Of a DNA stretch of 64,000 nucleotides, positions 1-64,000 are shown piece after piece. Source of the stretch: Candidatus Thiodictyon syntrophicum (GTDB taxonomy: Bacteria; Pseudomonadota; Gammaproteobacteria; Chromatiales; Chromatiaceae); NCBI RefSeq assembly GCF_002813775.1, contig NZ_CP020370.1:124001-188000 (forward strand), written 5' to 3'. The position numbers were made by a program, and so were the translations under genes. The notes beneath the pieces are model-generated. The model did no database searches and had not been told where the DNA came from. It saw nothing but the letters and a program-made list of their open reading frames with translations. The first letter of the stretch is position 1; every line of letters begins with the position of its first letter.

Positions 1-435
1 GAGGCCATCGTCGCCGCCTCGGGTTGGCTGTCCGCCTATTACCTGGAGGCCTTCGGCAAACAGTTGCAGGGCCCCCCGGCCGCGGATGTCGATACCGCGC
101 GTGAGCGGGTGGTGGAGGCCCGCAAGCGCTTGCTGCAACCGGTCAACCGCAATTACTTTGAAACCTGGCCGGAACATATCCGCAAGAACTTTGCCGAGCC
201 GACCAGCGCCCGCCTGTTCGCCCTCCTCGCCTGTCTGGCCGAGTTCGAGACCGGCCTGTCCGCCGACGGCCTGCTGCCCGCACTGAACGATGCCGCACTG
301 CCGCGCCGGGACCTGCTGCGCCTGCTCAATACGCTGGAAGAGGACGGCTTCATCGTCTGCAACCGGGAGGCCGACAGCTACCGCTTCCGGATGGAATTGT
401 TGCGCCTGTGGTGGCAGCGGTATCTGCCGGAGTAA
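1..435 (+). CDS. C-terminal part of an ATP-binding protein with winged-helix domain (5' end outside window)
   Basis: The frame is open from base 1, so the gene starts upstream of the window and only its last 144 residues are seen. No P-loop falls in the visible part. The C-terminal half looks like the winged-helix tail that follows many P-loop ATPases: a helical stretch (RLFALLACLAEFE), a recognition-like segment (DLLRLLNTLEEDGFIV), and a final RFRMELLRLWWQRYL, which resembles the 'F.s.llR.Ww' ending of such proteins. The stop lies 5 bp before the start of the next ATPase gene, so the two are probably co-transcribed. The ATPase assignment rests on this tail and on the neighbour. Confidence 0.6.
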   Translation, partial: EAIVAASGWLSAYYLEAFGKQLQGPPAADVDTARERVVEARKRLLQPVNRNYFETWPEHIRKNFAEPTSARLFALLACLAEFETGLSADGLLPALNDAALPRRDLLRLLNTLEEDGFIVCNREADSYRFRMELLRLWWQRYLPE

Positions 436-439
436 GGCG

Positions 440-3421
440 ATGACCGCGATCGATGTCATCGCCGTTTATGACCCGGGTAATCTCACCCCGGCGGACCTGG
501 TTGCCGGCTTCGTGGCGCGGGAACGCACCCTTGCCTATTTCATCAATGAACTGCGCCACCAGACCACGGCCGGGGCCAGCCCGCGCCATCATCTCATCGT
601 CGGTCAGCGCGGTATGGGCAAGACCACCCTGCTGCTGCGCCTCGCCGTCGCCATCAATGAGGAGGCGGGGCTGGCCGCACATCTGTTGCCCCTGACCTTC
701 CGCGAAGAACAATATAATGTCATCAACCTGCACGTATTCTGGCGCAACGCCATCGAATCGCTCCTGGACTGGCTGGAGCAGCAGGGCCGCACCGACGAGG
801 CCGCGGCACTGGAAGCAGCACTGAACGCGGCCGAGACCGCCTATGAAAAGGACCGTAAGGGGCAAGGCGACGGCGCTGCCGCGTGGCGCGTCTTTCAGCG
901 TGCCGCCGAGCGCCTGGGGCGGCGGCCGGTGCTCTTTCTCGATAATCTGAACCTGATCCTGGATGCCCTGAAAAAGCACGATTGGGGTCTGCGCGACCTG
1001 CTCCAGCAGGTCGACGGACCCTTGGTCATCGGCGCGGCGGCGGCCTATCCCAAGGGCCTGTCGGACCGCGGCGCGGCCTTCTTCGATTTCTTTCGCATCA
1101 CCACCCTGGAGCGACTGGAGATCGCCGAGGTTCGCGCCTGTCTGCAACGTCTGGCGGCCAAACGCGGTGAGCCCGGGGCTCGCGTCAGGGACCTCCTGGC
1201 CCGTGACCCCGGACGGATCGACGCACTCACCGAATTGACCGGCGGCAACCCGCGCACCCTGGCGGTCCTGTACCTGCTCCTGGAGGGCCAGGCGGGTGAG
1301 GACGCCTTCGCCGACCTGGAGCGCCTCCTGGACCGGATGACACCGCTGTACAAGGCCCGCACCGAGGAGGCCGCCCCCCAGGCGCGCGCCGTGCTGGATG
1401 CGGTGGCCCTGAACTGGGACCCGATCACCGCCAACGCGGCGGCGCGCGAGTCCGGGTTGGACGTGACCGCGGTCAATGCCCAACTGGCGCGGCTGGAGAA
1501 CGACGGCTATGTGGAAAAGGTCGAGGTCAGCGGCAGCGGGCGTTCCGGCTATCAACTGGTGGAGCGCTTCTTCAATATCTGGTACCTGATGCGCCACGGC
1601 AGCCGCCGGCTGAAACAGCGGGTGCGCTGGCTGACCTGCTTCCTGCGCGGGTTCTATTCGCCCGGCGAACGCGAGGGGCTGGGCCGCGAGATCCTGGGTT
1701 CGGGCAATTACCAGGGCCGCGCCGATTGGATGCTGGCGGTGGCGAAGAGCCAGGAAGACGGTGTCTATCGCAAAGCACTGACCCATGCCGCCGGGCGCGA
1801 CCTGTGGCAGCAGTCGGAGGTCCGCGAGCGGATCGAGCGGCTGGTTGATCTGCGCGATATCGATCCGGAACAGGCGGATATGGTCGAACTGGAGCACCGG
1901 GTATCGGTGATGCAGCGGGAATGGCCGACCGGGATGGATGCGCGGCAATTTTGGGAGCTATTGGGTGGGTCGCTGGAACTCGGCGGGGCGCAGAAGCGGG
2001 CCATTGTCGAGCAATTGCCCGGCATGGCGGCGGATAAGCTCGGCGAACTGGTTGCAACTTTGCGCAAAGAGGTTGCCGATCTCTGCAGAAGCTTGAAGTT
2101 AACAGAGGACGAGTTGGCGCCTTACCGTGCCGCCGTGCGGGATGGCAGTATCCGCCACCGCTATGACTGGGAGGGCGCAAGCGCCGCCGCGCTGCACGAA
2201 AGGAATTTCGACATCGCCGCCGTTGGGTGCCTGGTGATGCTCCAACATTTCGAGCGCGACCCCGACGCGGTGGACAAGATCCGGCAACGTTTTCCGGGGG
2301 AGACGCGGGGACTGTGGGCGCGCGTGGATTCCCACCCTCGCCTTGAAAAACCAGACACCGGAATTAGTGCACGTTATCGCGGCCACCGGCTCAAGGAACT
2401 CGGATTCATGCAGGAGGCGGAAACGGCCTTCCGCCGGGCCATCACACTCGTTCCCAAGGATGCAAATTCATGGCATTCACTCGGTTCGCTGCTACAAGAT
2501 CATCTGGGCCGCTACGAGGAGGCCGAAACCGCCTACCGTCAGGCCATCGTGCTCGATCCAACGTCGGCAAGCGGATGGCTCTGGCTCGGCAGCTTGTTGC
2601 AGCGGCACCTGGGCCGTTACGAAGAGGCCGAAGCCGCCTACCGCGAGGCTATCGCGCTCGACCCCAAGTCGGCAGATGCCTGGGTGTCACTCGGCTCGTT
2701 GCTGCAAGAGCTTACCGGCCGCTGCGAGGAAGCCGAAGCCGCCTACCGTCAGGCCATCGTGCTCGATCCCAAATGGGTATGCCCATGGGCCTACCTTGGC
2801 GCGTTGCTGCAAGACCGTCTTGGCCGTTATGAAGAGGCCGAACAGGCGTATCTCCAAAGTCTGAGACTGTGGGGGCAGGAGCCGACGAGTCAGCGCGGCG
2901 GAGGCAGCGGGAATGACGTACACGGCCTCCTGGCCTATCTGTATTGGTTCCACCTGGGCCGGCCCGAGGAGGCTCGCCGCTACGCCGAACTGGGACAGCA
3001 GGTGCCGGAAACCTATCTCGGTCGCCTGCTCGACGCCGCCCAACACCTGGCCGAAGACGCGCCCAAGGCCGCCTTCGACGCCCTCGACGCCGCGCTCGCC
3101 GAGGCCGACGCCAAGCTCTGGGTCCAATTCCTCGGGCGGCTGCAACGCACCCTGCGCCATGCCCATGCCAAAGGCTACGCCCCTAAGTTCCGCGAATGGA
3201 TGGAGGCCGCCGACTATCCCGCCCGCTACGCCCCCCTGTACTGGGCCTTCCTGGCCCTGCTCGAGGGCGAGGGCATCCTGCGCAACGTGAGCCCGGAGGT
3301 ACGCCGCACCGCGCTGCGCATCTATCAGGGCCTCGCCGCCAACGCCGCGCCGCCCCCGCCGGCCAAGAAGGCTGGCCGCCGCCGGGGCCGTGAGGCGGGG
3401 CCAGGGCGGGACGGGTCTTGA
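440..3421 (+). CDS. P-loop ATPase with winged-helix and C-terminal TPR repeats (STAND-like)
   Basis: A 993-residue protein. The ATG at 440 was chosen because it follows the upstream stop by 5 bp; the frame is open further 5' but overlaps the previous gene. Walker A is VGQRGMGKTT (about residues 54-63) and the likely Walker B is VLFLDNLNLI (about 164-173). A winged-helix-like segment follows at about 340-380 (VTAVNAQLARLENDGYVEKV). Residues about 645-810 hold four near-identical 35-residue TPR/Sel1-like repeats with the core LGRYEEAE.AYR.AI.LDP. The order ATPase, winged helix, TPR sensor is that of STAND signalling ATPases. No separate effector domain is recognisable, so the partly visible upstream gene may be a partner. 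The C-terminus is a basic tail (KKAGRRRGREAG). The biological role is unknown. Confidence 0.75.
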   Translation: MTAIDVIAVYDPGNLTPADLVAGFVARERTLAYFINELRHQTTAGASPRHHLIVGQRGMGKTTLLLRLAVAINEEAGLAAHLLPLTFREEQYNVINLHVFWRNAIESLLDWLEQQGRTDEAAALEAALNAAETAYEKDRKGQGDGAAAWRVFQRAAERLGRRPVLFLDNLNLILDALKKHDWGLRDLLQQVDGPLVIGAAAAYPKGLSDRGAAFFDFFRITTLERLEIAEVRACLQRLAAKRGEPGARVRDLLARDPGRIDALTELTGGNPRTLAVLYLLLEGQAGEDAFADLERLLDRMTPLYKARTEEAAPQARAVLDAVALNWDPITANAAARESGLDVTAVNAQLARLENDGYVEKVEVSGSGRSGYQLVERFFNIWYLMRHGSRRLKQRVRWLTCFLRGFYSPGEREGLGREILGSGNYQGRADWMLAVAKSQEDGVYRKALTHAAGRDLWQQSEVRERIERLVDLRDIDPEQADMVELEHRVSVMQREWPTGMDARQFWELLGGSLELGGAQKRAIVEQLPGMAADKLGELVATLRKEVADLCRSLKLTEDELAPYRAAVRDGSIRHRYDWEGASAAALHERNFDIAAVGCLVMLQHFERDPDAVDKIRQRFPGETRGLWARVDSHPRLEKPDTGISARYRGHRLKELGFMQEAETAFRRAITLVPKDANSWHSLGSLLQDHLGRYEEAETAYRQAIVLDPTSASGWLWLGSLLQRHLGRYEEAEAAYREAIALDPKSADAWVSLGSLLQELTGRCEEAEAAYRQAIVLDPKWVCPWAYLGALLQDRLGRYEEAEQAYLQSLRLWGQEPTSQRGGGSGNDVHGLLAYLYWFHLGRPEEARRYAELGQQVPETYLGRLLDAAQHLAEDAPKAAFDALDAALAEADAKLWVQFLGRLQRTLRHAHAKGYAPKFREWMEAADYPARYAPLYWAFLALLEGEGILRNVSPEVRRTALRIYQGLAANAAPPPPAKKAGRRRGREAGPGRDGS

Positions 3422-3463
3422 GACCAGGTCCCGCGTCTTTGGCCGCTTGCGCAAGCGACGCTG

Positions 3464-3490
3464 TGGGAGCGGCTTCAGCCGCGACCAGGC
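3464..3490. repeat. Short dispersed repeat TGTGGGAGCGGCTTCAGCC (copy 1)
   Basis: The motif tgtgggagcggcttcagcc followed by gcgac also occurs inverted at about 22560-22592 and, slightly changed, at about 28471-28496. All three copies are intergenic. It resembles REP-type extragenic repeats. No function can be read from it. Confidence 0.6.
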
Positions 3491-3631
3491 GTCGCAAGCG
3501 CCCGCCACGTCGCAGGTTTCCGCAGCCTATGTCACGCCCTTTCAGGGCTGATCGTCCTTCTCCCGACACCCAGGGCGTTGCCCTGGGCTGGTATGTCGCG
3601 CCCCTTTGGGGCTGCCAGGTCGGCAGCGTTA

Positions 3632-3686
3632 CGCCCTCGTCTGATTTGCGCTTATTTGCGTTCATTTGCGGCTAAATACTCTTTTC
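3632..3686. repeat. Half copy of the ATTTGCG inverted-repeat element at the 3' end of the kinase gene
   Basis: The arm reads gatttgcgcttatttgcg, then ttcatttgcggctaaatact. It matches the right arms of the complete elements at 10823-10985 and 48803-48967. It abuts the stop of the 3691 kinase gene, just as the complete copy abuts the stop of the paralogous kinase at 10987. No left arm is visible nearby. Confidence 0.65.
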
Positions 3687-3690
3687 AGGC

Positions 3691-6600
3691 TCACTGGACC
3701 GGCCGCACCCGCGCCCGGATCGCCGCCCGCAAGGCCGCCGGGTCGAGCGGCTTGCGCAGCACCAGGGGCCGCCCGGGGAGGTCGTCGAGGCCCGCCAGGG
3801 CGCTGTCCTGGCCGGTCATGAGGATCACCGGCAGCCCCGGCCGCTCCCGCGCCAGGTGCCGGAAGAGGCCGATCCCGTCCAGCGTGGGCATGGCGATATC
3901 GGAGAGCACGAGATCGAACCCGGAGTCCTGGGCCAGGAGTGCGAGCGCGGCCTGCCCATGTTCCGCCTGGGCCAGGTCCACCCCGCCCAGGGTCAGCAGC
4001 CGGGCCACCGCCTCGCGCACCCGCGGGTCGTCATCCACCACCAGGACGCGCAGCCCCGGGGGCAGCCCGTCGGACCCCGGGTCCGCGACGGCGGCCGGGG
4101 GTGAACGCGGGTCGGCGTCGGGTAGCGGCGTCGGCTCGCTCACGGCCGGCAACAGGAGCCGGAAGCTGGTGCCGCAACCCGGGCGCGATTCCACCACCAG
4201 CCCGGCCCCGGAGCGGGCGATGAACTCCTGCACCATGAAGAGCCCGAGCCCGTGGCCGCGCTGCTTGGCCTTGGTGGAAAAGAGCGGGTCGAAGATATTC
4301 GGGAGGATGGCGGGCTCGATGCCGCTGCCCGTATCGGTCACCCGCAACTCCACGCAGTCCATGGCCGGGCGGGTCCCGACCGCCAGGCGGGTGTCGTCGA
4401 CCCCGGCGCTGGGCGCGGCCTCAATGCGCAACTCCCCGCCCGCGGGCATGGCGTCGCGGGCGTTGAGCGCGAGATTGAGCAGCGCCGCTTGTAGAAAGCC
4501 CGCGTTGGTGCGCGCCTTGAGACCGGGCGCAATGGCGATGCTCAGGCGGATGGCCGCGGGCAGGACCTGCTGCAGGATGCGTGCCAACTCGGCGACGGTC
4601 TCTTGCAGGTCCACCGGCTCCAGCGGGACCCCCCCGGCGCGGCTCAAGGAGAGCATCCCGGAGGTGATGACCTTGGCCTGACCCAGGGCGCTTTGGGTCT
4701 CTTCCAAGACCTGACGCAGTTCGGGATCGCTGTCAGCCCCCGGCAGGCCGATGCTCAGGAAGTAGATGTTGGCATCGATGACCCCCAGCAGGTTGTTGAA
4801 ATCATGTGCGACCCCACTCGCCAGGTGGCCGATGGTCTCGCGCTCGCGCGACTCCACCAGGTCGTGCTGGATCTGCTCCTGATAGCGCATGGCCGCCAGG
4901 CGTTGGGCGATCAGCCGCAGCATCTGCCGCTCCGGTTCCCCCAGATTCAGGGCCGACTGGGTCCCCCACAGGGACAGGATCAGCGTTTCCGTCGGCCCGT
5001 CCGGCCGGGGGGCGTCGAAGGCGAGCCCTACGCAGGAGTGCAGGCCCGAGGTTGCCGCGGCCCCCGGCAGGCGGTCGATGCCCAGAACACAGGGGGTGCC
5101 GCGATGCGCCAGGGTCTGCGCCAGGACGGCCTGGAACATCGCCGGTCCGGGTCCGTCCGCGCCCTCACCGGGGAGTGCGATCAGCACCTGGTGCCGCTGG
5201 TCATCCTCCATCACCCCCAGGACCGCCGCCGCCGCCCCCAGGGTCCGGCAGCCGAGTTCCAGCAGGGCGCGGTCCTTGTCCGCGGGCGGCAGCGGCCGGT
5301 TGATCAGGTCCACCAGTTCCTCGAGCTGGGCGGCATGGCGGGTCTCGTTCTCGCGGATCAGGTCCTGCGCCAGGTGGCGATCGGTGATGTCCGTGTCGAT
5401 GCCGCGGTAGCCCAGGAAGGTGCCGTCCGGGGCCAGCATGGGTGCCCCGCTGCTCATCAGCCATACCCGCCAGTTCTGCACCCCCAGGCAGAGCCGGTCG
5501 AAGTCCCGGATCGGCTCACGGCGCTGCATGATGGCAAAGACGGCGGCCTTGACCGTGGCCCGGTCCGCGGCCGGCAAGAGATCGTAAAAATGCTGGCCGA
5601 TCAGTTCGTCCGCCCGATAGCCAAGGATCTGTTCGCAGACCGGGTTGACGTAGGTGTAGCGTCCCTGGGGGTCGATCTCCCAGCTCATGGAGCGGCTCTG
5701 ATGGGCCAACTGCTCATAGCGGGCGTTGCTCGCGCGCAGGTCCGCCGTGGCGTGGGCGCGGTCCATGGCCCCGGCCAGGACGCTGGCAAAGACCTGGAGG
5801 AAGCGGATCTGCATCGGCGACCAGTCCCGCGGGGCGCGCACGGCGTCGAAGCCGACACAGCCGAGCAGCACCTCGCCGACGGCCAGTGGTGCGACGAGCA
5901 TCGACTGGATTGCCTGGGCGCGGCACATCTCCTGCTCTCGGGACCAGGCCGCGGGCAGGTCCGTCACCCGGGGGATCACGACCGGCTCGCCGAGCCGCAA
6001 TTGGAGCATCAATTCCGGTAGCGTCGAAATGGGGATCGCCTGATTCTGCGCCAGCGCGGGGGCCACACCCGCCGCCGCCCACTCCAGGGTGTTGGTGAGG
6101 GTGCCCGCGGACTCATCGAGCAGGATGACGTAGCTGCGGTCCGCATGGGCGAAGCGACCAACGCGCTCGAGCGCCTCCGCGGTCAAGGCATCGAGCCCCT
6201 GGTCGGGCACGCCGAGCAAGCGCACGGCCAGTGCCAGCAGTTCGTCGACCATGGCTTCGCGCTGGGCCAGCGCCGCCTCGGCCTGTTTGCGCTCGCTGAT
6301 GTCCTGGTGGATGCCGGACATCAGCCGCGGGGCCCCCGCGGCGTCACGTTCCATCACCCGGCCCTGGTCCAGGACCCATATCCAGTGCCCGTCACGGTGG
6401 CGCATGCGCAGGTCGCACTCGTAGCCATCCAACTCGCCCCGGAAGTGCGCCTCCAGCAGGGCCAGGCTCCGCTTCAGGTCAGCGGGCTCCGTGAGGTCGA
6501 TCCAGGTCTGGATGCTGAGCGGGGCCAGGTCGGCCAACTGGTAGCCCAGGATCTCGGCCCAGCGCGCGTTGACCAGGATGACACCGGTCTGGACCTCCCA

Positions 6601-8358
6601 CTCCCAGGTGCCGACCCGGGTCCCGGCGATGATATTGGACAGGCGCCGCCGCTCCGCACTCAGGGCCAGTTCCGCCTCCTTGCGCTCAGTGATGTCGATG
6701 CTGATCCCTTCGATTGCGCTGACCCGGCCTGCGGGGTCGTGCTGGACGCGGGTGCGGTAATGCACGCTGCGCTCGTCCCCGTTGAGCCGACGGATCCGCA
6801 CGTCATGCTCGTCGGTGAGGTCCTCGCCGGCCAGTACGGAGCGCAGTTGGCTGGTGATCAGGCCCCGGTCCCGCGGATGGACACGGCGCAGGAAGTTCTC
6901 CAGCGTCGGCGCGACGCTGCCGGGGGCGTAGCCCAGGAGTCGGTAGCCCTGGTCCGACCACTCCACCTCGTTGGTGCGCAGGTCCAGATACCAGCTCCCC
7001 ATGTCGGCGATGCGCTGGGACTCGGCGAGGCGTGTCTCGCTGCGGTGCAGGCGTTCGCGCAGGCGCGCGGAGTCCAGGTTTTCCTGCGCCAGGGCCCTGA
7101 AGCTTGTGGTCAGGGATCGCGCCATCGCGGCCACCGCGTCCGCCAACTGTCCGGGCTCCCGCAACCGGCCGGGCCTCGGTGTGGGCCAGGGCCGGTCCTC
7201 GCGGATGGCGGCGGGCAGGGCCGCGGTGACCTCCACCAGTTCGCGCAGCGGGCGGACCAACTGCCGACTCAGGGTCTGGGCAGCGGCAACGCCCAGACCC
7301 GCCAGGGCCAGGAGCACCAGAAGGATTCGGGTCACGGTCTCCTGCAGCCGGTCGATCAGGGGGGCGGCGTTGAATTCCACCGCCAACAGGCCGGCCGGGG
7401 ATGCGGGTTCGCCGGGGACCTCCATGCGGTAACGCGCGCCGCGCCAGCGGGCCATGCGCGAGGGGAGCCGGCCGCTGGGCAGGATGATCGTCAGTCCCGC
7501 GGTTCCGGTGGGGATACCGGTTTCCCGCCGGGGCAGCTTGCCGAGATCGCCGCCCGGCGGCGCCGACCACTGAACCTGCGGCTCGCTGCCCGCCGGGAGA
7601 TGCTCGTGCAGGAGTCGATTCAGGTGCTCGCGTTCTGCTTCGCGGTCTGCCGCACTGCGGCCGTCCAGATGGTACCGGGGTCCCAGGTGATGGACCGCCA
7701 GCTCGGCGAAGAGCCCCAGCCGCTCGGCCTGTTCGGCCTCCAGGTGGCCCTTCAGGTCGCGGCTCTGCCAGGTCGTGATCAGCAGGGAGGGCACCAGCAG
7801 GCTGGAGAGCAGGACGCTGAAGAGGACCTGCGCGACCGGGAGGGCACGGCGACGGCGGCTCAGGTCGACCGCCAACAGCATGAGACCGGCGAGGGCGGCA
7901 TTGAGGATGCCGTTGAGTGCCTGCTTGACGGCGACCAGCAGGGTTGGCGGCCAGCCCATCCCGAGTCCCCAGTGATAGCAGAGCAGGACCAGCGGGATGC
8001 CGATCAGGAACCAGTAGAGGGTCACCGAGACCGCGAGCGGCGGTGCGTCGCGGCCGCGGCGGCGCGTGCGCGCCCGGTGCCAGGCGACCGCGACCGCCTC
8101 GCCGACCAGGATGATCAGGGCATAGGGGTGGTCCCAGAGGAACCAGGTGTAGGCGCCGCCGACCAGGGCCACCAGCAGGCCGGGCCAGGTCCCCAGCCAC
8201 ACCAGGGCCAGCAGCACCGCAATCGAGCCGAACAGGACATCGACACCGAAAAACAGCGGCAGATTGACATAATTGCCGAGCAGGGCGAGCAGCGCCAGCG
8301 CGGGGGTGGCGACCAGGACCCGGGTCAGGCCCGGTCCGGGCGGGGCCGGGAGCGGCAC
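3691..8358 (-). CDS. Membrane-bound hybrid histidine kinase (PAS/GAF multi-sensor, C-terminal receiver)
   Basis: About 1555 residues from a GTG at 8358. The frame is open to 8523, but that would overlap the receiver gene at 8441. No ideal ribosome site precedes the GTG, so the exact start is unsure. Order: hydrophobic multi-span N-terminus (about 1-200), a periplasmic-like stretch, another membrane span and HAMP-like linker (about 330-400), two PAS (about 445-690), GAF (about 700-870), PAS (about 880-1000), GAF-like (about 1010-1155), a phosphoacceptor box GHLASGVAHDFNNLLG (His near 1185), an HATPase with N box (NLALNARDAMPAGGEL) and G boxes (DTGSGIE, GHGLGLFM), and a receiver (LVVDDDPRV, LVLSDIAMP). 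The paralogue at 10987-14496 shares the N-terminus, H-box and receiver plan. The small receiver gene just upstream is the likely partner. Confidence 0.85.
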   Translation of the reverse strand: MPLPAPPGPGLTRVLVATPALALLALLGNYVNLPLFFGVDVLFGSIAVLLALVWLGTWPGLLVALVGGAYTWFLWDHPYALIILVGEAVAVAWHRARTRRRGRDAPPLAVSVTLYWFLIGIPLVLLCYHWGLGMGWPPTLLVAVKQALNGILNAALAGLMLLAVDLSRRRRALPVAQVLFSVLLSSLLVPSLLITTWQSRDLKGHLEAEQAERLGLFAELAVHHLGPRYHLDGRSAADREAEREHLNRLLHEHLPAGSEPQVQWSAPPGGDLGKLPRRETGIPTGTAGLTIILPSGRLPSRMARWRGARYRMEVPGEPASPAGLLAVEFNAAPLIDRLQETVTRILLVLLALAGLGVAAAQTLSRQLVRPLRELVEVTAALPAAIREDRPWPTPRPGRLREPGQLADAVAAMARSLTTSFRALAQENLDSARLRERLHRSETRLAESQRIADMGSWYLDLRTNEVEWSDQGYRLLGYAPGSVAPTLENFLRRVHPRDRGLITSQLRSVLAGEDLTDEHDVRIRRLNGDERSVHYRTRVQHDPAGRVSAIEGISIDITERKEAELALSAERRRLSNIIAGTRVGTWEWEVQTGVILVNARWAEILGYQLADLAPLSIQTWIDLTEPADLKRSLALLEAHFRGELDGYECDLRMRHRDGHWIWVLDQGRVMERDAAGAPRLMSGIHQDISERKQAEAALAQREAMVDELLALAVRLLGVPDQGLDALTAEALERVGRFAHADRSYVILLDESAGTLTNTLEWAAAGVAPALAQNQAIPISTLPELMLQLRLGEPVVIPRVTDLPAAWSREQEMCRAQAIQSMLVAPLAVGEVLLGCVGFDAVRAPRDWSPMQIRFLQVFASVLAGAMDRAHATADLRASNARYEQLAHQSRSMSWEIDPQGRYTYVNPVCEQILGYRADELIGQHFYDLLPAADRATVKAAVFAIMQRREPIRDFDRLCLGVQNWRVWLMSSGAPMLAPDGTFLGYRGIDTDITDRHLAQDLIRENETRHAAQLEELVDLINRPLPPADKDRALLELGCRTLGAAAAVLGVMEDDQRHQVLIALPGEGADGPGPAMFQAVLAQTLAHRGTPCVLGIDRLPGAAATSGLHSCVGLAFDAPRPDGPTETLILSLWGTQSALNLGEPERQMLRLIAQRLAAMRYQEQIQHDLVESRERETIGHLASGVAHDFNNLLGVIDANIYFLSIGLPGADSDPELRQVLEETQSALGQAKVITSGMLSLSRAGGVPLEPVDLQETVAELARILQQVLPAAIRLSIAIAPGLKARTNAGFLQAALLNLALNARDAMPAGGELRIEAAPSAGVDDTRLAVGTRPAMDCVELRVTDTGSGIEPAILPNIFDPLFSTKAKQRGHGLGLFMVQEFIARSGAGLVVESRPGCGTSFRLLLPAVSEPTPLPDADPRSPPAAVADPGSDGLPPGLRVLVVDDDPRVREAVARLLTLGGVDLAQAEHGQAALALLAQDSGFDLVLSDIAMPTLDGIGLFRHLARERPGLPVILMTGQDSALAGLDDLPGRPLVLRKPLDPAALRAAIRARVRPVQ

Positions 8359-8440
8359 CGGGGTGTCTATGGCGGTGTCGATGATCGCAACTCCTGCCGT
8401 CTCCCGGGCGACCGGCCGCCGGCCCCTGGCCCGGTGCTGG

Positions 8441-8839
8441 TCAAGCGGTCGACGCCGGGGCGCACAACTGCCCGAGCAGGGTGCGCAGTTGTTCCGGTCG
8501 GAGCGGTTTCTGGATGGTCGCATCCACCCCCAGTTGTTCGCTCACGGCCAGGACATGGGTCGGGTGGCCCCGCACGATGTCCCCGCTGATGGCGATGATC
8601 CGGGTCCCGGGGGCGATCAGGCGCATGCGCGCGATCACCTCGAAGCCGTCCAGGTCCGGCATATAGATGTCCACCAGCAGCAGGGCGGGCGGGTCCGCCG
8701 CCATCGCGGTCAGGGCCGCCCGGCCATCGGTAAAGGTCTCGCAGCGATAGCCCCAGGCCGCGATCAGGCGGGCGGTGGCGGCGAGCAGGCGTGGGTCATC
8801 GTCGATCAGCACGATGCGGGGATTGATGGTCGCGGGCAT
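8441..8839 (-). CDS. Single-domain response regulator (CheY-like receiver)
   Basis: 132 residues, a receiver domain and nothing else. The acidic pocket is IVLIDDDPR, the phosphoacceptor Asp lies in LLLVDIYMPDLDG, and the conserved Lys is in IQKPL. The ATG at 8839 follows an AGGAGG-like site in ctcaggaggccgaccccatg, which fixes the start over a longer open frame. It lies upstream of the large hybrid kinase on the same strand, so they probably form one transcription unit, with this protein relaying phosphate or acting by protein binding. Confidence 0.88.
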   Translation of the reverse strand: MPATINPRIVLIDDDPRLLAATARLIAAWGYRCETFTDGRAALTAMAADPPALLLVDIYMPDLDGFEVIARMRLIAPGTRIIAISGDIVRGHPTHVLAVSEQLGVDATIQKPLRPEQLRTLLGQLCAPASTA

Positions 8840-8963
8840 GGGGTCGGCCTCCTGAGGGCGCGAGCGGGCCGGATGGATCTCAAAGCAACTCAAGAGGATT
8901 TGTCCGCAAATAAGGAATGGTTCGCTAATAAGTTAAACAAGTCCATTTGGGAATGCCTTTGGC

Positions 8964-9088
<125 letters not shown>

Positions 9089-9197
9089 GTCGAACTAATC
9101 CTGTCAATCCGCTCTGATATCCTGGCTCTTGCTCGATCGCCGGACTGTTATCGAGACGTCCGCTTCGCGGTACCCGTGATCCTAGAAAGAGCAGTCA

Positions 9198-9345
9198 TCC
9201 ACAGATGAACACAGATGAACACAGATTATTCATTGGCTTACGCTTGGTCTGGGGCTCACCTTGCGGGTGATTGCGACAGTAGCGATAAGCGCATGACAAT
9301 TTGAAGAACATCTGTGTTCATCTGTGTTCATCTGTGGATTTTAGG
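9198..9345. repeat. Inverted repeat with CACAGATGAA arms
   Basis: The left arm has two copies of cacagatgaa in the context atccacagatgaacacag. The right arm is its reverse complement (ctgtgttcatctgtggat). The interior of about 75 bp differs from other elements. The arms have the same tandem-heptamer logic as the ATTTGCG elements here, and the left flank (agaaagagcagt) is shared with the element at 10823. It may act as a bidirectional terminator or be a MITE-like repeat. The rest of 8840-9382 shows no gene. Confidence 0.7.
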
Positions 9346-9382
9346 GTGATGCGCCGGCGGCTGCGCGCCGCAGCCTGGATCC

Positions 9383-10603
9383 TCAGGCCGGCAGTCCCAC
9401 GCGGGCCTCGACCACCGCCGGGCCATAGGCGCGCGTCAGGGCCGCGATGTCCATCGGGCGGCCGAACAGGAAGCCCTGCGCCAGGTCGGCGCCGGTCTCG
9501 ATCAGAAAGCGGCGCTGCGCCTCGGTCTCCACCCCCTCGGCCACGACCTTGAGCCCCAGGCTGTGGCCCAGCGTCACGATCGCCCGCAGCACCGTTTGGG
9601 CCTTGGCGGAATCGAACATCTCCGAGACGAACGACAGGTCGATCTTGAGGGTGTCGAAGGGCAGTTCGGTGAGGGCGCGGATGGACGAATAGCCGGTGCC
9701 GAAGTCGTCCATGGAGAGCGAGGCACCGAGCAGGCTGATCCGGGCCGTGAGGTCCCGGGCCGGCGGGGAATCGGCCATGGCGGCGGTTTCGGTCATCTCC
9801 ACCGCCAGTCGGCAGCAGTCCTGGAGCCCGGCCAGGAGCCCCCGCACCAGGGCGATGGCGCGGTCATGGTCCAGCGCGGCGGCGGACAGGTTGACCGACA
9901 GAAATCCGAGCTTAAGCGGCATCAGTTGCGGTTTGAGCCGCAGGACGCCGGCAAAGAGTGATTCGCTCAGCGCCATCAGGAGCCCCGCGGACTCCGCCAG
10001 CGGGATGAATGCAGCGGGGCCCAGGACCCGTCCGGAGGGCAGCCGCAGACGGGCCAGGACCTCGGCGCCGCGCAGGCGTCCGTCGCCGGGTTCCACGATC
10101 GGCTGGAAGTAGGGTTCGATGCGGTCCTCCCGAATGCAGCGGGCCAGGTCGCCGACCGTCAGTAGCTGCGCCCCGGCGGCCTGCGTGGGCGTCGGCACCG
10201 GCACCGGCACCGGCACCGGCACCGCAGGTGCGCTCTCGCACCGGCCCCGCGCGAGCAGGGGCGGCAGGTCGCGCACGATCCGGCCCTTGCTGACCACCCC
10301 CAGGACCTCGATCCCGCTGGCCCGGGCGATACGCCGGGCGGTGTCGAGCAGGTCGTCCCCGTGGCCGGAGAGCAGGATGAGGGGCGCCCGGGTCTGCGCC
10401 TGGGCGAGCCAGTGGATGATGTCGATACCGTTCTCCTGGCCGAGCTCCAGATCGAGCACGATCAGGTCAGGGGACCGCGCCTGCACATCGGTCTTGAAGC
10501 TCGCGGCGGCGGTATGAAACCGTACCGCATGGCCCAGGCGTACGGCGAAGCGCCGTAGGGCAGGCTCCATCCGGGGGTCATCGTCGAGGCAGATCAGGTT
10601 CAT
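9383..10603 (-). CDS. Response regulator with EAL domain (cyclic-di-GMP phosphodiesterase)
   Basis: 406 residues from the ATG at 10603; an in-frame start three codons earlier is possible. The N-terminal receiver has CLDDDPRM and the Asp in LIVLDLELG. A Pro-Val linker (about residues 128-138) is encoded by a tandem CACCGG minisatellite near 10197-10222. The C-terminal EAL domain keeps the catalytic signature with the motif as AEVLAR: NLSAAAL, the Glu pair in VEMTETA, DDFGTGYSS, the Lys in LKIDLSFV, the Glu in AEGVETEAQ and QGFLFGRPM. It is therefore probably an active phosphodiesterase that hydrolyses cyclic-di-GMP when its receiver is phosphorylated. It sits between the two paralogous hybrid kinases, which are obvious candidate phosphodonors. 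Repeat-number change in the linker could alter domain spacing. Confidence 0.9.
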   Translation of the reverse strand: MNLICLDDDPRMEPALRRFAVRLGHAVRFHTAAASFKTDVQARSPDLIVLDLELGQENGIDIIHWLAQAQTRAPLILLSGHGDDLLDTARRIARASGIEVLGVVSKGRIVRDLPPLLARGRCESAPAVPVPVPVPVPTPTQAAGAQLLTVGDLARCIREDRIEPYFQPIVEPGDGRLRGAEVLARLRLPSGRVLGPAAFIPLAESAGLLMALSESLFAGVLRLKPQLMPLKLGFLSVNLSAAALDHDRAIALVRGLLAGLQDCCRLAVEMTETAAMADSPPARDLTARISLLGASLSMDDFGTGYSSIRALTELPFDTLKIDLSFVSEMFDSAKAQTVLRAIVTLGHSLGLKVVAEGVETEAQRRFLIETGADLAQGFLFGRPMDIAALTRAYGPAVVEARVGLPA

Positions 10604-10822
10604 GGGCGCCAACCGGCGTTCAGCCGTGAAAAAATGGGTCTGGCCTACGCCAGGACAAGCGTGCCCGTGTCACCGGGCGCCGGCGTTGGATCAGGGTCCG
10701 GGAGCTTGTTGACTATTGCCCCAGCGGGGCGATTACGCCAGTAAAAAACTGTAAAACCGCAATGACATAGGCGTGGCGGCCCGGGTTTCCGACCAGCGGT
10801 CGGGCGCGCCGGGCGGCCGCAA

Positions 10823-10985
10823 CCCAGAAAGAGCAGTTTGGCCGCAAATGAACGCAAAAAGACGCAAATAATCAAAAATCTGGACGGTTCGCCCCGTTCA
10901 TCGGCCGAAGGCTGCGATGAACATCGCAACGATCTGATTTATTTGCGCTTATTTGCGTTCATTCGCGGCCGATTACTTTTTCTTG
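10823..10985. repeat. ATTTGCG inverted-repeat (MITE-like) element, complete copy
   Basis: The left arm begins cccagaaagagcagtttggc and continues with cgcaaatgaacgcaaa. The right arm is its inverted counterpart (ttatttgcgttcattcgcgg, then ccgattactttttcttg). Arms are about 45-50 bp and the interior about 65 bp. The same arms bound the element at 48803-48967, with an unrelated interior. The element ends 2 bp before the stop of the kinase at 10987. No coding capacity is evident. Confidence 0.8.
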
Positions 10986-10986
10986 A

Positions 10987-13900
10987 TCAAGGCCCGCGCG
11001 GCAGCCGCTCCCGGATGCGTGACAACAGGATCTCGGTCACCAGGGGTTTGTACAGAATCACCGTGTCCACCGGCAGCCCGGCGGCCTGGACGCTCTGATG
11101 ATCGTCGGCGGTCATCAGGATCACCGGCAGGCCCGGGGCCGCCCGGGCGAGGCGCCGGTGCAGTTCGATCCCGTCCATGCGCGGCATGACGATGTCCGAC
11201 AGCACCAAGTCGCAGGGCGCCCCGCCCTCCAGCAGGGCCAGGGCCGCGGCCCCATCCACCGCCTGGTCGACCTGCAAACCATGGTTCTCCAGGATTCGGC
11301 ACAGCACCGTGCGGATGCCGGGGTCGTCATCCACCAGCAGGACCCGGGCCGGCGGCGTCGGCAGCGCCTCTGCCGCGGCCGGCCCCGGCGTCGGCGCCGC
11401 CGCCGCGGCGGCCACCGGCAGATAGACCAGGAAGCGGCTGCCGCACCCCGGTTTGGTCTCGACCGCTACCCCGCCGCCGCAGCGGTCCGCAAACTCCCGG
11501 ACCATAAAGAGCCCGAGACCGGTGCCGCGCCCGCTCGACTTGGTCGAGAACAGGGGTTGGAAGATGTGTCCCAGGACCTCCGCCGACATGCCGACCCCGG
11601 TATCGGAGACCGCCAACTCCACATAGTCACCCGGCTCCAGGCGCCCCAGGGTCAGCGGCAGGGCGACGGTACGCGTCACGCGCGTGAGACCGATCCCGAG
11701 CCTGCCGCGCCCCCCCATGGCGTCCCGGGCATTGATGCACAGGTTGAGCAGGGCGGCCTGCAGCAGGGCCTCGTCCGCCAGGGCGGTGAGCTCGGGGGCG
11801 ATGTGGGTCGCCACCTCGATCTGCGCCGGCAGGATGCGCGCCAGGGTGCGCACGAAGCGCTCCACCACGGCCGAGACGGGCGTCGGTCCGGTCGCCAGCC
11901 GCCGCCCGCGGCTCAGCGACAGCAGGCCGGCGGTGACCATCTGGGCGTGCCGGGCGGCGAGCCGGGTCTCCTCCAGCACCTCGGCCACCTCCGGGGCCTG
12001 CCCCCGGGTACTGAGCAGATCCGTCAGATAGTCCAGGTTGATGTCGACCACGCCCAGCAGGTTGTTGAAGTCGTGGGCGACACCGCTCGCCAGGTGGCCG
12101 ATGATCTCGCGCTGGCGCGACGCCAGCAGTCCGTCCAGGACCGCGCGTTCCCGCAGGCCGGAGGCGATGCCCTGCCCCACGAGTTGAATCACCTGGAGCT
12201 TCTCGGGCGTCGCCGCGGCCACCCCCTGGCCGGGGGCGAAGGACAGGGCGCCCAGGTGGGCCAGCCCCTCGGCGTCGGTCCAGCGGATCAGGGCGGCAGC
12301 GGCGAAACCGCCGTGGGGGGGCAGGGCGCAGGGCCGCGGGGCCAGCGGTTGCTGGTCCGGCGCGGCCTCGCCGGAGCGCTCCAGGTCGCGGATGCCGGCC
12401 TGCTCCGCCGCACCCAGGGCCAGGACCGCGCCGGGCGCCAACACCGGTTCCATCCCGAGCCCCGCCGCCCCGAAGCTGGTGAGCAACCGGTAGCTCGTGC
12501 CTTGGATCTCCCCCAGTGCCGCCGCACTCGCCCCCAGGCTGTGACAGGCGAAATCGAGCAGGGCGCGGATCTGTTCGTGGGGCGGGCGGTAGCCGGCCAT
12601 CAGGTCCGAGAAGCCCTCCAGGTCGGCGTTGTAGCGCCGCAGGGCGCGGGCCGCGGCGTCCCGTTCGGCCTCGACCCCGCGGCGTTCCGCGGCATTGCGC
12701 AGGGCGATGGCGGCCAGATTGGCCGCTACCTCCAGCAGGTGCGCCTCGCGCTCGGAGGGGCCGTCCGGGCCGGTAGAGAAGATGGCGAAGACCCCCTGGA
12801 ACTGGCCCCCGGGGCCGGGGATGGGGTGGCACCAGCAGGCCCGGGGCGCGGCCTGGTCGAGGGCGTGCGGGGCCTCCCCCGAGGTCCCGACGGCGACGCC
12901 GTGGGTCGTCCAGTAGGGTCGCCCCGCGGTGGCGTCCTGATCCTGCGCGCCGCGGCCCAGGAGCTCAGCGACGGCCGGGACCTGCGCCGGGTCGACGGCG
13001 GGGGCCGCCAGCACCCGCAGCGGCACCGGCCCGCCGCCGGTGGCAAGCATCGAGCAGTGCCCGGGGACCAGCGCGTCCACCAGGCGGCACAGGCGCTGCG
13101 CCATGGCCGGCAGGTCCGCCGCGGCATCGAGCAGGACCTCCAGGCCATGCGCCTGGAGGGTCAGGGCGGCGCGCTGGGCCTCCTGGCCCTGCTGCTCTTG
13201 CGCCAGTGAAGCGAGCATGCTGTGGAAGGCCACGGCGAGCTGGTTGGTCTCGCGCAGCAGCCCCGGCGGCGGCAGGGGCGGGGGCGCCAGTGCGCGGAAC
13301 AGGGCGGGGTCGGCCGATTGTTGCGCGAGGTGCAGGATCGGCGCCGCAATGCGTCGACTCAGGTGATAGGCCCCCAGGGCGGCGCCCAGACAGATCACGG
13401 CGAGCACCAGGAGTTGCATCCCGATGGTCCGCTGCAGGGCCAGTATTCCGGGCTCGGCGCGCACCATCACCAGCAGCCGTGTCCCCGGGGCCGCCGCCGC
13501 CAGCGGCTGGTCCATGAAATACTCGCCCGCCCGCCATTGGGCCAGGCGTATCCGCACCTGCTGCCGCGGCATCCGCAGGTGCAGGTCCCGCTGCAGGTCC
13601 AGGACCGTCATGGTCCCCGGGCCGCTCGCTGGGGCGCCGGCCAGGGTGTTGCCCGCCGCGTCCACCACCGCGATGGAGACCCCCAGGGCCGCCGGGACCA
13701 GTTGCCGGATGCGGGTGGTCACCTCCTGGAGCCCGGCGTCCGAGAACCGCGCCCCGCCGTCCTCCGGCGGCAGCCCCGGGGTGCGCGCGGGCGCGCCGGC
13801 CGCGTCCAGGGCGTCCCGGGCCAGGGCGGCGGAGAGCGCCAGGGTGGACGCGACCCCCGCCTCCATCTGGACGCGCGCCGCGCTGGTCTGGAGTACCGTC

Positions 13901-14496
13901 AGGGCGAAGGCCGGTACCAGCACCGCCGGCAGCAAGGCGCTGAACAGTACCTCACGCAACGACACGCTGGCGGGCCGCCGCCGCAGCCGATTGGTCAGGA
14001 TCACCACTGCCCCGGCCAGGGCGGCATTCAGCAGGCCGTTGGTGGAGAGCTTCAGGGCAATCAGTCCGGCCTGCAGCCACGGCATCTGCGCCGGGCCATG
14101 CAGCAGCAGCAGGGTCAGGGGGATGCCCAGGAAGAGCCAGAAGAGCCCGTCCGCCAGGGCCAAGGGCGGCGGCTCCCCATGCAGGCGCAGGCGCCGCAGG
14201 ATCAGCCCCACGGCTCCAGCCTCCACCACGAAGATGAGCAGGCCGTAAGGGTGACCCCAGAGCCACAGGGTATAGAGTCCGCCGATCGCCGCCACCGCCA
14301 TCCCCGGCAGGACCCCCATCCAGAGCGCCGCCAGCAGGGCGGGGACCGAGCCGAACACGAAGGCGACCCCGAAGAACAGCGGCACACCGAAGAGGTTGCC
14401 CGCGAACGCCAGGGCGCACAGGGCCGCGAAAAGGGCCGGCCGGGCGGTGACCGGGTGCAGGGGTGCTGTCCCCGGTGGGGCGGCAGCCTGCGTCAA
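10987..14496 (-). CDS. Membrane-bound hybrid histidine kinase (GAF sensors, C-terminal receiver), paralogue of the 3691 kinase
   Basis: 1169 residues from a TTG at 14496, the first in-frame start; no strong ribosome site is seen, so the start is tentative. The N-terminus has several membrane spans in the same pattern as the kinase at 3691-8358 (LFGVPLFFGV against VNLPLFFGVD; WLWGHPYGLLI against WFLWDHPYALII). A periplasmic-like loop follows (about 200-350), then a span at about 360-380, two GAF-like regions (about 450-780), the phosphoacceptor box GHLASGVAHDFNNLLG (His about 808), HATPase (NLCINARDAMGG; DTGVGMS; GTGLGLFM) and a receiver (LLVDDDPGI, LVLSDIVMP). It lacks the PAS modules of its paralogue. 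It is divergent from the OmpR-type regulator at 14946 across about 450 bp. Confidence 0.85.
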   Translation of the reverse strand: MTQAAAPPGTAPLHPVTARPALFAALCALAFAGNLFGVPLFFGVAFVFGSVPALLAALWMGVLPGMAVAAIGGLYTLWLWGHPYGLLIFVVEAGAVGLILRRLRLHGEPPPLALADGLFWLFLGIPLTLLLLHGPAQMPWLQAGLIALKLSTNGLLNAALAGAVVILTNRLRRRPASVSLREVLFSALLPAVLVPAFALTVLQTSAARVQMEAGVASTLALSAALARDALDAAGAPARTPGLPPEDGGARFSDAGLQEVTTRIRQLVPAALGVSIAVVDAAGNTLAGAPASGPGTMTVLDLQRDLHLRMPRQQVRIRLAQWRAGEYFMDQPLAAAAPGTRLLVMVRAEPGILALQRTIGMQLLVLAVICLGAALGAYHLSRRIAAPILHLAQQSADPALFRALAPPPLPPPGLLRETNQLAVAFHSMLASLAQEQQGQEAQRAALTLQAHGLEVLLDAAADLPAMAQRLCRLVDALVPGHCSMLATGGGPVPLRVLAAPAVDPAQVPAVAELLGRGAQDQDATAGRPYWTTHGVAVGTSGEAPHALDQAAPRACWCHPIPGPGGQFQGVFAIFSTGPDGPSEREAHLLEVAANLAAIALRNAAERRGVEAERDAAARALRRYNADLEGFSDLMAGYRPPHEQIRALLDFACHSLGASAAALGEIQGTSYRLLTSFGAAGLGMEPVLAPGAVLALGAAEQAGIRDLERSGEAAPDQQPLAPRPCALPPHGGFAAAALIRWTDAEGLAHLGALSFAPGQGVAAATPEKLQVIQLVGQGIASGLRERAVLDGLLASRQREIIGHLASGVAHDFNNLLGVVDINLDYLTDLLSTRGQAPEVAEVLEETRLAARHAQMVTAGLLSLSRGRRLATGPTPVSAVVERFVRTLARILPAQIEVATHIAPELTALADEALLQAALLNLCINARDAMGGRGRLGIGLTRVTRTVALPLTLGRLEPGDYVELAVSDTGVGMSAEVLGHIFQPLFSTKSSGRGTGLGLFMVREFADRCGGGVAVETKPGCGSRFLVYLPVAAAAAAPTPGPAAAEALPTPPARVLLVDDDPGIRTVLCRILENHGLQVDQAVDGAAALALLEGGAPCDLVLSDIVMPRMDGIELHRRLARAAPGLPVILMTADDHQSVQAAGLPVDTVILYKPLVTEILLSRIRERLPRGP

Positions 14497-14945
14497 GGCC
14501 GCGGGCGCGACCGCGCGGCCGACGAGCCCGGCCCAGCCCCGGATGGCACTGAATAATCTGGTGATCTTCGCGTCCTGGCTGGTGCACTGCGCGTGCGGGG
14601 ACGATCAGCGTAATAGCCGCACCGACACCCTGTGAAGTAAAGTTTCTTTAACACTCGGAAACAACAAAATTGGCTCGGAATGATCGCGCTCCTACAGGCA
14701 AAATGGGGACGGGCGGTCCGGTTCCGGTGTCGCGGGCGTCGGGGCGCCGCCGCCGCCGGGGGGTGTCCGGCCCGAGCGGCCCTTGCCCCCACCGCGGGAC
14801 CCGTGGTATTCAATTGCGTGGGTGACGCGGCCCTCAGCGGTATTGGCATTGATTTTATAACGATTATTCAGCAAGGCGCGGCGGCGCCCCGCCCTGGGGC
14901 ACCGCCGCACCAGCGCCCGCACGACGCCGACTGTCAGGAACGCCC
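14497..14945. promoter_or_regulatory. Divergent intergenic region between hybrid kinase and OmpR-type regulator
   Basis: Two AT-richer patches stand out in GC-rich DNA: about 14631-14690 (gtgaagtaaagtttctttaa) and about 14839-14872 (ttgattttataacgattatt). Either could hold promoters for the divergent genes. I cannot assign -35 and -10 boxes with confidence. The regulator start is preceded by caggaac at a usable spacing. Confidence 0.35.
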
Positions 14946-15674
14946 ATGACCGAACCAGCGCGCATCATCATCGTTGAGGACGAGGTCCCACTGGCCCGGG
15001 CCATCGCCCGCTCACTGGAACTCGACGGCTACCATACCGCGCTGGCGCCGAGCGCGGCCGAATTTCGCCGCATCTACCGCAACGAGGGGGCCGATCTGGT
15101 GCTCCTGGACCTCAACCTGGGGGCCGACGACGGGCTGGACCTGGCCCGGGAACTGGCCCAGACCACCGCGGTGGCGGTCATCATCCTCACCGGCCGCGCC
15201 GACCCGGACGAGCGCATCCGCGGCCTGGATGCGGGCGCCGACGACTATGTGACCAAGCCCTTCGAGGTCGGCGAACTGCGCGCCCGGGTGCGTGCCGTCC
15301 TGCGCCGCCGCCGTCCGGGGCCCAACCCGGAGCTGCGCCTGCGGGTCGGCCCGGTGGTCCTGGATCTTGTCATGCGCGAGGTACGCAGCGACGGCGGCCA
15401 GCCGGTGGAACTGACCGAGACCCAGGCCGACATCCTCGCCCAACTGATGCGCCATGTCGGTCGGCCGGTCGGCCGGGGAGACCTGCTGCACCGCGCCAAC
15501 TGGGGGCCGAACAACCGTTCCGCCGATGTCCATGTCGGCCATATCCGCCGCAAGCTCGAAGAGGCCGGGATCGACGCCCTGGTGATCGCCGCCGCCCGCG
15601 GGCGCGGCTACAGCCTCTTCCTCAAGGGCGAGGAGGGCGCGGCACCGGTCCCGGAGGCGGACAGCGCTGAATAG
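14946..15674 (+). CDS. OmpR/PhoB-family response regulator
   Basis: 242 residues. The receiver (1-120) has IIIVEDEVPL, the phosphoacceptor Asp in LVLLDLNLG, the Thr in IILTGRAD and the Lys in DYVTKPFEVGELRARV. The DNA-binding half (about 135-230) is a winged helix of the OmpR type (LTETQADILAQLMRH, DVHVGHIRRKLEEAG, ARGRGYSLF). It should bind promoter DNA when phosphorylated. The divergent hybrid kinase at 10987-14496 is the natural partner candidate, although that kinase has its own receiver, so a phosphorelay through an unseen Hpt protein would be needed for the usual route. The stop codon is TAG. Confidence 0.93.
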   Translation: MTEPARIIIVEDEVPLARAIARSLELDGYHTALAPSAAEFRRIYRNEGADLVLLDLNLGADDGLDLARELAQTTAVAVIILTGRADPDERIRGLDAGADDYVTKPFEVGELRARVRAVLRRRRPGPNPELRLRVGPVVLDLVMREVRSDGGQPVELTETQADILAQLMRHVGRPVGRGDLLHRANWGPNNRSADVHVGHIRRKLEEAGIDALVIAAARGRGYSLFLKGEEGAAPVPEADSAE

Positions 15675-15696
15675 AAACCTGAACCAAGAAAAAGCA

Positions 15697-16893
15697 GTGT
15701 TGAAGGAAATGCGCTTCGCCGGCGAGCGGGTCGCCGCGCCCCACCGCGACGGGCTTGCCGATGAGTTGGCCGCACTCGCCAACAGCCGCGGCGGGGTCTG
15801 TGTCCTGGGTGTCGACGATCGCCGCCAGGTCATCGGTATCCCCTTGGAGCGGCTGGATCGTGCGGAGCAGTTTGTCCGTGAACTGTGCCTGGATTCAGTG
15901 ACGCCGCCGCTCGCCCCGGTGATCGAGCGGCGGCGCCTGCCGACCGCGGCCGGGGAACTGGTGCCGGTATTGAAGGTGGAGGTACCCCGCAGCCTGTTCG
16001 TGCACAAGAGCCCCGGCGGTTATCTGCACCGGGTCGGCAGTGCCAAACGGGAGATGGCCCCCGAGTTTCTGGCCCGGCTCTTTCAACAGCGCAGCCAGGT
16101 CGGGATGATCCGGTTCGATGAACAGGTCGTGCCGCGCGCGACCCTGGACGATCTCGACGCACCCCTCTGGCAGCGCTTCGTCACCCCGCGGACCAGGGAT
16201 GACCGTGACAGTCTCTTATTCAAGCTCGCCATGGCGCGCCCGGACGACGCCGGGACCCTGCGCCCGACCGTGGCCGGGGTCCTGATGGGCAGCAGCGACC
16301 CGCGCCCCTGGCTGCCCAACGCCTTCATTCAGGCGGTGGCCTATCGCGACACCGCGGCGCGTCCCCGCGGTGACGAGTGGTACCAGATCGATGCCGCCGA
16401 CCTCGTCGGCCCCCTGGACCGGCAGGTCCTGGCGGCCTGCCAGTTCGTGCGCAAGAACATGCGGGTGGCCGCCAGCAAAGGCGAGGGCCGTCGGGACCTG
16501 CCCCAATTCGACCTGACGGCGGTCTTCGAGGCCGTCGTCAACGCGGTGGCCCATCGGGACTATTCGCTCGCCGGGTCGAAGATCCGGCTGCGCCTGTTCG
16601 CCGACCGGCTTGAACTGTATTCACCCGGCGGCATCGCCAACACCATGACTATCGCGAGCCTCCCCTACCGCCAGGCCGCGCGCAACGAGGCAATTACGAG
16701 CCTGCTGGCGCGCTGCCCGATACCCTCCGCGGAGGCTGGCTTGACGGATCGCAGCGCCATGATGGACCGACGGGGCGAGGGGGTGCAGATCATCCTGGAA
16801 CGCACCGAGCAGTTGTCCGGGATCACACCCGTTTATCGCCTGATCGACGAGTCGGAGGTGTTGCTGGTGATCTATGCGGCGAGCGGCCGATGA
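15697..16893 (+). CDS. AlbA_2 (Schlafen-like) ATP-binding transcriptional regulator
   Basis: 398 residues from a GTG at 15697, with an ATG four codons later as an alternative. The N-terminal part (about 10-110) matches the AlbA_2/Schlafen-like domain (LADELAALANSRGGVCVLGVD, then GYLHRVGS at its end). The C-terminal half has an ATP-binding helicase-regulator-like region with AVVNAVAHRDYSLAGSKIRL and LELYSPGGI, as in the Schlafen-domain regulators often annotated as RecG-like. The DNA around the start (ccaagaaaaagcagt) resembles the outer edge of the ATTTGCG elements. The gene follows the OmpR regulator by 22 bp on the same strand and may be read through from it. Confidence 0.75.
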   Translation: MLKEMRFAGERVAAPHRDGLADELAALANSRGGVCVLGVDDRRQVIGIPLERLDRAEQFVRELCLDSVTPPLAPVIERRRLPTAAGELVPVLKVEVPRSLFVHKSPGGYLHRVGSAKREMAPEFLARLFQQRSQVGMIRFDEQVVPRATLDDLDAPLWQRFVTPRTRDDRDSLLFKLAMARPDDAGTLRPTVAGVLMGSSDPRPWLPNAFIQAVAYRDTAARPRGDEWYQIDAADLVGPLDRQVLAACQFVRKNMRVAASKGEGRRDLPQFDLTAVFEAVVNAVAHRDYSLAGSKIRLRLFADRLELYSPGGIANTMTIASLPYRQAARNEAITSLLARCPIPSAEAGLTDRSAMMDRRGEGVQIILERTEQLSGITPVYRLIDESEVLLVIYAASGR

Positions 16894-16983
16894 GACGCGC
16901 CGGTGCCGCTGGGTTGATGCCGGGGTATGGCGTCATGCCGGTCAAACGGCGAAACGGCCTCCATCGTATCGCGACAGGGCAGG

Positions 16984-17343
16984 CTAAACCGCCTCGCGCA
17001 GATGCATATCCACATGAATGTCCGCGAAGGGACAGAGCACGCCGCCGCGGGCGGTGCGCTCCAACAGACCCAAGTCGGCCAAGGCCGTCACGTCCTCGTG
17101 AACGCGCCTGACATCGCGCCCCGCCCGGTGCGCCAGGTCTCGAACCGTTACCTCCCCTGTACCCTGCAAGAGGCGCAAGAGGGCCCACCGCCGTTGCGTC
17201 AGTTTTCCGAAGAAGGCCCCCGGCGTCTCGAAGTTGAGCGACTCCCCTTGATAGGTCTCGGCACTGAAGGCTTGACGCGCCAGGGTCCGCAGGGCGCCTT
17301 GCCAATCGGCATCGACCGTGATGGTCAGTGTCCGCTTTTCCAC
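16984..17343 (-). CDS. HVO_A0114-type winged-helix DNA-binding protein, putative TumA antitoxin
   Basis: 119 residues from a GTG at 17343 that overlaps the end of the upstream toxin gene by 19 bp. A helix-turn-helix sits at about 53-95 (QRRWALLRLLQG, VTVRDLAHRAGRDVRRVHED, LADLGLLER), the MarR-like plan of HVO_A0114 proteins that pair with TumE toxins. Gene overlap and order (toxin first) match the second pair at 24907-25616. Its likely role is to neutralise the toxin and autoregulate the operon. Family knowledge supplies the antitoxin role; the sequence itself shows only the DNA-binding fold. Confidence 0.72.
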   Translation of the reverse strand: MEKRTLTITVDADWQGALRTLARQAFSAETYQGESLNFETPGAFFGKLTQRRWALLRLLQGTGEVTVRDLAHRAGRDVRRVHEDVTALADLGLLERTARGGVLCPFADIHVDMHLREAV

Positions 17344-17612
17344 TTTTCCACCTCCCGGATGAAATCGTCAATCAATCGGTCAACATCGACAAACACATAG
17401 GGGGCCTCCTGATGACCCAGATGCATGTGGTCGCCCTTGCCGCGCTCGTTGTCGAAACCAACGGCACGTTCGCCGTTTACCACATAGACCAGCCGGTACT
17501 TGTAGCCGTGCCCCGACGGCGGCACCGGTGCCGGTACGCGCCAGACCACCATTTCGATCCCGTTCCCCGCATCGGAAACGTTACGGAAACGGGTGATCAG
17601 TTCAGCTTTCAT
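17325..17612 (-). CDS. TumE-family (DUF6516-like) toxin
   Basis: 95 residues from the ATG at 17612 (MKAELITRFRN), preferred over a longer open frame because the upstream residues look non-coding. Recognisable features are VVWRVPAPVPPSGHGYKYRL, GERAVGFDNERGKGDH and a C-terminal helix (VDRLIDDFIREVEKW). These match small DUF6516/TumE toxins, including the second example in this window (KFKFAGRRLVYDHKHRH). The stop overlaps the putative antitoxin start, indicating translational coupling. The mode of action cannot be read here. Confidence 0.72.
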   Translation of the reverse strand: MKAELITRFRNVSDAGNGIEMVVWRVPAPVPPSGHGYKYRLVYVVNGERAVGFDNERGKGDHMHLGHQEAPYVFVDVDRLIDDFIREVEKWKSGH

Positions 17613-17875
17613 GTTGGGGAGGTTGCCAACCCAGGCGGCCGTTGTCAACTCTCTCGAACGCTGTTCCGGGGCGGGAGCGTGCACCGACGACCACGGGGTA
17701 CCCGACCGGCCTGCTAATGCATCCAACCGGCACCTTGCCGCGCCTTCGCCTGAGGCGCAGCGATGCGCTGGGAGTCATGCAGCCATTCACCAACGGTTCT
17801 CTGGATGCCGGACCAACCGCATTGCTTGACGAGCTTGGCGCCTTGGCGTGAGCAATTGCCGGATTCGGATTCAGG

Positions 17876-18017
17876 ACGGCGGCGCGGCGCGGAAGGCGTC
17901 CATCGGGTGGTACATCCAGTGCTTGCCGTCCGGCAGCGGGGCGTGCCAGCCGAGCCAGCGCCAGGCGTCGCGGCTCCAGTGGACCCAGCGGCGGTTGGGG
18001 CCGTCGGGGTCGTGTCA
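17876..18017 (-). pseudogene. Possible remnant of an aromatic-rich small protein (C-terminal fragment)
   Basis: In one frame the stretch reads about 46 residues rich in Trp, His and Pro (PNRRWVHWSRDAWRWLGWHA, then PLPDGKHWMYHPMDAF). A TGA sits directly upstream and there is no start codon. Such a composed run is unlikely by chance and the other frames look random, so it may be the end of a decayed gene. I do not recognise the family. The remainder of 17613-18027 shows no gene. Confidence 0.35.
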
Positions 18018-18027
18018 TCTGAAACGG

Positions 18028-21000
18028 TTATGCCAACCGGCACACCTCGGTGAGCCCCCCGCAGAATTCGTCGACCGACTGATACCGTTCGCTAGGCTCC
18101 AAAGCCACAGCGCGGCACAAGACCTTCTTGACCCTCGCGGGCACCGCCAAACGCTTGATGAATGCCTCGGTGTTGCGTAGAACCTCGTTGCCGGGTAGGT
18201 CCTTGCCGTGAAAGGCGAAAACGGCGGTCATTCCCAGTGAATACACATCGGCGCGCGCGTCCACATCCTGCGGACGCTGCATCATCTCCGGTGCCGCGTA
18301 GACATAGGTACCCATCATGCCGGACTCGGTACCGCCGGTGGTATCGGCGGCCCATACTAAATCGAAGTCTGTGAGCTTTGGCGCCCCTCCCGCGTCGAGC
18401 ACGATGTTTGCGGGCTTGATGTCCCGATGAATCAACCGGCGTCCATGGGCGAAGGTCAGGGCACGGCCTACACTCAGGATCAAGTCCGCGGCGCGATCCG
18501 GACTCACAACACCGCTAAGGACGGCCTGGCGAAGGTCCCCGCCGGGCAGATATTCCATGACGAAGAAGTAGTGCCCCTCCTCTCCGCGGCCGGAGTCGAG
18601 GACCTGAACTATACCCGGGTGGTGTAGCCCCCCCATCTTGCGAGCACCGCGGAAAAATCGCTCCACCCGGCTCTTATCGTCACCGTGATGACCATGCAGC
18701 ACCTTGATTGCGGTCCAGCGCTCCAAACGGTGGTCGTACGACTTGAAGATGGTAGCGAATCCTCCCTTACCGAGTGTGTCGACCAGCTCGTAACGGCCAT
18801 CGAGCAGGTCATCACCGACGCGCAACAAGCCACCTGCGCGCAAGTGACGCTTCAATTCGACGATTTGCTCATCTACCCCACTGGTATCCTTCCCCTCCCG
18901 AGCAAGTTGTTGTTTTCGGACGCGGGCGGCGGCTAGGACGTCCGAGAGTGATTGGCTCTGCGGGTCTGGGCACCGGCTCTTGGAAACAGCGACCGCCCCG
19001 GCCCGCTCGGAAGGTGCGGGCACGGCCGGAGCCGACGCCAGAACTGTGACCGGTCCGAGCGGCGCCTTGACGGCCTCGGGCTGAGCGGTCAACAGACGAT
19101 AGAGCCGTTCGTAGCCCGAGTCCCGGCTGTCGAGCCCCCGGACGCGGCAGAATGTCCAGCCGCGGACCATGACCGGGATCGACTCTTCGGGCTCGTCGTC
19201 AAGTAACACCGGCACGAAGCGCCGGTTTTCCTTAGCGCCATAGATCTCGTCGTCGATCAACGCCCCTTCCCAGAACACGCCTCTGCCGGTCCGCGGATCG
19301 ACACGTCCATCTAGACGGTCACGGTAGAGCCGCGAGCAGATCATCAACACCCAGTCCGAGCGTTCGGGCCGCAACTGCTCCAGACACCACCTGGGCCAGT
19401 CGACGAGTTCGTGCTGGTGAAATTGATCAAGCTCGACGTCGATGCCCTGTGCGCGAAGGGCCTGGGCGAGCGCCAGCACCCGCTGCGAGTGCGAATCTGA
19501 GAATTGTGCATAGCTCATGAAAATCCGGCGCCTCCCCATCGACTCGAGCGTCCCCGCCAACCCGATGTACGCGGTTCGTTCATTGTCGTGCAGGAACTCT
19601 ACCTGGGCGGGGTCCGCAGACAGGCGCTCGGAATCTGCTTCGCCTCCAAGTCCGACGCCGCTCCGGTCCAGCGCCTGCAAGTCAACACGCACAACCTCAC
19701 GTCTTCCGTCCGCTGGACGCGGTTCCAGCCCCGGGATACGGAAGCCGGTTAGCTCGATGCCGGGCATACCATGTGCGAGCGCATGGAGATCGTACGCCAG
19801 AGCCAGCTCGCTCACCTTGGGCCGGTACTCGGCGAGAATACGCCTCAGCCCGGCCAGACAGGCGCCGGTGTCCCGGCCGGCGATGAGTCCGCCCAGGAAA
19901 TCCAGAGTCTCATAGTTTGGCCGCGGGAGTGCCCAGTCATCCAGCCGATCATCAACCAGTGCCCGGTGCAGTGCACGGGCCAGGAAGAACTCCTGGATGG
20001 AGGTATGGGCGAAGCGGAACCGGTCCTCGCCCTCCCGGACCAGGAAGGTCGCGTTGCGCAGGTCCTCTTCCAAGACCTCCATACCGCCGTCGCGGGCGAG
20101 ATAGGACTGGTACTCGACCTCCCGCCAACCGGGCTCGGTGCGGATCTGCGCGACCAGCCAGTCGTTGAGTGTCTGGTAGCCGAGGTGCTTCTCCCCGCCG
20201 GCCCAGAGGCGCAGCGCCAAGCGCTCCATGAGGAGCAGCTTGTGGTCGCGGTTGAGTCGGTGCTTGGGGTCGTCGCGGCGCGTCCACTGACCGACCAGGC
20301 CCTCGTAGAGGTCGGCAATCGAGACCCGGCGTCCCTCGCGCCGGATCTGCTCCAGCTCGTCCACCTGGTCCTGGATCAGGCGCAGGTTGTAGGGGCGGCT
20401 GCCCAGCTCTTTGAGGTCGTGCACCTGGTCCAATATGGCGATGACTCGCTCGGCCTGGGCCGGGTCGGCGGCGAAGACCTGGCGGAAGTAGGTCTCGACC
20501 TGGCGTGCGTCGAAGGGCAGGAGGGTGGCCCAGAGGTAATCGGCGCGGCCGATCGGTACCCGCTGCTGGCCGCTCAGAGCGTTGACCTGGTCCTGTACGG
20601 TCTGGAAGAAGTGGCTGCGGCAGGTCATCAGCAGGCGCCCGACGCCGGGCGGGCGACGCCAGGTTTGGACCTGCTCTGGAGTTAGACCGGGCGGTGGCTT
20701 CCAGATCATGGGGGGCAGGACGGACCAGAGCCGCTCGATGAAGAGCCGACACTGCTCCGGGGTGAGTCGATTCATCACCTCGCTGAGTCCGTCGCAGAGG
20801 ATGAGCCCCCCGCCCTGCTGGGCCAGGCGGGCGATGTCCGCGGCGCTCGGGCGGAGTTCATCGACGCCCAGGTCATAGGCGGCGGCAACGATGTGCTCCA
20901 GCATGTCCGCGAGCGGCGGGGCGCCCCTGGACCAGTCCCACTCCATCGTGTTGACGGCGCGCAGATCGAGGTAGACCGGGAGCGGCAGGGACTCGCCTGC

Positions 21001-21843
21001 ATCCCGGCCCCTGAGCAGGTCGCGGGTGAGGCGTTGGCACAGGGTGGTCTTGCCCATGCCGAGTTCGCCGAAGACGGCACACAGGACGCTCGCTTGCGGG
21101 TCGGCGAGCCAGTCACGCAGGAGTTCGATGGCGACCCGGCCCGCGGGCGCCCCGGGGACCTCGGTGTGCTGGTGGACATAGTGGCCGTCCGGGAGGTCGC
21201 CGAAGCGCTCCCAGTCCGGGCGGCGGAGCCGGGCGAAGGGGTCGGGCGCGCGCTCGGGACGGCGGATGGCTGCGAGCAGCCAGGCGGCGGCATCGCGGAC
21301 CCACTGCTTGCGGCCGGAACCGCTGCGAGCGGTCCACGGGTCGGCGCCTTGGGTGGCGAAAATCGGCAGGCCGGCGAGCGGCGTGCCACGGCATTGGTCG
21401 TCCGTGACCGTACCCAGGGCCAGGATCAGCAGGGGGCGGTCCGTCTCCAGCGCGAGGCCGCGGTTCTTGAGGTCGTCGATGAGCGCCGGGCTCGCCAGGA
21501 CCAGGACGAAGCGGGCGTCGCGTAGCCAGGCGCGGCGGGTAGCCTCGATCGGATCGCCGGCGTCGGGTCTGTGCCAGTCACGGGCGGGCCAGGAGCAGTC
21601 GCGGGACCCAAGCTCCGTGGCGAGTGCCTGGTGGAGCGCCGTGGCGTCCTTCTCGTCGCGCTGGGCATAGAGGAGCAGATAGAAGGGCTCGACCGTCTCG
21701 GCACGGACGGCGACATATTGCTCTGCCTCGGTCCGGGGCAGGCCCAGGGTGGCGCCCTCGGCGGAGCGGGCGAGACGGATCTGCGCGTCGTCCGGGATGG
21801 CGGCACCGGGCCATGAATCGGCGGGTTCGGGGGTCTGGGGCAT
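18028..21843 (-). CDS. TIR-like / NACHT / SEFIR / Ser-Thr kinase fusion protein
   Basis: 1271 residues from the ATG at 21843. The order, from motifs, is as follows. A TIR-like domain at about 52-180 (FYLLLYAQRDEKDATALHQA, RFVLVLASPALI). A NACHT NTPase at about 250-650 with Walker A FGELGMGKTTL (257-267), Walker B GGLILCDGLSEV (345-356) and a helical tail (RFRFAHTSIQEFFLARAL). A SEFIR domain at about 772-905 (RRIFMSYAQFSDSHSQRV, RSDWVLMICSRLY, GVFWEGALIDDEIY). A protein kinase at about 1018-1271 with GKGGFA loop, Lys1047 (AIKVL), HRDIKPANIV with Asp1141, and APE at 1184-1186. The metal-binding DFG triad reads DFD (1159-1161). NACHT/STAND proteins with TIR effectors act in bacterial antiviral sensing; a defence role here is inferred. 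The gene follows a TIR gene by 38 bp. Confidence 0.85.
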   Translation of the reverse strand: MPQTPEPADSWPGAAIPDDAQIRLARSAEGATLGLPRTEAEQYVAVRAETVEPFYLLLYAQRDEKDATALHQALATELGSRDCSWPARDWHRPDAGDPIEATRRAWLRDARFVLVLASPALIDDLKNRGLALETDRPLLILALGTVTDDQCRGTPLAGLPIFATQGADPWTARSGSGRKQWVRDAAAWLLAAIRRPERAPDPFARLRRPDWERFGDLPDGHYVHQHTEVPGAPAGRVAIELLRDWLADPQASVLCAVFGELGMGKTTLCQRLTRDLLRGRDAGESLPLPVYLDLRAVNTMEWDWSRGAPPLADMLEHIVAAAYDLGVDELRPSAADIARLAQQGGGLILCDGLSEVMNRLTPEQCRLFIERLWSVLPPMIWKPPPGLTPEQVQTWRRPPGVGRLLMTCRSHFFQTVQDQVNALSGQQRVPIGRADYLWATLLPFDARQVETYFRQVFAADPAQAERVIAILDQVHDLKELGSRPYNLRLIQDQVDELEQIRREGRRVSIADLYEGLVGQWTRRDDPKHRLNRDHKLLLMERLALRLWAGGEKHLGYQTLNDWLVAQIRTEPGWREVEYQSYLARDGGMEVLEEDLRNATFLVREGEDRFRFAHTSIQEFFLARALHRALVDDRLDDWALPRPNYETLDFLGGLIAGRDTGACLAGLRRILAEYRPKVSELALAYDLHALAHGMPGIELTGFRIPGLEPRPADGRREVVRVDLQALDRSGVGLGGEADSERLSADPAQVEFLHDNERTAYIGLAGTLESMGRRRIFMSYAQFSDSHSQRVLALAQALRAQGIDVELDQFHQHELVDWPRWCLEQLRPERSDWVLMICSRLYRDRLDGRVDPRTGRGVFWEGALIDDEIYGAKENRRFVPVLLDDEPEESIPVMVRGWTFCRVRGLDSRDSGYERLYRLLTAQPEAVKAPLGPVTVLASAPAVPAPSERAGAVAVSKSRCPDPQSQSLSDVLAAARVRKQQLAREGKDTSGVDEQIVELKRHLRAGGLLRVGDDLLDGRYELVDTLGKGGFATIFKSYDHRLERWTAIKVLHGHHGDDKSRVERFFRGARKMGGLHHPGIVQVLDSGRGEEGHYFFVMEYLPGGDLRQAVLSGVVSPDRAADLILSVGRALTFAHGRRLIHRDIKPANIVLDAGGAPKLTDFDLVWAADTTGGTESGMMGTYVYAAPEMMQRPQDVDARADVYSLGMTAVFAFHGKDLPGNEVLRNTEAFIKRLAVPARVKKVLCRAVALEPSERYQSVDEFCGGLTEVCRLA

Positions 21844-21881
21844 CGGCAGGTCCTCGCCTGGTGCGGTGGATGCGGGGCGGT

Positions 21882-22412
21882 TCAGGGCGTGTCCTGGGGC
21901 CAGATCCGCCGCAGCTTGGTGAGCATGGCCGCCACGAGTTGGTCGGCGAAGGCGTCGGCGGTGTGGCCGCGGGTCTCGGTGAAGGCGCGCCGCTCACGGT
22001 CGCGGAACAGCTGGAGTTGATCGAGCCCGGCCAGGTCAGCGCTGCCGTCGAGCGGGATGGGCTTGAGCATCACCGGAACCAGGGGCTTGCGGATGCGGGT
22101 CTCGGCCTCGCTGCCGGCGCCGCCGCCGGGATTGCTGATCCGCTCGATGAAGGTCGGCAGTTCCTCGCGGCGGATGAAGCCGCTGGCGAGGAAGCTCGGG
22201 GATAGGAGCAGGAGGCCGAAGTCGCAGCCCGCGAGTACGGCGCCGATGGCGTCGGTCCAGCGCTCGCCGACGGCGATCCGGTCATCGATCCAGTGACGGA
22301 AGCGGTAGCCGCGGGCGATGGCGAGTCGGGGCGCCAGCAGGTCGAGCAGCCGGCCGGTCGGGGCTTGGTCGGCATGTGCATAGCTGACAAAATAGGTCAG
22401 TTCAACGGTCAC
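21882..22412 (-). CDS. TIR-domain protein
   Basis: 176 residues from a GTG at 22412, covering essentially one TIR domain: TYFVSYAHADQAPTGRLLDL (beta-A/helix-A), FRHWIDDRIAVGERWTDAIG (the DD.i..G..w BB-loop-like region), CDFGLLLLSPSFLASGFIRREEL and VPVMLKPIPLDG. The Glu in REELPTFIE lies where catalytic TIR NADases carry Glu, but I cannot prove activity. It is 38 bp upstream of, and on the same strand as, the large NACHT fusion, which has its own TIR-like and SEFIR domains. Homotypic TIR contacts between the two products are plausible. Confidence 0.85.
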   Translation of the reverse strand: MTVELTYFVSYAHADQAPTGRLLDLLAPRLAIARGYRFRHWIDDRIAVGERWTDAIGAVLAGCDFGLLLLSPSFLASGFIRREELPTFIERISNPGGGAGSEAETRIRKPLVPVMLKPIPLDGSADLAGLDQLQLFRDRERRAFTETRGHTADAFADQLVAAMLTKLRRIWPQDTP

Positions 22413-22738
22413 GGCGGGCCTCCGCGGCTGGTTAGGGCCGGAGTATACCCGCCGCGGCCGGCGTAGGGTCCGCTGTGCGGACCAAGAACCCGAAGGTTGG
22501 CGCAGCCGCCGGAATCAGGAGTGATCGGCCTGCGGGCCACGGGCGCCTGCGCGGTCGCGTCGCGGCTGAAGCCGCTCCCACCGGGTCCCGGCCGGACTTT
22601 TGCTCGTTCCCACTTCGAGATGGTCCTGCTGGCCAACCGGTCCGGCATCGGCCGGACAGCATTGCTGGAGTAACCCCAGTTCAAGGGGCGCTTCCCGCGA
22701 CGCCGGCGCGAGGTCCCTGGGCCGCCTGCCTCTGGCAT
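22413..22738. repeat. Gene-free stretch carrying two REP-like palindromes
   Basis: A palindrome tagggtccgctgtgcggacc lies near 22464-22483 and recurs inverted near 63816-63834. A second repeat (gtcgcggctgaagccgctcc) lies near 22566-22585 and matches the copies near 3464 and 28471. No convincing reading frame is seen. The region separates the TIR/NACHT operon from the next toxin-antitoxin remnant. Confidence 0.55.
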
Positions 22739-23158
22739 CTAATGGCGTTCGTACCACCGGATCAATTCAAACGGATGCCCGCCTTGGAGGCGGTAGACCT
22801 GGAAATCGGTTTCATCGACAGTCAGGATGCTTCTCTGGCCGCTTTGACTCGCCAGCCAGACCAGCGCCGCATCCGCGAAATCAATATCTTGATCGGCGTA
22901 TTTCCGGATGTAGGCCGCCAGGTCCGGGTAGCTGCTCACCGGGATGTCCGTGACGGCTAATCCTCCCTGCGCGATCTAAGTCAATAGAGCGGCTTTTCCA
23001 GGTGCGTCCAGAAAGAAGCAGGTTTCCACGATCACCGGCGCTGCCGTTTGCAGGGGCGACTGGTTCTGTTGCAGATAAGCGACGGCGGCATGGTGCAGGT
23101 TGTCGCCGCGAATGTAGAGCGCGACCAGAAAGCCGGTATCAACGAGTAACGGGGTCAC
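22739..23158 (-). pseudogene. PIN-domain (VapC-like) toxin interrupted by one in-frame TAG
   Basis: From a GTG at 23158 the frame reads a PIN N-terminus (LLVDTGFLVALYIRGDNLHH, VIVETCFFLDAPGKAALLT), meets TAG at 22976-22978, and continues in the same frame as a PIN C-terminus (IAQGGLAVTDIP, DIDFADAALVWLASQSGQ, ILTVDETDFQVYR). Without the stop the product would be about 139 residues, the normal VapC size. The acidic residues are present (D in LLVDTG, E in VIVETC, D in DIDFADA, D in TVDETDF). No frameshift is involved. The start overlaps the upstream antitoxin gene, as in intact pairs. The simplest view is inactivation by one point mutation. Confidence 0.85.
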
Positions 23159-23387
23159 GAAATCGCTCCCGCAGGATCTGACGGCTATTTTTCGCGATAT
23201 CGCCGGAATGGGTCTGATCCGCGCCAAATCCTTCTTTGCCGAGGGCATAGGGTGTGAGCGAGGGGGGGGCGCTCAACAGCTGCTGAAGTGCCCGCTGGAT
23301 CGCTTGATCTTCGGTGATACCGTGTGCCCGGCAAAAAGCCGCCAGCCGCTCTTCAAGAATCGCTGGCAAGTGGATGGAAAGGCTCAT
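23139..23387 (-). CDS. CopG/ribbon-helix-helix-type antitoxin
   Basis: 82 residues from the ATG at 23387. The N-terminus MSLSIHLPAILEERLAAFCR followed by ITEDQAIQRALQQLL is a ribbon-helix-helix pattern. The C-terminal tail FGADQTHSGDIAKNSRQILR is typical of antitoxin tails that wrap a PIN toxin. It overlaps the start of the amber-interrupted PIN gene by 20 bp. If the toxin is dead, this antitoxin is an orphan that may still repress the operon or cross-neutralise related toxins. Confidence 0.72.
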   Translation of the reverse strand: MSLSIHLPAILEERLAAFCRAHGITEDQAIQRALQQLLSAPPSLTPYALGKEGFGADQTHSGDIAKNSRQILRERFRDPVTR

Positions 23388-23489
23388 ATCGCAGTCTCAC
23401 TGGCGTTCTTTGGTTGATCGGGCAGCCGGCGATGGGTCCCGCCGTCCGGCCGTGTGCAGGCGACCTGCTTGAAACACGAATTCCGGAGT

Positions 23490-23820
23490 CCGTCGTGTCT
23501 TCTGCACGGCAACCGGGAATCGCCTCCGCGAAAGCATGTTGGTCGATGGCCGTGGCGTTCTGCCCAGGTTCGCGCCCCCACGGGATCATGATCAAGGCCG
23601 CCGACAGGACTTACGCCACGATCCTGAACTCGGTTGTCTTTGCTACTGGACGCACATGATTCTGCCGATCACGATTGCTTTCATCGCCGCTTGATCTGAG
23701 ATCAGGGCCAGGGCCGCGGCGCCGTTGTCCGCGATTTCCACGCTCAGCCCCAGCTTGCGCAACATGCCGCAGGCGACCTTTTGGTTGACCAGGTTGTCCT
23801 GTCTCGGGCTCGGCCGCAGC
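23490..23820 (-). pseudogene. Decayed duplicate of the tumA / tumE-end / kinase-receiver region (24785-26100)
   Basis: Three pieces lie in the same order as the intact locus. Bases about 23715-23820 encode NLVNQKVACGMLRKLGLSVE, matching the second receiver of the kinase at 25735. Bases near 23680-23700 encode the first residues of the second TumA protein (MKAIVIG). Bases 23611-23660 encode its last residues (HVRPVAKTTEFRIVA). About 120 bp of downstream DNA (to 23490) then match 24785-24906. The toxin gene and the middle of the antitoxin gene are missing. Confidence 0.8.
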
Positions 23821-23825
23821 GGATG

Positions 23826-23980
23826 CCGCGAGCGGGCGGATCCAGTGTTCCAGCAGCAGTCCATCGACGCGATTGTAATGCCGCAGGTTGCCCATCACCA
23901 CTGTTGCACCAAAGGCGATGGCCGCGATCATCAGGTCGGCATCGGCGACGGTGATCGCGGCATGGCGCAGACGTGCCTTC
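23826..23980 (-). pseudogene. C-terminal remnant of a PIN/VapC toxin
   Basis: The frame reads ARLRHAAITVADADLMIAAI followed by GNLRHYNRVDGLLLEHWIRP. This is the C-terminal signature of VapC/FitB-type PIN toxins (compare GTNDLLIAAHALAHG and EFRRVPGLVVENW in the intact VapC just upstream). The N-terminal half is absent, and the 3' end runs into the decayed receiver fragment. Confidence 0.7.
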
Positions 23981-23983
23981 TGG

Positions 23984-24403
23984 CTACCGGCCTTCGTGAT
24001 TCAACCAGTTCTCGACCACCAGCCCCGGCACGCGGCGGAACTCGTCCTCGTTGGCGGTGACCAGGATCAGGCCGTGTGCAAGGGCGTGGGCCGCGATGAG
24101 CAGGTCGTTGGTGCCGATCGGCGTGCCCGCGCGTTCGAGCGCCGCTCGGATCTCGCCGTAGCGGCGATCCGCGGGCTCGTCGAAGGGCAGGATGTCCAGG
24201 GCCGTCAGCACGGTCTTCAGTTGGGCGGTCAACCGCTGCGAGCCCTTCTTCGCCGCGCCGAAACGCAACTCCGCGGCGACGACGATGCTGGTGCAGACCC
24301 GTTCCTCGCCGCGCGCGGCGATGCAGTCGCGGATGCTCCCCGCGGGCCGACGCACGAGATCGGAGACGATGTTGGTGTCGAGCAGATACGCGGGCTTCGG
24401 CAT
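23984..24403 (-). CDS. vapC: Type II toxin VapC (PIN-domain ribonuclease)
   Basis: 139 residues from the ATG at 24403. The PIN acidic residues are visible: Asp in YLLDTNIVSD, Glu in VVAAELRFGA, Asp in GTNDLLIAAH and the Asn/Asp region in LVTANEDEFRRVPGL. Family members are Mg-dependent endoribonucleases that cut tRNA, rRNA or mRNA. The antitoxin gene ends 12 bp upstream, giving the usual vapB-vapC order. The pair lies between the decayed duplicate at 23490 and the intact copy of the same sequence at 24785, so it may have arrived with, or survived, that duplication. Confidence 0.9.
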   Translation of the reverse strand: MPKPAYLLDTNIVSDLVRRPAGSIRDCIAARGEERVCTSIVVAAELRFGAAKKGSQRLTAQLKTVLTALDILPFDEPADRRYGEIRAALERAGTPIGTNDLLIAAHALAHGLILVTANEDEFRRVPGLVVENWLNHEGR

Positions 24404-24415
24404 GGCGGGAAACCG

Positions 24416-24649
24416 CTAGAGATCGACCGGCTCCGGCGCCGGGTCCTGGATGTCGGGGAAGGTGTCGTCGATGGGGTCGAGGGTTGCCAGCACCGCGAGC
24501 AGTCTCGGCGGGGGCACTGGCTCGATGATGAGGCGGTCGCCTTCCTTGTGGATCAGGGCTTCCTTGCCGGGCAGTTCAAAGTCCCGCGGGATGCGAATCG
24601 CTTGATTGCTGCCATTGATGAAGAGGGTAGCGCGGCGGGATGCGTGCAT
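24416..24649 (-). CDS. vapB: Type II antitoxin VapB (AbrB/MazE-like)
   Basis: 77 residues from the ATG at 24649; in-frame ATGs 21 and 33 bp upstream are alternatives. The N-terminal half has the swapped-hairpin pattern of AbrB-type VapB proteins (ATLFINGSNQAIRIPRDFEL, then GDRLIIEP). The acidic C-terminal tail (IDDTFPDIQDPAPEPVDL) should contact the toxin. Stop codon TAG. It should bind and repress its own promoter. Confidence 0.85.
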   Translation of the reverse strand: MHASRRATLFINGSNQAIRIPRDFELPGKEALIHKEGDRLIIEPVPPPRLLAVLATLDPIDDTFPDIQDPAPEPVDL

Positions 24650-24784
24650 GGGGAGTGATCGAGTGGGCATAGGTTGCGGCATAGGTTAGCACAGGGCGCA
24701 CGACGCGAGGCGATACGGGGGCCTCGGATCGACACCGCCCGAGCCCCGACGTGAAAAGCAGTCCAGCGGCCTCGTCGATATGCT

Positions 24785-24960
24785 GTCCGTCGTGTCGTCT
24801 GCACGGCAACCGGGATCGTCTTCGCGAAAGCATGTTGGTCGATGGCCGTGGGGTTCTGCCCAGGTTCGTGCCCTCACGGGATCATGATCGAGGCCGCCGA
24901 CAGGACTTACGCCACGATCCTGAACTCGGTTGTCTTTGCCACTGGACGCACATGATTCTT
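24785..24960. repeat. Direct repeat of 23490-23660
   Basis: The two stretches agree over about 170 bp with scattered differences (for example gtccgtcgtgtcgtctgcac here against gtccgtcgtgtcttctgcac). The right copy runs into the intact tumA-like gene at 24907 and the left copy into its deleted remnant. Recombination between the copies would excise vapBC. The remaining bases of 24650-24784 show no gene. Confidence 0.8.
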
Positions 24961-25254
24961 TTCCCGCCTCATCTCCACCAGACCGTAGTTCGACATCGTT
25001 CTCAGCGTTCGCGAAAGATTGCCGGGCTTGCGTCCGGTGAGTTCCGCCAAGGATGAGATCGATTGTGGCTTTGCCTCCTGGATCACCTTTAGAAGGGCAC
25101 GGTTCTCGTCGCTCAGAACTTCGGCCAGGGAGCGCATCGAGGTAAACCAGATCTTTGGTTCTGAAGGCTTGGGCTTGTACTCGCCGCGCGCGATGGACAA
25201 GACGCGCTCGCGAATTCGCTCCTGCGACATGATGCCGATTACGATTGCTTTCAT
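24907..25254 (-). CDS. HVO_A0114-type winged-helix protein, putative TumA antitoxin (second copy)
   Basis: 115 residues from the ATG at 25254, which overlaps the toxin stop as ATGA. The winged helix is at about 40-100 (LAEVLSDENRALLKVI, SISSLAELTGRKPGNLSRTL, LVEMRREKNHVRPVA). The family pairs with TumE/DUF6516 toxins, as here. Compared with the first pair (16984-17612) the sequence is clearly different, so this is a second system rather than a recent copy. An internally deleted duplicate of this gene lies at 23611-23700. Confidence 0.78.
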   Translation of the reverse strand: MKAIVIGIMSQERIRERVLSIARGEYKPKPSEPKIWFTSMRSLAEVLSDENRALLKVIQEAKPQSISSLAELTGRKPGNLSRTLRTMSNYGLVEMRREKNHVRPVAKTTEFRIVA

Positions 25255-25616
25255 CGCTGCTTTATCTCCTTTAGCACTCGATCGACCTCCCCGAAGAAGT
25301 CGGCCAGTAGTTGGTGTGCATCCTGGAATTCGTAAGGTATTCCTTGGTCACTGACATGCCTGTGTTTGTGATCGTAGACCAGCCGTCGGCCGGCGAACTT
25401 GAACTTCTTGGGCAGCTTGATCATATGGGCGTTGTCGTAGCCAAGAATGCGCTTGCCATGCGGTTCATGGAGTGTCAGTGAGTAACGTATGCCATGCGGC
25501 ACTTCCTCGGAGGCCGCGGCCAGCCACGCCTCGATCTTGATCCAATAACCTTCGCCCTGATCAATAATCTGGCCGTGTAAGTCGATGAGAGTGCGAATTC
25601 CAGGGTCTTCACGCAT
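25251..25616 (-). CDS. TumE-family (DUF6516-like) toxin (second copy)
   Basis: 121 residues from the ATG at 25616. It opens with LIDLHGQIIDQGEGYWIKIE and contains SLTLHEPHGKRILGYDNAH, KFKFAGRRLVYDHKHRH and a C-terminal helix (AHQLLADFFGEVDRVLKEI). This is the TumE/DUF6516 pattern: a strand-rich core with basic and His residues and an acidic last helix. The stop overlaps the antitoxin start by 4 bp, implying coupled translation. The catalytic or target residues are not established by sequence alone. Confidence 0.78.
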   Translation of the reverse strand: MREDPGIRTLIDLHGQIIDQGEGYWIKIEAWLAAASEEVPHGIRYSLTLHEPHGKRILGYDNAHMIKLPKKFKFAGRRLVYDHKHRHVSDQGIPYEFQDAHQLLADFFGEVDRVLKEIKQR

Positions 25617-25734
25617 TGTTCAGTGTATCAGCCGTTGATAAAGCTTGCCACCCCCCGCGACGAGTTTGTTGTGTCAGCGATCCACCCCAGATAGCGAAAC
25701 GCTCGGGGCGGGACGCCCCGGCTCCTTTCGCCCC

Positions 25735-28032
25735 TCACTGCCCCGCCCGCACCCACTGATCCAGCACCCGATGCAACTCCGCCAGGCGCACCGGCTTGGA
25801 GAGATAGTCATCCATCCCGGCCTCAAGACACAGGTCGCGGTCGCCGGACATGGCGTTGGCGGTCATGGCGATCACCGGCAGGCGCGGCCCCCCGGCTTGG
25901 CGCTCGCGCTCGCGCAGGGCGCGGGTGGCCGCGAAGCCATCCATCACCGGCATCTGCACGTCCATCAGCACCAGGTCGTAGGGCCCGGCGGCGATGCGCT
26001 CCAGGGCCGCGGCGCCGTTGTCCGCGACCTCCACGGTCAGCCCCAGTTTGCGCAACATGCCGCAGGCGACCTTTTGATTAACCAGATTGTCCTCCGCCAG
26101 CAGGACCCGGCCGGTGAGCTGGGGCGCGGTGGGTTCGGGCCGCGGGGGGGGCGGCTCCGGGGTGCGCCCGTGGACCAGTTGGAACAGGGCGTCGCGCAGC
26201 AGCGCGAGGCGCACCGGCTTGTTCAGGGCGAGGTCGATCCCCGGCAGGTCCGCCGCGGCGGGTTGACCGGCGGAACTCAGGAGCACCAGCCGGGTGGGGG
26301 CGATGAGCGGGTCCGCCCGGATGGCGCGGGCCAGCGCCAGGCCGTCCATGTCCGGCATCTGCATGTCCAGGATGGCGACCGCGAAGGGCTGCCCGGCGGC
26401 GGCGGCCCGGCGCAGACGCTCCAGGGCCTCGGCGGGGCGGGTGACGCAGGTGTAGTGCACGCCCCAGCCGCGCAGGTAGTGGCCGAGGATCTCCAGGTTG
26501 GTCAGGTGGTCGTCCACCGCCAACATATGCAGCCCGTCGAGCCCGTTCGGCGACGGCGCCGCGCCCGCGTCCGACTGGGGCAGGAAGGGGATGCTGATCA
26601 GGAAGCGCGACCCCTCGCCCAGGGTGCTCTGGACCTCGAGCGTGCCCCCCATCAGCTCGATCAGGTTCTTGCTGATGGTCAGACCGAGCCCGGAACCGCC
26701 GAAGCGGCGGGTGGTGGAGCCGTCGGCCTGCACGAAGGGGCTGAAGAGCCGCGCGCGCTGCTCCGCCGACATACCGATGCCGGTGTCGTTGACGGCGAAG
26801 CACAGGGTCAGGTGCCCCGGGGTCGCCGGCCCTTCGCTCACATGCAGCAGCACCTCCCCCTGCTGGGTGAACTTGACCGCGTTGCCCAGGATGTTGGTGA
26901 GCACCTGGCGCAGGCGCGTCGGGTCCCCCAGGACCCGGGTCTTGACCTGGGGCTCCACGAAGCAGGCCAATTCGAGTTCCCGGGTCTGGGCGCTGGCGCT
27001 GAAGAGCGCCGCCACGTCCTCCGCCAGGAGGCGGGCGTCGAAGGGGATGGCCTCCAGGTCCAGCTTGCCGGCCTCGATCTTGGAGAAGTCCAGGATGTCG
27101 TTGATGACCGTGAGCAGCCCCTCGGCGGAGTTGCGGGCGATCTCCACATAGCCGCGCTGGACGGTGTCCAGGTGCGATTGGCCGAGCATCTCCAGCATCC
27201 CCAGGACGCCGTTCATGGGGGTGCGGATCTCGTGGCTCATGTTGGCGACGAACTGGCTCTTGGCCAGGCTGGCGGACTCCGCCACCTCTTTCGCATGGAT
27301 CAGGGCCTGCTGGGCACTGCGCCGCTCCTCGACCTCGAGCGCCAGTTGGTCATTCAGATCGGCGATCTGGTGCTTCTCCCGGGTCAGGTCGGCCACGAGA
27401 TCCAGATTGGCATGGCCCAGTTCCAGGGAGCGGCGCAGGGTCTCGTGGTAGCGGCCGGCATTGATCCACATGAAGAACCCGAAGAGGATCAACATGAACA
27501 GGAAGGTATAGGCGAGCTGATTGTCCAGGACCGCCAGGTGCACGCCGAAGGGGAGCAAGGCCGTGAGGAGGTAGGCGCGGTAGGCCAGGAGATGGTGGCT
27601 CAGGGTCGGGATGGCGCCGGCCACCATGCCGGAGAGCACGAACCCCAGAAAGACCTGATAGGACAGGTCCCGACCGGGCAGGAGCAGGGTGGCGAGCCCC
27701 CAGGCCATCCCGGTGGCGGCGGCGCCCAGGGTGAAGCGCCGGGTCCAGGCGGCGTCCGCGGCCGCGGCGCGGTCGCGGCGAAAGCGCCTCAGCAGCAGGG
27801 CGCGGGCGGCCAGGATCAGCAGCAACGAGGCGAACCAGGTCCAGACCGCGAGCGGCTCGGCGACAAAGCCCATGGCCGCGGTCACCAGGGCGGCGTTGAC
27901 GGCCGTGAGGACGAGCCCCGGCGGGGCCTGCTCGAACAGCAGACGGGTCAGGTCCGCCTGGACCTGCCGCTCCTGGTCCGCGCCCAGGGTCGGGGACCTG
28001 GTCGGCGCGCTATGGTCGATGGGCTTACGCAT
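25735..28032 (-). CDS. Hybrid histidine kinase with membrane sensor and two receivers
   Basis: 765 residues from the ATG at 28032; an upstream start would add 38 residues of low-complexity, non-conserved sequence. The N-terminus has several membrane spans (about 35-210). A coiled-coil linker (about 215-260) leads to a HisKA domain with the classic FVANMSHEIRTPMNGVLG box, then HATPase (NILGNAVKFTQQGE, DTGIGMS, GGSGLGLTIS) and two receivers (MLAVDDHLTN with LDMQMPDMDG; LLAEDNLVNQ with LMDVQMPVMDG). The plan is BarA/RpfC-like but without a C-terminal Hpt, so an external Hpt is expected. A fragment of the second receiver is duplicated at 23715-23820. It differs from the two kinases at 3.7-14.5 kb in its H-box. 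Confidence 0.9.
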   Translation of the reverse strand: MRKPIDHSAPTRSPTLGADQERQVQADLTRLLFEQAPPGLVLTAVNAALVTAAMGFVAEPLAVWTWFASLLLILAARALLLRRFRRDRAAAADAAWTRRFTLGAAATGMAWGLATLLLPGRDLSYQVFLGFVLSGMVAGAIPTLSHHLLAYRAYLLTALLPFGVHLAVLDNQLAYTFLFMLILFGFFMWINAGRYHETLRRSLELGHANLDLVADLTREKHQIADLNDQLALEVEERRSAQQALIHAKEVAESASLAKSQFVANMSHEIRTPMNGVLGMLEMLGQSHLDTVQRGYVEIARNSAEGLLTVINDILDFSKIEAGKLDLEAIPFDARLLAEDVAALFSASAQTRELELACFVEPQVKTRVLGDPTRLRQVLTNILGNAVKFTQQGEVLLHVSEGPATPGHLTLCFAVNDTGIGMSAEQRARLFSPFVQADGSTTRRFGGSGLGLTISKNLIELMGGTLEVQSTLGEGSRFLISIPFLPQSDAGAAPSPNGLDGLHMLAVDDHLTNLEILGHYLRGWGVHYTCVTRPAEALERLRRAAAAGQPFAVAILDMQMPDMDGLALARAIRADPLIAPTRLVLLSSAGQPAAADLPGIDLALNKPVRLALLRDALFQLVHGRTPEPPPPRPEPTAPQLTGRVLLAEDNLVNQKVACGMLRKLGLTVEVADNGAAALERIAAGPYDLVLMDVQMPVMDGFAATRALRERERQAGGPRLPVIAMTANAMSGDRDLCLEAGMDDYLSKPVRLAELHRVLDQWVRAGQ

Positions 28033-28926
28033 GGCTGAGGTCCGGGGGCTCCCGCAGGGGGCGGCGGTGGACGATGGTCGCACGACCCGGAGCGCGCGCC
28101 CGTTCCCAATCGGCGCGGACTTAGGTCCAGGCCCATTATGTCCCAAGGGTGCGCGTGGTGTCTGCCGACCCGGCCGCGGGTCGCCACGACCGGCTCGCCG
28201 GGCCGCTCCAGACCAAGGGGGAGCACTGAGGGAATTCGGGACTTGAAGGGCGTAGCTCGTCCGCCATCCCGGCCGCCGACAGGCGCAGGCAGATGCGGCA
28301 CGCTCAAGCCCAGTCCCTGGCCCGCAAGGATCTGGCGGGCGACTGTGGATATCGCCAGGTTCCCGCGGGTCGTGCGCGCAGACGCGTCGCGATCAAGCGC
28401 CCCGCACCTGGCATGCACGAATTTCTCCCGCGGCTTTAGTGCATAGGTTACCGTGAAAGTCTGGCGGGGGTCTTGTGGGAGCGGCTTCAGCAGCGCGTAG
28501 GGGTATCGGCTCAAACCACGCCGCTGGATAAAGGTAATCTTCGCCTGAACGCGGTGTTTGGCGTACTAGCCAGATTCGGTCCAGCTCCAGATCCCCCCGC
28601 CTCCAAGCGCCCGATCTCCCGGCCCTGCCCTTGGCGTCGGCGCCCTCTTCCCATCCAGTTCCCCAAGAGCCTAGCCCAGGCCCGTCAACCCGTCAACCTA
28701 CGCGGATAAAATCTCTCTCGATCGGGGGCCGCCACCGGCAGAACGCGCGACGAACCAACCACGCAGGAGCCCGCTGACCGCTGGCGGTACGCGGCGCCGA
28801 ATCGCGCAGGGCCTCAGCGTGGGCCGCAATCGTTGTGTTAGCCACGACCGGTTCCGGAGGTTTCGGCAGAGGACCGAGCCTGTATCATCGCCGCTTGTGT
28901 CTACTCTTCGACCCTCAAGAATCCAC
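28033..28926. other. Gene-poor interval with short repeats
   Basis: No convincing coding frame on either strand. Near 28216-28235 the motif ccagaccaagggggagcact resembles the repeat segments at 30075 and 36798. Near 28471-28496 lies a third copy of the tgtgggagcggcttcag repeat. The last 60 bp before 28927 hold the upstream region of the DUF1186 gene; ctcaagaatccac there is a weak ribosome site. Confidence 0.4.
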
Positions 28927-29850
28927 ATGACCCCCGACGAGATTTTCCAGGCACTCGCCACCGCCGGCCCCGGCCGCTTCCCCCGTGCGGCACTGATCGA
29001 GGCCGTTGAGCAGCGCCAGGCGATCACACCCTTGCTGCTCGGCGAGCTGCGCCGACAACTCGACGCCGGGTTCGCGCCGGCCCTCGCGACCAAGGACTAT
29101 TGGCGTCACCACTTCGCGATCTACCTGCTGGCCTATTTCCGCGAGCCGGCGGCCTATCCGCTATTCGTGCAGATGGGTACCTTGCCGGGTGAGACCTTGT
29201 TCGACGTTATCGGAGATACGGTGACCGAGAACTACGGGCGCCAACTGGCCGCGGTATGCCACGGCGACACGCGCGGCATCGAGCGCCTGATCGAAGACCC
29301 CGCGCTCAACGAGTACGTCCGAACCGCGGCCATCCGTGCGCTGGAACTCCTCTTTGCCATCGGGGAACTGGATCGTGATGGGCTGCGGGAGCGCCTGGGC
29401 CGATTTGCGAGGCCCTGGCTGGACGCGGCGGAGGCTGGGAAGCGGCCTTCCGACGCGACCGCTTGGGTCTGGGCCACCCTGGTCTGGCTTGCGGCCGACA
29501 TCGACGCGCAGGAACTGGTCCCAATGATCCGCCGGGCCTTCGAGCTTCAGCTAGTGGACCCCTGGCTTGCCGGGGGTGCGGAGCGCTTCGAGGCTGCCAT
29601 GGTGGAGCACAGGGACCGCCCGGAGCCTTACAAGCCATCGCCCGGAGTCAGGCTGCCCGGACACCCGGTGGACGAGTTGGGGCATTGGTATTGCTTTCAG
29701 ACCCCAGAGCAGCGTAAGCCTATCGATCCCAAGCGGCGGCCGGTCGTTCGCCAGGTGCCGACGCCGGCGCGGGCGGCCCCGAAGGTGGGCCGCAACGAGC
29801 CTTGTCCTTGCGGCAGCGGCAAGAAATACAAGAAATGCTGCGGGGGCTGA
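28927..29850 (+). CDS. DUF1186 protein with C-terminal SEC-C zinc motif
   Basis: 307 residues from the ATG at 28927. The body is alpha-helical and HEAT-like ([53 protein letters not shown]), matching DUF1186. The C-terminus [19 protein letters not shown] is a textbook SEC-C zinc motif ([13 protein letters not shown]), as in SecA tails, usually a protein-binding module. The function of DUF1186 is not known. Two fragments of this gene occur elsewhere: its middle at 33440-33506 and its first 110 bp at 36541-36652. Confidence 0.85.
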
Positions 29851-29935
29851 GAGGCCTGCAATCGTCCAAGTCGCCGGTGTCCGCGGCAGCGTGGCGGATC
29901 GCCCTGCGGGCATCCACCCTGCGGACCGACAGCCC

Positions 29936-30056
29936 TTAAGTTAAGGCGCACTCGCCGACCACGTCGCCTTTGCCTGGAGTCCAAGGCTTCAGCCTTGGCG
30001 CGCTCCAAGGCTGAAGCCTTGGACTTCATGGGCTTGGGCTGCGGCGCTTAACTTAA
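29936..30056. repeat. TTAAGTTAAG-ended palindromic element, copy 1
   Basis: The ends are inverted (ttaagttaaggcgc and gcgcttaacttaa). Inside is a nearly perfect hairpin, tccaaggcttcagccttgg then cgcgct then ccaaggctgaagccttgga. A second copy occupies 36657-36777 with few changes, and half of the inner hairpin recurs near 43460-43483. This looks like a small non-autonomous repeat. Confidence 0.8.
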
Positions 30057-30242
30057 CGGCAGTGACCCGAAGGTCCTGCTCCGGACCAAGGGGGAGCACC
30101 GAGGAAACCGCGAAATTCAACGCCGCCGCGATCACGGCGGGCGGCGCAGCCAAAGGACGATGGGGCCACAGACGCCTGGCCTGCGGTGCGTGCACCCTGT
30201 TCGACGAACATCATCCTTGATATTTCGGCCTCGATCACCGAA
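30057..30242. repeat. Duplicate of 36778-36962 (5' flank of the AAA ATPase gene)
   Basis: The segment starts cggcagtgaccc, runs through tgctccggaccaaggggg and gcgaaattcaacgccgcc, and ends tgatatttcggcctcgatca. The same series lies just before the ATPase start at 36971. Here the similarity stops at about 30242, where a different duplicated segment (from 47552) begins. It is therefore a transplanted 5' flank without its gene. Confidence 0.8.
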
Positions 30243-30435
30243 GGATCGCCTCGGCCGTCAGCGCGATGCGCCCGGTGAGGCGTGCCAGGGCCCGCTCCAC
30301 GTTGGTCCAGGCGGTGTTCTGGGTCAGCGCGGCACCGACCATGACCTCGAAGGGGGTCTGCGCCGGCCACCACCCCTGGGCGCCATAGGCGGCCTCCAGG
30401 GCCGCGTAGACCGCACGGCAGCGCTCGGGATTCAC
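30242..30435 (-). pseudogene. N-terminal fragment of an endonuclease III-like gene
   Basis: The frame encodes the first about 64 residues of the protein at 47056-47745 (MNPERCRAVYAALEAAYG, PFEVMVGAALTQNTAWTNVE, RIALTAEAIL) and then breaks at the duplication junction. The HhH and iron-sulfur parts are absent. It is co-linear with 47552-47745 at a constant offset of 17310 bp. Confidence 0.88.
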
Positions 30436-30471
30436 GGTCCTGGGATGCCCTGTTCGGTCATGACCGCGCCG

Positions 30472-30562
30472 CTATTTGTTCTTGTTGGTCACGCGCATGA
30501 CCCGCTCGACATCTTCGTCCTCGGTGATGGCGCCGTCCTTATTGACATCCCAGAACCGGCAG
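30472..30562 (-). pseudogene. C-terminal fragment of an EF-hand protein gene
   Basis: It encodes CRFWDVNKDGAITEDEDVER plus VMRVTNKNK, the end of the protein at 47782-48075, with one EF-hand loop left. It belongs to the same 321-bp duplicated block as the neighbouring endonuclease fragment. Confidence 0.85.
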
Positions 30563-30868
30563 CCAGTATGTAGTGTGGGATGCCGACCAGGCGCACAACC
30601 CCCTACCAGGTGCCGAGCGCCGCGCAGAAGACCAGGGTCGGCAGCCAAATGCGGGCGGGTGGTGCCATCATTGGCGAAGCGCCGCGCCCATTTGCTCCAG
30701 CGTGGCGTTTTCCCGGTCGACGACACGGAAACGTGGCCGCTTTTTTTCCGAGGATGTTGTCGCGGCGGCTGGGGGCGGCCACCAACCTATTACCCGTCTT
30801 GCGCGAAAAGCCCCGTCGTTCAGGGCGGGGATGGATAGCGCCGGACGGTGGACCCGTCCGACTGCCAT

Positions 30869-31081
30869 TTAGGTTGGAGTCTGTTGCTGTTCGATGTACT
30901 GGCGCACGATAGAAATCGGTGCGCCCCCACAGGAGGCGGCGAAGTAGGAGGGCGACCAGAGGACGCCCTTCCAGTAGCGCCGCTGGATGTCCGGGCGCTC
31001 TTGGCGTAGCAAGCGGCTGGACACGCCCTTGAGGCTGTTCACCAGGGCGGACACCGCCACCTTGGGCGGGTACTCGACCAT
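30869..31081 (-). pseudogene. TnpA (Y1 HUH transposase) C-terminal fragment
   Basis: The 70 residues (VEYPPKVAVSALVNSLKGVS, YWKGVLWSPSYFAASCGG, IVRQYIEQQ) match the C-terminal half of IS200/IS605 TnpA and include the catalytic Tyr in RQYIEQQ. The N-terminal half with the His-hydrophobic-His motif is gone, so it cannot cut DNA. Transposase_17-type identity is clear. Confidence 0.85.
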
Positions 31082-31542
31082 CCCAAGCCCTGCAACAGAC
31101 CCTCAAAGACCTGGAGCGGGCCTATACCAACTTCTTCTCCAAGCGCGCCGACTTCCCACGGTTCAAGAAAAAGGGTCGGTCCGGCGACAGCTTCCGCTAC
31201 CCCCAGGGCTACAAGCTCGACCAGGGTTGGTTCGAGTTCCGTCGGCAACTGGACTACAAGACGGCGTGGAGCGGCGGGCACCTGGTCGCGGTGCCCCCAC
31301 AGAACACCAGCCGGACCTGTCCGTGCTGCGGGCATATCGCCAAGGAGAACCGGCAGACTCAAGCCCGGTTCGCGTGCGTGGAATGCGGTTTCGAGGAAAA
31401 CGCCGATTTGGTCGGCGCGATCAATGTTCTAAGGGCGGGACACGCCCGGTTAGCCTGCGGAGATGCTTCGCTCGTTGGAGCGTCGGCCCAGGAACCCGCC
31501 GAAGCGACTATTCGCGAGCAAGCTTTGCGCGTAGCGCCGTAG
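31081..31542 (+). pseudogene. TnpB with 5' truncation and large internal deletion
   Basis: One continuous frame joins an N-terminal region piece (LQQTLKDLERAYTNFFSKRA, FPRFKKKG, SFRYPQGYKLDQ) directly to the C-terminal part (FEFRRQLDYKTAWSGGHLV, the zinc ribbon TCPCCG with CVECGF, and ENADLVGAINVLRAG with the last RuvC Asp). The RuvC I and II regions that should lie between are deleted, and there is no proper start. It is inactive as an RNA-guided nuclease. Confidence 0.85.
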
Positions 31543-31590
31543 GAATCGCCGTCCTTCAGGTCGGCGAGGATGTCAAAAAACAGCGTATTC

Positions 31591-32562
31591 TCAATGTGGC
31601 GTAGGGATCATCGCAGCGTCCCCCACGGGCAGGGACGGAAGGATATCGAGCAGTGCCTCGACTACCCGAGGATCGAACTGTGTGCCCGCGTTGCCGATGA
31701 ACTCGTGGCGCACGAAGTCGAGTGATTGGGCGCTGCGATAGGTACGGTGCGAGGTCATCGCGTCTAAGCTGTCGGCCGCTTGGATGATGCGGGCGTCCAG
31801 TGAGATCTCCGTACTCTCCAGCCCATCGGGGTAACCGCGGCCGTCGAACCGCTCGTGATGCTGCCGCACCGCCGGCAGGACGTCGGCGAGGAATTGCAGC
31901 GGCGCGAGAATCGCTTCGCCGTCCGCCGGATGCCGACGGAGTAGGGAGACTTCCGCGGCGTCGAGCGGTCCGGGTTTACGCAACACTGCGTCCGGGACGC
32001 CGATCTTGCCGATGTCGTGGAGCCGTCCGGCGATGCGTATCCGTTCCTCGTCTGCGGGTCCCAGGCCAAGTGCCCGGGCCAGCCGTTCTGCCGTCTCCGA
32101 AACGCGACGGGAGTGATTGGCGGTATAGCGGTCTTTCTTGTCGACCGCCTCCGCCAGCGCGGTTATGGTTTCGAGATTGATTTTCCTCAGGTAGCTGGGA
32201 TCCAGGTCGCTGCCGATGACGAAACGGAACACCTGACCGCCGAAGGCTACCAGATCCCCGTGGGCCAGGCGCTCGTTCTCGACGCGCGTGCCGTTCAGGA
32301 AAGTGCCGTTCGCGCTCCCCAGGTCCTGCACATAGTAGCGGTTGTACACAACCAGCAACTTAGCATGTTGGCGCGACACCGTCCGGTCAGGAACAAATAA
32401 ATTCATCCCCTGGTCACGCCCGACGGTGCACTGCGGTGCATCCAGGGCGAACGGCTCGCGGTTGCCCGCCAGCGAGATCAAATGTGCCGTGTGTTTCGGG
32501 TCCTTGAGGCTGTCGATCGGCGGTAAAGGCGCAAAATGGGTCGTGTCGTCGTTGGAAGCCAT
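31591..32562 (-). CDS. FHA domain plus HD-GYP phosphodiesterase
   Basis: 323 residues from the ATG at 32562 (MASNDDTTHF). The FHA domain at about 25-115 has CTVGRDQGMNLFVPDRTVSR and DLGSANGTFLNGTRV, the phosphothreonine-binding core. The HD-GYP domain at about 130-315 has ANHSRRVSETAERLA, the metal motif GRLHDIGKIGVPD and the signature HHERFDGRGYPDGL, and is expected to hydrolyse cyclic-di-GMP. FHA-HD-GYP fusions could link Ser/Thr phosphorylation to cyclic-di-GMP levels; the kinase domain at 18028 is one possible input in this window, by inference only. The stop lies inside the right end of the IS605 remnant. Confidence 0.9.
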   Translation of the reverse strand: MASNDDTTHFAPLPPIDSLKDPKHTAHLISLAGNREPFALDAPQCTVGRDQGMNLFVPDRTVSRQHAKLLVVYNRYYVQDLGSANGTFLNGTRVENERLAHGDLVAFGGQVFRFVIGSDLDPSYLRKINLETITALAEAVDKKDRYTANHSRRVSETAERLARALGLGPADEERIRIAGRLHDIGKIGVPDAVLRKPGPLDAAEVSLLRRHPADGEAILAPLQFLADVLPAVRQHHERFDGRGYPDGLESTEISLDARIIQAADSLDAMTSHRTYRSAQSLDFVRHEFIGNAGTQFDPRVVEALLDILPSLPVGDAAMIPTPH

Positions 32563-32867
32563 GGTCTTGCTCGGCCTGCACCAGTGCGGGTGACGGGACT
32601 CGCGGAGCCGCAAGCCTTCCTTTCCGGTGTGGGGATAGGAAATCCAACTGCTCGGGCACGGCGGCTGGGTTCAGGGCGGGGATCAGGGGAAACGTAGCAT
32701 CGAAGGAGGGTGCTCTGCAAGGGTACAGTGCGAGCCGACGGGGCTCGGCGGGGAGCAAACCGCTGTGTGGGAGGGCGCCGGGCGGGCTTGCCGCGTGGCT
32801 TGGCGCTGCTTTCCGGGGGTTTCACGCCATCCCCCGACCGCCTGCCTCAGCCATCATCCGCGTTGCC

Positions 32868-32952
32868 CGATCCTGGCCGGGCACCTTCCGCGCGGCTAAG
32901 ATCGGGGCCATATCCGGTCTCGGGCGCTTGAATTTCCTATCCGTATCCGTCG
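32868..32952. repeat. Dispersed upstream repeat (GGGCACCTTCCGCGCGGCTA type), copy 1
   Basis: The core ccgggcaccttccgcgcggc, then taagatcggggccatatccg, then tttcctatcc, lies about 60-140 bp upstream of the deleted cbbY copy. Matching copies lie at 35371-35450 (before the other cbbY) and 43573-43650 (before the metallopeptidase gene). A weaker match is at about 44970-45003. The rest of 32563-33010 shows no gene. Confidence 0.75.
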
Positions 32953-33010
32953 GAGCGAAGGACCCCGCTTGGTAAGGCAGTCGTGGGCAAAACGCAATAG
33001 GTGCAATGTT

Positions 33011-33439
33011 ATGGTCGCATTCGCGGCACTCTTGTTCGATGTCGATGGGACCCTGGCCGATACCGAGCGCGACGGTCACCGGCCAGCCTTCAACGCCGCC
33101 TTCGCCGAGGCCGGCCTGGATTGGGACTGGGATGTGGACCTGTACGGCCAACTGCTGGCCGTCACCGGCGGCAAGGAGCGCATGCGCTACTACCTGGAGC
33201 GCTGGCGCCCGGACTGGCGCGGTCCGGCCGATCTCGATGGCTTCATCGCCGGGCCGCATCCCGCTGCGCCCCGGGGTCTTGCGGCTGCTGCGCGAGGCGA
33301 GAGCCGCCGGGGTCCGGCTGGGAATCGCCACGACGACCACCCCGGAGAACGTCACCGCCCTCCTGGCGAACTGCGGTGAGCCCGGGGTCGGCGACTGGTT
33401 CGAGGTGATTGCCGCCGGCGATGTGGTCCCGCAAAAGGT
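33011..33439 (+). pseudogene. cbbY copy inactivated by a 47-bp deletion and truncation
   Basis: It starts like the gene at 35514 ([20 protein letters not shown]) and follows it closely, but lacks the 47 bp corresponding to 35758-35804. The deletion lies between short GGGGC repeats and shifts the frame. After VIAAGDVVPQK the similarity stops and a fragment of the DUF1186 gene follows. The upstream 140 bp are also shared with the other copy, so this is a segmental duplicate. Confidence 0.88.
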
Positions 33440-33506
33440 CCCAATGATCCGCCGAGCCTTTGAACTCCACCTGGTGGACCCCTGCATGGAATCGCTCAGG
33501 CGCTTC
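33440..33506 (+). pseudogene. Internal fragment of the DUF1186 gene
   Basis: The bases encode [16 protein letters not shown], matching [16 protein letters not shown] of the intact gene (around 29523-29570). It is joined in the same frame to the truncated cbbY copy and overlaps the 3' end of the SagB gene on the other strand. Confidence 0.8.
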
Positions 33507-35133
33507 GGGTCCCGGCGGTGGGCGCCCGGTGGTCATAAGGCGGTGCGCTCTGGAGCCGCGGGTCGTCCACCGGGGTCCCGACCGTGAAGTGATAGAGCGA
33601 TTGCCAACGGGTGTCGCTGATCCCCAGCAACTGGTGCATGGCGTCGTCGAAGAAGCAGCCGATGCCGGTGCCGCGCACGCCGGCCGCCTCCGCCTCCAGG
33701 TAGAGGACCTGCCCGAGCAGTCCGCACTCCCAGAAGAGTTCCCGGTAGCACCAGGGACCCGCCGCGAGCGCGCCGTCGAAGTCCGCCAGCATCCCCACCG
33801 CGAAGGCGCTGTCGGCGGCGATCTCCTGATGACAGGCGAGCTGGCGCGCCGCCGCCCGAGCGTCGCCCAGGGTCAGGGCGAAGAGGGGCAACTGGGCGGG
33901 GGCGCCGGGCACCGGGTCCCAGCGCCAGTCTTTATGCAGGCCCGCGCGCAACGCCGGGAGGGCCGCGGTGTCGCGCGCCAGCAAATAGAGTCCGGGGGCG
34001 ATGTCCGTGACCCGGTGGACGAAGAGCGCCAGGTGGACTCGCGGCCGCCCGCCCCAGGCGTCCAGGGGCGGCACCCCGGGGCGCGGCAGCAGTGCGTCCA
34101 GGATGGCGAACCAGCGCCCCGCCGACAGGGGGGTGGTGCCGTCGAAGGCCTGGGCGCTGCGCCGTTGGCGGATCAGGTCGGCGGCGCTCAGTGGACTGGG
34201 ATTGGGACCCTGCGGCGGCCACTGCGCAGACGCTTCCCGGGCTGATCCGCCGCCCGGCTGCACCCCGGTAGGGCGCTCGCAGGCGGCGGCGACGGTCGCA
34301 ATGCCGGGCCAGGGGCGCGGGTCGTCACTGAGCCGGTTCGCCCGGCCGGCGAAGGTCCGCCCGGTCGCGGCCAGGCGGGCGAGGTCGCCGGCCGCCGGTG
34401 CCTGGGGGCCGACCCAGAGGGCCAGGTCCGGCGCCTCCCCCTGGCCCGGGTCGAAATCGCCGGGCCGGTCGAGCCCCAACCGGTGGGCCAGCTCCGCGTC
34501 GCCCCAGGGCAGCACGCCCACCCGCCAGCCCAGCACGGCGGCGGCATAGGCCAGCGCGCCCAGCGCGTGGCCCAGGTCGAGTTGGCAGTAGCGATAGGCG
34601 CGTAGGCCGTATTTCCAGGCCTCCCGCCACTGGATGCTGGTCAGCGCCAGGACCAGGGGCGTGTCGAGTGATGCCGGCGGGTGCGCCTGCACGTCGTGCG
34701 CCCGGTGTTCCAGCCGGTGGTCGCGGCTGACATAGTGCCAGACCCCGCCCGGCAGCCCCGGCCGCGGGTCGGTAATCAGATAGCACTCGGTGGGGTGCAG
34801 ATTGCCGCTGGAGGGGTTGCAGCGCAGGGCCCAGCGGGCCTCGCCGACGGACTTCCAGGCCGCCAGGCCCAATGCCAGTTCCAGGAGCACCCCCAGGTGT
34901 GCCAGGTCCACCGGCGCCGGTGCCGGCCGCGCGCCCGCGCGCACCCGGTCAAAAGAGAGTGTCTGGGCATCCGCCCCCAGCGGCAGGTCGATGGATCGGG
35001 TCCCCGCGAAGACGCGGAAGGGGTCCGGCTGATTGGCCCAGTCCAGGCCGCCCGGTCCCGGGGCATAGCGCTCGGGCTGGTGCTTACTCGCGCGGTGATA
35101 GGCGTGGACGAGTTCCAGGTCGGTGGCGGTCAT
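33496..35133 (-). CDS. SagB/ThcOx-type nitroreductase-like protein (tandem nitroreductase domains)
   Basis: 545 residues from the ATG at 35133. Two FMN-binding nitroreductase-like halves are seen. The first (about 30-250) has RCNPSSGNLHPTECYLI and AYRYCQLDLGHALGALAYAA. The second (about 310-530) has IRQRRSAQAFDGTTPLSAGR, LFVHRVTDIAPGLYLL and LGQVLYLEAEAAGVRGTGIG with CFFDDAMHQLLG. SagB/ThcOx dehydrogenases use FMN to oxidise azolines in peptide natural products, and stand-alone members are common. No YcaO or precursor peptide gene is adjacent, so the substrate is unknown. The gene sits between two cbbY copies and may have been bypassed or captured by that duplication. Confidence 0.85.
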   Translation of the reverse strand: MTATDLELVHAYHRASKHQPERYAPGPGGLDWANQPDPFRVFAGTRSIDLPLGADAQTLSFDRVRAGARPAPAPVDLAHLGVLLELALGLAAWKSVGEARWALRCNPSSGNLHPTECYLITDPRPGLPGGVWHYVSRDHRLEHRAHDVQAHPPASLDTPLVLALTSIQWREAWKYGLRAYRYCQLDLGHALGALAYAAAVLGWRVGVLPWGDAELAHRLGLDRPGDFDPGQGEAPDLALWVGPQAPAAGDLARLAATGRTFAGRANRLSDDPRPWPGIATVAAACERPTGVQPGGGSAREASAQWPPQGPNPSPLSAADLIRQRRSAQAFDGTTPLSAGRWFAILDALLPRPGVPPLDAWGGRPRVHLALFVHRVTDIAPGLYLLARDTAALPALRAGLHKDWRWDPVPGAPAQLPLFALTLGDARAAARQLACHQEIAADSAFAVGMLADFDGALAAGPWCYRELFWECGLLGQVLYLEAEAAGVRGTGIGCFFDDAMHQLLGISDTRWQSLYHFTVGTPVDDPRLQSAPPYDHRAPTAGTRSA

Positions 35134-35370
35134 GGGGGCCTCGGGGTTGGTCCGGTCCGCTCGGGCCCGTCGGATCAGGTCGGCCTCGCGGCCCTGGTGG
35201 TCCGATCCGATGGTCGCGGCGATGGACGGCGGCGGCTCCAACGGGTCAGGGTTTCGCGGCGGCGAGTGGTCGTGTTCATTTATCAGAGGGGGGCTTGCTG
35301 GTCAAGCCTGTCCGCTGTCCGTGACCGCCATGCACCGGTGGCGGTCTCCGAACAGTAGCGCAAGGTCCGT

Positions 35371-35450
35371 GTTGCCGATCCTTGCCGGGCACCTTTTGCG
35401 CGGCTGAGATCGGGGCCATATCCGCTCTCGGGTGCTTGGATTTCCTAATT
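35371..35450. repeat. Dispersed upstream repeat, copy 2
   Basis: The copy reads ttgccgggcaccttttgcgc, then ggctgagatcggggccatat, then ggatttccta. It precedes the full-length cbbY by about 65 bp. The following 60 bp (taaggcagtcgtaggcaaaa) also match the DNA before the deleted cbbY copy. Other bases of 35134-35513 show no gene. Confidence 0.75.
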
Positions 35451-35513
35451 CCTCGGAGCGAAGCATCGCCCTTTGTAAGGCAGTCGTAGGCAAAACCTGA
35501 TAGGTGCAATGTT

Positions 35514-36310
35514 ATGGTCGCATTCGCGGCACTCTTGTTCGATGTCGATGGGACCCTGGCCGATACCGAGCGCGACGGTCACCGGCCGGCCTTCAACGCC
35601 GCCTTCGCCGAGGCCGGCCTGGATTGGGATTGGGATGTCGACCTGTACGGTCAACTGCTGGCCGTCACCGGCGGCAAGGAGCGCATGCGCTATTACCTTG
35701 AGCGCTGGCGCCCGGACTGGCGCGGTCCGGCCGATCTCGATGGCTTCATCGCGGGGCTGCACCGCAGCAAGACCCGGCACTTTGTCGATCTGCTGGGTGA
35801 GGGGCGCATCCCGCTGCGCCCCGGGGTCTTGCGGCTGCTGCGCGAGGCGAGAGCCGCCGGGGTGCGGCTGGGAATCGCGACGACGACCACCCCGGAGAAT
35901 GTCACCGCCCTCCTGGCGAACTGCGGTGAGCCCGGGGTCGGCGACTGGTTCGAGGTGATTGCCGCCGGCGATGTGGTCCCGCAGAAGAAGCCGGCGCCCG
36001 ACATCTACACCTGGGCCCTGGAGCGCATGGGCCTGCCGGGAGCCGCCTGCATCGCCCTGGAGGACTCCGACAACGGGGTGCGCTCGGCCCTGGGGGCTGG
36101 CCTGGGGGCGATCCTGGTGACCGAGAGTTCCTACACCGTTGGTCAGGACTTTACCGGGGCGGCCTTGATCCTCGATCAGTTTGGGGAGCCCGGGTCCCCG
36201 GCGCGGGTCCTGGGGGGGCGGCGGCCGCGGCCGAGCTCGTTCAGGGGCACCTTGACCTCGGGGCCATCGAGCGGGTGTTTCGGCACCTGCACCCCGGCGG
36301 GGCGGGTTGA
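35514..36310 (+). CDS. cbbY: CbbY-type HAD phosphatase, C-terminus frameshifted at a G7 run
   Basis: The first 233 residues are a full HAD hydrolase: motif [12 protein letters not shown], CbbY signatures ([28 protein letters not shown]), motif [10 protein letters not shown], the Lys in PQKKPAPDIY and motif IV ALEDSDNGVRSALGAG. CbbY proteins dephosphorylate xylulose-1,5-bisphosphate, a Rubisco inhibitor. At the run of seven G (36212-36218) the natural C-terminus (AELVQGHLDLGAIERVFRHL, stop at 36310) is out of frame. As written, translation would instead run on to 36620 through a microsatellite that encodes Asp-Asn repeats. The homopolymer suggests slippage or a sequencing error; the catalytic core is intact. 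No other Calvin-cycle gene is in the window. Confidence 0.8.
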
Positions 36311-36401
36311 GTCTGGCCCCGCTGTTCCCCGCCGCGGCGCTCGAGCCCTTGCATGTCATGCGCATCCTGGCCCGGGCCGGGGCGCGGAACTGGTACCTAC
36401 G
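36311..36401 (+). other. Possible short coding remnant between cbbY and the hexanucleotide element
   Basis: After the corrected cbbY stop one frame reads LSLAPLFPAAALEPLHVMRI and LARAGARNWYLR without a start and stops being open at the repeat. It has coding character but no recognisable family. It may be a fragment trapped by the rearrangements here. Confidence 0.25.
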
Positions 36402-36539
<138 letters not shown>

Positions 36540-36540
36540 T

Positions 36541-36652
36541 CAAGAACCCACACGACCCCCGACGAGATTTTCCAGGCACTCGCCACCGCCGGCTCCGGCC
36601 GGTTCCCCGCGCGGCACTGATTGAGGCCGTTGAGCAGCGCGAGGCGGTCACA
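36541..36652 (+). pseudogene. 5' fragment of the DUF1186 gene
   Basis: It reads [16 protein letters not shown], equivalent to residues 3-18 of the protein at 28927, plus a few shifted bases; the start codon has become ACG. It breaks off where the TTAAGTTAA element begins, whereas in the intact locus that element lies about 90 bp after the gene. The arrangement fits a copy of 28915-30242 with the gene body deleted. Confidence 0.85.
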
Positions 36653-36656
36653 CCCA

Positions 36657-36777
36657 TCAAGTTAAAGCGCACTCGCCGACCACGTCGCCTGTGCCTGGAG
36701 TCCAAGGCTTCAGCCTTGGCGCGCTCCAAGGCTGAAGCCTTGGAATCCAGGGGCTTGGGCTGCGGCTCTTAACTTAA
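36657..36777. repeat. TTAAGTTAAG-ended palindromic element, copy 2
   Basis: Same plan as 29936-30056: ends aagttaaagcgc and cttaacttaa, inner hairpin tccaaggcttcagccttgg with its complement. The flanking sequence to 36962 is shared with 30057-30242. Confidence 0.8.
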
Positions 36778-36970
36778 CGGCAGTGACCCTACGGCCCTGC
36801 TCCGGACCAAGGGGGCACCGGGGAAACTGCGAAATTCAACGCCGCCGTGAGCGGGGCGGGCGGCGCGGCCAAAGGACGACGGGGTCACAGACGCGTGGCC
36901 TGCGGTGCCTGTCCTCTGTTCGACGAACATCGTCCTTGATATTTCGGCTTCGATCGCCGAATATTCCAGC

Positions 36971-38125
36971 ATGAAACGTGACCGATACCTGTCGAAGATC
37001 GCGGCCCGCTTCGCGGTTGCGCCGGTGGTCGCGCTGCTCGGCCCACGGCAGTGCGGCAAGACCACGCTGGCACGTATGTACGCCGACCGCCTGACCGACA
37101 CCTCGGTCACCCGCTTCGACCTGGAAGACCCGACCGACCTCGCGGCCCTGGCCGAACCCAAACTGGCCCTGCAGGGGCTGGGCGGGCTGGTCATCATCGA
37201 CGAGATCCCGCGTGCCCCGGAGTTGTTCCCGCTCCTGCGCGTGCTCGTCGACCGCCCCGGGAATCCGGCGCGCTTCCTCATCCTCGGCAGCGCCTCGCGC
37301 GACCTGATCCGCCAATCCTCCGAGACCTTGGCCGGGCGGATCGGCCATCTGGAGTTGACACCGCTGCAACTCGGCGAGACCGGTGCCGAATCGCTGTATC
37401 CACTGTGGGAGCGGGGCGGCTTTCCGCCGGCGTTTCTGGCGACTGATGACAGCGCCAGCCGGCAGTGGCGTAAGGATTACGTCGCCACCTTCCTGGAGCG
37501 CGACCTGCCCGCGCTCGGCATCAGCATCCCGCCACAGTCCCTGCGCCGCTTCTGGATGATGCTGGCGCACTACCATGGACAATTACTCAACCTCTCGGAG
37601 TTGGGGCGCTCGTTCGGCGCCGCGGATACCACGGTGCGGGGTTATCTGGACATCCTGGAGGCCACCTTCATGGTGCGCCTGCTGCAGCCCTGGTACGAGA
37701 ACGTCGGCAAGCGGCAGGTCAAGTCGCCCAAACTCTTTTTCCGCGACTCCGGGTTGCTGCACACCCTGCTCGGCATCGCCGACCGGGACGCCTTGCTGCA
37801 CCATCCCAAGCTCGGCGCCTCCTGGGAGGGGTTTGCCCTGGAGGAGACGATTCGCGCCCTCGCTGTCGGCGCAGAAGAGGTCTGGTTCTGGGGAACCCAC
37901 GCGGGTGCCGAACTCGACCTGCTGGTGACGGCTGACGGCCGCCGGCTCGGTTTTGAGATCAAATACACCGCCGCTCCGCGCGTGACCAAGTCGATGCGCG
38001 CCGCCATCGATACCCTGCGGCTCGACCGGCTGGTCGTCGTCTACCCGGGGGACCGCCGGCTGGCCCTGGCCGATAACATCGAGGCGATTGGGCTCGCCGA
38101 CCTGGTACAGGCGGTCTCTGCGTAA
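36971..38125 (+). CDS. AAA_14 / DUF4143 ATPase
   Basis: 384 residues from the ATG at 36971 (MKRDRYLSKI). Walker A is LLGPRQCGKTTLAR and Walker B is GGLVIIDEIPRAPEL, with a sensor-like LILGSAS following. The C-terminal DUF4143 half is nuclease-like: WEGFALEETIRAL, then FWGTHAGAELDLLV and GFEIKYTAAP, a D...E-x-K pattern of the PD-(D/E)XK fold. These proteins are widespread, move horizontally and have no settled role; some are linked to toxin-antitoxin behaviour. The 185 bp before the start are duplicated at 30057-30242, so its promoter probably has a second copy. Confidence 0.87.
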   Translation: MKRDRYLSKIAARFAVAPVVALLGPRQCGKTTLARMYADRLTDTSVTRFDLEDPTDLAALAEPKLALQGLGGLVIIDEIPRAPELFPLLRVLVDRPGNPARFLILGSASRDLIRQSSETLAGRIGHLELTPLQLGETGAESLYPLWERGGFPPAFLATDDSASRQWRKDYVATFLERDLPALGISIPPQSLRRFWMMLAHYHGQLLNLSELGRSFGAADTTVRGYLDILEATFMVRLLQPWYENVGKRQVKSPKLFFRDSGLLHTLLGIADRDALLHHPKLGASWEGFALEETIRALAVGAEEVWFWGTHAGAELDLLVTADGRRLGFEIKYTAAPRVTKSMRAAIDTLRLDRLVVVYPGDRRLALADNIEAIGLADLVQAVSA

Positions 38126-38300
38126 CACGACCGGATGAACTTGCCGCGAGTATCTGTTCTCTTAGGAACGGTTCACCAGGGGCACCAAGGCGCGTCGCCC
38201 GAGACCGCCGTTGCCGGACGCGTCGGGCGGCGAAGCGCGCCGTCATCCGCCCGCTGGCATCGCGCCCGCGGTCCTCGGGCTTCCCGACACCAGGTAACCC

Positions 38301-39044
38301 ATGACGCCAAAGCCCCGTTCAGTGACCGCCCTACTGGTCGCCGCCTTGCTCCGGCCCGCCCAGGCGGTGGACCTGTTGCCGACGGACGTGATCGCACCCC
38401 CGCCCGGCATCACCACTGCGCAATTGGCCGAGCGCCACCTGGAGCCCGGCGGCGCCCTGTCGTCTCTGGAGCGCGGCTCCGGTCTCGGCGATCTGACCTT
38501 GGTCCTGGCCACGTGGCCCTATGCCGACCGTCAGGCCGGGCGCTATGCCGCGGTGGCCGGTTATGTCACCCTGCCCACCGGCAGCTACGACGCCAGGCGC
38601 ACCCTGTCGCTCAATACCAACCCGGGTGAGAACCGCTACCAGGCGGCCGTGCAGGCCGGGTACAGCCACCGCCTGGGGTCACGCGTCAACGCGATGACGG
38701 CGTTCGATGTCCAGTGGTTTGGCGATAATGACGGGTACCGCCGGGGTGCCGGCCGGATCGGCACCCTCGAACAACAACTGCTGTACAATTGGCAAGTCGC
38801 GCTCAGCTACACCCCGGCCGCACCACTCACCCTGGGCCTGAGCTATTTCTACAGTCAGGGCGGGGCCTCACGCATCGACGAAGCGCCCTGGGACAACGTG
38901 CTGCGGGTGCAGCGCTATACGCTGTCGGGCATGATCAAGTTGCCATTCGCAAGTCTGATCCTGCAATACGGCGGCGACCTCAAGACCGACAACGGCCTGT
39001 TTGAAGACCAGCGCTTCGCCCTGCGCGTACTCACCATCTTCTGA
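38301..39044 (+). CDS. Outer-membrane transporter-like protein (MetA-pathway of phenol degradation family)
   Basis: 247 residues with an N-terminal signal peptide (VTALLVAALLRPAQA, cleavage near 22-23). The mature part is a beta-rich barrel-like protein: LTLVLATWPYADRQAGRYAA, GYVTLPTGSYDARRTLSLNT, NTNPGENRYQ and a C-terminal aromatic residue (LRVLTIF). This matches the Phenol_MetA_deg outer-membrane family. It seems shorter than usual in the N-terminal third, so a small internal loss is possible. It ends 11 bp before the diguanylate cyclase gene and is likely in one operon with it. Confidence 0.72.
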   Translation: MTPKPRSVTALLVAALLRPAQAVDLLPTDVIAPPPGITTAQLAERHLEPGGALSSLERGSGLGDLTLVLATWPYADRQAGRYAAVAGYVTLPTGSYDARRTLSLNTNPGENRYQAAVQAGYSHRLGSRVNAMTAFDVQWFGDNDGYRRGAGRIGTLEQQLLYNWQVALSYTPAAPLTLGLSYFYSQGGASRIDEAPWDNVLRVQRYTLSGMIKLPFASLILQYGGDLKTDNGLFEDQRFALRVLTIF

Positions 39045-39055
39045 CGAGGACTGAC

Positions 39056-40375
39056 TTGCCGCTCCTGCATATCCCCTCGCTGCTCCTGACCACGGCACTG
39101 CTCTTCTTTATCATGCCGGCGGTCACCTATCTGGTCTTGAACGGCCGTCGGCAGCGGGCGGTGACGCTGTGGTGCGGCGGCGACCTGCTGCTGGGCTTGT
39201 CTATGGTCCTGTTCGCCCTGCGTGGTCAGGCTCCGGAGTGGGTGACCTTTGCGTTCGCCAATGTTCTGATGTTCGTCGGCGTCATGATGCGTATCCAATC
39301 GCTGCGTCGCGAACTGGGTAGACCATTGCCGCTGATCCTGATGGTTGCCGCCGTATCCTTGTTCATGCTTGGATTTGAAGGCATCCGTCTGGGGTTGCGC
39401 AATGATTTGCTGCGCCTGCAATTCCATCATGCAGTCTTTGCCGTTCTGTTTACCTGGTTGGCCGCACTGGGCTGGCGGATCGCACAGCAGGAGCAAAGCC
39501 GCGGCGCCCGCTGGATTGGCGGGGTCTACCTGCTCTTGGCCGTGTCGTTTCTCCATAGCGTGATCGGCCTGTCGCTGGGGCGAGTCCCCCCCGTGTTGAT
39601 GGACGCGAACTCGGCGCGCATCTTTACCATGCTGGCCGGCATCTTAACCGCCGTGATCGCCAGTATCGGGTATGTCGGACTCGCGTTCGAGCGCTCCCGC
39701 CGCCAGGCGATCCAGGCCGACCAGGAGTACCGCGCCATCATCGCTACCAGCCTGGACGGGTTTTTCCTGTGCGACCGGGACGGGCGCTTTCTCGACGTCA
39801 ACCAAGCCTACTGTGACCTGATCGGCTACCGCCGCGAGGAATTGCTGACCAACCGGCGTTTGCTCGATGACCGTCTGGGTCAGGTGCGGGCCGCCGCCCA
39901 CCGCAGCGGTTGCTATGGTGCATTGCTCCTGTTGGATTTGGACAATTTCAAGCCGCTCAACGACACCTACGGGCACGCCGCCGGTGATCTGCTGTTGATC
40001 GAGGTAGCGCGCCGCCTGACCCTGACCCTGCGCGCCGCCGATACCGCGGCACGCCTGGGTGGCGATGAGTTCGTGCTGCTCATCGGCGACCTGAGCACGG
40101 ATGAGGCGGACGCCGCCCGGCAGGTCGGCCGCCTTACCGAGCGGGTGCGCCGCCGCTTATCCGCACCCTATCGCCTGAACATCACCCGGCCGGGGCACGC
40201 CGACACCGTCATCGAACACCACTGCACCGCCTCGCTGGGCGTCACCTTGTTCAATGGCAAGGACGGCACCGCCGAGGACATCTTCAGACAGGCCGATCTG
40301 GCGATGTATCAGGCCAAGGCGAATGGTCGCGACCAGGCCCGGGTCTATGACGCCGCCGGTGCCGAAGTGGCGTAG
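39056..40375 (+). CDS. Membrane diguanylate cyclase (GGDEF) with truncated PAS
   Basis: 439 residues. The TTG at 39056 is favoured by the ribosome site gacgagga about 6 bp upstream. The N-terminal 220 residues form six or seven membrane spans. A PAS domain begins at about 225 (EYRAIIATSLDGFFLCDRDG, VNQAYCDLIGYRREELL) and then jumps straight to NRRLLDDRLGQVRAA, the start of GGDEF, without the second half of PAS or the usual D-x-LTGLP lead. The GGDEF domain has the I-site RAAD and the active motif RLGGDEF, plus YQAKANGRDQ. It should make cyclic-di-GMP if the fused linker folds. It opposes the EAL and HD-GYP proteins elsewhere in the window. Confidence 0.87.
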   Translation: MPLLHIPSLLLTTALLFFIMPAVTYLVLNGRRQRAVTLWCGGDLLLGLSMVLFALRGQAPEWVTFAFANVLMFVGVMMRIQSLRRELGRPLPLILMVAAVSLFMLGFEGIRLGLRNDLLRLQFHHAVFAVLFTWLAALGWRIAQQEQSRGARWIGGVYLLLAVSFLHSVIGLSLGRVPPVLMDANSARIFTMLAGILTAVIASIGYVGLAFERSRRQAIQADQEYRAIIATSLDGFFLCDRDGRFLDVNQAYCDLIGYRREELLTNRRLLDDRLGQVRAAAHRSGCYGALLLLDLDNFKPLNDTYGHAAGDLLLIEVARRLTLTLRAADTAARLGGDEFVLLIGDLSTDEADAARQVGRLTERVRRRLSAPYRLNITRPGHADTVIEHHCTASLGVTLFNGKDGTAEDIFRQADLAMYQAKANGRDQARVYDAAGAEVA

Positions 40376-40465
40376 GCGGTCCCTCACCAATAGTTCCAGG
40401 CACGGGATTGCGGCCGCCTGCCGAGGCCTTGGTAACGCGTCAAGAACAAGCTAAACACAGATACA

Positions 40466-40517
40466 ATCGTTGTCGTTGTCGTAATCGGAGAAGCGATGCA
40501 GTGTGGCGTGCGAGAGG
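40466..40517. repeat. Truncated copy of the hexanucleotide element
   Basis: The left arm and core are present (tcgttgtcgttgtcgtaatc, then ggagaagcgatgcagtgtgg and cgtgcgagag), but the GACAAC arm is missing. The rest of 40376-40730 shows no gene. Confidence 0.8.
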
Positions 40518-40730
40518 GTCTTGATCATAACTCCGGCCACAGGCCCTTGCGGCAACCCGTCGCGGCCTGGGGGCCGCTCCTACGCCGCTTGGCGCCGACC
40601 TTGGCATCGTGGTCATCGCGTGCAGCCCTTTTTTGGCCCCGTGGTCTATACTCCAGTGCTTGTACCAGCTCCAACCGGTGCGTGCCGCCGACGCGGCGAC
40701 GCACCGGCAGTTGCCAAAGAGACCCCAACG

Positions 40731-43352
40731 ATGCACACCAGATCCCTCCTTGCCCTAGGCCTGCTGGCCCTGAGCCCGACCGTCCTGGCGATCAATCTGC
40801 TGGTCAGCCCGGGCTTTGAACCCCCGGACGGCACCACCGGCTGGATCGGCTACGGCGGCAATCCCCTGATCGCCCCCAGCACCGAGGCGATCCACGGCGG
40901 GGCCCAGTCGGCCCTGATCGTCGGGCGCACCTCGACCTACATGGGCATTGCCCAACACATCCTGGACAAGGTCCAGGCCAATACCGCCTACGACCTGCGC
41001 GCCTGGGTGCGGGTCCGCCAGGGCGGGCCCATCGCCGTAGCCCTGGGGGTGAAGAAGGTCGATGGCGCCGGGACCAGCTATACGACCCTGGACTCCCGCA
41101 CCCTGCCGGCGGGCAAATGGGTCAAGCTTGGCGGCTACTACCGCTACAAGCCGACCGGGACCGCGACCCAACTCCAGGTCTATGTCAACAGCCCGACCGC
41201 CGGGGTGGACCTCTTTGTCGATGACCTGAGCCTGACCCCGCCGGTGGCCTACACCCCCACCGGGGGGCCGGACACGGACTATGTGCACGCCGCCGGGCGC
41301 GACCTGGTGGTGGGCGACCCGGCCGCACCCCTGCGCCTGATCGGGACCAATTTCACCGCCTATGGCGACACCGGCGAGTCCATCGATACCATCCTGGGGG
41401 ACAAGAATTTCGACCAGGAGGACTATGCCGCCGTCGCCGCCGCCGGCATGAACGTCGTGCGCCTGAACCTGTGGTACCTGATGTTCGAGAACGACGCCGC
41501 CCCCTACGTCTACAAGCAGGAGGGCTGGGACTGGCTGAACAAGCAGATCCTCTGGGCCCGCCAGGCCGGGGTGCGCCTGACCCTGTCCATGATGCACGCC
41601 CAGTGCGGCTATCAGAGCAACGGCTATACCGGGACCTTCTGGACCGGCGGCAGCGGCACCGGGTCCTGCCAGGACCGGTTGCGCGCCCTCTGGACCGCGA
41701 TCGCCGGCCGCTACAAGAATGAACCGACGGTGGCGAGCTTCGACCTCATGAACGAGGCCCTGCCGTCCAACCAGGCCCAATACACCGCCTACATCCAGAC
41801 CCTGGTCAACGCCATCCGCACCCAGGACAGCCGCCACCTGGTCCAGGTGCAGACCTGCTTCGCCGGCGACTGCGAGGTCCCGCCGCTGCTGACCGACTCC
41901 AACGTGCTCTACGATTTCCACCACTACGACTCTTGGCGGGCCTCGTCCCAGTTGAGCTACGGCGGGGGCAATGGCGACTCCAACATGCGCTACGGGGACG
42001 CGACCTCCCTGGTTCTGCCCTACACCAACGACACCACCGTCGGGACCCTATGGGAGAACCCCCCCATCCCCACCGGCACCACGCCTTGGACCTGGTACGA
42101 GGGCGCCCTGTTCACCCTCAACAGCCCCAATGTGATCCGCGTGATGCCGGTGTTCATCGCCAACACCAACAGCGGCAAGGTGACCTTCGACGACTTCCAG
42201 GTCAGCGAGTACGACCCCTCCGGCAACCTGGTGCGGGTAGTGCATAACGTCGATCCGGAGAAAAAGCCCTCCACCTGGTACTTGCTGGACACCTATGACC
42301 CCTTCCTGTCCTACACCAGCCTGACCACCACCCAGCGCCTGTCCGGGACCACCGGCGGCCGGGTGATCGAGAACACCGGCCACCGCGGCACCGCCTCCAT
42401 CAGCATCTCCAACGCCAACGGCAAATACCTGGTCAAGCTGCCCAACCTCGATTTCTCCGGGCGCCAGGGCTACAGCTACCGCATCTCCGGCTGGATCAAA
42501 GGGACCAATGCCACCGGCGGCACCGGGGCCCTGGGCTTCCAACTCCAGAACAACAAGTCCTATGTGGTCGCCACCCCCTATGACCGGGACTTCCTGGAAG
42601 ACAGCCTGCTGACCTACGGCTTCCAGTTCTCCATCGACCACAATGTCCCCATCAATATCGGCGAGTTCGGCCAGAGCCCGCGCAACTTCACCCCGGAGCG
42701 CGGCGGCCTGGCCTGGATCGCCGACACCCTGGACCTGATGGCCGAGTACGGCGCCTCCGGCCAGATCTGGACCTGGCACGGCAGCGCCTTCGGGATCTAC
42801 ACCAACATCTACGGCTATCCGGACCCGGATGCCGTCAACCAGCCCCTGCTCGACCTGTTTGCCGCTCAGGACACCGGCAGCGGCAGCGGTGGCGGCAATC
42901 CGCCCCCACCGCCGCCTCCGCCCCCGCCGCCACCCCCGCCGCCGCCCCCGGTGGGCACCGAGGTGATCGTGGACAACCTGGACGCGGGCTTCAACAAGGT
43001 CGGAACCTGGAACGAGTCCAGCGTCAGCGGCGAGTACGCGGCCAGTTCCCTGGTCAACGCCACGCTCGGCAACACCGCCACCTGGACCGCCAACCTGACC
43101 GCCGCCGGCAACTATGCCGTCTATGCCTGGTGGGGGGCCTCCAGCAACCGGGTCGCCAATGCCCCCTATGGCATCGCCACGGCGGCGGGGACCAGCACCG
43201 TGACCGTCGATCAGAAGGTCAACGGCGGCAAGTGGAACCTGCTCGGGACCTACGCCTTCAATGCCGGGGCGACCACCGTGACCCTGGCCCACCCGGGCGG
43301 CACCGGGCTCTGGTCCTCTGCCGACGCGGTGCGCTTCGTCCCCGTGCCCTGA
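40731..43352 (+). CDS. Secreted GH5-family glycosidase (cellulase-like) with carbohydrate-binding modules
   Basis: 873 residues with a signal peptide (SLLALGLLALSPTVLA). Residues about 20-170 look like a CBM_4_9-type beta-sandwich (LLVSPGFEPPDGTTGW, GKWVKLGGYYRYKPTG). The GH5 catalytic domain follows: MNVVRLNLWYLMFEN, the acid/base Glu in FDLMNEALP and, after an inserted region, the nucleophile Glu in INIGEFGQSPRNFTPERGG. The insert (about residues 425-625) is itself beta-rich and CBM-like (GKVTFDDFQVSEYDPSG). A run of about 17 Pro (42901-42950) links to a C-terminal golvesin-like beta domain (VIVDNLDAGFNKVGTW, SSADAVRFVPVP). It is exported and probably acts on beta-glucans. ATG at 40731 chosen by the signal peptide. 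Confidence 0.85.
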   Translation: MHTRSLLALGLLALSPTVLAINLLVSPGFEPPDGTTGWIGYGGNPLIAPSTEAIHGGAQSALIVGRTSTYMGIAQHILDKVQANTAYDLRAWVRVRQGGPIAVALGVKKVDGAGTSYTTLDSRTLPAGKWVKLGGYYRYKPTGTATQLQVYVNSPTAGVDLFVDDLSLTPPVAYTPTGGPDTDYVHAAGRDLVVGDPAAPLRLIGTNFTAYGDTGESIDTILGDKNFDQEDYAAVAAAGMNVVRLNLWYLMFENDAAPYVYKQEGWDWLNKQILWARQAGVRLTLSMMHAQCGYQSNGYTGTFWTGGSGTGSCQDRLRALWTAIAGRYKNEPTVASFDLMNEALPSNQAQYTAYIQTLVNAIRTQDSRHLVQVQTCFAGDCEVPPLLTDSNVLYDFHHYDSWRASSQLSYGGGNGDSNMRYGDATSLVLPYTNDTTVGTLWENPPIPTGTTPWTWYEGALFTLNSPNVIRVMPVFIANTNSGKVTFDDFQVSEYDPSGNLVRVVHNVDPEKKPSTWYLLDTYDPFLSYTSLTTTQRLSGTTGGRVIENTGHRGTASISISNANGKYLVKLPNLDFSGRQGYSYRISGWIKGTNATGGTGALGFQLQNNKSYVVATPYDRDFLEDSLLTYGFQFSIDHNVPINIGEFGQSPRNFTPERGGLAWIADTLDLMAEYGASGQIWTWHGSAFGIYTNIYGYPDPDAVNQPLLDLFAAQDTGSGSGGGNPPPPPPPPPPPPPPPPPVGTEVIVDNLDAGFNKVGTWNESSVSGEYAASSLVNATLGNTATWTANLTAAGNYAVYAWWGASSNRVANAPYGIATAAGTSTVTVDQKVNGGKWNLLGTYAFNAGATTVTLAHPGGTGLWSSADAVRFVPVP

Positions 43353-43444
43353 GCCGAGCCGCCGCCGCAGGCTCAACGCCACTCGAAGCGCAAGGACGCG
43401 GGAGGCGCGCAGTCCGTGTTTCCAGGCCTCGCGCCAATGCCTCA

Positions 43445-43485
43445 GCCTTGGTCCTGTGCATCCAAGGCTGAAGCCTTGGACTCCG
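43445..43485. repeat. Half copy of the inner hairpin of the TTAAGTTAA element
   Basis: The bases catccaaggctgaagccttg and gactcc match the right half of the inner hairpin at 30004-30024. The left half is degenerate (ctcagccttggtcctgtg). The TTAAGTTAA ends are absent. Confidence 0.6.
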
Positions 43486-43572
43486 GCCCGGGGCGGTCGG
43501 AACGCTGATCAAGTCCCCGGCGGATACACTTGCGGGCTTCGCCAGGCCACCCCCAGTTCGCCGGTCTGAGCC

Positions 43573-43650
43573 GTCAGCCGTCTTGCCCGGCACCTTCCGC
43601 GCGGCTAAGATGGGGACCATATCCGGTCTCGGATGGTTGCATTTCCTATC
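43573..43650. repeat. Dispersed upstream repeat, copy 3
   Basis: It reads cttgcccggcaccttccgcg, then cggctaagatggggaccata, then tttcctatcc. It lies about 60-140 bp upstream of the metallopeptidase start, similar to its spacing before the cbbY copies. Other bases of 43353-43711 show no gene. Confidence 0.75.
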
Positions 43651-43711
43651 CGTTATCAAGCCGTTGCAGGGTTCTATCAAGTCCCCGCCGACAACCGCAA
43701 AAGAGGAAATC

Positions 43712-44767
43712 ATGGCGAAAACACTGAATGCGCTGTGCTGGAGTCGTAACGGTTGCCGGACGCGCGAAATTGTCTTCCCCTCAAGCAATAAACCAATAAC
43801 ATTGAGTGGGAAAGTGGGGCTCAATGGCGACAACCTCAAGACCGATGTATCGACAATCCAGTCAGCTTTAAATGATCTACCGCCCGGTCGCGGCGGTCCT
43901 GCGGTGCCGCTGAAAGTGGACGGCATCTGTGGACCAAAGACGCGCGCGGCAATCTACGGATTTCAATTTCATCATGGGTTGGTGGCCGACTCACGCATCG
44001 ATCCCGGCAAGGCGACGCTACTCAAGATCAACGAAATACGCAGTCGCCTTCCTGCCGTACATACGAACGACGAGGCAATCGTGCGCGTTTATGGTGCCCT
44101 GGGGCAGGCGGCGAGTTGGACCTGGGCTGCGCAAAGGCATTTGCGTGAAGCGCGTGACTATCTCACGCAGCCCAAGGCCAGTGCCGGGTTTTCCGTCAGG
44201 GCGGCAGGCTATGAGCGTGTCAACACCTATTTCAAGCTGAGCCAGTTGGGGAACGCAGGGCCACAAGTCGACGCAATCGACCGACTCAACTCGACCTATC
44301 TGACCATGCGCACCGTGATCGGTCACCATTCACCGCTGACCATGGTCGGTAGCGGAATTTTCCAGGTTGATCCCACGACCAACAACAAGCAGGACGGACC
44401 TTACTCGGCCTTTACCTTTTCCGGTGGCTGGACACGCCGTGATATTCGGACCGGACTACCGAAACATAGTCAGGCCGATGGTTATGAGGGAGGAGATTTT
44501 CGCGAAGACACTATTTTTATCGCCACGAACATGGTGACGAACTGGCTTGATATAAACATCGCGACACTGGTCATTCATGAGCTGGCGCATTTTGTCGGTC
44601 CCGAACTCGGCCGTGCCGGAGAGATCGGGGCTGATATCGCTTATAGCAACACCGCGAATTTCAAGACGCTGACCCACTGGCAAGCGATGCGTAACGCGGA
44701 CAGTTATGCCATCTTCGCGAATCATGCCGGTCTGGGGCACCCACACTGGTATGTGGGTAAAGTCTGA
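43712..44767 (+). CDS. Zinc metallopeptidase with N-terminal peptidoglycan-binding domain
   Basis: 351 residues from the ATG at 43712, preceded by aagaggaaatc. Residues about 30-105 form a PG_binding_1-like domain (TDVSTIQSALNDL, LKVDGICGPKTRAAIYGFQF). The C-terminal half has a zincin active site, TLVIHELAHFVGPE, followed by ADIAYSNTANF, where AxxY hints at a lysine-specific (M35-like) or DUF-type metallopeptidase. There is no obvious signal peptide. Base composition is lower in GC than the neighbours, suggesting transfer. A peptidoglycan-binding protease fits a secreted effector or a wall-acting enzyme; the substrate is unknown. Confidence 0.78.
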   Translation: MAKTLNALCWSRNGCRTREIVFPSSNKPITLSGKVGLNGDNLKTDVSTIQSALNDLPPGRGGPAVPLKVDGICGPKTRAAIYGFQFHHGLVADSRIDPGKATLLKINEIRSRLPAVHTNDEAIVRVYGALGQAASWTWAAQRHLREARDYLTQPKASAGFSVRAAGYERVNTYFKLSQLGNAGPQVDAIDRLNSTYLTMRTVIGHHSPLTMVGSGIFQVDPTTNNKQDGPYSAFTFSGGWTRRDIRTGLPKHSQADGYEGGDFREDTIFIATNMVTNWLDINIATLVIHELAHFVGPELGRAGEIGADIAYSNTANFKTLTHWQAMRNADSYAIFANHAGLGHPHWYVGKV

Positions 44768-45041
44768 ACAAAGTAACCCGCAGGACCTCCTTGATCCGCT
44801 CCCGGACCGGGACGCGCATCCGGTCTCGCGTGGCGCTCCAGTCCAGCCTCAGACCGCCCGCCGCCGCAAACCCGCCCCGTCTTGGGTATCGATGCTCAGG
44901 CGCGGTCCTACGCCCCGGGAGATTGGTTCAGACCTCGGCGCGCAATGGCGGGCGCCGACACGGGGCGGTTGCCGGTGGTCTCGGATCGTTGAATTTACTA
45001 TCCGTTCGCCGCAGATCAATGCTCGCGCGTTCGCTCGCTCG
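44768..45041. other. Gene-free interval
   Basis: No coding frame is convincing. At about 44970-45003 the bases gttgccggtggtctcggatc and gttgaatttactatccg are a weak fourth match to the dispersed upstream repeat. The two flanking genes converge here, so terminators are expected, but I see no clear hairpin with a T run. Confidence 0.35.
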
Positions 45042-45758
45042 CTAGCCGGCGCCGAGCAGGCCGCGTACCTCGGCGGGGTCCGCCGGCGCCACATGGACTC
45101 GCGAGGGACTGATGTCGAAGAGCCGCGCGATCAGGCGCACGATGGGGTCATCGGTGTCGTTGCGACCATCCGGTTTCAGTTGCAGGGTCAATTGGTCGTT
45201 TTCGACTCGTGCCGACCATTCAAAATAGTGCGCCATCATCAGGCGTCGGTTCGGAGGCGCCTCGCCGGATTCCAGGATCCTATACTGGCGCACGCGCAGC
45301 CCGACGGACCCGGTCCACAGGTTGCCATTGCCCCGGCGGTCCGGGGTGATGATGATCGACCAGTTCGGATAGAGCCCGATCTCCAAGATGCCCGCGCCGA
45401 CCAGGGGCCGACCCTGGGGCTGGAGGGCCGCCGCGAAGCCTTGCATCGGCTGGCCGGGGCTCGGGCCTCCATCGATCGAGAAGCGCACATAGAGATCACT
45501 GCCGTTGATCAGGGCCTCGCGGCCGAGCATGGCGGTGACGATGTCGCGCAACTGCCCCTGTCCGGTCTGGTCGAGCATCATGATTCCGGACTGCGGGTCC
45601 ACCTCTCCCTGGGGGGTCATCGGCCAGGATTTGCCCTGCGCCGCGGTGGCCGCGAGGGCGAACAGCAGCAGGGCCGGGATGCGGCACCGCCGCGGCCCCC
45701 TGATGTCGCGACGCTGCTGGTTCGGCGGTGGTTGGTTGACGCTGGAGCGGGTTCTCAT
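45042..45758 (-). CDS. Exported protein of unknown function
   Basis: 238 residues from the ATG at 45758. The N-terminus is basic then hydrophobic (RIPALLLFALAATAAQGKSW), a signal peptide with cleavage near residue 41. The mature part has no motif I recognise. It contains DQTGQGQLRDIVTAMLG, LYPNWSIIITPDRRGNGNLW and a C-terminal stretch DPIVRLIARLFDISPSRVHV. The next gene upstream on the same strand is the PD-(D/E)XK nuclease candidate, 120 bp away, so the two may be linked. An immunity-type partner role is a guess; signal-bearing proteins do not neutralise cytoplasmic nucleases. Confidence 0.6.
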   Translation of the reverse strand: MRTRSSVNQPPPNQQRRDIRGPRRCRIPALLLFALAATAAQGKSWPMTPQGEVDPQSGIMMLDQTGQGQLRDIVTAMLGREALINGSDLYVRFSIDGGPSPGQPMQGFAAALQPQGRPLVGAGILEIGLYPNWSIIITPDRRGNGNLWTGSVGLRVRQYRILESGEAPPNRRLMMAHYFEWSARVENDQLTLQLKPDGRNDTDDPIVRLIARLFDISPSRVHVAPADPAEVRGLLGAG

Positions 45759-45878
45759 CTCGCACCTCCGCTGGTGTTGGTTGGGTTAGGGGGGAACCTA
45801 AGGGCTTGATCGTCGGGGATGGCTTCTACCGATGCATCTCGTGATCGACGGGGCCGCCCCGTGGGGGCGGGCAACGGG

Positions 45879-46931
45879 TCAGAAGCCGCTGATTGTGCCC
45901 TGACCGGTCGGCGAAAGGTCGACGTTGATCTGCCGCAGTACGACGCGGCCCTGGGCGATGGCGTCGAGCAGCTCCGCCTGCCAGGTGCCGGGGATCGCCG
46001 TCTTCGGCTCGGGAAAGCGGCCGCGCATGCTGGTCTTAACTTCGGTGATCACGACATTGCTCACATTGCCTGCGTCGTCGAGCACCGCGGTGATGAAGTC
46101 GGTACCCGGCACATTGGCCCCGGCCGGCTGTTGCAGGCCGATTTCACCACGCTGCAAGGCCTCGTGATAGGCCAGGCCCTCGCCCTTGTTTGCAGCCGTG
46201 GAGGTGGCGTGGGAGCGCGGCGTGCGCGAAACCCCCATGACCCGATGGCGATCCCCGGTGACCGGGTCCACATGATACTTCCCTGCCCAAACATCGGCCC
46301 CAGCAGACTCCCGCATGACGGCGCGGGGATTGACCGGTGCCGGCAGCGATCGGTGGGGCCTCGGCGGGCGCTGCATTGGATTGCCGGCGGGGGCGGCGCC
46401 GCGGCTGCCGCGGGCACGCGCCGACCAGAGTCCGGCGTAGGTGCAGAGCCGCCGCGCCAGGCGTTCGCCGTGGGCGCGGGGGTCCTGGGCCTCGCCGACG
46501 ACGTTTGTCGTCAGGTCCTGGGCCAGGGCCTGGATGAACTGCGAGGCGAGGTCGCCGTGATCGATACCGAGCAAGTGCTGCGCGCGAACGAAATCGCCGT
46601 CGGCCATCGCCCCGGCGGCGGCGACCAGGGCCTCCGCCTGATCCGCGCAACGACGGCTGCCATCGCGCAGGCCGGCAAGGAAGGGATCGACACCCTCATC
46701 AGGCGCCACCGGCTGCGGGGCCGGGCCGTAGTTCGGATTCGGCCAGCAGATCAGTCGCTCACGACAGGCCCCGCAGCGAATCCAGGCCGCGCCGTGGGAT
46801 TCGTGATAGACGCGCTGGGCCTCGTCCACCGGCAATACGACGGCGGTGCTGCCTGCCAAGCGCGGACGCGACGGAGCTGGGGATTTGCAGCCATGACCGG
46901 CCCTCGGGTGGCGAGCGGGACGAAGCGACAC
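45879..46931 (-). CDS. PD-(D/E)XK nuclease-domain protein, toxin-like
   Basis: 350 residues from a GTG at 46931, with no good ribosome site, so the start is uncertain. Residues 45-65 hold a Cys pair (RCGACRERLICW). The middle is helical and Ala/Arg-rich. The C-terminal 110 residues match a PD-(D/E)XK nuclease of the kind at the end of polymorphic toxins: Glu in NKGEGLAYHEAL, Asp278 in VPGTDFITAVL, and E297-x-K299 in VVITEVKTSM. The likely activity is DNA cleavage. The flanking secreted protein and the upstream metallopeptidase suggest a cell-competition locus, but no VgrG, PAAR or secretion marker is present in the window. Confidence 0.6.
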   Translation of the reverse strand: MSLRPARHPRAGHGCKSPAPSRPRLAGSTAVVLPVDEAQRVYHESHGAAWIRCGACRERLICWPNPNYGPAPQPVAPDEGVDPFLAGLRDGSRRCADQAEALVAAAGAMADGDFVRAQHLLGIDHGDLASQFIQALAQDLTTNVVGEAQDPRAHGERLARRLCTYAGLWSARARGSRGAAPAGNPMQRPPRPHRSLPAPVNPRAVMRESAGADVWAGKYHVDPVTGDRHRVMGVSRTPRSHATSTAANKGEGLAYHEALQRGEIGLQQPAGANVPGTDFITAVLDDAGNVSNVVITEVKTSMRGRFPEPKTAIPGTWQAELLDAIAQGRVVLRQINVDLSPTGQGTISGF

Positions 46932-47055
46932 AAAACCAAGTTAACAGGTAGGAGTTTAGTCCGGCAACGGCGAGTCCGCAAGATCCCCACCCCGTCCCGG
47001 CAAGCCGACGGATAACGGATAGCTACGGGAACACTCGCCCAGTTCCACAGCGGTG

Positions 47056-47745
47056 TCAGGGGCGCGAACGCGCATTCGTGAGCAAGGCATGATCCTGCTC
47101 ATCGGCCGCCGGGCAGCCGCCGCGCAGACAGCAGGTGTCGCAGCGCGGGTGTTTGCGGCAGACCTCCTTGCCGTGGCGCACGATCAGTGCGTGATAGGCG
47201 TTGAAGAGCGGCACGTCCGCGCCCAGGGCGGTCTCGAAGGCGGTGCGGATGGTCTCGTAGCCCTCGTCGCCGCGCAGCAGGCGCAGCCGGGTGAAGACGC
47301 GCCGCGTGTAGGCATCGACCACGAAGACCGGGCGCGCGAAGGCATAGAGCAGCATGTCGTCGGCCGTCTCCGGTCCCACGCCCGGGATGGCCAGCAGGTG
47401 CCGGCGCAGTGGCGCGGTGTCCAGGGCGGCGAGCCCCGGCAGTCCGCCGCCCGCCAGGAAGCCCTCGCAGAAGGACCGCAGGCGTCGCGCCTTGATGTTG
47501 AAATAGCCCGAGGGGCGCAGCGCATCCGCCAGGTCGGCCTCATCCAGGGCCAGGATCGCCTCGGCCGTCAGCGCGATGCGCCCGGTCAGGCGCGCCAGGG
47601 CCCGCTCCACGTTGGTCCAGGCGGTGTTCTGGGTCAGCACGGCACCGACCATGACCTCGAAGGGGGTCTGCGCCGGCCACCAGCCCTGGGGGCCATAGGC
47701 GGCCTCCAAGGCCGCGTAGACCGCGCGGCAGCGCTCGGGATTCAC
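47056..47745 (-). CDS. Endonuclease III-related HhH-GPD DNA glycosylase with iron-sulfur cluster
   Basis: 229 residues from the ATG at 47745. Features: TPFEVMVGAVLTQNTAWTNV, the helix-hairpin-helix IPGVGPETADDMLLYA, the catalytic Asp in FVVDAYTRRVF, and a C-terminal Cys set (CRKHPRCDTCC and GGC) for a 4Fe-4S cluster. The Lys that gives classic Nth its lyase activity (GVGRKTA) is replaced by Glu (GVGPETA), which points to a monofunctional glycosylase subclass. The first 64 codons are copied at 30242-30435. Confidence 0.87.
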   Translation of the reverse strand: MNPERCRAVYAALEAAYGPQGWWPAQTPFEVMVGAVLTQNTAWTNVERALARLTGRIALTAEAILALDEADLADALRPSGYFNIKARRLRSFCEGFLAGGGLPGLAALDTAPLRRHLLAIPGVGPETADDMLLYAFARPVFVVDAYTRRVFTRLRLLRGDEGYETIRTAFETALGADVPLFNAYHALIVRHGKEVCRKHPRCDTCCLRGGCPAADEQDHALLTNARSRP

Positions 47746-47781
47746 GGTCCTGGGAGGCCCCGTTCGGTCACGGCCGCGCCG

Positions 47782-48075
47782 CTATTTGTTCTTGTTGGTC
47801 ACGCGCATGACCCGCTCGACGTATTCGTCTTCAGTGATGGCGCCGTCCTTATTGACATCCCAAAACCGGCAGCTTTTCTCTGAGATCGCCGGATCAGTGA
47901 AGATGGACCTGCACTCCGCGACTGAAATGGTTCCATCCTTGTCGGCATCCGCCTGCACCAGCAACTGCGTATACACCGCCCTGACCGTCTCCTGCGACGG
48001 TGCCGCGGCCTGACCGGCACCGACCAGGCCCGTCATGGCGACGAGCACCAGCCCTGGGGTTGTAAAGCCTCTCAT
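47782..48075 (-). CDS. Exported EF-hand protein
   Basis: 97 residues from the ATG at 48075, preceded by gggagaacaat. A signal peptide (TPGLVLVAMTGLVGAGQA) is followed by two calcium-binding loops: DADKDGTISVAE and DVNKDGAITEDE, both with canonical acidic positions. It is likely a periplasmic calcium-binding protein. It ends 37 bp before the endonuclease III-like gene on the same strand. Its 3' end is duplicated at 30472-30562. Confidence 0.85.
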   Translation of the reverse strand: MRGFTTPGLVLVAMTGLVGAGQAAAPSQETVRAVYTQLLVQADADKDGTISVAECRSIFTDPAISEKSCRFWDVNKDGAITEDEYVERVMRVTNKNK

Positions 48076-48114
48076 ATTGTTCTCCCCTGTGGACAAAACG
48101 CGCTGTGTCAGCGG

Positions 48115-48792
48115 CTATTTGGTGAGGTAACGTGCGTTGCCGTGGACCCAGCACAGGTGTAACTGCACGCCGTCGCAGACGCCGGCCGCGGCGACCTGCC
48201 CGACGGTGGGCGCAGCCCCGAAGAGCGCGGCAAAGGCGGCAAAGTCGCCAAACCAGCGCCGCTCGCGGCTGAACGAGTGGATCAGCAGGACGGCGTGCGG
48301 CGCTCCGAAGCGTTTGGCCTCGATGACGGCGGACGCGCAGCGGTGCAGCAGTTGATAGCGTAGACCCGGCGGCAGCGGCGCGCCTAGACCAAGTATGCGC
48401 TGTAGCGAGGCCAGGCGCGCCTGCTTGCCGGGCGAAGCCCCCGCGAGCCAGTCGCCGAGCGTGGCGCCGAAGGCCTCGGCGACCTTGCCCTCGACCGCGA
48501 TCGAGACGAGGTTGGCACCGGCGCGGGCCAGCACCCACAGATCGGTCTGGGATGAGTGACCCGCCCCCGGTAATGATACCCGATGCTCCGGAAACGCCAG
48601 CAGCAACTCGATGCCCTGAAAATCCGCCGCGGTCGCCAGGGCCGCCGCGACCTCGCCCGGGAACCCGTCGGCCTCTTGCCAGGCGTAGGCGAGGGTGCGT
48701 GCCGAGAAGCCCGTGCGCCAGTGCTTGGCGGGTGCGGCAAGGCACTGGGCCCATTGGTCGGCAGTGGTGGCGGGGAGGTAGATGTGGGGCAT
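48115..48792 (-). CDS. Uncharacterised protein, possible PD-(D/E)XK-like fold
   Basis: 225 residues from the ATG at 48792 (MPHIYLPATTADQWAQCLA). Conserved-looking parts are HWRTGFSARTLAYAWQEADG, LLLAFPEHRVSLPG, SQTDLWVLARAG and IAVEGKVAEAFG. Asp in TDLWVLA followed by E-G-K in VEGKV is compatible with a PD-(D/E)XK nuclease-like core, though I cannot assign a family. It lies 39 bp before the EF-hand gene. The frame is open further 5' into the ATTTGCG element, which is why the later ATG was chosen. Confidence 0.65.
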   Translation of the reverse strand: MPHIYLPATTADQWAQCLAAPAKHWRTGFSARTLAYAWQEADGFPGEVAAALATAADFQGIELLLAFPEHRVSLPGAGHSSQTDLWVLARAGANLVSIAVEGKVAEAFGATLGDWLAGASPGKQARLASLQRILGLGAPLPPGLRYQLLHRCASAVIEAKRFGAPHAVLLIHSFSRERRWFGDFAAFAALFGAAPTVGQVAAAGVCDGVQLHLCWVHGNARYLTK

Positions 48793-48802
48793 CAGTCGTA
48801 AT

Positions 48803-48967
48803 CCCAGAAAGAGTATTTGGCCGCAAATGAACGCAAATAAGCGCAAATAAATCTGCTGGTTAGCATCGTCGCGAGCGTCACCCGGAGGGCGCACCTACCG
48901 TAAAGGCCAAGTCTCTGATTATTTGCGTCAATTTGCGTTCATTTGCGGCTAAACTGCTTTTTCTGGG
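48803..48967. repeat. ATTTGCG inverted-repeat (MITE-like) element, complete copy
   Basis: The left arm is cccagaaagagtatttggcc followed by gcaaatgaacgcaaataagc. The right arm is the reverse complement with few changes, ending ctaaactgctttttctggg. Arms are about 48 bp and the interior about 70 bp, unlike the interior of the copy at 10823. It lies between two genes on the same strand. Confidence 0.85.
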
Positions 48968-48984
48968 TTGATCGTCTCGGTCGG

Positions 48985-49012
48985 CGCCATGGTGCGCACG
49001 GCGCACCCTACG
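48985..49012. repeat. REP-like palindrome GGTGCGCACGGCGCACC
   Basis: The bases atggtgcgcacggcgcaccc with tacgg form a short hairpin of the same style as the ggtccgc palindromes at about 22464 and 63816. It is intergenic, downstream of the CHAT gene. Confidence 0.5.
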
Positions 49013-49047
49013 GCCGCGGTGAGGTCGGTGATTTCCATCGAGCGGTA

Positions 49048-52000
49048 TCAGAGCGCCGCCCGGATCTCGCCGAGGGCGCGGCGCACCGGCGCGGGCAGCC
49101 CCTCGCCCAGGGCGATGAGGAAGTCCAGGTATTCCAGCATCGTGGCGATCTCCCGCGGGCTGGCGCCGCCGCCCACGGCGGCCCGGTAGAGGTCGATGAT
49201 GCGCGGCGCCGTGGCGGGGTGCGGCTCGCTCTGGGTCAGCAGCAGGGCGGTCTCGTTGTCGGCCACGGCCACGGCGTTGTTGAAGCTGGGCTCGGCGGCG
49301 TGGCGCGCGACGGCCTGTTGGATCATCGCGTGCAGGTCATCGGGCAGGCCAGCCTGCCAGTCCTCGATCCGGCTCGGGTCCCGGGTCAGCAGCTTCACCG
49401 CTGCCCACAGGGGGAAATAGCGTGGACTGGGCGCCGCCGACTTGGCCAGCGCCTGGGCCAGATAGCCCTCCATCTTGACCAGGGCCGCGCGGCGCGCCGC
49501 CCACTCGTTATGGAGCCAGGCGCGGTAGCGCCAGGCGTTGCCCAGGGCGCTCAGGCGCTCCACGGTGGCGGCCCGCCGACAGACCAGGGTCAGTTCATCG
49601 ATGCTGGCCTCGATCTGTTCGACCAGGGCGGTCCGCCGGTCCTCCCGCGGCCCGTCCGCGGGCTCGTTGCGCAGGGCCTGCCAGTGCTCGCCGACCAGCC
49701 GGACCCGGAAGTCGTTGCACAGTCCCAGCACGCGCAGCGCGCAGTCACCGGTCTCCGCCTGGAGCGCCCGTTCCAGCCAGGTCACGGCCTGGGCGTAGTC
49801 GCGCGTCTCGCCCCAGGCGAGCCCCAGGGCGGCGGCCAGGTCCGCCCGGGCCAGCCAGACCTCAGTCTCGGTGTCCGGGATGGCGGCGACCAGGCGCTCG
49901 ATGTCGGCGCGCCGTGCAGCCGTGGCCGCCGCGTCGTCGCGCCCCGCGCGCACCTGCATCCGGATGCCCTGAATCAGGTTTTGCAGGTCGGCGACCAATT
50001 CGGCGGGGTCGTGATAGGGTCGGCGGACGGCGGGCACGCTCTCCACTGGCTGGATCCGCAGGCGAAAGGCGGGGTCCCCGTAACACTGGTAGGCACCCCA
50101 GGTGTTGACGTCGGGGAAGCGCCGCCAGACCTGCTCCCGGGCCTCGCGCACGGCCTCGCCGAAGAACTCGCCGGCCAGGAGCCGGGTGTAGAAGCATTCG
50201 GCGAAGCTCAAGCTCGCCTGATCGTTCACCGCCCAGCCCGCCGCGATCACCGCCTTGACGCCCATGCCGATGAACTGCACCGCCAGGTTCGCCGCCAGCT
50301 CGTTGTAGCGCGGCGGGACGCTGCCCTGGGTCTTGCCCAGGTGGCAGCAGTTGATGAAGACCAGTTCCGGCACCCAGCGCATCTGTTCCACGTCGCCGGG
50401 GGTGAGGAAGGTCTCACGGCCGATGACCATCCCGGAGCGCCGCTGCGCGCGTGCCGCCGCGGCCTGACCGCAGGCCGGGCAGGCGGCGGGGGCGGCGACG
50501 GACACCGGGAACTCGTGAACCCCGTGGCCAGCCAGGTGCAGGATGCGCCAGGCGTCCTTGTGCAGGCCGCTCAGGATGGCGTCGGCCTCCTCGTCGATGC
50601 AGTCCCGGACCTGATAGTCGTTGGCGCGCAGCAGCCCGATCACCAGGTTGGCCTCGTCGCGGGCGCCGGGCAGGTCGCCGAAGGCGTCCCAGTCGGTCAG
50701 GTTGGGGTTGCCCACGACAAAGGCGCGGGGCTCGGTGGCGTGGCCGGGGTGGGGGCGATAGCGCGGGGTCTTGAGTTGGCGCACCATCCCGGCGCCGACC
50801 GCGGGCGGGCGCCCGCTGTCGCTCCAGCGGTCCTCCAGGAGTTCCCAGGGGAAACGGGCGGAGGTCTCGTCCACCAACAGCACCAGGGCGCCCTGCCGGG
50901 GTGCCAGTTCACGCAGGCGACTGGGCAAGAGCATCTCGAACAGGGTCTTGGCCGCCTCGGTGTTGGCGGCATCACTGCGTGAGGCGTGCGCGATGAAGCT
51001 GTCGGCCAGCCGCAACTGACCGGCGGCCAGGGTGACCTCGGCGCGCGCCCGGTCGGTGGAGGCGATGAAGCGCAGGGCCTCGCCGCCGTCCTGACCCGCG
51101 CCCTCCTGGATAATCTCCAGGCGCTGCCACCAGTCCGGGGCCTCTTCGCAGCGGATGCGCCGCTGTCCGCCCTCGCCCGCCTCGATCACCCGTCGCGGCC
51201 AGTCCACCCGCGCGGCCACCGCGGCGTCCATGAGCGCCCCGTCCAGGGCCCGGGCGGCGGCAATCGCCAGGTCGTGATAAATCTCCAGAAACTCGAGGTG
51301 GTCGATGACCACCCGCGACCCCAGCCCGGCCTCCCGCAGACGGTCCGCAGCGGCCAGGGCGCCGCGCAGGATCGCCTTCACGGAGTCGGTCACGGTCATG
51401 CCCCCGGCCCCGGAGCCCACCAGCAGGCAGGAGACGCCCGCGGACCTGACCGTGTCGGCGGGGCCGAAGCGCCCGTCCGGCCACCGCGAGATGCGCAGCG
51501 CATAGTCGATCAGCGTGTCCCTGACCACCGTCTCCAGGAGCCCGGGGGCCAGGTCCCCGACCTGACCGAGCCCTACCACCAGGGCCCCTGCCGGCCGCCC
51601 CCGCGGGCCCGCGCTGAAGAACAGGGCATGGGTGCCCGGCCGACCCGGGTAGAGCCCGAGTTGCATCCGCTCGCTCAAGGCCCCGTTGAGCCGCTGGTCC
51701 AGGACGCGCTCGGCACTGACGATGGTATCCCCCAGATAGTGCCCCACCAGGACCGGATAGTGTGCATAGCCCAGGTCGCCGTGGCGGACGCCGACCCGGA
51801 TGACCGGTGCCGCCGCCGGGGACTCCGGGTCCGGCGCCGCCGCGGCGTCGGGGTCCGGCGTTGCCGCCTGGCCCGCGTCGGGATTGACGGCGGCCGGTGC
51901 GGTCGCGAGCAAGGGCGAGGTCGGGTCCCCGTCGGGCGCGCCGGCCGCCCCGTCTCCGGCAATTACCGCTGGGTCAGCAAAGGCGGCCGCGTCCGGGAGG

Positions 52001-52122
52001 GTCCCGGGGGCGGGCGCCTCCTGCACCACCGCCGACCGGGCGGGCGGGGCATCCTGGTCGGCGGCGGGCGTCCCCGCCGCCTCGATCGCACCGCGGCTGC
52101 GGCGGGTCCGGTTGGTGGCCAT
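49048..52122 (-). CDS. CHAT-domain protease
   Basis: 1024 residues from the ATG at 52122. The first 105 residues are Ala/Pro/Asp-rich and likely disordered. The middle (110-420) has no motif I can name (GVRHGDLGYAHYPVLVGHYL at its start). The caspase-HetF-like CHAT domain is at about 410-700: FPWELLED, LPGARDEANLVIGLLRAN, the catalytic His533 in LHLAGHGVHEF and Cys593 in VFINCCHLG, with AGWAVNDQASLSFAECFY after it. A CPACG insert lies between the catalytic residues. The last 300 residues are helical, TPR-like. CHAT proteases cut other proteins in death or defence pathways. A caspase-like gene lies 37 bp upstream, probably in one operon. Confidence 0.9.
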   Translation of the reverse strand: MATNRTRRSRGAIEAAGTPAADQDAPPARSAVVQEAPAPGTLPDAAAFADPAVIAGDGAAGAPDGDPTSPLLATAPAAVNPDAGQAATPDPDAAAAPDPESPAAAPVIRVGVRHGDLGYAHYPVLVGHYLGDTIVSAERVLDQRLNGALSERMQLGLYPGRPGTHALFFSAGPRGRPAGALVVGLGQVGDLAPGLLETVVRDTLIDYALRISRWPDGRFGPADTVRSAGVSCLLVGSGAGGMTVTDSVKAILRGALAAADRLREAGLGSRVVIDHLEFLEIYHDLAIAAARALDGALMDAAVAARVDWPRRVIEAGEGGQRRIRCEEAPDWWQRLEIIQEGAGQDGGEALRFIASTDRARAEVTLAAGQLRLADSFIAHASRSDAANTEAAKTLFEMLLPSRLRELAPRQGALVLLVDETSARFPWELLEDRWSDSGRPPAVGAGMVRQLKTPRYRPHPGHATEPRAFVVGNPNLTDWDAFGDLPGARDEANLVIGLLRANDYQVRDCIDEEADAILSGLHKDAWRILHLAGHGVHEFPVSVAAPAACPACGQAAAARAQRRSGMVIGRETFLTPGDVEQMRWVPELVFINCCHLGKTQGSVPPRYNELAANLAVQFIGMGVKAVIAAGWAVNDQASLSFAECFYTRLLAGEFFGEAVREAREQVWRRFPDVNTWGAYQCYGDPAFRLRIQPVESVPAVRRPYHDPAELVADLQNLIQGIRMQVRAGRDDAAATAARRADIERLVAAIPDTETEVWLARADLAAALGLAWGETRDYAQAVTWLERALQAETGDCALRVLGLCNDFRVRLVGEHWQALRNEPADGPREDRRTALVEQIEASIDELTLVCRRAATVERLSALGNAWRYRAWLHNEWAARRAALVKMEGYLAQALAKSAAPSPRYFPLWAAVKLLTRDPSRIEDWQAGLPDDLHAMIQQAVARHAAEPSFNNAVAVADNETALLLTQSEPHPATAPRIIDLYRAAVGGGASPREIATMLEYLDFLIALGEGLPAPVRRALGEIRAAL

Positions 52123-52159
52123 GGCGGGGTCTCCTCTATTTTCCGGTTACAGCCGCGAA

Positions 52160-52951
52160 CTATGCGAACACCGCGAAGCGCCGTGCGGTCGCGCTCCCCA
52201 TGATCTGCGGGGTCTGGGTCAGTCGGCTGCTCGGCAGATACTGCCGGATGGCGTTGAACCAGGCGTCGTAGTTGGCTGGTTTGAGCTCGCGCAGCGTCTT
52301 CAGGGCATAATAGGTGAAGGCCCCGTTGGGCCGACCCTGGAAGCTGGTGTCGTAGGAGTATTCGGTATCCTTGCAGCCAGCCAGGAGCAGGTCGCCGCCG
52401 GTGCGCCTGATCCCGCTGACCACCCGCGGGGCCGCGGCGCCGGCCGGGGGCAGCTCGTCCTTGGGCATCCAGTCCGACAGCGGCATGAAGCGGGCGCGCG
52501 TCTTGCCGACGTCCAGGTCATCCTCCCGCCCGCGGATCACCGAGCCGGAATGGCAACTGTCGGAGATCAACAGGATGCGCACCCCGGTGCCGGCGGACCT
52601 GAAGAGGATGCCGATCTCGTCGTCCAGGAGCGGGCCCTTGGTGCCGATGTCATAGGGGCAGAGCGCCTCGTCGCGCCCGTCCGGCTCGTCGCCCGAGCTG
52701 TCCGGCACCCAGGTGCCGTGCCCGGAATAGGTGAACAGCAGGGTGTCGCCGTTGTGGGCGGTGCTGATCAGGTCACGGATGGCGCTGATCATGGCCGCCT
52801 TGGTGGCCTGCCCGTCCAGCATCTTCGCCACCGTGAAACCGCGTTTGCCCAGTTCCGCCGACCAGTCGTTGGCGTCGTTGACGCAGCCCTTCAGGTCGTT
52901 GGCGGTGCCGGGATAGTCGTTGATACCGATGCACAGTGCCTTCTTGCTCAT
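52160..52951 (-). CDS. Caspase-like (peptidase C14, metacaspase) protease
   Basis: 263 residues from the ATG at 52951. This is a compact p20-like domain with KALCIGINDYPGTANDLKGC, the catalytic His78 in LLFTYSGHGTWVPD, and Cys133 in ILLISDSCHSGS. It also has GDLLLAGCKDTEYSYD and GAFTYYALKTL. Acidic residues around DSSGDEPDGRDE may bind calcium as in type I metacaspases. It should cleave after basic residues. It precedes the CHAT gene by 37 bp; the two proteases could form a cascade. No gasdermin or STAND sensor is adjacent in this window. Confidence 0.92.
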   Translation of the reverse strand: MSKKALCIGINDYPGTANDLKGCVNDANDWSAELGKRGFTVAKMLDGQATKAAMISAIRDLISTAHNGDTLLFTYSGHGTWVPDSSGDEPDGRDEALCPYDIGTKGPLLDDEIGILFRSAGTGVRILLISDSCHSGSVIRGREDDLDVGKTRARFMPLSDWMPKDELPPAGAAAPRVVSGIRRTGGDLLLAGCKDTEYSYDTSFQGRPNGAFTYYALKTLRELKPANYDAWFNAIRQYLPSSRLTQTPQIMGSATARRFAVFA

Positions 52952-53224
52952 GGGGTTGGTTCTCCGTCGTTTGCCTTGGGTGATGGATCGCGACCCGCGG
53001 TCTCAAGGTAGCGGCGCGCTACCCGATCCGCTCCCACAGAAGTTTGGTTGGTGAGGGCCGGTTGTGCAATGTCCGGGGGCGCGGATGGCGGTCAGCGGAT
53101 GGCGGGTGGTGGGGTCGGAAAGGGCCTGGCGGGCGGGGGCGAAAGCCTGGACCCGCGGGCGCGGGTGCGCCGCCGATCGGAGTCCGCGGCGTCCAGCTTG
53201 TTTCTGGCCGAGTCCGCGCGTATT

Positions 53225-53241
53225 GTTTGGTCAAGCCAAAC
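53225..53241. promoter_or_regulatory. Palindromic operator candidate for the Phd/VapC pair
   Basis: GTTTGG-TCAAG-CCAAAC lies 18 bp before the antitoxin start, embedded in a locally AT-richer stretch (gcgtattgtttggtcaagcc). Phd-type antitoxins bind such palindromes to repress their own operon. The remaining bases of 52952-53258 show no gene. Confidence 0.45.
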
Positions 53242-53258
53242 CAAGAGCGCCAGGTTCT

Positions 53259-53504
53259 ATGTCGGAAACCGTCCTCAATCTCTATCAAGCCAAGACCCTG
53301 CTCTCTGAGCTGGTCGATCGTGCCGCCGGCGGGGAGGAGATCGTAATCGCCAAGGCTGGCCGGCCCCTCGCCAAGCTGGTGCCCCTGTGCAGCCCGCGTG
53401 ACCGGCGCAGCCCCGGCGGCTGGCAGGGGAAGGTCCGGGTCAGCGAGGACTTCGACGCCCCGCTGCCGCCGGACCTGATCGACGCCTTCGAGGGTCAGCC
53501 GTGA
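53259..53504 (+). CDS. Phd/YefM-type antitoxin
   Basis: 81 residues from the ATG at 53259. ETVLNLYQAKTLLSELVDRA followed by GEEIVIAKAGRPLAKLVPL is the Phd/YefM DNA-binding N-terminus. The C-terminal tail (VRVSEDFDAPLPPDLIDAFE) is a toxin-binding segment. The stop overlaps the toxin GTG, indicating translational coupling. The start follows the palindromic operator candidate. Confidence 0.9.
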   Translation: MSETVLNLYQAKTLLSELVDRAAGGEEIVIAKAGRPLAKLVPLCSPRDRRSPGGWQGKVRVSEDFDAPLPPDLIDAFEGQP

Positions 53505-53887
53505 CGGGCCGGTCGCGGCTGTTGCTGGACACCCATGCCTTCCTCTGGTGGAAGCTGGATGATCCGCAGTTGAAGATGGACGCTCGCATCGCGATCACCC
53601 AGGCCGAACTGGTGTTCGTCAGTGCCGCTTCCGCCTGGGAGGCCGCCATCAAGGCGCGCTTGGGCAAACTGGACCTGACGGTCGACTTTGCGCAAGGCGT
53701 CAAGGAGAGCGGCTTCGAGCGCCTGCCCATCGGCTTTCAACACGCCGCCGAGACCCGCAACCTGCCGGACCACCACCGCGACCCCTTCGACCGGATGCTG
53801 ATTGCACAGGCACGCGTCGAGCGTTTGGTGGTGGTAACCCATGATCCACTGTTCGAGCCCTATGGGCTGGATTTGATCTGGACCTGA
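53501..53887 (+). CDS. PIN-domain toxin (VapC-type)
   Basis: 128 residues from a GTG at 53501 that overlaps the antitoxin stop by 4 bp. Acidic PIN residues: Asp in LLLDTHAFLWW, Glu in ASAWEAAIKARLGKL, Asp in HHRDPFDRMLIAQA and the VVTHDPLFEPYGL region. This is the Sll0205-like PIN subgroup that pairs with Phd antitoxins. It is a presumed Mg-dependent ribonuclease. Confidence 0.92.
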   Translation: MTGRSRLLLDTHAFLWWKLDDPQLKMDARIAITQAELVFVSAASAWEAAIKARLGKLDLTVDFAQGVKESGFERLPIGFQHAAETRNLPDHHRDPFDRMLIAQARVERLVVVTHDPLFEPYGLDLIWT

Positions 53888-53992
53888 CGGACACGGCGAG
53901 GTCTTCCTGACACACGAGCCTTGCGTCCTGCCTGTGGGTGGAACAAAATCGAGCCCGAGCGCGACGCGGCGTAAACCCGTGTTGCGCACCTG

Positions 53993-55189
53993 TTGCACCA
54001 GGAGGACGCCATCATCGGCATCGGTGTCACCCAGCCACTGTACTTCGACACCGCCGCGACGACCCGGGTCGCGCCCGAGGTGCTGGCCGCCATGGTCGCC
54101 CAGCTCGCCGGGGCCGAGCGCTTCGCCAACCCCTCGTCGGCGGCCCATAGCCCCGGCCGCGCCGCGGCGGCAGTGGTCGAGGGCGCGCGCGCCGCCATCG
54201 CCGCCGAGCTGCGCTGCGAACCCGACGAGATCATCTTCACCTCAGGCGCCACCGAGTCCGACAATCTCGCCCTGCGCGGGGTCGCGCTGGCCCACGCGCA
54301 GCAGGGTCGGCACCTGATCACCTCGCGGATCGAGCACCAGGCCGTGCTCGCCTGCTGTGCCGCGCTGGAGACTGAAGGCTTCCGGGTCACTTATCTGTCC
54401 CCCAACCGCCAGGGGTGGATCGAGCCCGCGGCCGTCGCCGCCGCGCTGCGCCCCGACACCCTGCTGGTCTCACTGATGCACACCAACAACGAGACCGGCG
54501 TCATGCAGCCCATCGCCGAGGTTGCCGCGCTGGCGGCCGAACGCGGCGTCTTGCTGCATGTCGATGCCGCCTAGGCGGCCGGCAAACTCCCGATCGATCT
54601 GCGCCAAATGCCGATCGACCTGCTCTCGCTCTCGGCCCACAAGTTCCATGGGCCCAAGGGGATCGGCTGTCTCGTGGTCCGCAATCGCCGCCGTCTCCGG
54701 CTGCAGCCGCTGATGTATGGCGGCGGCCAGGAATTCGGGTTACGCCCCGGAACGCTGCCGACCCATCAAATCGTCGGCCTGGCGACGGCCCTGACGCTGG
54801 CCGCCCGGCACCGTGCGACGGATCTGGCCCATGTCGCCGAACTGAGGCATCAGTTCGTCGCCAGGCTGCGCGCGCGGCTGCCGATCCAGGTCCACGGTGA
54901 GGGTGCCGCGGTGTCGCCCTACATCGTCAACCTCTCCATCCCCGGCATCGGCAGCGACGCCCTGATCAACCAGGTCGCACACGGACTCGCCATCGCCTCC
55001 GGCTCCGCCTGCTCCTCCGGCACCGTTGAGCCCTCCGCGGTGCTGCGGGCCATGGGGATCGAAGGCGACCTCTTATACGGTGCGGTCCGCGTCAGCTTCG
55101 ACCGCACCCATTCATTCAACGACGTAAGTAGCGCCGCGGACCTGATGGTCGCGGCGGTGCAGCGGATTCGGGAGTTGTCAGTGCAGTGA
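53993..55189 (+). pseudogene. Cysteine desulfurase (NifS/IscS-like) with one in-frame amber codon
   Basis: The reading frame is uninterrupted for 399 codons except for TAG at 54572-54574. Before it: LYFDTAATTRVAPEV, FTSGATESDNLALRGVA, LHVDAA. After it: AAGKLPIDL, the PLP lysine in LSAHKFHGPKG, GGGQEFGLRPGT and the active-site Cys in SGSACSSGT. Family members read HVDAAQAxGK, so CAG (Gln, a PLP-pocket residue) has become TAG. The start is unclear: the TTG at 53993 precedes an aggagg that is followed by ATC rather than ATG, so the start may also have decayed. It would supply sulfur from cysteine if readthrough occurred. No isc or nif partner is adjacent. Confidence 0.88.
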
Positions 55190-55257
55190 AGCTCACACGA
55201 TCCACATCCCCCATTCGCTGCACAAGAGCATCAGCGAACGTGCCCGTCGCGACGGGA

Positions 55258-58206
55258 TTACCCTGGATCACTGCGTATGTCTGCATCGCCGATGAAGGTC
55301 AAATTCTCTGGACTCAAGACGACACGTAGTCGCGCAAGTGTGCGCATGGACTCATCTGCTTCGTAGTCGGGATACTCCGGATTGGTCGCCTTGAGAATAT
55401 AGCGCCCATCTGGCGTTTTGGTCACTAGGCGCAGCAAGTATTGATCGTCACCGCCTGCGTCTTGTCGTTCAACGACCATGACCTGCCCGGTAATGGAGCC
55501 TGCGTGCGCCGGGTCAAGTAACTCCAGAAGCAGGTAGTCGCCGTCCTGGACGGGCGTCCTGCCGCCGTTCATCGAGTTTCCGATTGCGCGGGCCACAAAG
55601 TGTCGTGAGGGATCGAGGCGGCCATACTCCGAGCCGATACGGCAGGTGGCGTCCACATCGGTTCGTCCGCTTCTGAAATGTCCGCAGGCGATACGCAGGT
55701 TCGGAAAGTACGGGATCGTCCGGCCGGTCGTCTCCGGCGCGGGGGTCGGCCGGCGGAACGGGATGACCTTGGCGCTTGGTACGGTGGGCTCGTTCGCCTC
55801 GGCGGGCTCGGCGGGACGGTCGAGTCGCGGCTCGTAGGCGGCGAGCCGGTAGTCGACCAGTTCGCGAACCATGGATTGAAAGGTCTGGATCTCTGCGTCC
55901 GGTACATCGAAGTTCGGTTGGAATCGGCCTTTCCGAACGACGAACCAATTCGTTGCGTTCCCTGATTTGTTGCTCCCGGTCCATGCATTGATCGGGTTTC
56001 TCTTCCAGTGACCGAGCCATCCGCCCGGGTCGATGCTGTCGAGGTCGCGCAGGGCGCTGGGTAGGTCGCTGACAAAGCTGCGGCGGCGGCGAAAGACGGT
56101 CAGGGCTTGCACGGCGAGATCTTCCAGGCGGGGCGGGTCGCGAAGGCCGTCGTTGTCGAGGAGAGACTCCAGCAGCACGGCCTTGTAGCTGCGCGTCATG
56201 TTGGTGGTTTCGACCTCCCGGAAGAATGCCTCATGGCTGAGCAAGCATGCGGATTCCGCCGGGGCTAAATCTCCCTGGTCGCGCACCAGGGCCCACCATT
56301 GACTGTGCAAGCGGCGCAGGTCCGCAATGCTGGACCCGCTACGGTAGAACTCGGCCAAGGTCGGGCGGCGACCCAGCGACTCCTTAAGCGACTGGTAGTC
56401 AGTCGCGGGTCCACGCCCCTGGAGACGAGTCAGGAACTCGATGATCTCGATATCGTAGTTTGCGTAACAGCCCGGTGGAAGGATCAGCGTGCCGTCGCGG
56501 GCGCGGCGCGCGAAGGCGGCCAAGGCCGAATAGCTGGTGCCGGCGCCGAAGAGTGCCTGGGGTTTGTTCAGGAAGCCCTTGTGGTTGCCGATGAAGTCCA
56601 ACACCACCAGGCGTTCTTTGTCTGGATGCTGGCGCAGGCCCCGGCCAAGCTGTTGCAGGAACAGTACCTTCGACTCGGTAGGACGGAGCATCAGGACAGT
56701 GTCGATGGCGGGCAGATCGACACCTTCATTGAACAGGTCGACTGAGCAGATGACCTGCAGTTCGCCGCGATCCAATTGTTCGAGCGCCGCGCTACGGTCG
56801 AGTGGGGAGCCATGGTAGACGGCAGCAGCGCGGATCCCTTCGCGGCGGAAGCGTGCGGCCATGAAATCCGCGTGGCGCTTGGAGACACAGAAGGCCAAGG
56901 TCCGGCCCTGGGCCTTGGCGCGCCAATGGGTCAAGGCATGGCGCGCACGCCCCAGGGTAGCCAACTTGTTGGACAGGGACTCGGGGTCGAAACGCCCGTT
57001 GCGCCAGGGGATCTCTTGGTAGTTGACGGTTTCGTCGTAGATGCCGTAATAGTGAAAGGGGCAAAGCAATCCCAGTTCAATGCCATCGAACAGGTGACGG
57101 GTGTAGACCAGATTGTCATCGCACAGGCTCAAGATATCGGACTGGTCGGTCCGCTCCGGCGTTGCCGTCAGTCCGAGAAGGAACCGTGGCCTGAAATGCT
57201 GAAGCAATTGACGGTAGATCGGGGCGGAGGCGTGGTGGAATTCATCCACCACGATGTATTCAAAGCGCTCCGGTTCGAACCGTTCCAAGTGACGGACCTG
57301 CCCCAGCGTTTGCACAGACGCAAACAATAAGTCCACGTCCGCGTCTTTCTGTTCGCCAGTGTATCGACCCACCCGCCTGCGAGGGTGAACGCGCTGGAAG
57401 CTGCCCTCGGCCTGGAGTAGGATCTCTTCCCGATGGGCAACGAACAGGACGCTGCTCGCGTGCATTGATGCACTGTCGAACGCCGCCAGGTAGGTCTTGC
57501 CGAGTCCGGTCGCCATGACCACCAAGCCGCGACGGTAGCCCGCGTCCCGCGTGGCGGCCAAGGCGGCGAGGGCCTCGCGCTGCACTTCCGTCGGCCAGGG
57601 TGGGGGATCTTCTTGATCGTTGCTCCCCGGGGCAACGGGGAGCCGCTGGACCTTGCGGCGCTGCTCGTAGCGATCGATCCAATCATGGTCCAGCGCGTGA
57701 ACATTGGGATGCTCGAACAACACCTGGCACTCGACCTGGATCTCACGGAAGCCAAGCGCGTGAGAGGCGGCCGGGTCGTCGGCCCAGTTCACCCGATAGT
57801 TCCATTCCAACCCGTCGGTGAGTGCGGTGCGGCTGATGTTGCTGGAGCCGACGAACGCCGCACCCCAAACCTCGCGTCCCTCCTGGTTCTGGACGCAGAT
57901 ATACGCCTTGAGATGGAAACTCTCGTCCTCGGCCTGAAATACGCGCACGTCGGCGCCGCGCTCGGCGAGGAGCAGGAGCCGACGTAGGGCCGGTGGGTCG
58001 GTGACGTCGAGATAGTCGCTGGTCAGGATGCGCAGTTGCGCACCGCGGGTCTCGATGGCGTCTGCCAGTGCATCGAAGAGTAACGTCAGGCCGCTCGACT
58101 TGATGAATGCGACCGCCAAGTCGATCCGGTTCGCATGACGGATGGCGGTAAGCAGCCGCGGCAGGAACGGATTGCGGACGCCGCCGGTGATCAGGTACTG
58201 GGGCAC
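55258..58206 (-). CDS. PLD-nuclease / SF2 helicase / DUF3427 / S24-type multidomain protein
   Basis: 982 residues from the ATG at 58206. A PLD-like domain at about 5-150 includes FHLKAYICVQ and FVGSSNISRTAL (HxK and SN-type residues). The SF2 helicase core has Walker A MATGLGKTYLA, DEFHH in IVVDEFHHASA, TATPERTDQ and the C-terminal motif LGRGLRQHPDK. DUF3427 follows. The last 130 residues resemble a LexA/S24 peptidase-like domain (FVARAIGNSMNGG, VQDGDYLLLELL, a Lys in LVTKTPDG). The combination suggests DNA processing with self-cleavage or damage sensing. The upstream methyltransferase overlaps by 16 bp. Such PLD-helicase plus methyltransferase pairs are candidate defence modules; activity is inferred. 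Confidence 0.85.
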   Translation of the reverse strand: MPQYLITGGVRNPFLPRLLTAIRHANRIDLAVAFIKSSGLTLLFDALADAIETRGAQLRILTSDYLDVTDPPALRRLLLLAERGADVRVFQAEDESFHLKAYICVQNQEGREVWGAAFVGSSNISRTALTDGLEWNYRVNWADDPAASHALGFREIQVECQVLFEHPNVHALDHDWIDRYEQRRKVQRLPVAPGSNDQEDPPPWPTEVQREALAALAATRDAGYRRGLVVMATGLGKTYLAAFDSASMHASSVLFVAHREEILLQAEGSFQRVHPRRRVGRYTGEQKDADVDLLFASVQTLGQVRHLERFEPERFEYIVVDEFHHASAPIYRQLLQHFRPRFLLGLTATPERTDQSDILSLCDDNLVYTRHLFDGIELGLLCPFHYYGIYDETVNYQEIPWRNGRFDPESLSNKLATLGRARHALTHWRAKAQGRTLAFCVSKRHADFMAARFRREGIRAAAVYHGSPLDRSAALEQLDRGELQVICSVDLFNEGVDLPAIDTVLMLRPTESKVLFLQQLGRGLRQHPDKERLVVLDFIGNHKGFLNKPQALFGAGTSYSALAAFARRARDGTLILPPGCYANYDIEIIEFLTRLQGRGPATDYQSLKESLGRRPTLAEFYRSGSSIADLRRLHSQWWALVRDQGDLAPAESACLLSHEAFFREVETTNMTRSYKAVLLESLLDNDGLRDPPRLEDLAVQALTVFRRRRSFVSDLPSALRDLDSIDPGGWLGHWKRNPINAWTGSNKSGNATNWFVVRKGRFQPNFDVPDAEIQTFQSMVRELVDYRLAAYEPRLDRPAEPAEANEPTVPSAKVIPFRRPTPAPETTGRTIPYFPNLRIACGHFRSGRTDVDATCRIGSEYGRLDPSRHFVARAIGNSMNGGRTPVQDGDYLLLELLDPAHAGSITGQVMVVERQDAGGDDQYLLRLVTKTPDGRYILKATNPEYPDYEADESMRTLARLRVVLSPENLTFIGDADIRSDPG

Positions 58207-58802
58207 TTCGACTCAGTCCTAACGAGCAGAGTGTTCAGCCAATATTCGGTCTCGCGATCCGGCCGCAGATCGGTCGTGATCCAGGTCTCCAACGCCTCCA
58301 AACTCCGGACTACTTGGAGCAGCGCGGTGAGGCCGGCCTCGTTAAGATCGGTGAAGCGCCGGCCGTTGTGGTCTCGCTCACCCTGGCCATACTTGAACGA
58401 CGCGTAGATAACGCCCTGCGGCTTCAGGGCGCCGCCCATGCGGAACAAAACATCCGGGAGTTCGGCCGCACCAATGTGCAACAGGCTGGCACAGGCCCAG
58501 ATGCCATCGAATCGACTGTGCCATTCCAAGTCCTCGAAACGCATGACCTCAACGCGAAGTCGGCAATAGGCTGCCGCGAGATTGGCGAGCGTCGGTGAAG
58601 CATCGAAGGCGGTAACCTTGTAGCCGCGTTTCCGAAAGGCGAGGGCATCCCGACCGGAGCCGCAGCCGGCGTCGAGAATGCAGCCCTGCTTCGGTAATCG
58701 CCACAGAAAGCGTTCGTACAGGGGCGACATATCGACTGCGATGGTATCGTCGAAAAACTGGCGCGCATGACTCTCGTAATAATCGCTAGTTGACGCAGGC
58801 AT
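58191..58802 (-). CDS. Class I SAM-dependent methyltransferase
   Basis: 203 residues from the ATG at 58802 (MPASTSDYYESHARQFF). SAM-binding motif I is ILDAGCGSGRDALAF, motif II is KVTAFDASPTLANLA, and motif IV/post region is FDGIWACASLLHIG. The substrate is not recognisable; small TehB-like enzymes methylate metabolites or tellurite. There is no DNA-methylase motif (NPPY or PCQ). The 3' end overlaps the helicase gene by 16 bp, so they are translationally coupled. Confidence 0.87.
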   Translation of the reverse strand: MPASTSDYYESHARQFFDDTIAVDMSPLYERFLWRLPKQGCILDAGCGSGRDALAFRKRGYKVTAFDASPTLANLAAAYCRLRVEVMRFEDLEWHSRFDGIWACASLLHIGAAELPDVLFRMGGALKPQGVIYASFKYGQGERDHNGRRFTDLNEAGLTALLQVVRSLEALETWITTDLRPDRETEYWLNTLLVRTESKCPST

Positions 58803-59023
58803 TGCAGATTTTGGTATCAGGGACACGAGTGTCGTTATGCATCGACTCTGTAAGGCAATTGGCTCGCCTAGGCGGACTAATATTAACATGAGTGTCTCGC
58901 CGAGGCGGGTCAGACACAAGCGGGCGTCCTAAGAGCCTGTCGGACTTTCGGTGACGGTGAAAATCGAGCACAAATTGACCGATCTTGATCGCCTGCGCGA
59001 AATTTGGAGCACTCGAAACCCGC

Positions 59024-60186
59024 GGCACTGGTTCAGTTTGGTTCTTCCTTATCCTTATGTTTTTGTAGTATTTTTATAACCTGGGCTGTCGAACTCTAAG
59101 GACCTCATCCCACGAGAGTCCCTGCTGGAGAATCCCCAGAGCCACCGCAGGAACCTGTTTTGTCGTGAAGTGGCTGCGAATAAAGTTATGGACAATCCAC
59201 AACATATCCAATGTTCTTTGCAAACCAGAAATGCTCTTCGCGTACGTATTCGTTCGGCGGCGATAAGCAGAATTCTTTCGCCGAAATGAAGCGTTCGATG
59301 CTTCCAAATGATTAGCATGAATATCGGCTGGCGTCACATCTTGATCGGTTTCTGGATGCTCCGGATGAGGGGTTTCGTATTTGGGACGCGAGTGCCCCGT
59401 TCTATCAGTTCCTTTCCCTTTATTCTTAAGGCGCACCTTCACACCGCGACGAAGCACTTTCGGTGGGCGGCCGCGTTTTCCGGTTCGCAATACTTCGTGG
59501 CAAATTTCAAACAGGAGATTGCCATACCGACGTTCCCCGTCGGTGACTAGAGTGACATCGCCAGTACGCAGGATGACATCTCTAAGTATTTGTATGGCAT
59601 ATGAAAATAGGCTGCGATCCTTTTTCCCGCACTGAAGCGCCCAGATAAATCGACTTGCCCTTTCCATCAGTACGATCGTCCAGCCTTCACAATCCTCCGG
59701 GGGGACATTCCTATTCACTTTCGTATAAAGCTCATCACCTTCGATCAGTTGCTCAATAAAGGTGTGCGTCAGGGCATATATGACCAGCACATCCTTGCAA
59801 TCGGCCAGGCGACGCTCCCATAGGAGCAACGTATTCTTCGCAATCGCGAAGGCCCGGCAGGCGGCGTTCAAGCCGATCCCCTCAGTGCGCGTTTTGAGCA
59901 CTTGAATGATGAAGCTGGTCGGTTTCCTGAGCCCCTCGATAAGGGTGGCTTTGGTCTCGGAAAAGAGCCTATTGCAACTTTGACATCGCCACAGCAAACG
60001 CGTACCGTTATGACCGGTTTGATACGTCTTGTGATGCCGACAATTCTGTGAATTGCAATGAGGGCATGTCCATTGTCCGTTCAAGAAGTTCTCACTTATT
60101 CAAAAAGTGACGGAAACCCGCGCCGAACTAGATATATTACATATATTTCAATGTCTTGTAAACAGGAATTAAACTGAACCAGTGCC
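59024..60186. mobile_element. Complete IS element with 16-bp inverted ends and 8-bp target duplication
   Basis: Ends: GGCACTGGTTCAGTTT at 59024-59039 and its exact complement at 60171-60186. The flanking 8 bp, AAACCCGC, are duplicated at 59016-59023 and 60187-60194. It is 1163 bp with one transposase gene. GC content is clearly lower than the surroundings, which fits recent arrival. The perfect ends and duplication suggest a recent, possibly still active, insertion. Confidence 0.88.
59074..60084 (-). CDS. DDE transposase with N-terminal zinc ribbon (IS1/IS1595-like)
   Basis: 336 residues from the ATG at 60084. The N-terminal zinc ribbon is CPHCNSQNC with CQSCNRLF. A helix-turn-helix region follows (LNAACRAFAIAKNTLLLWE). 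Candidate catalytic residues are Asp in LIEGDELYTKV, Asp in LVTDGERRYGNL and Glu in ANHLEASNASFRRKN. The overall plan resembles IS1- and IS1595-type transposases; the 8-bp target duplication fits either, so the family is left open. The gene is AT-rich compared with its neighbours. Confidence 0.85.
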   Translation of the reverse strand: MNGQWTCPHCNSQNCRHHKTYQTGHNGTRLLWRCQSCNRLFSETKATLIEGLRKPTSFIIQVLKTRTEGIGLNAACRAFAIAKNTLLLWERRLADCKDVLVIYALTHTFIEQLIEGDELYTKVNRNVPPEDCEGWTIVLMERASRFIWALQCGKKDRSLFSYAIQILRDVILRTGDVTLVTDGERRYGNLLFEICHEVLRTGKRGRPPKVLRRGVKVRLKNKGKGTDRTGHSRPKYETPHPEHPETDQDVTPADIHANHLEASNASFRRKNSAYRRRTNTYAKSISGLQRTLDMLWIVHNFIRSHFTTKQVPAVALGILQQGLSWDEVLRVRQPRL

Positions 60187-60241
60187 AAACCCGCGAAAGG
60201 CTCCAATTTTCGCGTAGCGTAGCGACGCGTTGCGAAGCTAT

Positions 60242-60337
60242 GTCTGACGAATAAGCGTTTATCCGTCGTGCGCGCCCAACTGACCCCGAGTCGGAGCGCG
60301 ACGCCGCGCGCGCACGACGGATAAACGTTTGTTGGAC
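60242..60337. other. Long palindrome with attC-like ends at the left edge of the IS91-like element
   Basis: Arms of 20 perfect bases (cgtttatccgtcgtgcgcgc at 60256-60275 and its complement at 60308-60327) are flanked by GTCTGAC at 60242 and GTTGGAC at 60331. GTTGGAC fits the GTTRRRY core of integron attC sites. GTCTGAC is only one base from RYYYAAC. The arms are more perfect than most attC sites, so this may instead be the terminus of the IS91-like element. Confidence 0.4.
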
Positions 60338-60605
60338 TAATCCGCTCCTGGCACGACGCCTGCTGCGGCCGCGGTCCTCTTTAAGAGAGGGAATTGTATC
60401 CCTGAGGCCGGGGCGCCGGTCGGTCCCGGACCACGTTGCAGCACCCGGATGCCGCTCGGTGCGGCACCAAGCGGGCCTCCGCAGGGCTCCGCGGGGCTGG
60501 ACAACGGGCTATTGAGGACGAAGTGTAGCCCATTTCCCGGATGTTGGGCGAGCGCGAACGCAGGCCGCGGGCGGCCTGTCCCGGACGGCCGGCGGGCGCT
60601 GAGGC

Positions 60606-61763
60606 TTAGCAGGTGGCGGGCATCAGCGAAACCCCCTGACCACGCCGTAGCGGGGCCAGGTGCGCGGTGACGTGCAAGCGCCCAGTGCGGCACTTGGGAC
60701 AGGGATAGCCGTCAAAGGGCGCCGTCGCCGCCGGTGCCGTGGCGGGTTCCGGCGTCGGCGGCGGGGCCGCCAGCGCCGCACGGATCAGCGCCAGACAGCG
60801 CGCCCGGCAGCGGTTGGCCAGGAAACCGAAATGACGAACGCGCATGAACCCTTTGGGTAAGACGTGCAGCAGGAAGCGCCGGATCAGTTCCTCGCCGGTC
60901 AGGGTCATGACCTTGTTGCGACTGCCGTCGCGGTAGTCCTTGTAGCGGACGTCCACCGTGTCGTCCTCTTCATCGAAGGCCAGCAGCCGCCGGTCCGACA
61001 GGGCGATGCGATGGCTGTAGCGGCCCAAATACTCGATCACGGTATCGGTGCGCGCCAGACAGGGCTTGGAATAGACCACCCACTCGGGCTGCATCAGGGC
61101 GTTGAGGACGCGGTCAACCTCCGCGGCCGTGAGGCGCGACAGTCGCCCGTCTTTGAAGGCCCGGCGCAACCGGCTGACCAAACCGCCGCGGAAGTGCCGC
61201 GACAGCGCCCGCACCGGGAACAGATAGGTACTCTTGGCCGGATGCCAGGTCCCGTCGGCGCCAAAGGCCCCGCCCGGCACCAGACAGTGCAGGTGGACAT
61301 GGCGTACCAGCGTCTGCCCCCAGGTGTGCAGCATCGCCGTCATCCCCAACTGCCCGTCCAGGCGCTTGGGGTCCTCAGCGAAGGCGGACAGGGTCGCCCA
61401 CACCGTCTCGAACAGCAAGGCGTAGATCACCTCGGGGTGGACCTCGACCCAGCCGTTGAGGGTGTCGGGTAGCGTGAAGACCAGATGGTGATAGGTCACC
61501 GGCAGCACCGCCGCACGCTGGCGTTCGACCCATTCCTCGGAGGCCCGGCGTTGGCAGCGCGGGCAATGGCGATCACGGCAGGCGTGATAGAGGAAGGGGC
61601 AATCCCCACACTGGTCGCATTCCAGGGCGAAGCCGCCCAGCGCGGCGGTACGACAGTCCAGGATGTGATGACAGACCTGCCATTGGTGCGGGCTCAACGG
61701 GTGATGTTCGGCATAACCGGACAGGCACGCCGCCATGACCGCTTGCAGGGAGGTATTAGCCAT
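60606..61763 (-). CDS. IS91-family Y2 (HUH) transposase
   Basis: 385 residues from the ATG at 61763 (MANTSLQAVM). The zinc-binding N-terminus is ECDQCGDCPFLYHACRDRHC with PRCQ. The HUH-type motif is VRHVHLHCLVPGG. The catalytic tyrosine pair lies in EYLGRYSHRIALSDRRL. A C-terminal CPKC with AHLAPLRRG follows. These are hallmark IS91 rolling-circle transposase motifs, and all are present, so the enzyme is probably functional. The start overlaps the end of the recombinase gene by 8 bp. Confidence 0.93.
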   Translation of the reverse strand: MANTSLQAVMAACLSGYAEHHPLSPHQWQVCHHILDCRTAALGGFALECDQCGDCPFLYHACRDRHCPRCQRRASEEWVERQRAAVLPVTYHHLVFTLPDTLNGWVEVHPEVIYALLFETVWATLSAFAEDPKRLDGQLGMTAMLHTWGQTLVRHVHLHCLVPGGAFGADGTWHPAKSTYLFPVRALSRHFRGGLVSRLRRAFKDGRLSRLTAAEVDRVLNALMQPEWVVYSKPCLARTDTVIEYLGRYSHRIALSDRRLLAFDEEDDTVDVRYKDYRDGSRNKVMTLTGEELIRRFLLHVLPKGFMRVRHFGFLANRCRARCLALIRAALAAPPPTPEPATAPAATAPFDGYPCPKCRTGRLHVTAHLAPLRRGQGVSLMPATC

Positions 61764-62604
61764 GGCCGGCCTCCAATTGGGCAAGCAGGTCCAGGGTCCC
61801 TTCGCCCTCGCTGGCACTGGGCAGCCAATGCACATAGCGCAGGGTGGTCTGGATGCTGCGGTGGCCCATCAACCGTTGCAGGCGCTCCACCGACAACCCG
61901 CCCGCCAATTGATGGGTGGCGTAGGCGTGGCGCAGCCCATGGATCCCGCCGACCGTGGTTACGCCGGCCTGGCGCTTGGCGTCGGTGAAGGCCTTCTGCA
62001 AGCCGGTCGGCGACAGCGGCGTCCCGGCGCGCCCGGCGAACAGCCAATCCGCTGGCCGATAGAGGCGCCAATAGTCCCGCAACGCCTCCAGCAGGGTCGG
62101 TGAGAGTGGGACCAGGCGGTCCTTCGCCCCCTTGCCCTGGGTGATCCGCAGCAGTCGGCGCTCGCCGTCGATGTCCTGCACCCGCAGGGCCAGGACTTCG
62201 CTCAGGCGCAGTCCGCAGCCATAGCAGACCGTCAACATCATGCGGTAACGCGGATTGTCGCAGGCGGCCAGGATGGCGGCGACCGCGCCGCGGGTGAGCA
62301 GCTCCGGGATGCGCTGCGGGCGCTTGGGTAAGGTGACCTCCAGGTCGACCGTCGGCCAGCCGAGCACCCGCAGATAGAAGAAGCGGATGCCGTTGTACAT
62401 CAGCCGCACGCTGGCCGGGGCCAAACTGCGCTGCACCACCAGATGCTCGAAGTAGCGCGTGAGATCGGCGTGCTCCAGGGTGTCCGGGGAGCGCCGGGTG
62501 AATTTGGCGAGGTCACGCACCGCGTCGAGATAGCTTTCGTGGGTGCGCGGCGAGAAGCCATGCATCTGCATGGCCGTGATCATCTGCTGACGCAGGGGTG
62601 TCAT
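61756..62604 (-). CDS. Tyrosine recombinase/integrase accompanying the IS91 transposase
   Basis: 282 residues from the ATG at 62604; a TTG six codons earlier is possible. The N-terminal SAM-like core-binding domain has MHGFSPRTHESYLDAVRDLA. The catalytic domain has Arg in YGCGLRLSEVLALRVQD, Lys in QGKGAKDRLVPL, His-x-x-Arg in IHGLRHAYATHQLAGG, His in LMGHRSIQTTL and Tyr in LRYVHW. IS91-group elements often carry such a gene beside the Y2 transposase. Its role in transposition is not settled. Confidence 0.92.
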   Translation of the reverse strand: MTPLRQQMITAMQMHGFSPRTHESYLDAVRDLAKFTRRSPDTLEHADLTRYFEHLVVQRSLAPASVRLMYNGIRFFYLRVLGWPTVDLEVTLPKRPQRIPELLTRGAVAAILAACDNPRYRMMLTVCYGCGLRLSEVLALRVQDIDGERRLLRITQGKGAKDRLVPLSPTLLEALRDYWRLYRPADWLFAGRAGTPLSPTGLQKAFTDAKRQAGVTTVGGIHGLRHAYATHQLAGGLSVERLQRLMGHRSIQTTLRYVHWLPSASEGEGTLDLLAQLEAGHG

Positions 62605-62935
62605 CGTCTGGTTCTCGGTCAACGACCCGGAGTGGGCCGTTACGAGTGTGGACGATGGGGGACGGGGCGGGGCCGCGGGTAACCGTGGGACGGCTGGGCT
62701 TATCCGCGCTTCATTCGCTATTCAATGGCGCTGCGGGATGGCCGCGGAAGGCCCCGCGGAGCGGATTAGTTCAACAGACTACTAGACAATCGCGAGGGGC
62801 GAATCCCTTCCACGCCTTTACCCCGACCTTCCAGGGTGTGCCGCCTCAGTCTTGTTTCGCGCAAACCGGGGACTAAGTCTAAACGGGGGCACCTGAGTAG
62901 TTATCGCCTGTGCTGCTTAACCAAGGAGTCAACCC

Positions 62936-63130
62936 ATGAGTATTAAGAATCAACAACCTACCGATCCGGACCTGCGAGGCGTGTCTGCTGCACTGCTGCG
63001 CGCCTCCGAGGCTGCGCGTCGTCTGGCACAGCAGACCGGTACCCCGTTCATTGTGCGGCAACCCGAGGCCGTGGCTGCTGAGCAGCCGCCACCGCCACAC
63101 CACCCGCCCGCCCGGCCTTCCGAGTCCTGA
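62936..63130 (+). CDS. Small hypothetical protein
   Basis: 64 residues from the ATG at 62936, with a strong ribosome site (caaggagtcaaccc). The sequence is an amphipathic helix (GVSAALLRASEAARRLAQQT) followed by TPFIVRQPEAVAAEQ and a Pro/His tail. It is coding by its start signal and composition, but the family is not recognised. The pattern resembles small antitoxin-like or prevent-host-death-like proteins; it lies 52 bp before the UPF0175 gene. Confidence 0.55.
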   Translation: MSIKNQQPTDPDLRGVSAALLRASEAARRLAQQTGTPFIVRQPEAVAAEQPPPPHHPPARPSES

Positions 63131-63182
63131 GGTCATGACCTGGTGTCAGCGGTTCCGGGGGGTAGCCAGCCAGAGGTAACCC

Positions 63183-63413
63183 ATGTCCAAGCAAATACAG
63201 ATCGCTGTACCCGATTTCGTCGACCTTGACGCCGCCGAAATGCGCTTGCTGCTGGCCGCAGCACTCTATGACCAAGGCCGACTCTCGCTTGGTCAAGGCG
63301 CCGAAATGGCGGGCCTGTCCAAACGGGCCTTCATGGAGTCGCTAGGCGGCTGCGGGGCCTCAGTGTTCAATCACTCACCTGAGGATCTCGCGCGGGACCT
63401 TGCCAATGCCTGA
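63183..63413 (+). CDS. UPF0175-family small DNA-binding protein (antitoxin-like)
   Basis: 76 residues from the ATG at 63183. The helix-turn-helix-like core AAALYDQGRLSLGQGAEMAG with LSKRAFMESLG is the UPF0175 signature. Members often accompany PIN toxins as antitoxins; here the next gene is a DUF2442 protein instead, overlapping by 8 bp. Confidence 0.85.
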   Translation: MSKQIQIAVPDFVDLDAAEMRLLLAAALYDQGRLSLGQGAEMAGLSKRAFMESLGGCGASVFNHSPEDLARDLANA

Positions 63414-63645
63414 TGTGGTTGCTGTGATCCCCGAGCCGGGCCACTCGTTGCGCCTGACCTTCGCGAACGGCGAATGCCGCCGCTTCGACATGACCCCCTA
63501 TCTCGGCTATCCGGTCTTCCAACGCCTGCGCAACCCCGGGTTTTTCGGCCTGGCGCGGGTGGACTACGGCACCGTGACCTGGCCTGGCGAGATCGATATC
63601 GCCCCTGAGACCCTCTATGTCGAGGGGGTGCCGGAATACCCGTGA
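63406..63645 (+). CDS. DUF2442-domain protein
   Basis: 79 residues from the ATG at 63406 inside the end of the UPF0175 gene; a TTG two codons earlier is also possible. The sequence has the DUF2442 pattern: HSLRLTFANGECRRFDMTPY, LRNPGFFGLARVDYGTVTW and EIDIAPETLYVEG. The function is unknown. Overlap with the upstream gene implies coupled expression. Confidence 0.85.
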   Translation: MPDVVAVIPEPGHSLRLTFANGECRRFDMTPYLGYPVFQRLRNPGFFGLARVDYGTVTWPGEIDIAPETLYVEGVPEYP

Positions 63646-64000
63646 AAGTGACATGGTCCAGTGGCTTCGCGACAGTCAATATCGCCATGAAAGGGAGCAC
63701 GAGCCTCCCGGTACGGTAAGGGGTGTTCGGTCGCCTTACCACGGCGCAAGTTTCTGGATCGTCCGATTACGCTGATCCGGCAGCCGGTCCGGAAGCTGAC
63801 TGGTCGCGAGGTCGCTGGTCCGCACAGCGGACCCTACAGGCGCGGAGCCAGGCCGCAAGGGTTCGTGGTGCGGACCGATCGCCGCTCAGTTGGGCTCTCT
63901 GTTGCGCCCTTCTTGGGGCGGTTGCTTGGTGCTTGCGCGTCGGAAAAACGAAAAAACCGCCCGAAGGCTGCTTTTTCTCCCTAAGCCAGACGCGAAGCCG
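63646..64000. other. Gene-free end of window with palindromes
   Basis: Near 63816-63834 the palindrome ctggtccgcacagcggaccc repeats the one near 22464. Near 63910-63960, gggcggtt pairs with aaccgccc and is followed by gctttttctccc, a possible terminator. No coding frame is convincing. Confidence 0.4.

Follow-up and report, generated by a model that had tools for sequence, protein, structure and literature searches.

The question raised by this locus is whether a NACHT protein that carries a SEFIR domain and a protein kinase, encoded next to a separate TIR gene, belongs to a working immune or signalling module, and how such a combination arose. The locus lies in a window, here meaning the whole analyzed stretch of 64,000 nucleotides, from Candidatus Thiodictyon syntrophicum (NZ_CP020370.1, positions 124,001 to 188,000).

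Results

Architecture of the two-gene module

Two minus-strand ORFs of 1271 and 176 aa were found, separated by 38 bp (Table 1), which confirmed the gene arrangement described by a sequence-only reading of this DNA. That reading had also divided the larger protein into TIR-like, NACHT, SEFIR and kinase parts. Pfam searches recovered the four parts in this order, the N-terminal TIR-like one by a weak match below the cut-off, with NACHT above the cut-off (residues 255-459, 28.5 bits against 26.7) and further matches to SEFIR, Pkinase and TIR_2; the SEFIR stretch and the second 'TIR', however, turned out to be one and the same domain, covered by overlapping SEFIR (residues 772-891, 30.3 bits) and TIR_2 (774-914, 48.6 bits) matches. 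Regarding the proposed NACHT motifs, Walker A was intact as claimed, whereas the supposed Walker B (CDGLSEV) deviated from the DGLDE form, whose Asp is kept in L066, the nearest relative, and in seven further relatives (the state of L084, L085 and L086 being taken from the alignment column). This altered DGLSE motif (D354S) appeared in the window copy alone among the aligned relatives, and could weaken NTP hydrolysis.

Table 1. Features of the module and their positions in the window.
Feature	Position	Strand	Evidence or remark
Fusion protein, pseudoTIR-NACHT-SEFIR-linker-kinase, 1271 aa	18028..21843	-	ORF, Pfam, PADLOC
Stand-alone TIR protein, 176 aa, GTG start, predicted effector	21882..22412	-	Pfam TIR_2, 40.5 bits
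Pseudo-TIR domain, residues ~35-200, without the alphaC stretch bearing the conserved Glu	21244..21741	-	hhalign, weak TIR_2, HMM
NACHT NTPase and following region, residues ~240-705	19729..21126	-	Pfam NACHT, alignment of relatives
Walker A, GELGMGKTT	21043-21069	-	Within NACHT
5' junction zone, residues ~706-771	19531..19728	-	Similarity switches from NACHT-WD40 relatives to SEFIR fusions
SEFIR domain, residues 772-945	19009..19530	-	Pfam SEFIR and TIR_2, PADLOC bSEFIR, 5y8e, 5y8f
Conserved linker, travels with the kinase	18814..18981	-	Similarity to L057; present in L068, L069
PknB-like Ser/Thr kinase domain, atypical	18049..18810	-	Pfam Pkinase; Gly1066, DFD
Scar, 3' end of the ancestral NACHT-WD40 gene	17881..18017	-	Nucleotide identity to relatives' 3' ends

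Conservation of the TIR-NACHT pair

A TIR gene or its remnant stood beside the pseudo-TIR-NACHT gene in all 11 assessable loci, which all belonged to the family of the host; L085, truncated by its contig start, was outside this count. The expected co-occurrence of the two genes in related genomes was thus borne out, and this supports reading the locus as a NACHT module of the immune type partnered by a TIR protein. Decayed pairs were present as well, in the host genome (L088) and in genome G219 (L087). In a sample of 398 genomes of the phylum, relatives were found in the window's own genome only, and a sample of 369 genomes of the class contributed in addition two genomes from a different family with short frames of 231 and 164 aa. 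Viral contigs contained no relative of the TIR protein or of the N-terminal domain (NTD) of the fusion. The fusion (P0001) matched 544 plasmid records, and 38 phage records were also matched; the best 20 of the 544 and the best 5 of the 38 matched the kinase only, and the NTD of L056 found no match among plasmids.

Replacement of the sensor end

WD40 repeats are the usual sensor of STAND proteins. In all six relatives that were readable that far, two of which run off their contigs inside the WD40 repeats and one of which is frameshifted near its end, the NACHT protein ended in WD40 repeats among the Pfam matches listed, and the relatives' protein continued from NACHT into pentapeptide and WD40 repeats. 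Pfam found no C-terminal repeat or ligand-binding sensor in the window fusion, which has the SEFIR-kinase part there instead. This replacement was confined to the window copy, one of 12 loci, among which the C-terminus was unreadable in L088 and cut early in L084. The earlier proposal of sensing by the NACHT region was therefore not upheld, because the relatives' sensor position is occupied by WD40 repeats, which are absent here.

The original end of the gene has left a trace. Only 10 bp past the stop codon of the fusion, and in another frame, a scar begins that encodes 47 residues followed, in its own frame, by a stop codon. Compared with the 3' end of L056 it was 91.2% identical in nucleotides across 137 bp; the values were 82% across 125 for L064, 74% across 126 for L065 and 95.7% across 70 bp for L066. 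The inserted cassette starts and ends close to domain boundaries. Since relatives carry WD40 and a WD40 scar persists downstream, the fusion is best described as a sensor replacement: as judged from the aligned genes, a SEFIR-linker-kinase cassette, drawn from a toolkit shuffling through Thiodictyon, has taken the place of the WD40 end. The six WD40 relatives together with the scar rule out the SEFIR-kinase part as an old component of the pair. Misassembly is an unlikely source of the fusion given that the genome is recorded as assembled from PacBio RS II data at ~200x.

In L066, the nearest relative, the WD40 region is gone too, and a PIN-domain gene on the opposite strand lies in its place. 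Every part of the window module appeared to be under purifying selection when compared with its nearest relatives (omega 0.12-0.28), although L066 is itself devoid of WD40, so that a low omega relative to it reflects shared ancestry in part and does not prove that the fusion works. Omega of the NTD was 0.52 against the more distant L056, and dS was near 1 or above for SEFIR and kinase. No clear excess of change was visible on the window branch, with 6 against 4 private changes in 214 conserved columns and synonymous/nonsynonymous counts of 70/54 against 64/42.

The TIR protein and the N-terminal pseudo-TIR

The small TIR protein matched TIR_2 at residues 8-143, and its PDB matches, by sequence evidence only, included the NAD+ hydrolase AbTIR (8g83). 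Its Glu84 was invariant in nine of nine aligned proteins and was matched, over a single-residue gap, to a Glu in 7uxr, which makes it a candidate catalytic residue.

The N-terminal region of the fusion gave a weak TIR_2 match (18.2 bits against a cut-off of 28, E 0.0038). TIR_2 was the best family for all seven relatives' N-terminal domains tested, that of L065 exceeding the cut-off (29.6 bits), and profile comparison with hhalign joined the domain to the small TIR family with a probability of 98.3 (E 1.7e-14, 141 columns). With an HMM of the domain as query, all nine small TIRs outranked 2000 decoys, these being shuffled sequences and not other TIR families, and small TIR genes were also matched in whole genomes; in the reverse search with a TIR profile, the window NTD was barely over the decoys (E 0.29 vs 1.0). 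In the six NTDs aligned with TIRs (three of the seven reference TIR rows, L004, L006 and L007, being left out), the alphaC stretch, site of the conserved Glu, was missing, as it was in the profile alignment. Accordingly to these alignments, the N-terminal domain is a homologue of the neighbouring TIR without the helix that carries the presumed catalytic Glu. The homology of the two domains and the loss of this helix from the N-terminal one make the earlier proposal, that the N-terminal domain recruits the small TIR, more plausible now. In L067, of the same NACHT family, the place of the pseudo-TIR is taken by a PNP_UDP_1 phosphorylase domain, as would suit a position for output or recruitment.

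Single-sequence AlphaFold models (mean pLDDT 40.8 for residues 1-237 and 39.0 for the small TIR) were too poor to judge fold or complex. Foldseek with the poor model of residues 1-237 gave no match at E <=0.001; a flavin-binding protein came first and the TLR1 TIR ranked 23 (E 0.098). When the NTD profile was run against the PDB, it yielded only AP-2 chains (E 0.45-0.52), which we took as chance matches.

The SEFIR-linker-kinase end

Among the best 25 of 34 PADLOC matches, the middle stretch was assigned to bSEFIR (133.6 bits), matching only positions 29-203 of the 412-position profile, and the protein does not have the single-gene bSEFIR layout. The solved relatives of the middle stretch were the SEFIR chains 5y8e and 5y8f, and the S-Y and W-E motifs were kept. 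The Pkinase match (residues 1018-1217) reached 120.5 bits. The kinase had been credited with nearly full catalytic motifs; the catalytic Lys, the HRD Asp, the Asn and the first Asp of DFG are indeed kept, whereas the alphaC Glu is replaced by Gly1066 and DFG by DFD, so that the canonical Hanks-type motif set is incomplete. Both replacements were shared by all four genes of the clade with both positions aligned, and this Gly/DFD clade has so far been met in Thiodictyon fusions only. Residues 956-1269 were 67% identical to L057. Sister kinase modules in genomes G002 and G004 carry an FGE domain. In general, SEFIR and kinase combinations appeared shuffled across genomes, several SEFIR fusions looked regulatory or sensor-like, and the host genome holds other SEFIR proteins as possible partners. 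The SEFIR-linker-kinase order was seen in no other gene among 210 genomes of the order (matches at E 1e-38, up to seven candidates per genome), which rules it out as a fixed order.

Discussion

Our preferred reading, to which we give slightly better than even credence on the basis of sequence comparison, is an NLR-like (STAND/NACHT) two-gene immune or cell-death module with TIR output, a replaced sensor and hence a rewired input. An infection or stress cue would arrive at the C-terminal half of the receptor, whose NACHT domain would bind nucleotide and then oligomerise. The Glu-less N-terminal TIRs would serve as a platform on which the stand-alone TIR is brought in and lined up, and the TIR so aligned would degrade NAD+ and stop or kill the cell. 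In the window copy, the cue would come through homotypic contact of its SEFIR domain with those of other proteins in the cell, through gating by the atypical kinase, or through both, and not by direct ligand binding of a propeller. A more specific version, in which this protein acts as a 'helper' receptor, a shared, kinase-gated amplifier switched on homotypically by the cell's other SEFIR proteins, is speculative and rather unlikely.

The main rival is that the fusion is a recombination by-product, which lost its sensor, gained SEFIR-kinase by chance and does not work though its frame is open. The fusion is known from one genome only, its Walker-B change is unique among aligned relatives, and the loss of the same region in L066 and the decay of L088 and L087 suggest that turnover is high. 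On the other hand, all 1271 codons are intact, the low omega extends to all parts, the window branch lacks a clear excess of change, the cassette respects domain boundaries, and an assembly error is unlikely at the recorded PacBio depth; we therefore consider this explanation doubtful, though a serious contender.

The kinase output proposed in the earlier reading seems improbable. Here activated NACHT would cluster the SEFIR-kinase parts, and the response would be phosphorylation of proteins of the cell or the phage, in addition to NAD+ loss or in place of it. The retained catalytic residues speak for it, and the best kinase matches (within the best 25 of 34 from PADLOC) were PD-T4-6 defence kinases. 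However, the kinase belongs to an atypical clade, occupies the sensor position, has no counterpart seen in other pairs and came with a SEFIR-kinase part present in one of 12 loci, whereas the conserved gene is the TIR partner. Least credible, and in our opinion highly improbable, is that SEFIR serves as a second NADase effector, acting as it does in bSEFIR, so that a single NACHT switch would control two enzymes of the TIR fold. The bSEFIR profile match and the W-E motif are in its favor, and one paper, in the part concerned, counts SEFIR among NAD-depleting systems; its C-terminal position and its presence in regulatory- or sensor-looking fusions argue against it, and activity does not follow from conserved residues.

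The module records how a bacterial NLR-like receptor exchanged its sensor. The types of donor module, both junctions and the scar are all available, so that the idea of receptor evolution by swapping of the input end becomes testable. It also gives a name to a conserved arrangement of two genes, for a TIR effector and for a pseudo-TIR-NACHT-WD40 receptor, where recruitment seems to depend on a TIR without its presumed catalytic helix, resembling the logic of eukaryotic TIR adaptors. The Gly/DFD clade poses the question of whether its kinases are active enzymes or scaffolds. If the helper version were true, a single bacterium would contain a receptor network comparable to the sensor/helper NLR networks of plants.

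Comparison with known systems

The module shares with NACHT/STAND NLR-like defence systems (Avs, bNACHT) a central NACHT and a variable N-terminal output region, and, in the relatives but not in the window copy, a C-terminal repeat sensor. It differs in that the effector is encoded apart from the receptor, by a TIR gene whose product the Glu-less TIR of the receptor presumably recruits; PADLOC 2023 assigned no family to the NTD-NACHT part of L056. As in Thoeris, there is a small TIR weakly matching ThsB (30.0 bits for the window copy, 38.4 bits for that of L065), but its partner is a NACHT protein, and Pfam and PADLOC found no ThsA among the neighbouring window proteins scanned. bSEFIR (SEFIR with its own C-terminal region) and PD-T4-6 are single-gene systems; they resemble single domains of the fusion, which joins them in one NACHT protein.

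A close parallel in design is the STAND-FGS/TIR gene pair joined by a bDLD3 adaptor, outlined under the 'EAD principle' (eLife 2021, PMC8195603). As far as that outline goes, both have adjacent genes for a STAND receptor and a TIR effector with a shared homotypic domain, which here is apparently TIR itself, the sequences of the neighbouring genes being homologous in this part, one copy with the conserved Glu and one without. The account of DGR-linked conflict systems in Thiohalocapsa (PNAS 2024, PMC10907252) describes another purple sulfur bacterium, whose putative immune loci contain shuffled NACHT, TIR, CHAT, trypsin, kinase and CLec/FGE domains; the window protein differs from the systems described there in having no FGE domain. 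With APAF-1 and with animal TEP1/NWD1, as laid out in a preprint (PMC13174449), only the relatives share the order of recruitment or TIR-like domain, NTPase and WD40, whereas two genes are used here, the window copy is without WD40, and DUF4062 was not among the Pfam matches listed for the pseudo-TIR. Overall, the two-gene module resembles the NLR alarm proteins of humans.

Organization and conservation of the fusion locus

The window lies at C1:124001-188000 in the genome of the purple sulfur bacterium Thiodictyon syntrophicum Cad16T, which comprises 7,738,984 bases in three contigs (C1, 6,837,296 bases); according to the available text of the Cad16T genome paper, the chromosome measures 6,837,296 bp and the two plasmids 484,824 bp and 416,864 bp. 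TIR domains were abundant in this genome, where TIR_2 matched 35 times at E 0.001 and 32 matches exceeded the cut-off. The small TIR gene and the fusion gene are separated by 38 bp on the same strand, and Pfam and PADLOC bore out the sequence-only reading that NACHT, SEFIR and kinase domains share one chain with a TIR gene upstream. PADLOC assigned the TIR_2/SEFIR stretch to bSEFIR and the kinase to the PD-T4-6 type. The proposed SEFIR domain is real and shares a single stretch with Pfam TIR_2, whereas the proposed N-terminal TIR-like region was weak in Pfam alone and could be recognized as a pseudo-TIR by profile comparison. Our comparisons argue that this two-gene locus is real and tells more than was first said, namely that it is a conserved NLR-like pair whose input was rewired.

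Coordinates of features in the window and in compared loci
Feature	Coordinates	Strand	Assignment or remark
Small TIR gene, 176 aa	21882-22412	minus	Pfam TIR_2
Fusion gene, 1271 aa	18028-21843	minus	Pfam NACHT, one TIR_2/SEFIR stretch, Pkinase
Scar (3' remnant of ancestral gene)	18017-17881		91.2% identity over 137 bp to 3' end of L056 gene
Part of scar aligned to L066	17951-17882		95.7% identity
Schlafen protein	15697-16893		Pfam AlbA_2 / HATPase_c_4
TumE toxin / HVO_A0114 HTH gene pairs	16984-17726; 24907-25616		same orientation
PIN-domain gene	23984-24403		Pfam
PIN-domain gene	22976-23248		Pfam, slightly below cut-off
Direct repeats	23488-23697 / 24785-25267		148 nt at 95%, plus 31- and 35-nt pieces
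L056, end of WD40 gene	11616-12120		tail correct only in neighbouring frame
L066, PIN-domain gene and small partner	9190-9869	opposite	in WD40 place, WD40 tail remnant behind
L067 (G006:C194), same NACHT family	6081-9581		NNH6, PNP_UDP_1, pentapeptide and WD40 repeats
L088 (C1:4690000-4700000), fragments of the decayed pair	5178-5462; 5819-6133	minus	88% (TIR) and 82% (NTD) identity to L056

The N-terminal domain (NTD) of the fusion was found in 12 loci (window, L066, L056, L064, L065, L083, L084, L085, L086, L087, L088 and L089). With L085 left out because it stops at a contig edge, all 11 assessable loci had a gene related to the small TIR, or what remains of one, upstream on the same strand; the TIR and NACHT genes do co-occur in related genomes. 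An opposite-strand hydrolase gene lies between the two genes in L065, and the pairs of L087 and L088 are decayed, the latter being a second copy in the host's own genome.

Two toxin/HTH gene pairs flank the module. The toxin-antitoxin stretch also contains direct repeats that mark a rearranged duplication. A Schlafen gene lies beside toxin-antitoxin genes.

A pseudo-TIR related to the partner TIR

The window NTD scored 18.2 bits against Pfam TIR_2, below the cut-off of 28. TIR_2 was the best Pfam family for each of seven NTDs, at E-values of 1e-6 to 0.062; the L065 NTD exceeded the cut-off. A five-row NTD profile matched 10 of the 210 genomes of the order, all ten belonging to the host's family, and in G015 it also matched a stand-alone TIR gene (52 bits). 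With ten rows, the profile also reached the small TIR encoded in the window (E 7.9e-4) and short frames from two genomes that belong to a different family. Profile-profile alignment of NTDs and small TIRs (nine rows each) gave a probability of 98.3 and an E-value of 1.7e-14 over 141 columns. With the NTD profile, all nine small TIRs (E 3.4e-17 to 1.4e-3) ranked above every one of 2000 shuffled decoys, whose lowest E-value was 0.061; in the reverse search all nine NTDs outranked the decoys, those of the window (0.29) and L066 (0.44) only barely. Because of this homology, and because the NTD alignment is gapped at the alphaC stretch where small TIRs bear an invariant Glu84, the receptor's TIR is a pseudo-TIR akin to that of its partner, with the presumed catalytic helix lost. 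We infer that E84 is the catalytic residue of the small TIR from its alignment, over a gap of one residue, with a Glu in 7uxr.

Exchange of the sensor end

Arrays of 10-14 matched WD40 repeats were present in all six relatives readable well beyond the NACHT/pentapeptide region (L056, L064, L065, L083, L086 and L089), and neither SEFIR nor kinase was among the best 25 Pfam families listed for each. The gene's own stop codon was reached in L064, L065 and L089, and also in L056, though out of frame near the end, where an apparent frameshift may be real or a draft-assembly error; the contigs of L083 and L086 end inside the repeats. Up to the contig end, a single WD40 repeat can be seen in L085, and only pentapeptides in L084. 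The nearest relative, L066, is 86% identical to the window over residues 1-709 and terminates after the pentapeptide repeats, with an opposite-strand PIN-domain gene beyond; here the same sensor slot was lost by another route.

In the window fusion, similarity to the relatives stops near residue 705-735 and is followed by SEFIR, linker and kinase. Ten bp past the stop codon begins a scar that also resembles L064 (82% over 125 bp) and L065 (74% over 126 bp), and whose own-frame translation (47 residues and a stop) matches their in-frame C-termini. This sequence evidence therefore shows the SEFIR-linker-kinase cassette as a replacement of the ancestral sensor.

Parts of the cassette recur. In other genomes of the genus, the linker-kinase was found in CHAT-kinase (L069), trypsin-kinase-FGE-FGE (L068) and caspase-kinase-FGE-SEFIR (L057; L009 appears to be an identical contig) proteins. 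SEFIR was found again in metallophosphatase-SEFIR (L060) and SEFIR with weak AAA_16 and TPR (L059). The host genome also encodes a SEFIR-TPR protein, a SEFIR protein with a weak, sub-threshold AAA_16, and a SEFIR frame of 272 aa that is followed by a TPR frame. Across 210 genomes of the order, with matches taken at E 1e-38 and up to seven candidates scored in each genome, we saw no second gene with the window's SEFIR-kinase order. The FGE domains of L057/L009 and L068 are of the type that, according to the available text of PMC10907252, is diversified by DGRs in Thiohalocapsa (FGE/CLec domains).

Possible function of the rewired receptor

The main rival to a rewired receptor is that the window fusion is a chimera without working function. 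Among 39 kinase rows from the compared loci, gathered largely by similarity rather than as a random sample, Gly replaced the alphaC Glu in seven, representing five genes (window, two of G002, one each of G004 and G005), and DFG had become DFD in all six alignable Gly rows (four genes). The remaining 32 rows had Glu in 31 and DFG in 32. A PknB alignment agreed on Gly and DFD in the window kinase, which retains the Lys, HRD Asp and Asn; it may have weak or unusual activity or act as a scaffold. The NACHT keeps its Walker A, D354 is changed to Ser in the window alone among aligned relatives, and the SEFIR S-Y and W-E motifs are retained. Nei-Gojobori omega against the nearest relatives was 0.16 (TIR), 0.20 (NTD), 0.15 (NACHT), 0.12 (SEFIR) and 0.24-0.28 (kinase); against the more distant L056 it was 0.52 (NTD) and 0.20 (NACHT). 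Of 214 columns invariant in seven relatives, six were changed only in the window, four only in L066 and nine in both, and synonymous/nonsynonymous branch counts were 70/54 and 64/42, respectively. These comparisons gave no clear sign of decay; the comparator L066 also lacks WD40, and the fusion is not datable thereby.

A rewired receptor would act as follows. As known for these protein families, STAND NTPases oligomerize, TIR NADases require oligomerization, and C-terminal repeats have a sensing role. The first domain is a helical NNH6 in L064, L065, L084 and L085, and because a PNP_UDP_1 phosphorylase replaces the pseudo-TIR in L067, the second position fits an output or recruitment slot. Domain make-up, pairing, sensor exchange and kept or lost motifs are shown by the sequences; beyond these, the pseudo-TIR would recruit the stand-alone TIR, the output would be NAD+ loss, and SEFIR and kinase would now provide or gate the input.

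Among the listed open-access papers on NACHT, TIR, SEFIR and bacterial NLR/WD40, as far as available, we found no description of the pseudo-TIR-NACHT/TIR pair or of a NACHT-SEFIR-kinase fusion, and either may be in print elsewhere. In the available text of the respective papers, STAND and TIR genes linked through a shared adaptor (PMC8195603) offer a general precedent for the pairing of a STAND-type receptor with a TIR gene seen here, and the Thiohalocapsa conflict systems tied to DGRs (PMC10907252) offer another general precedent.
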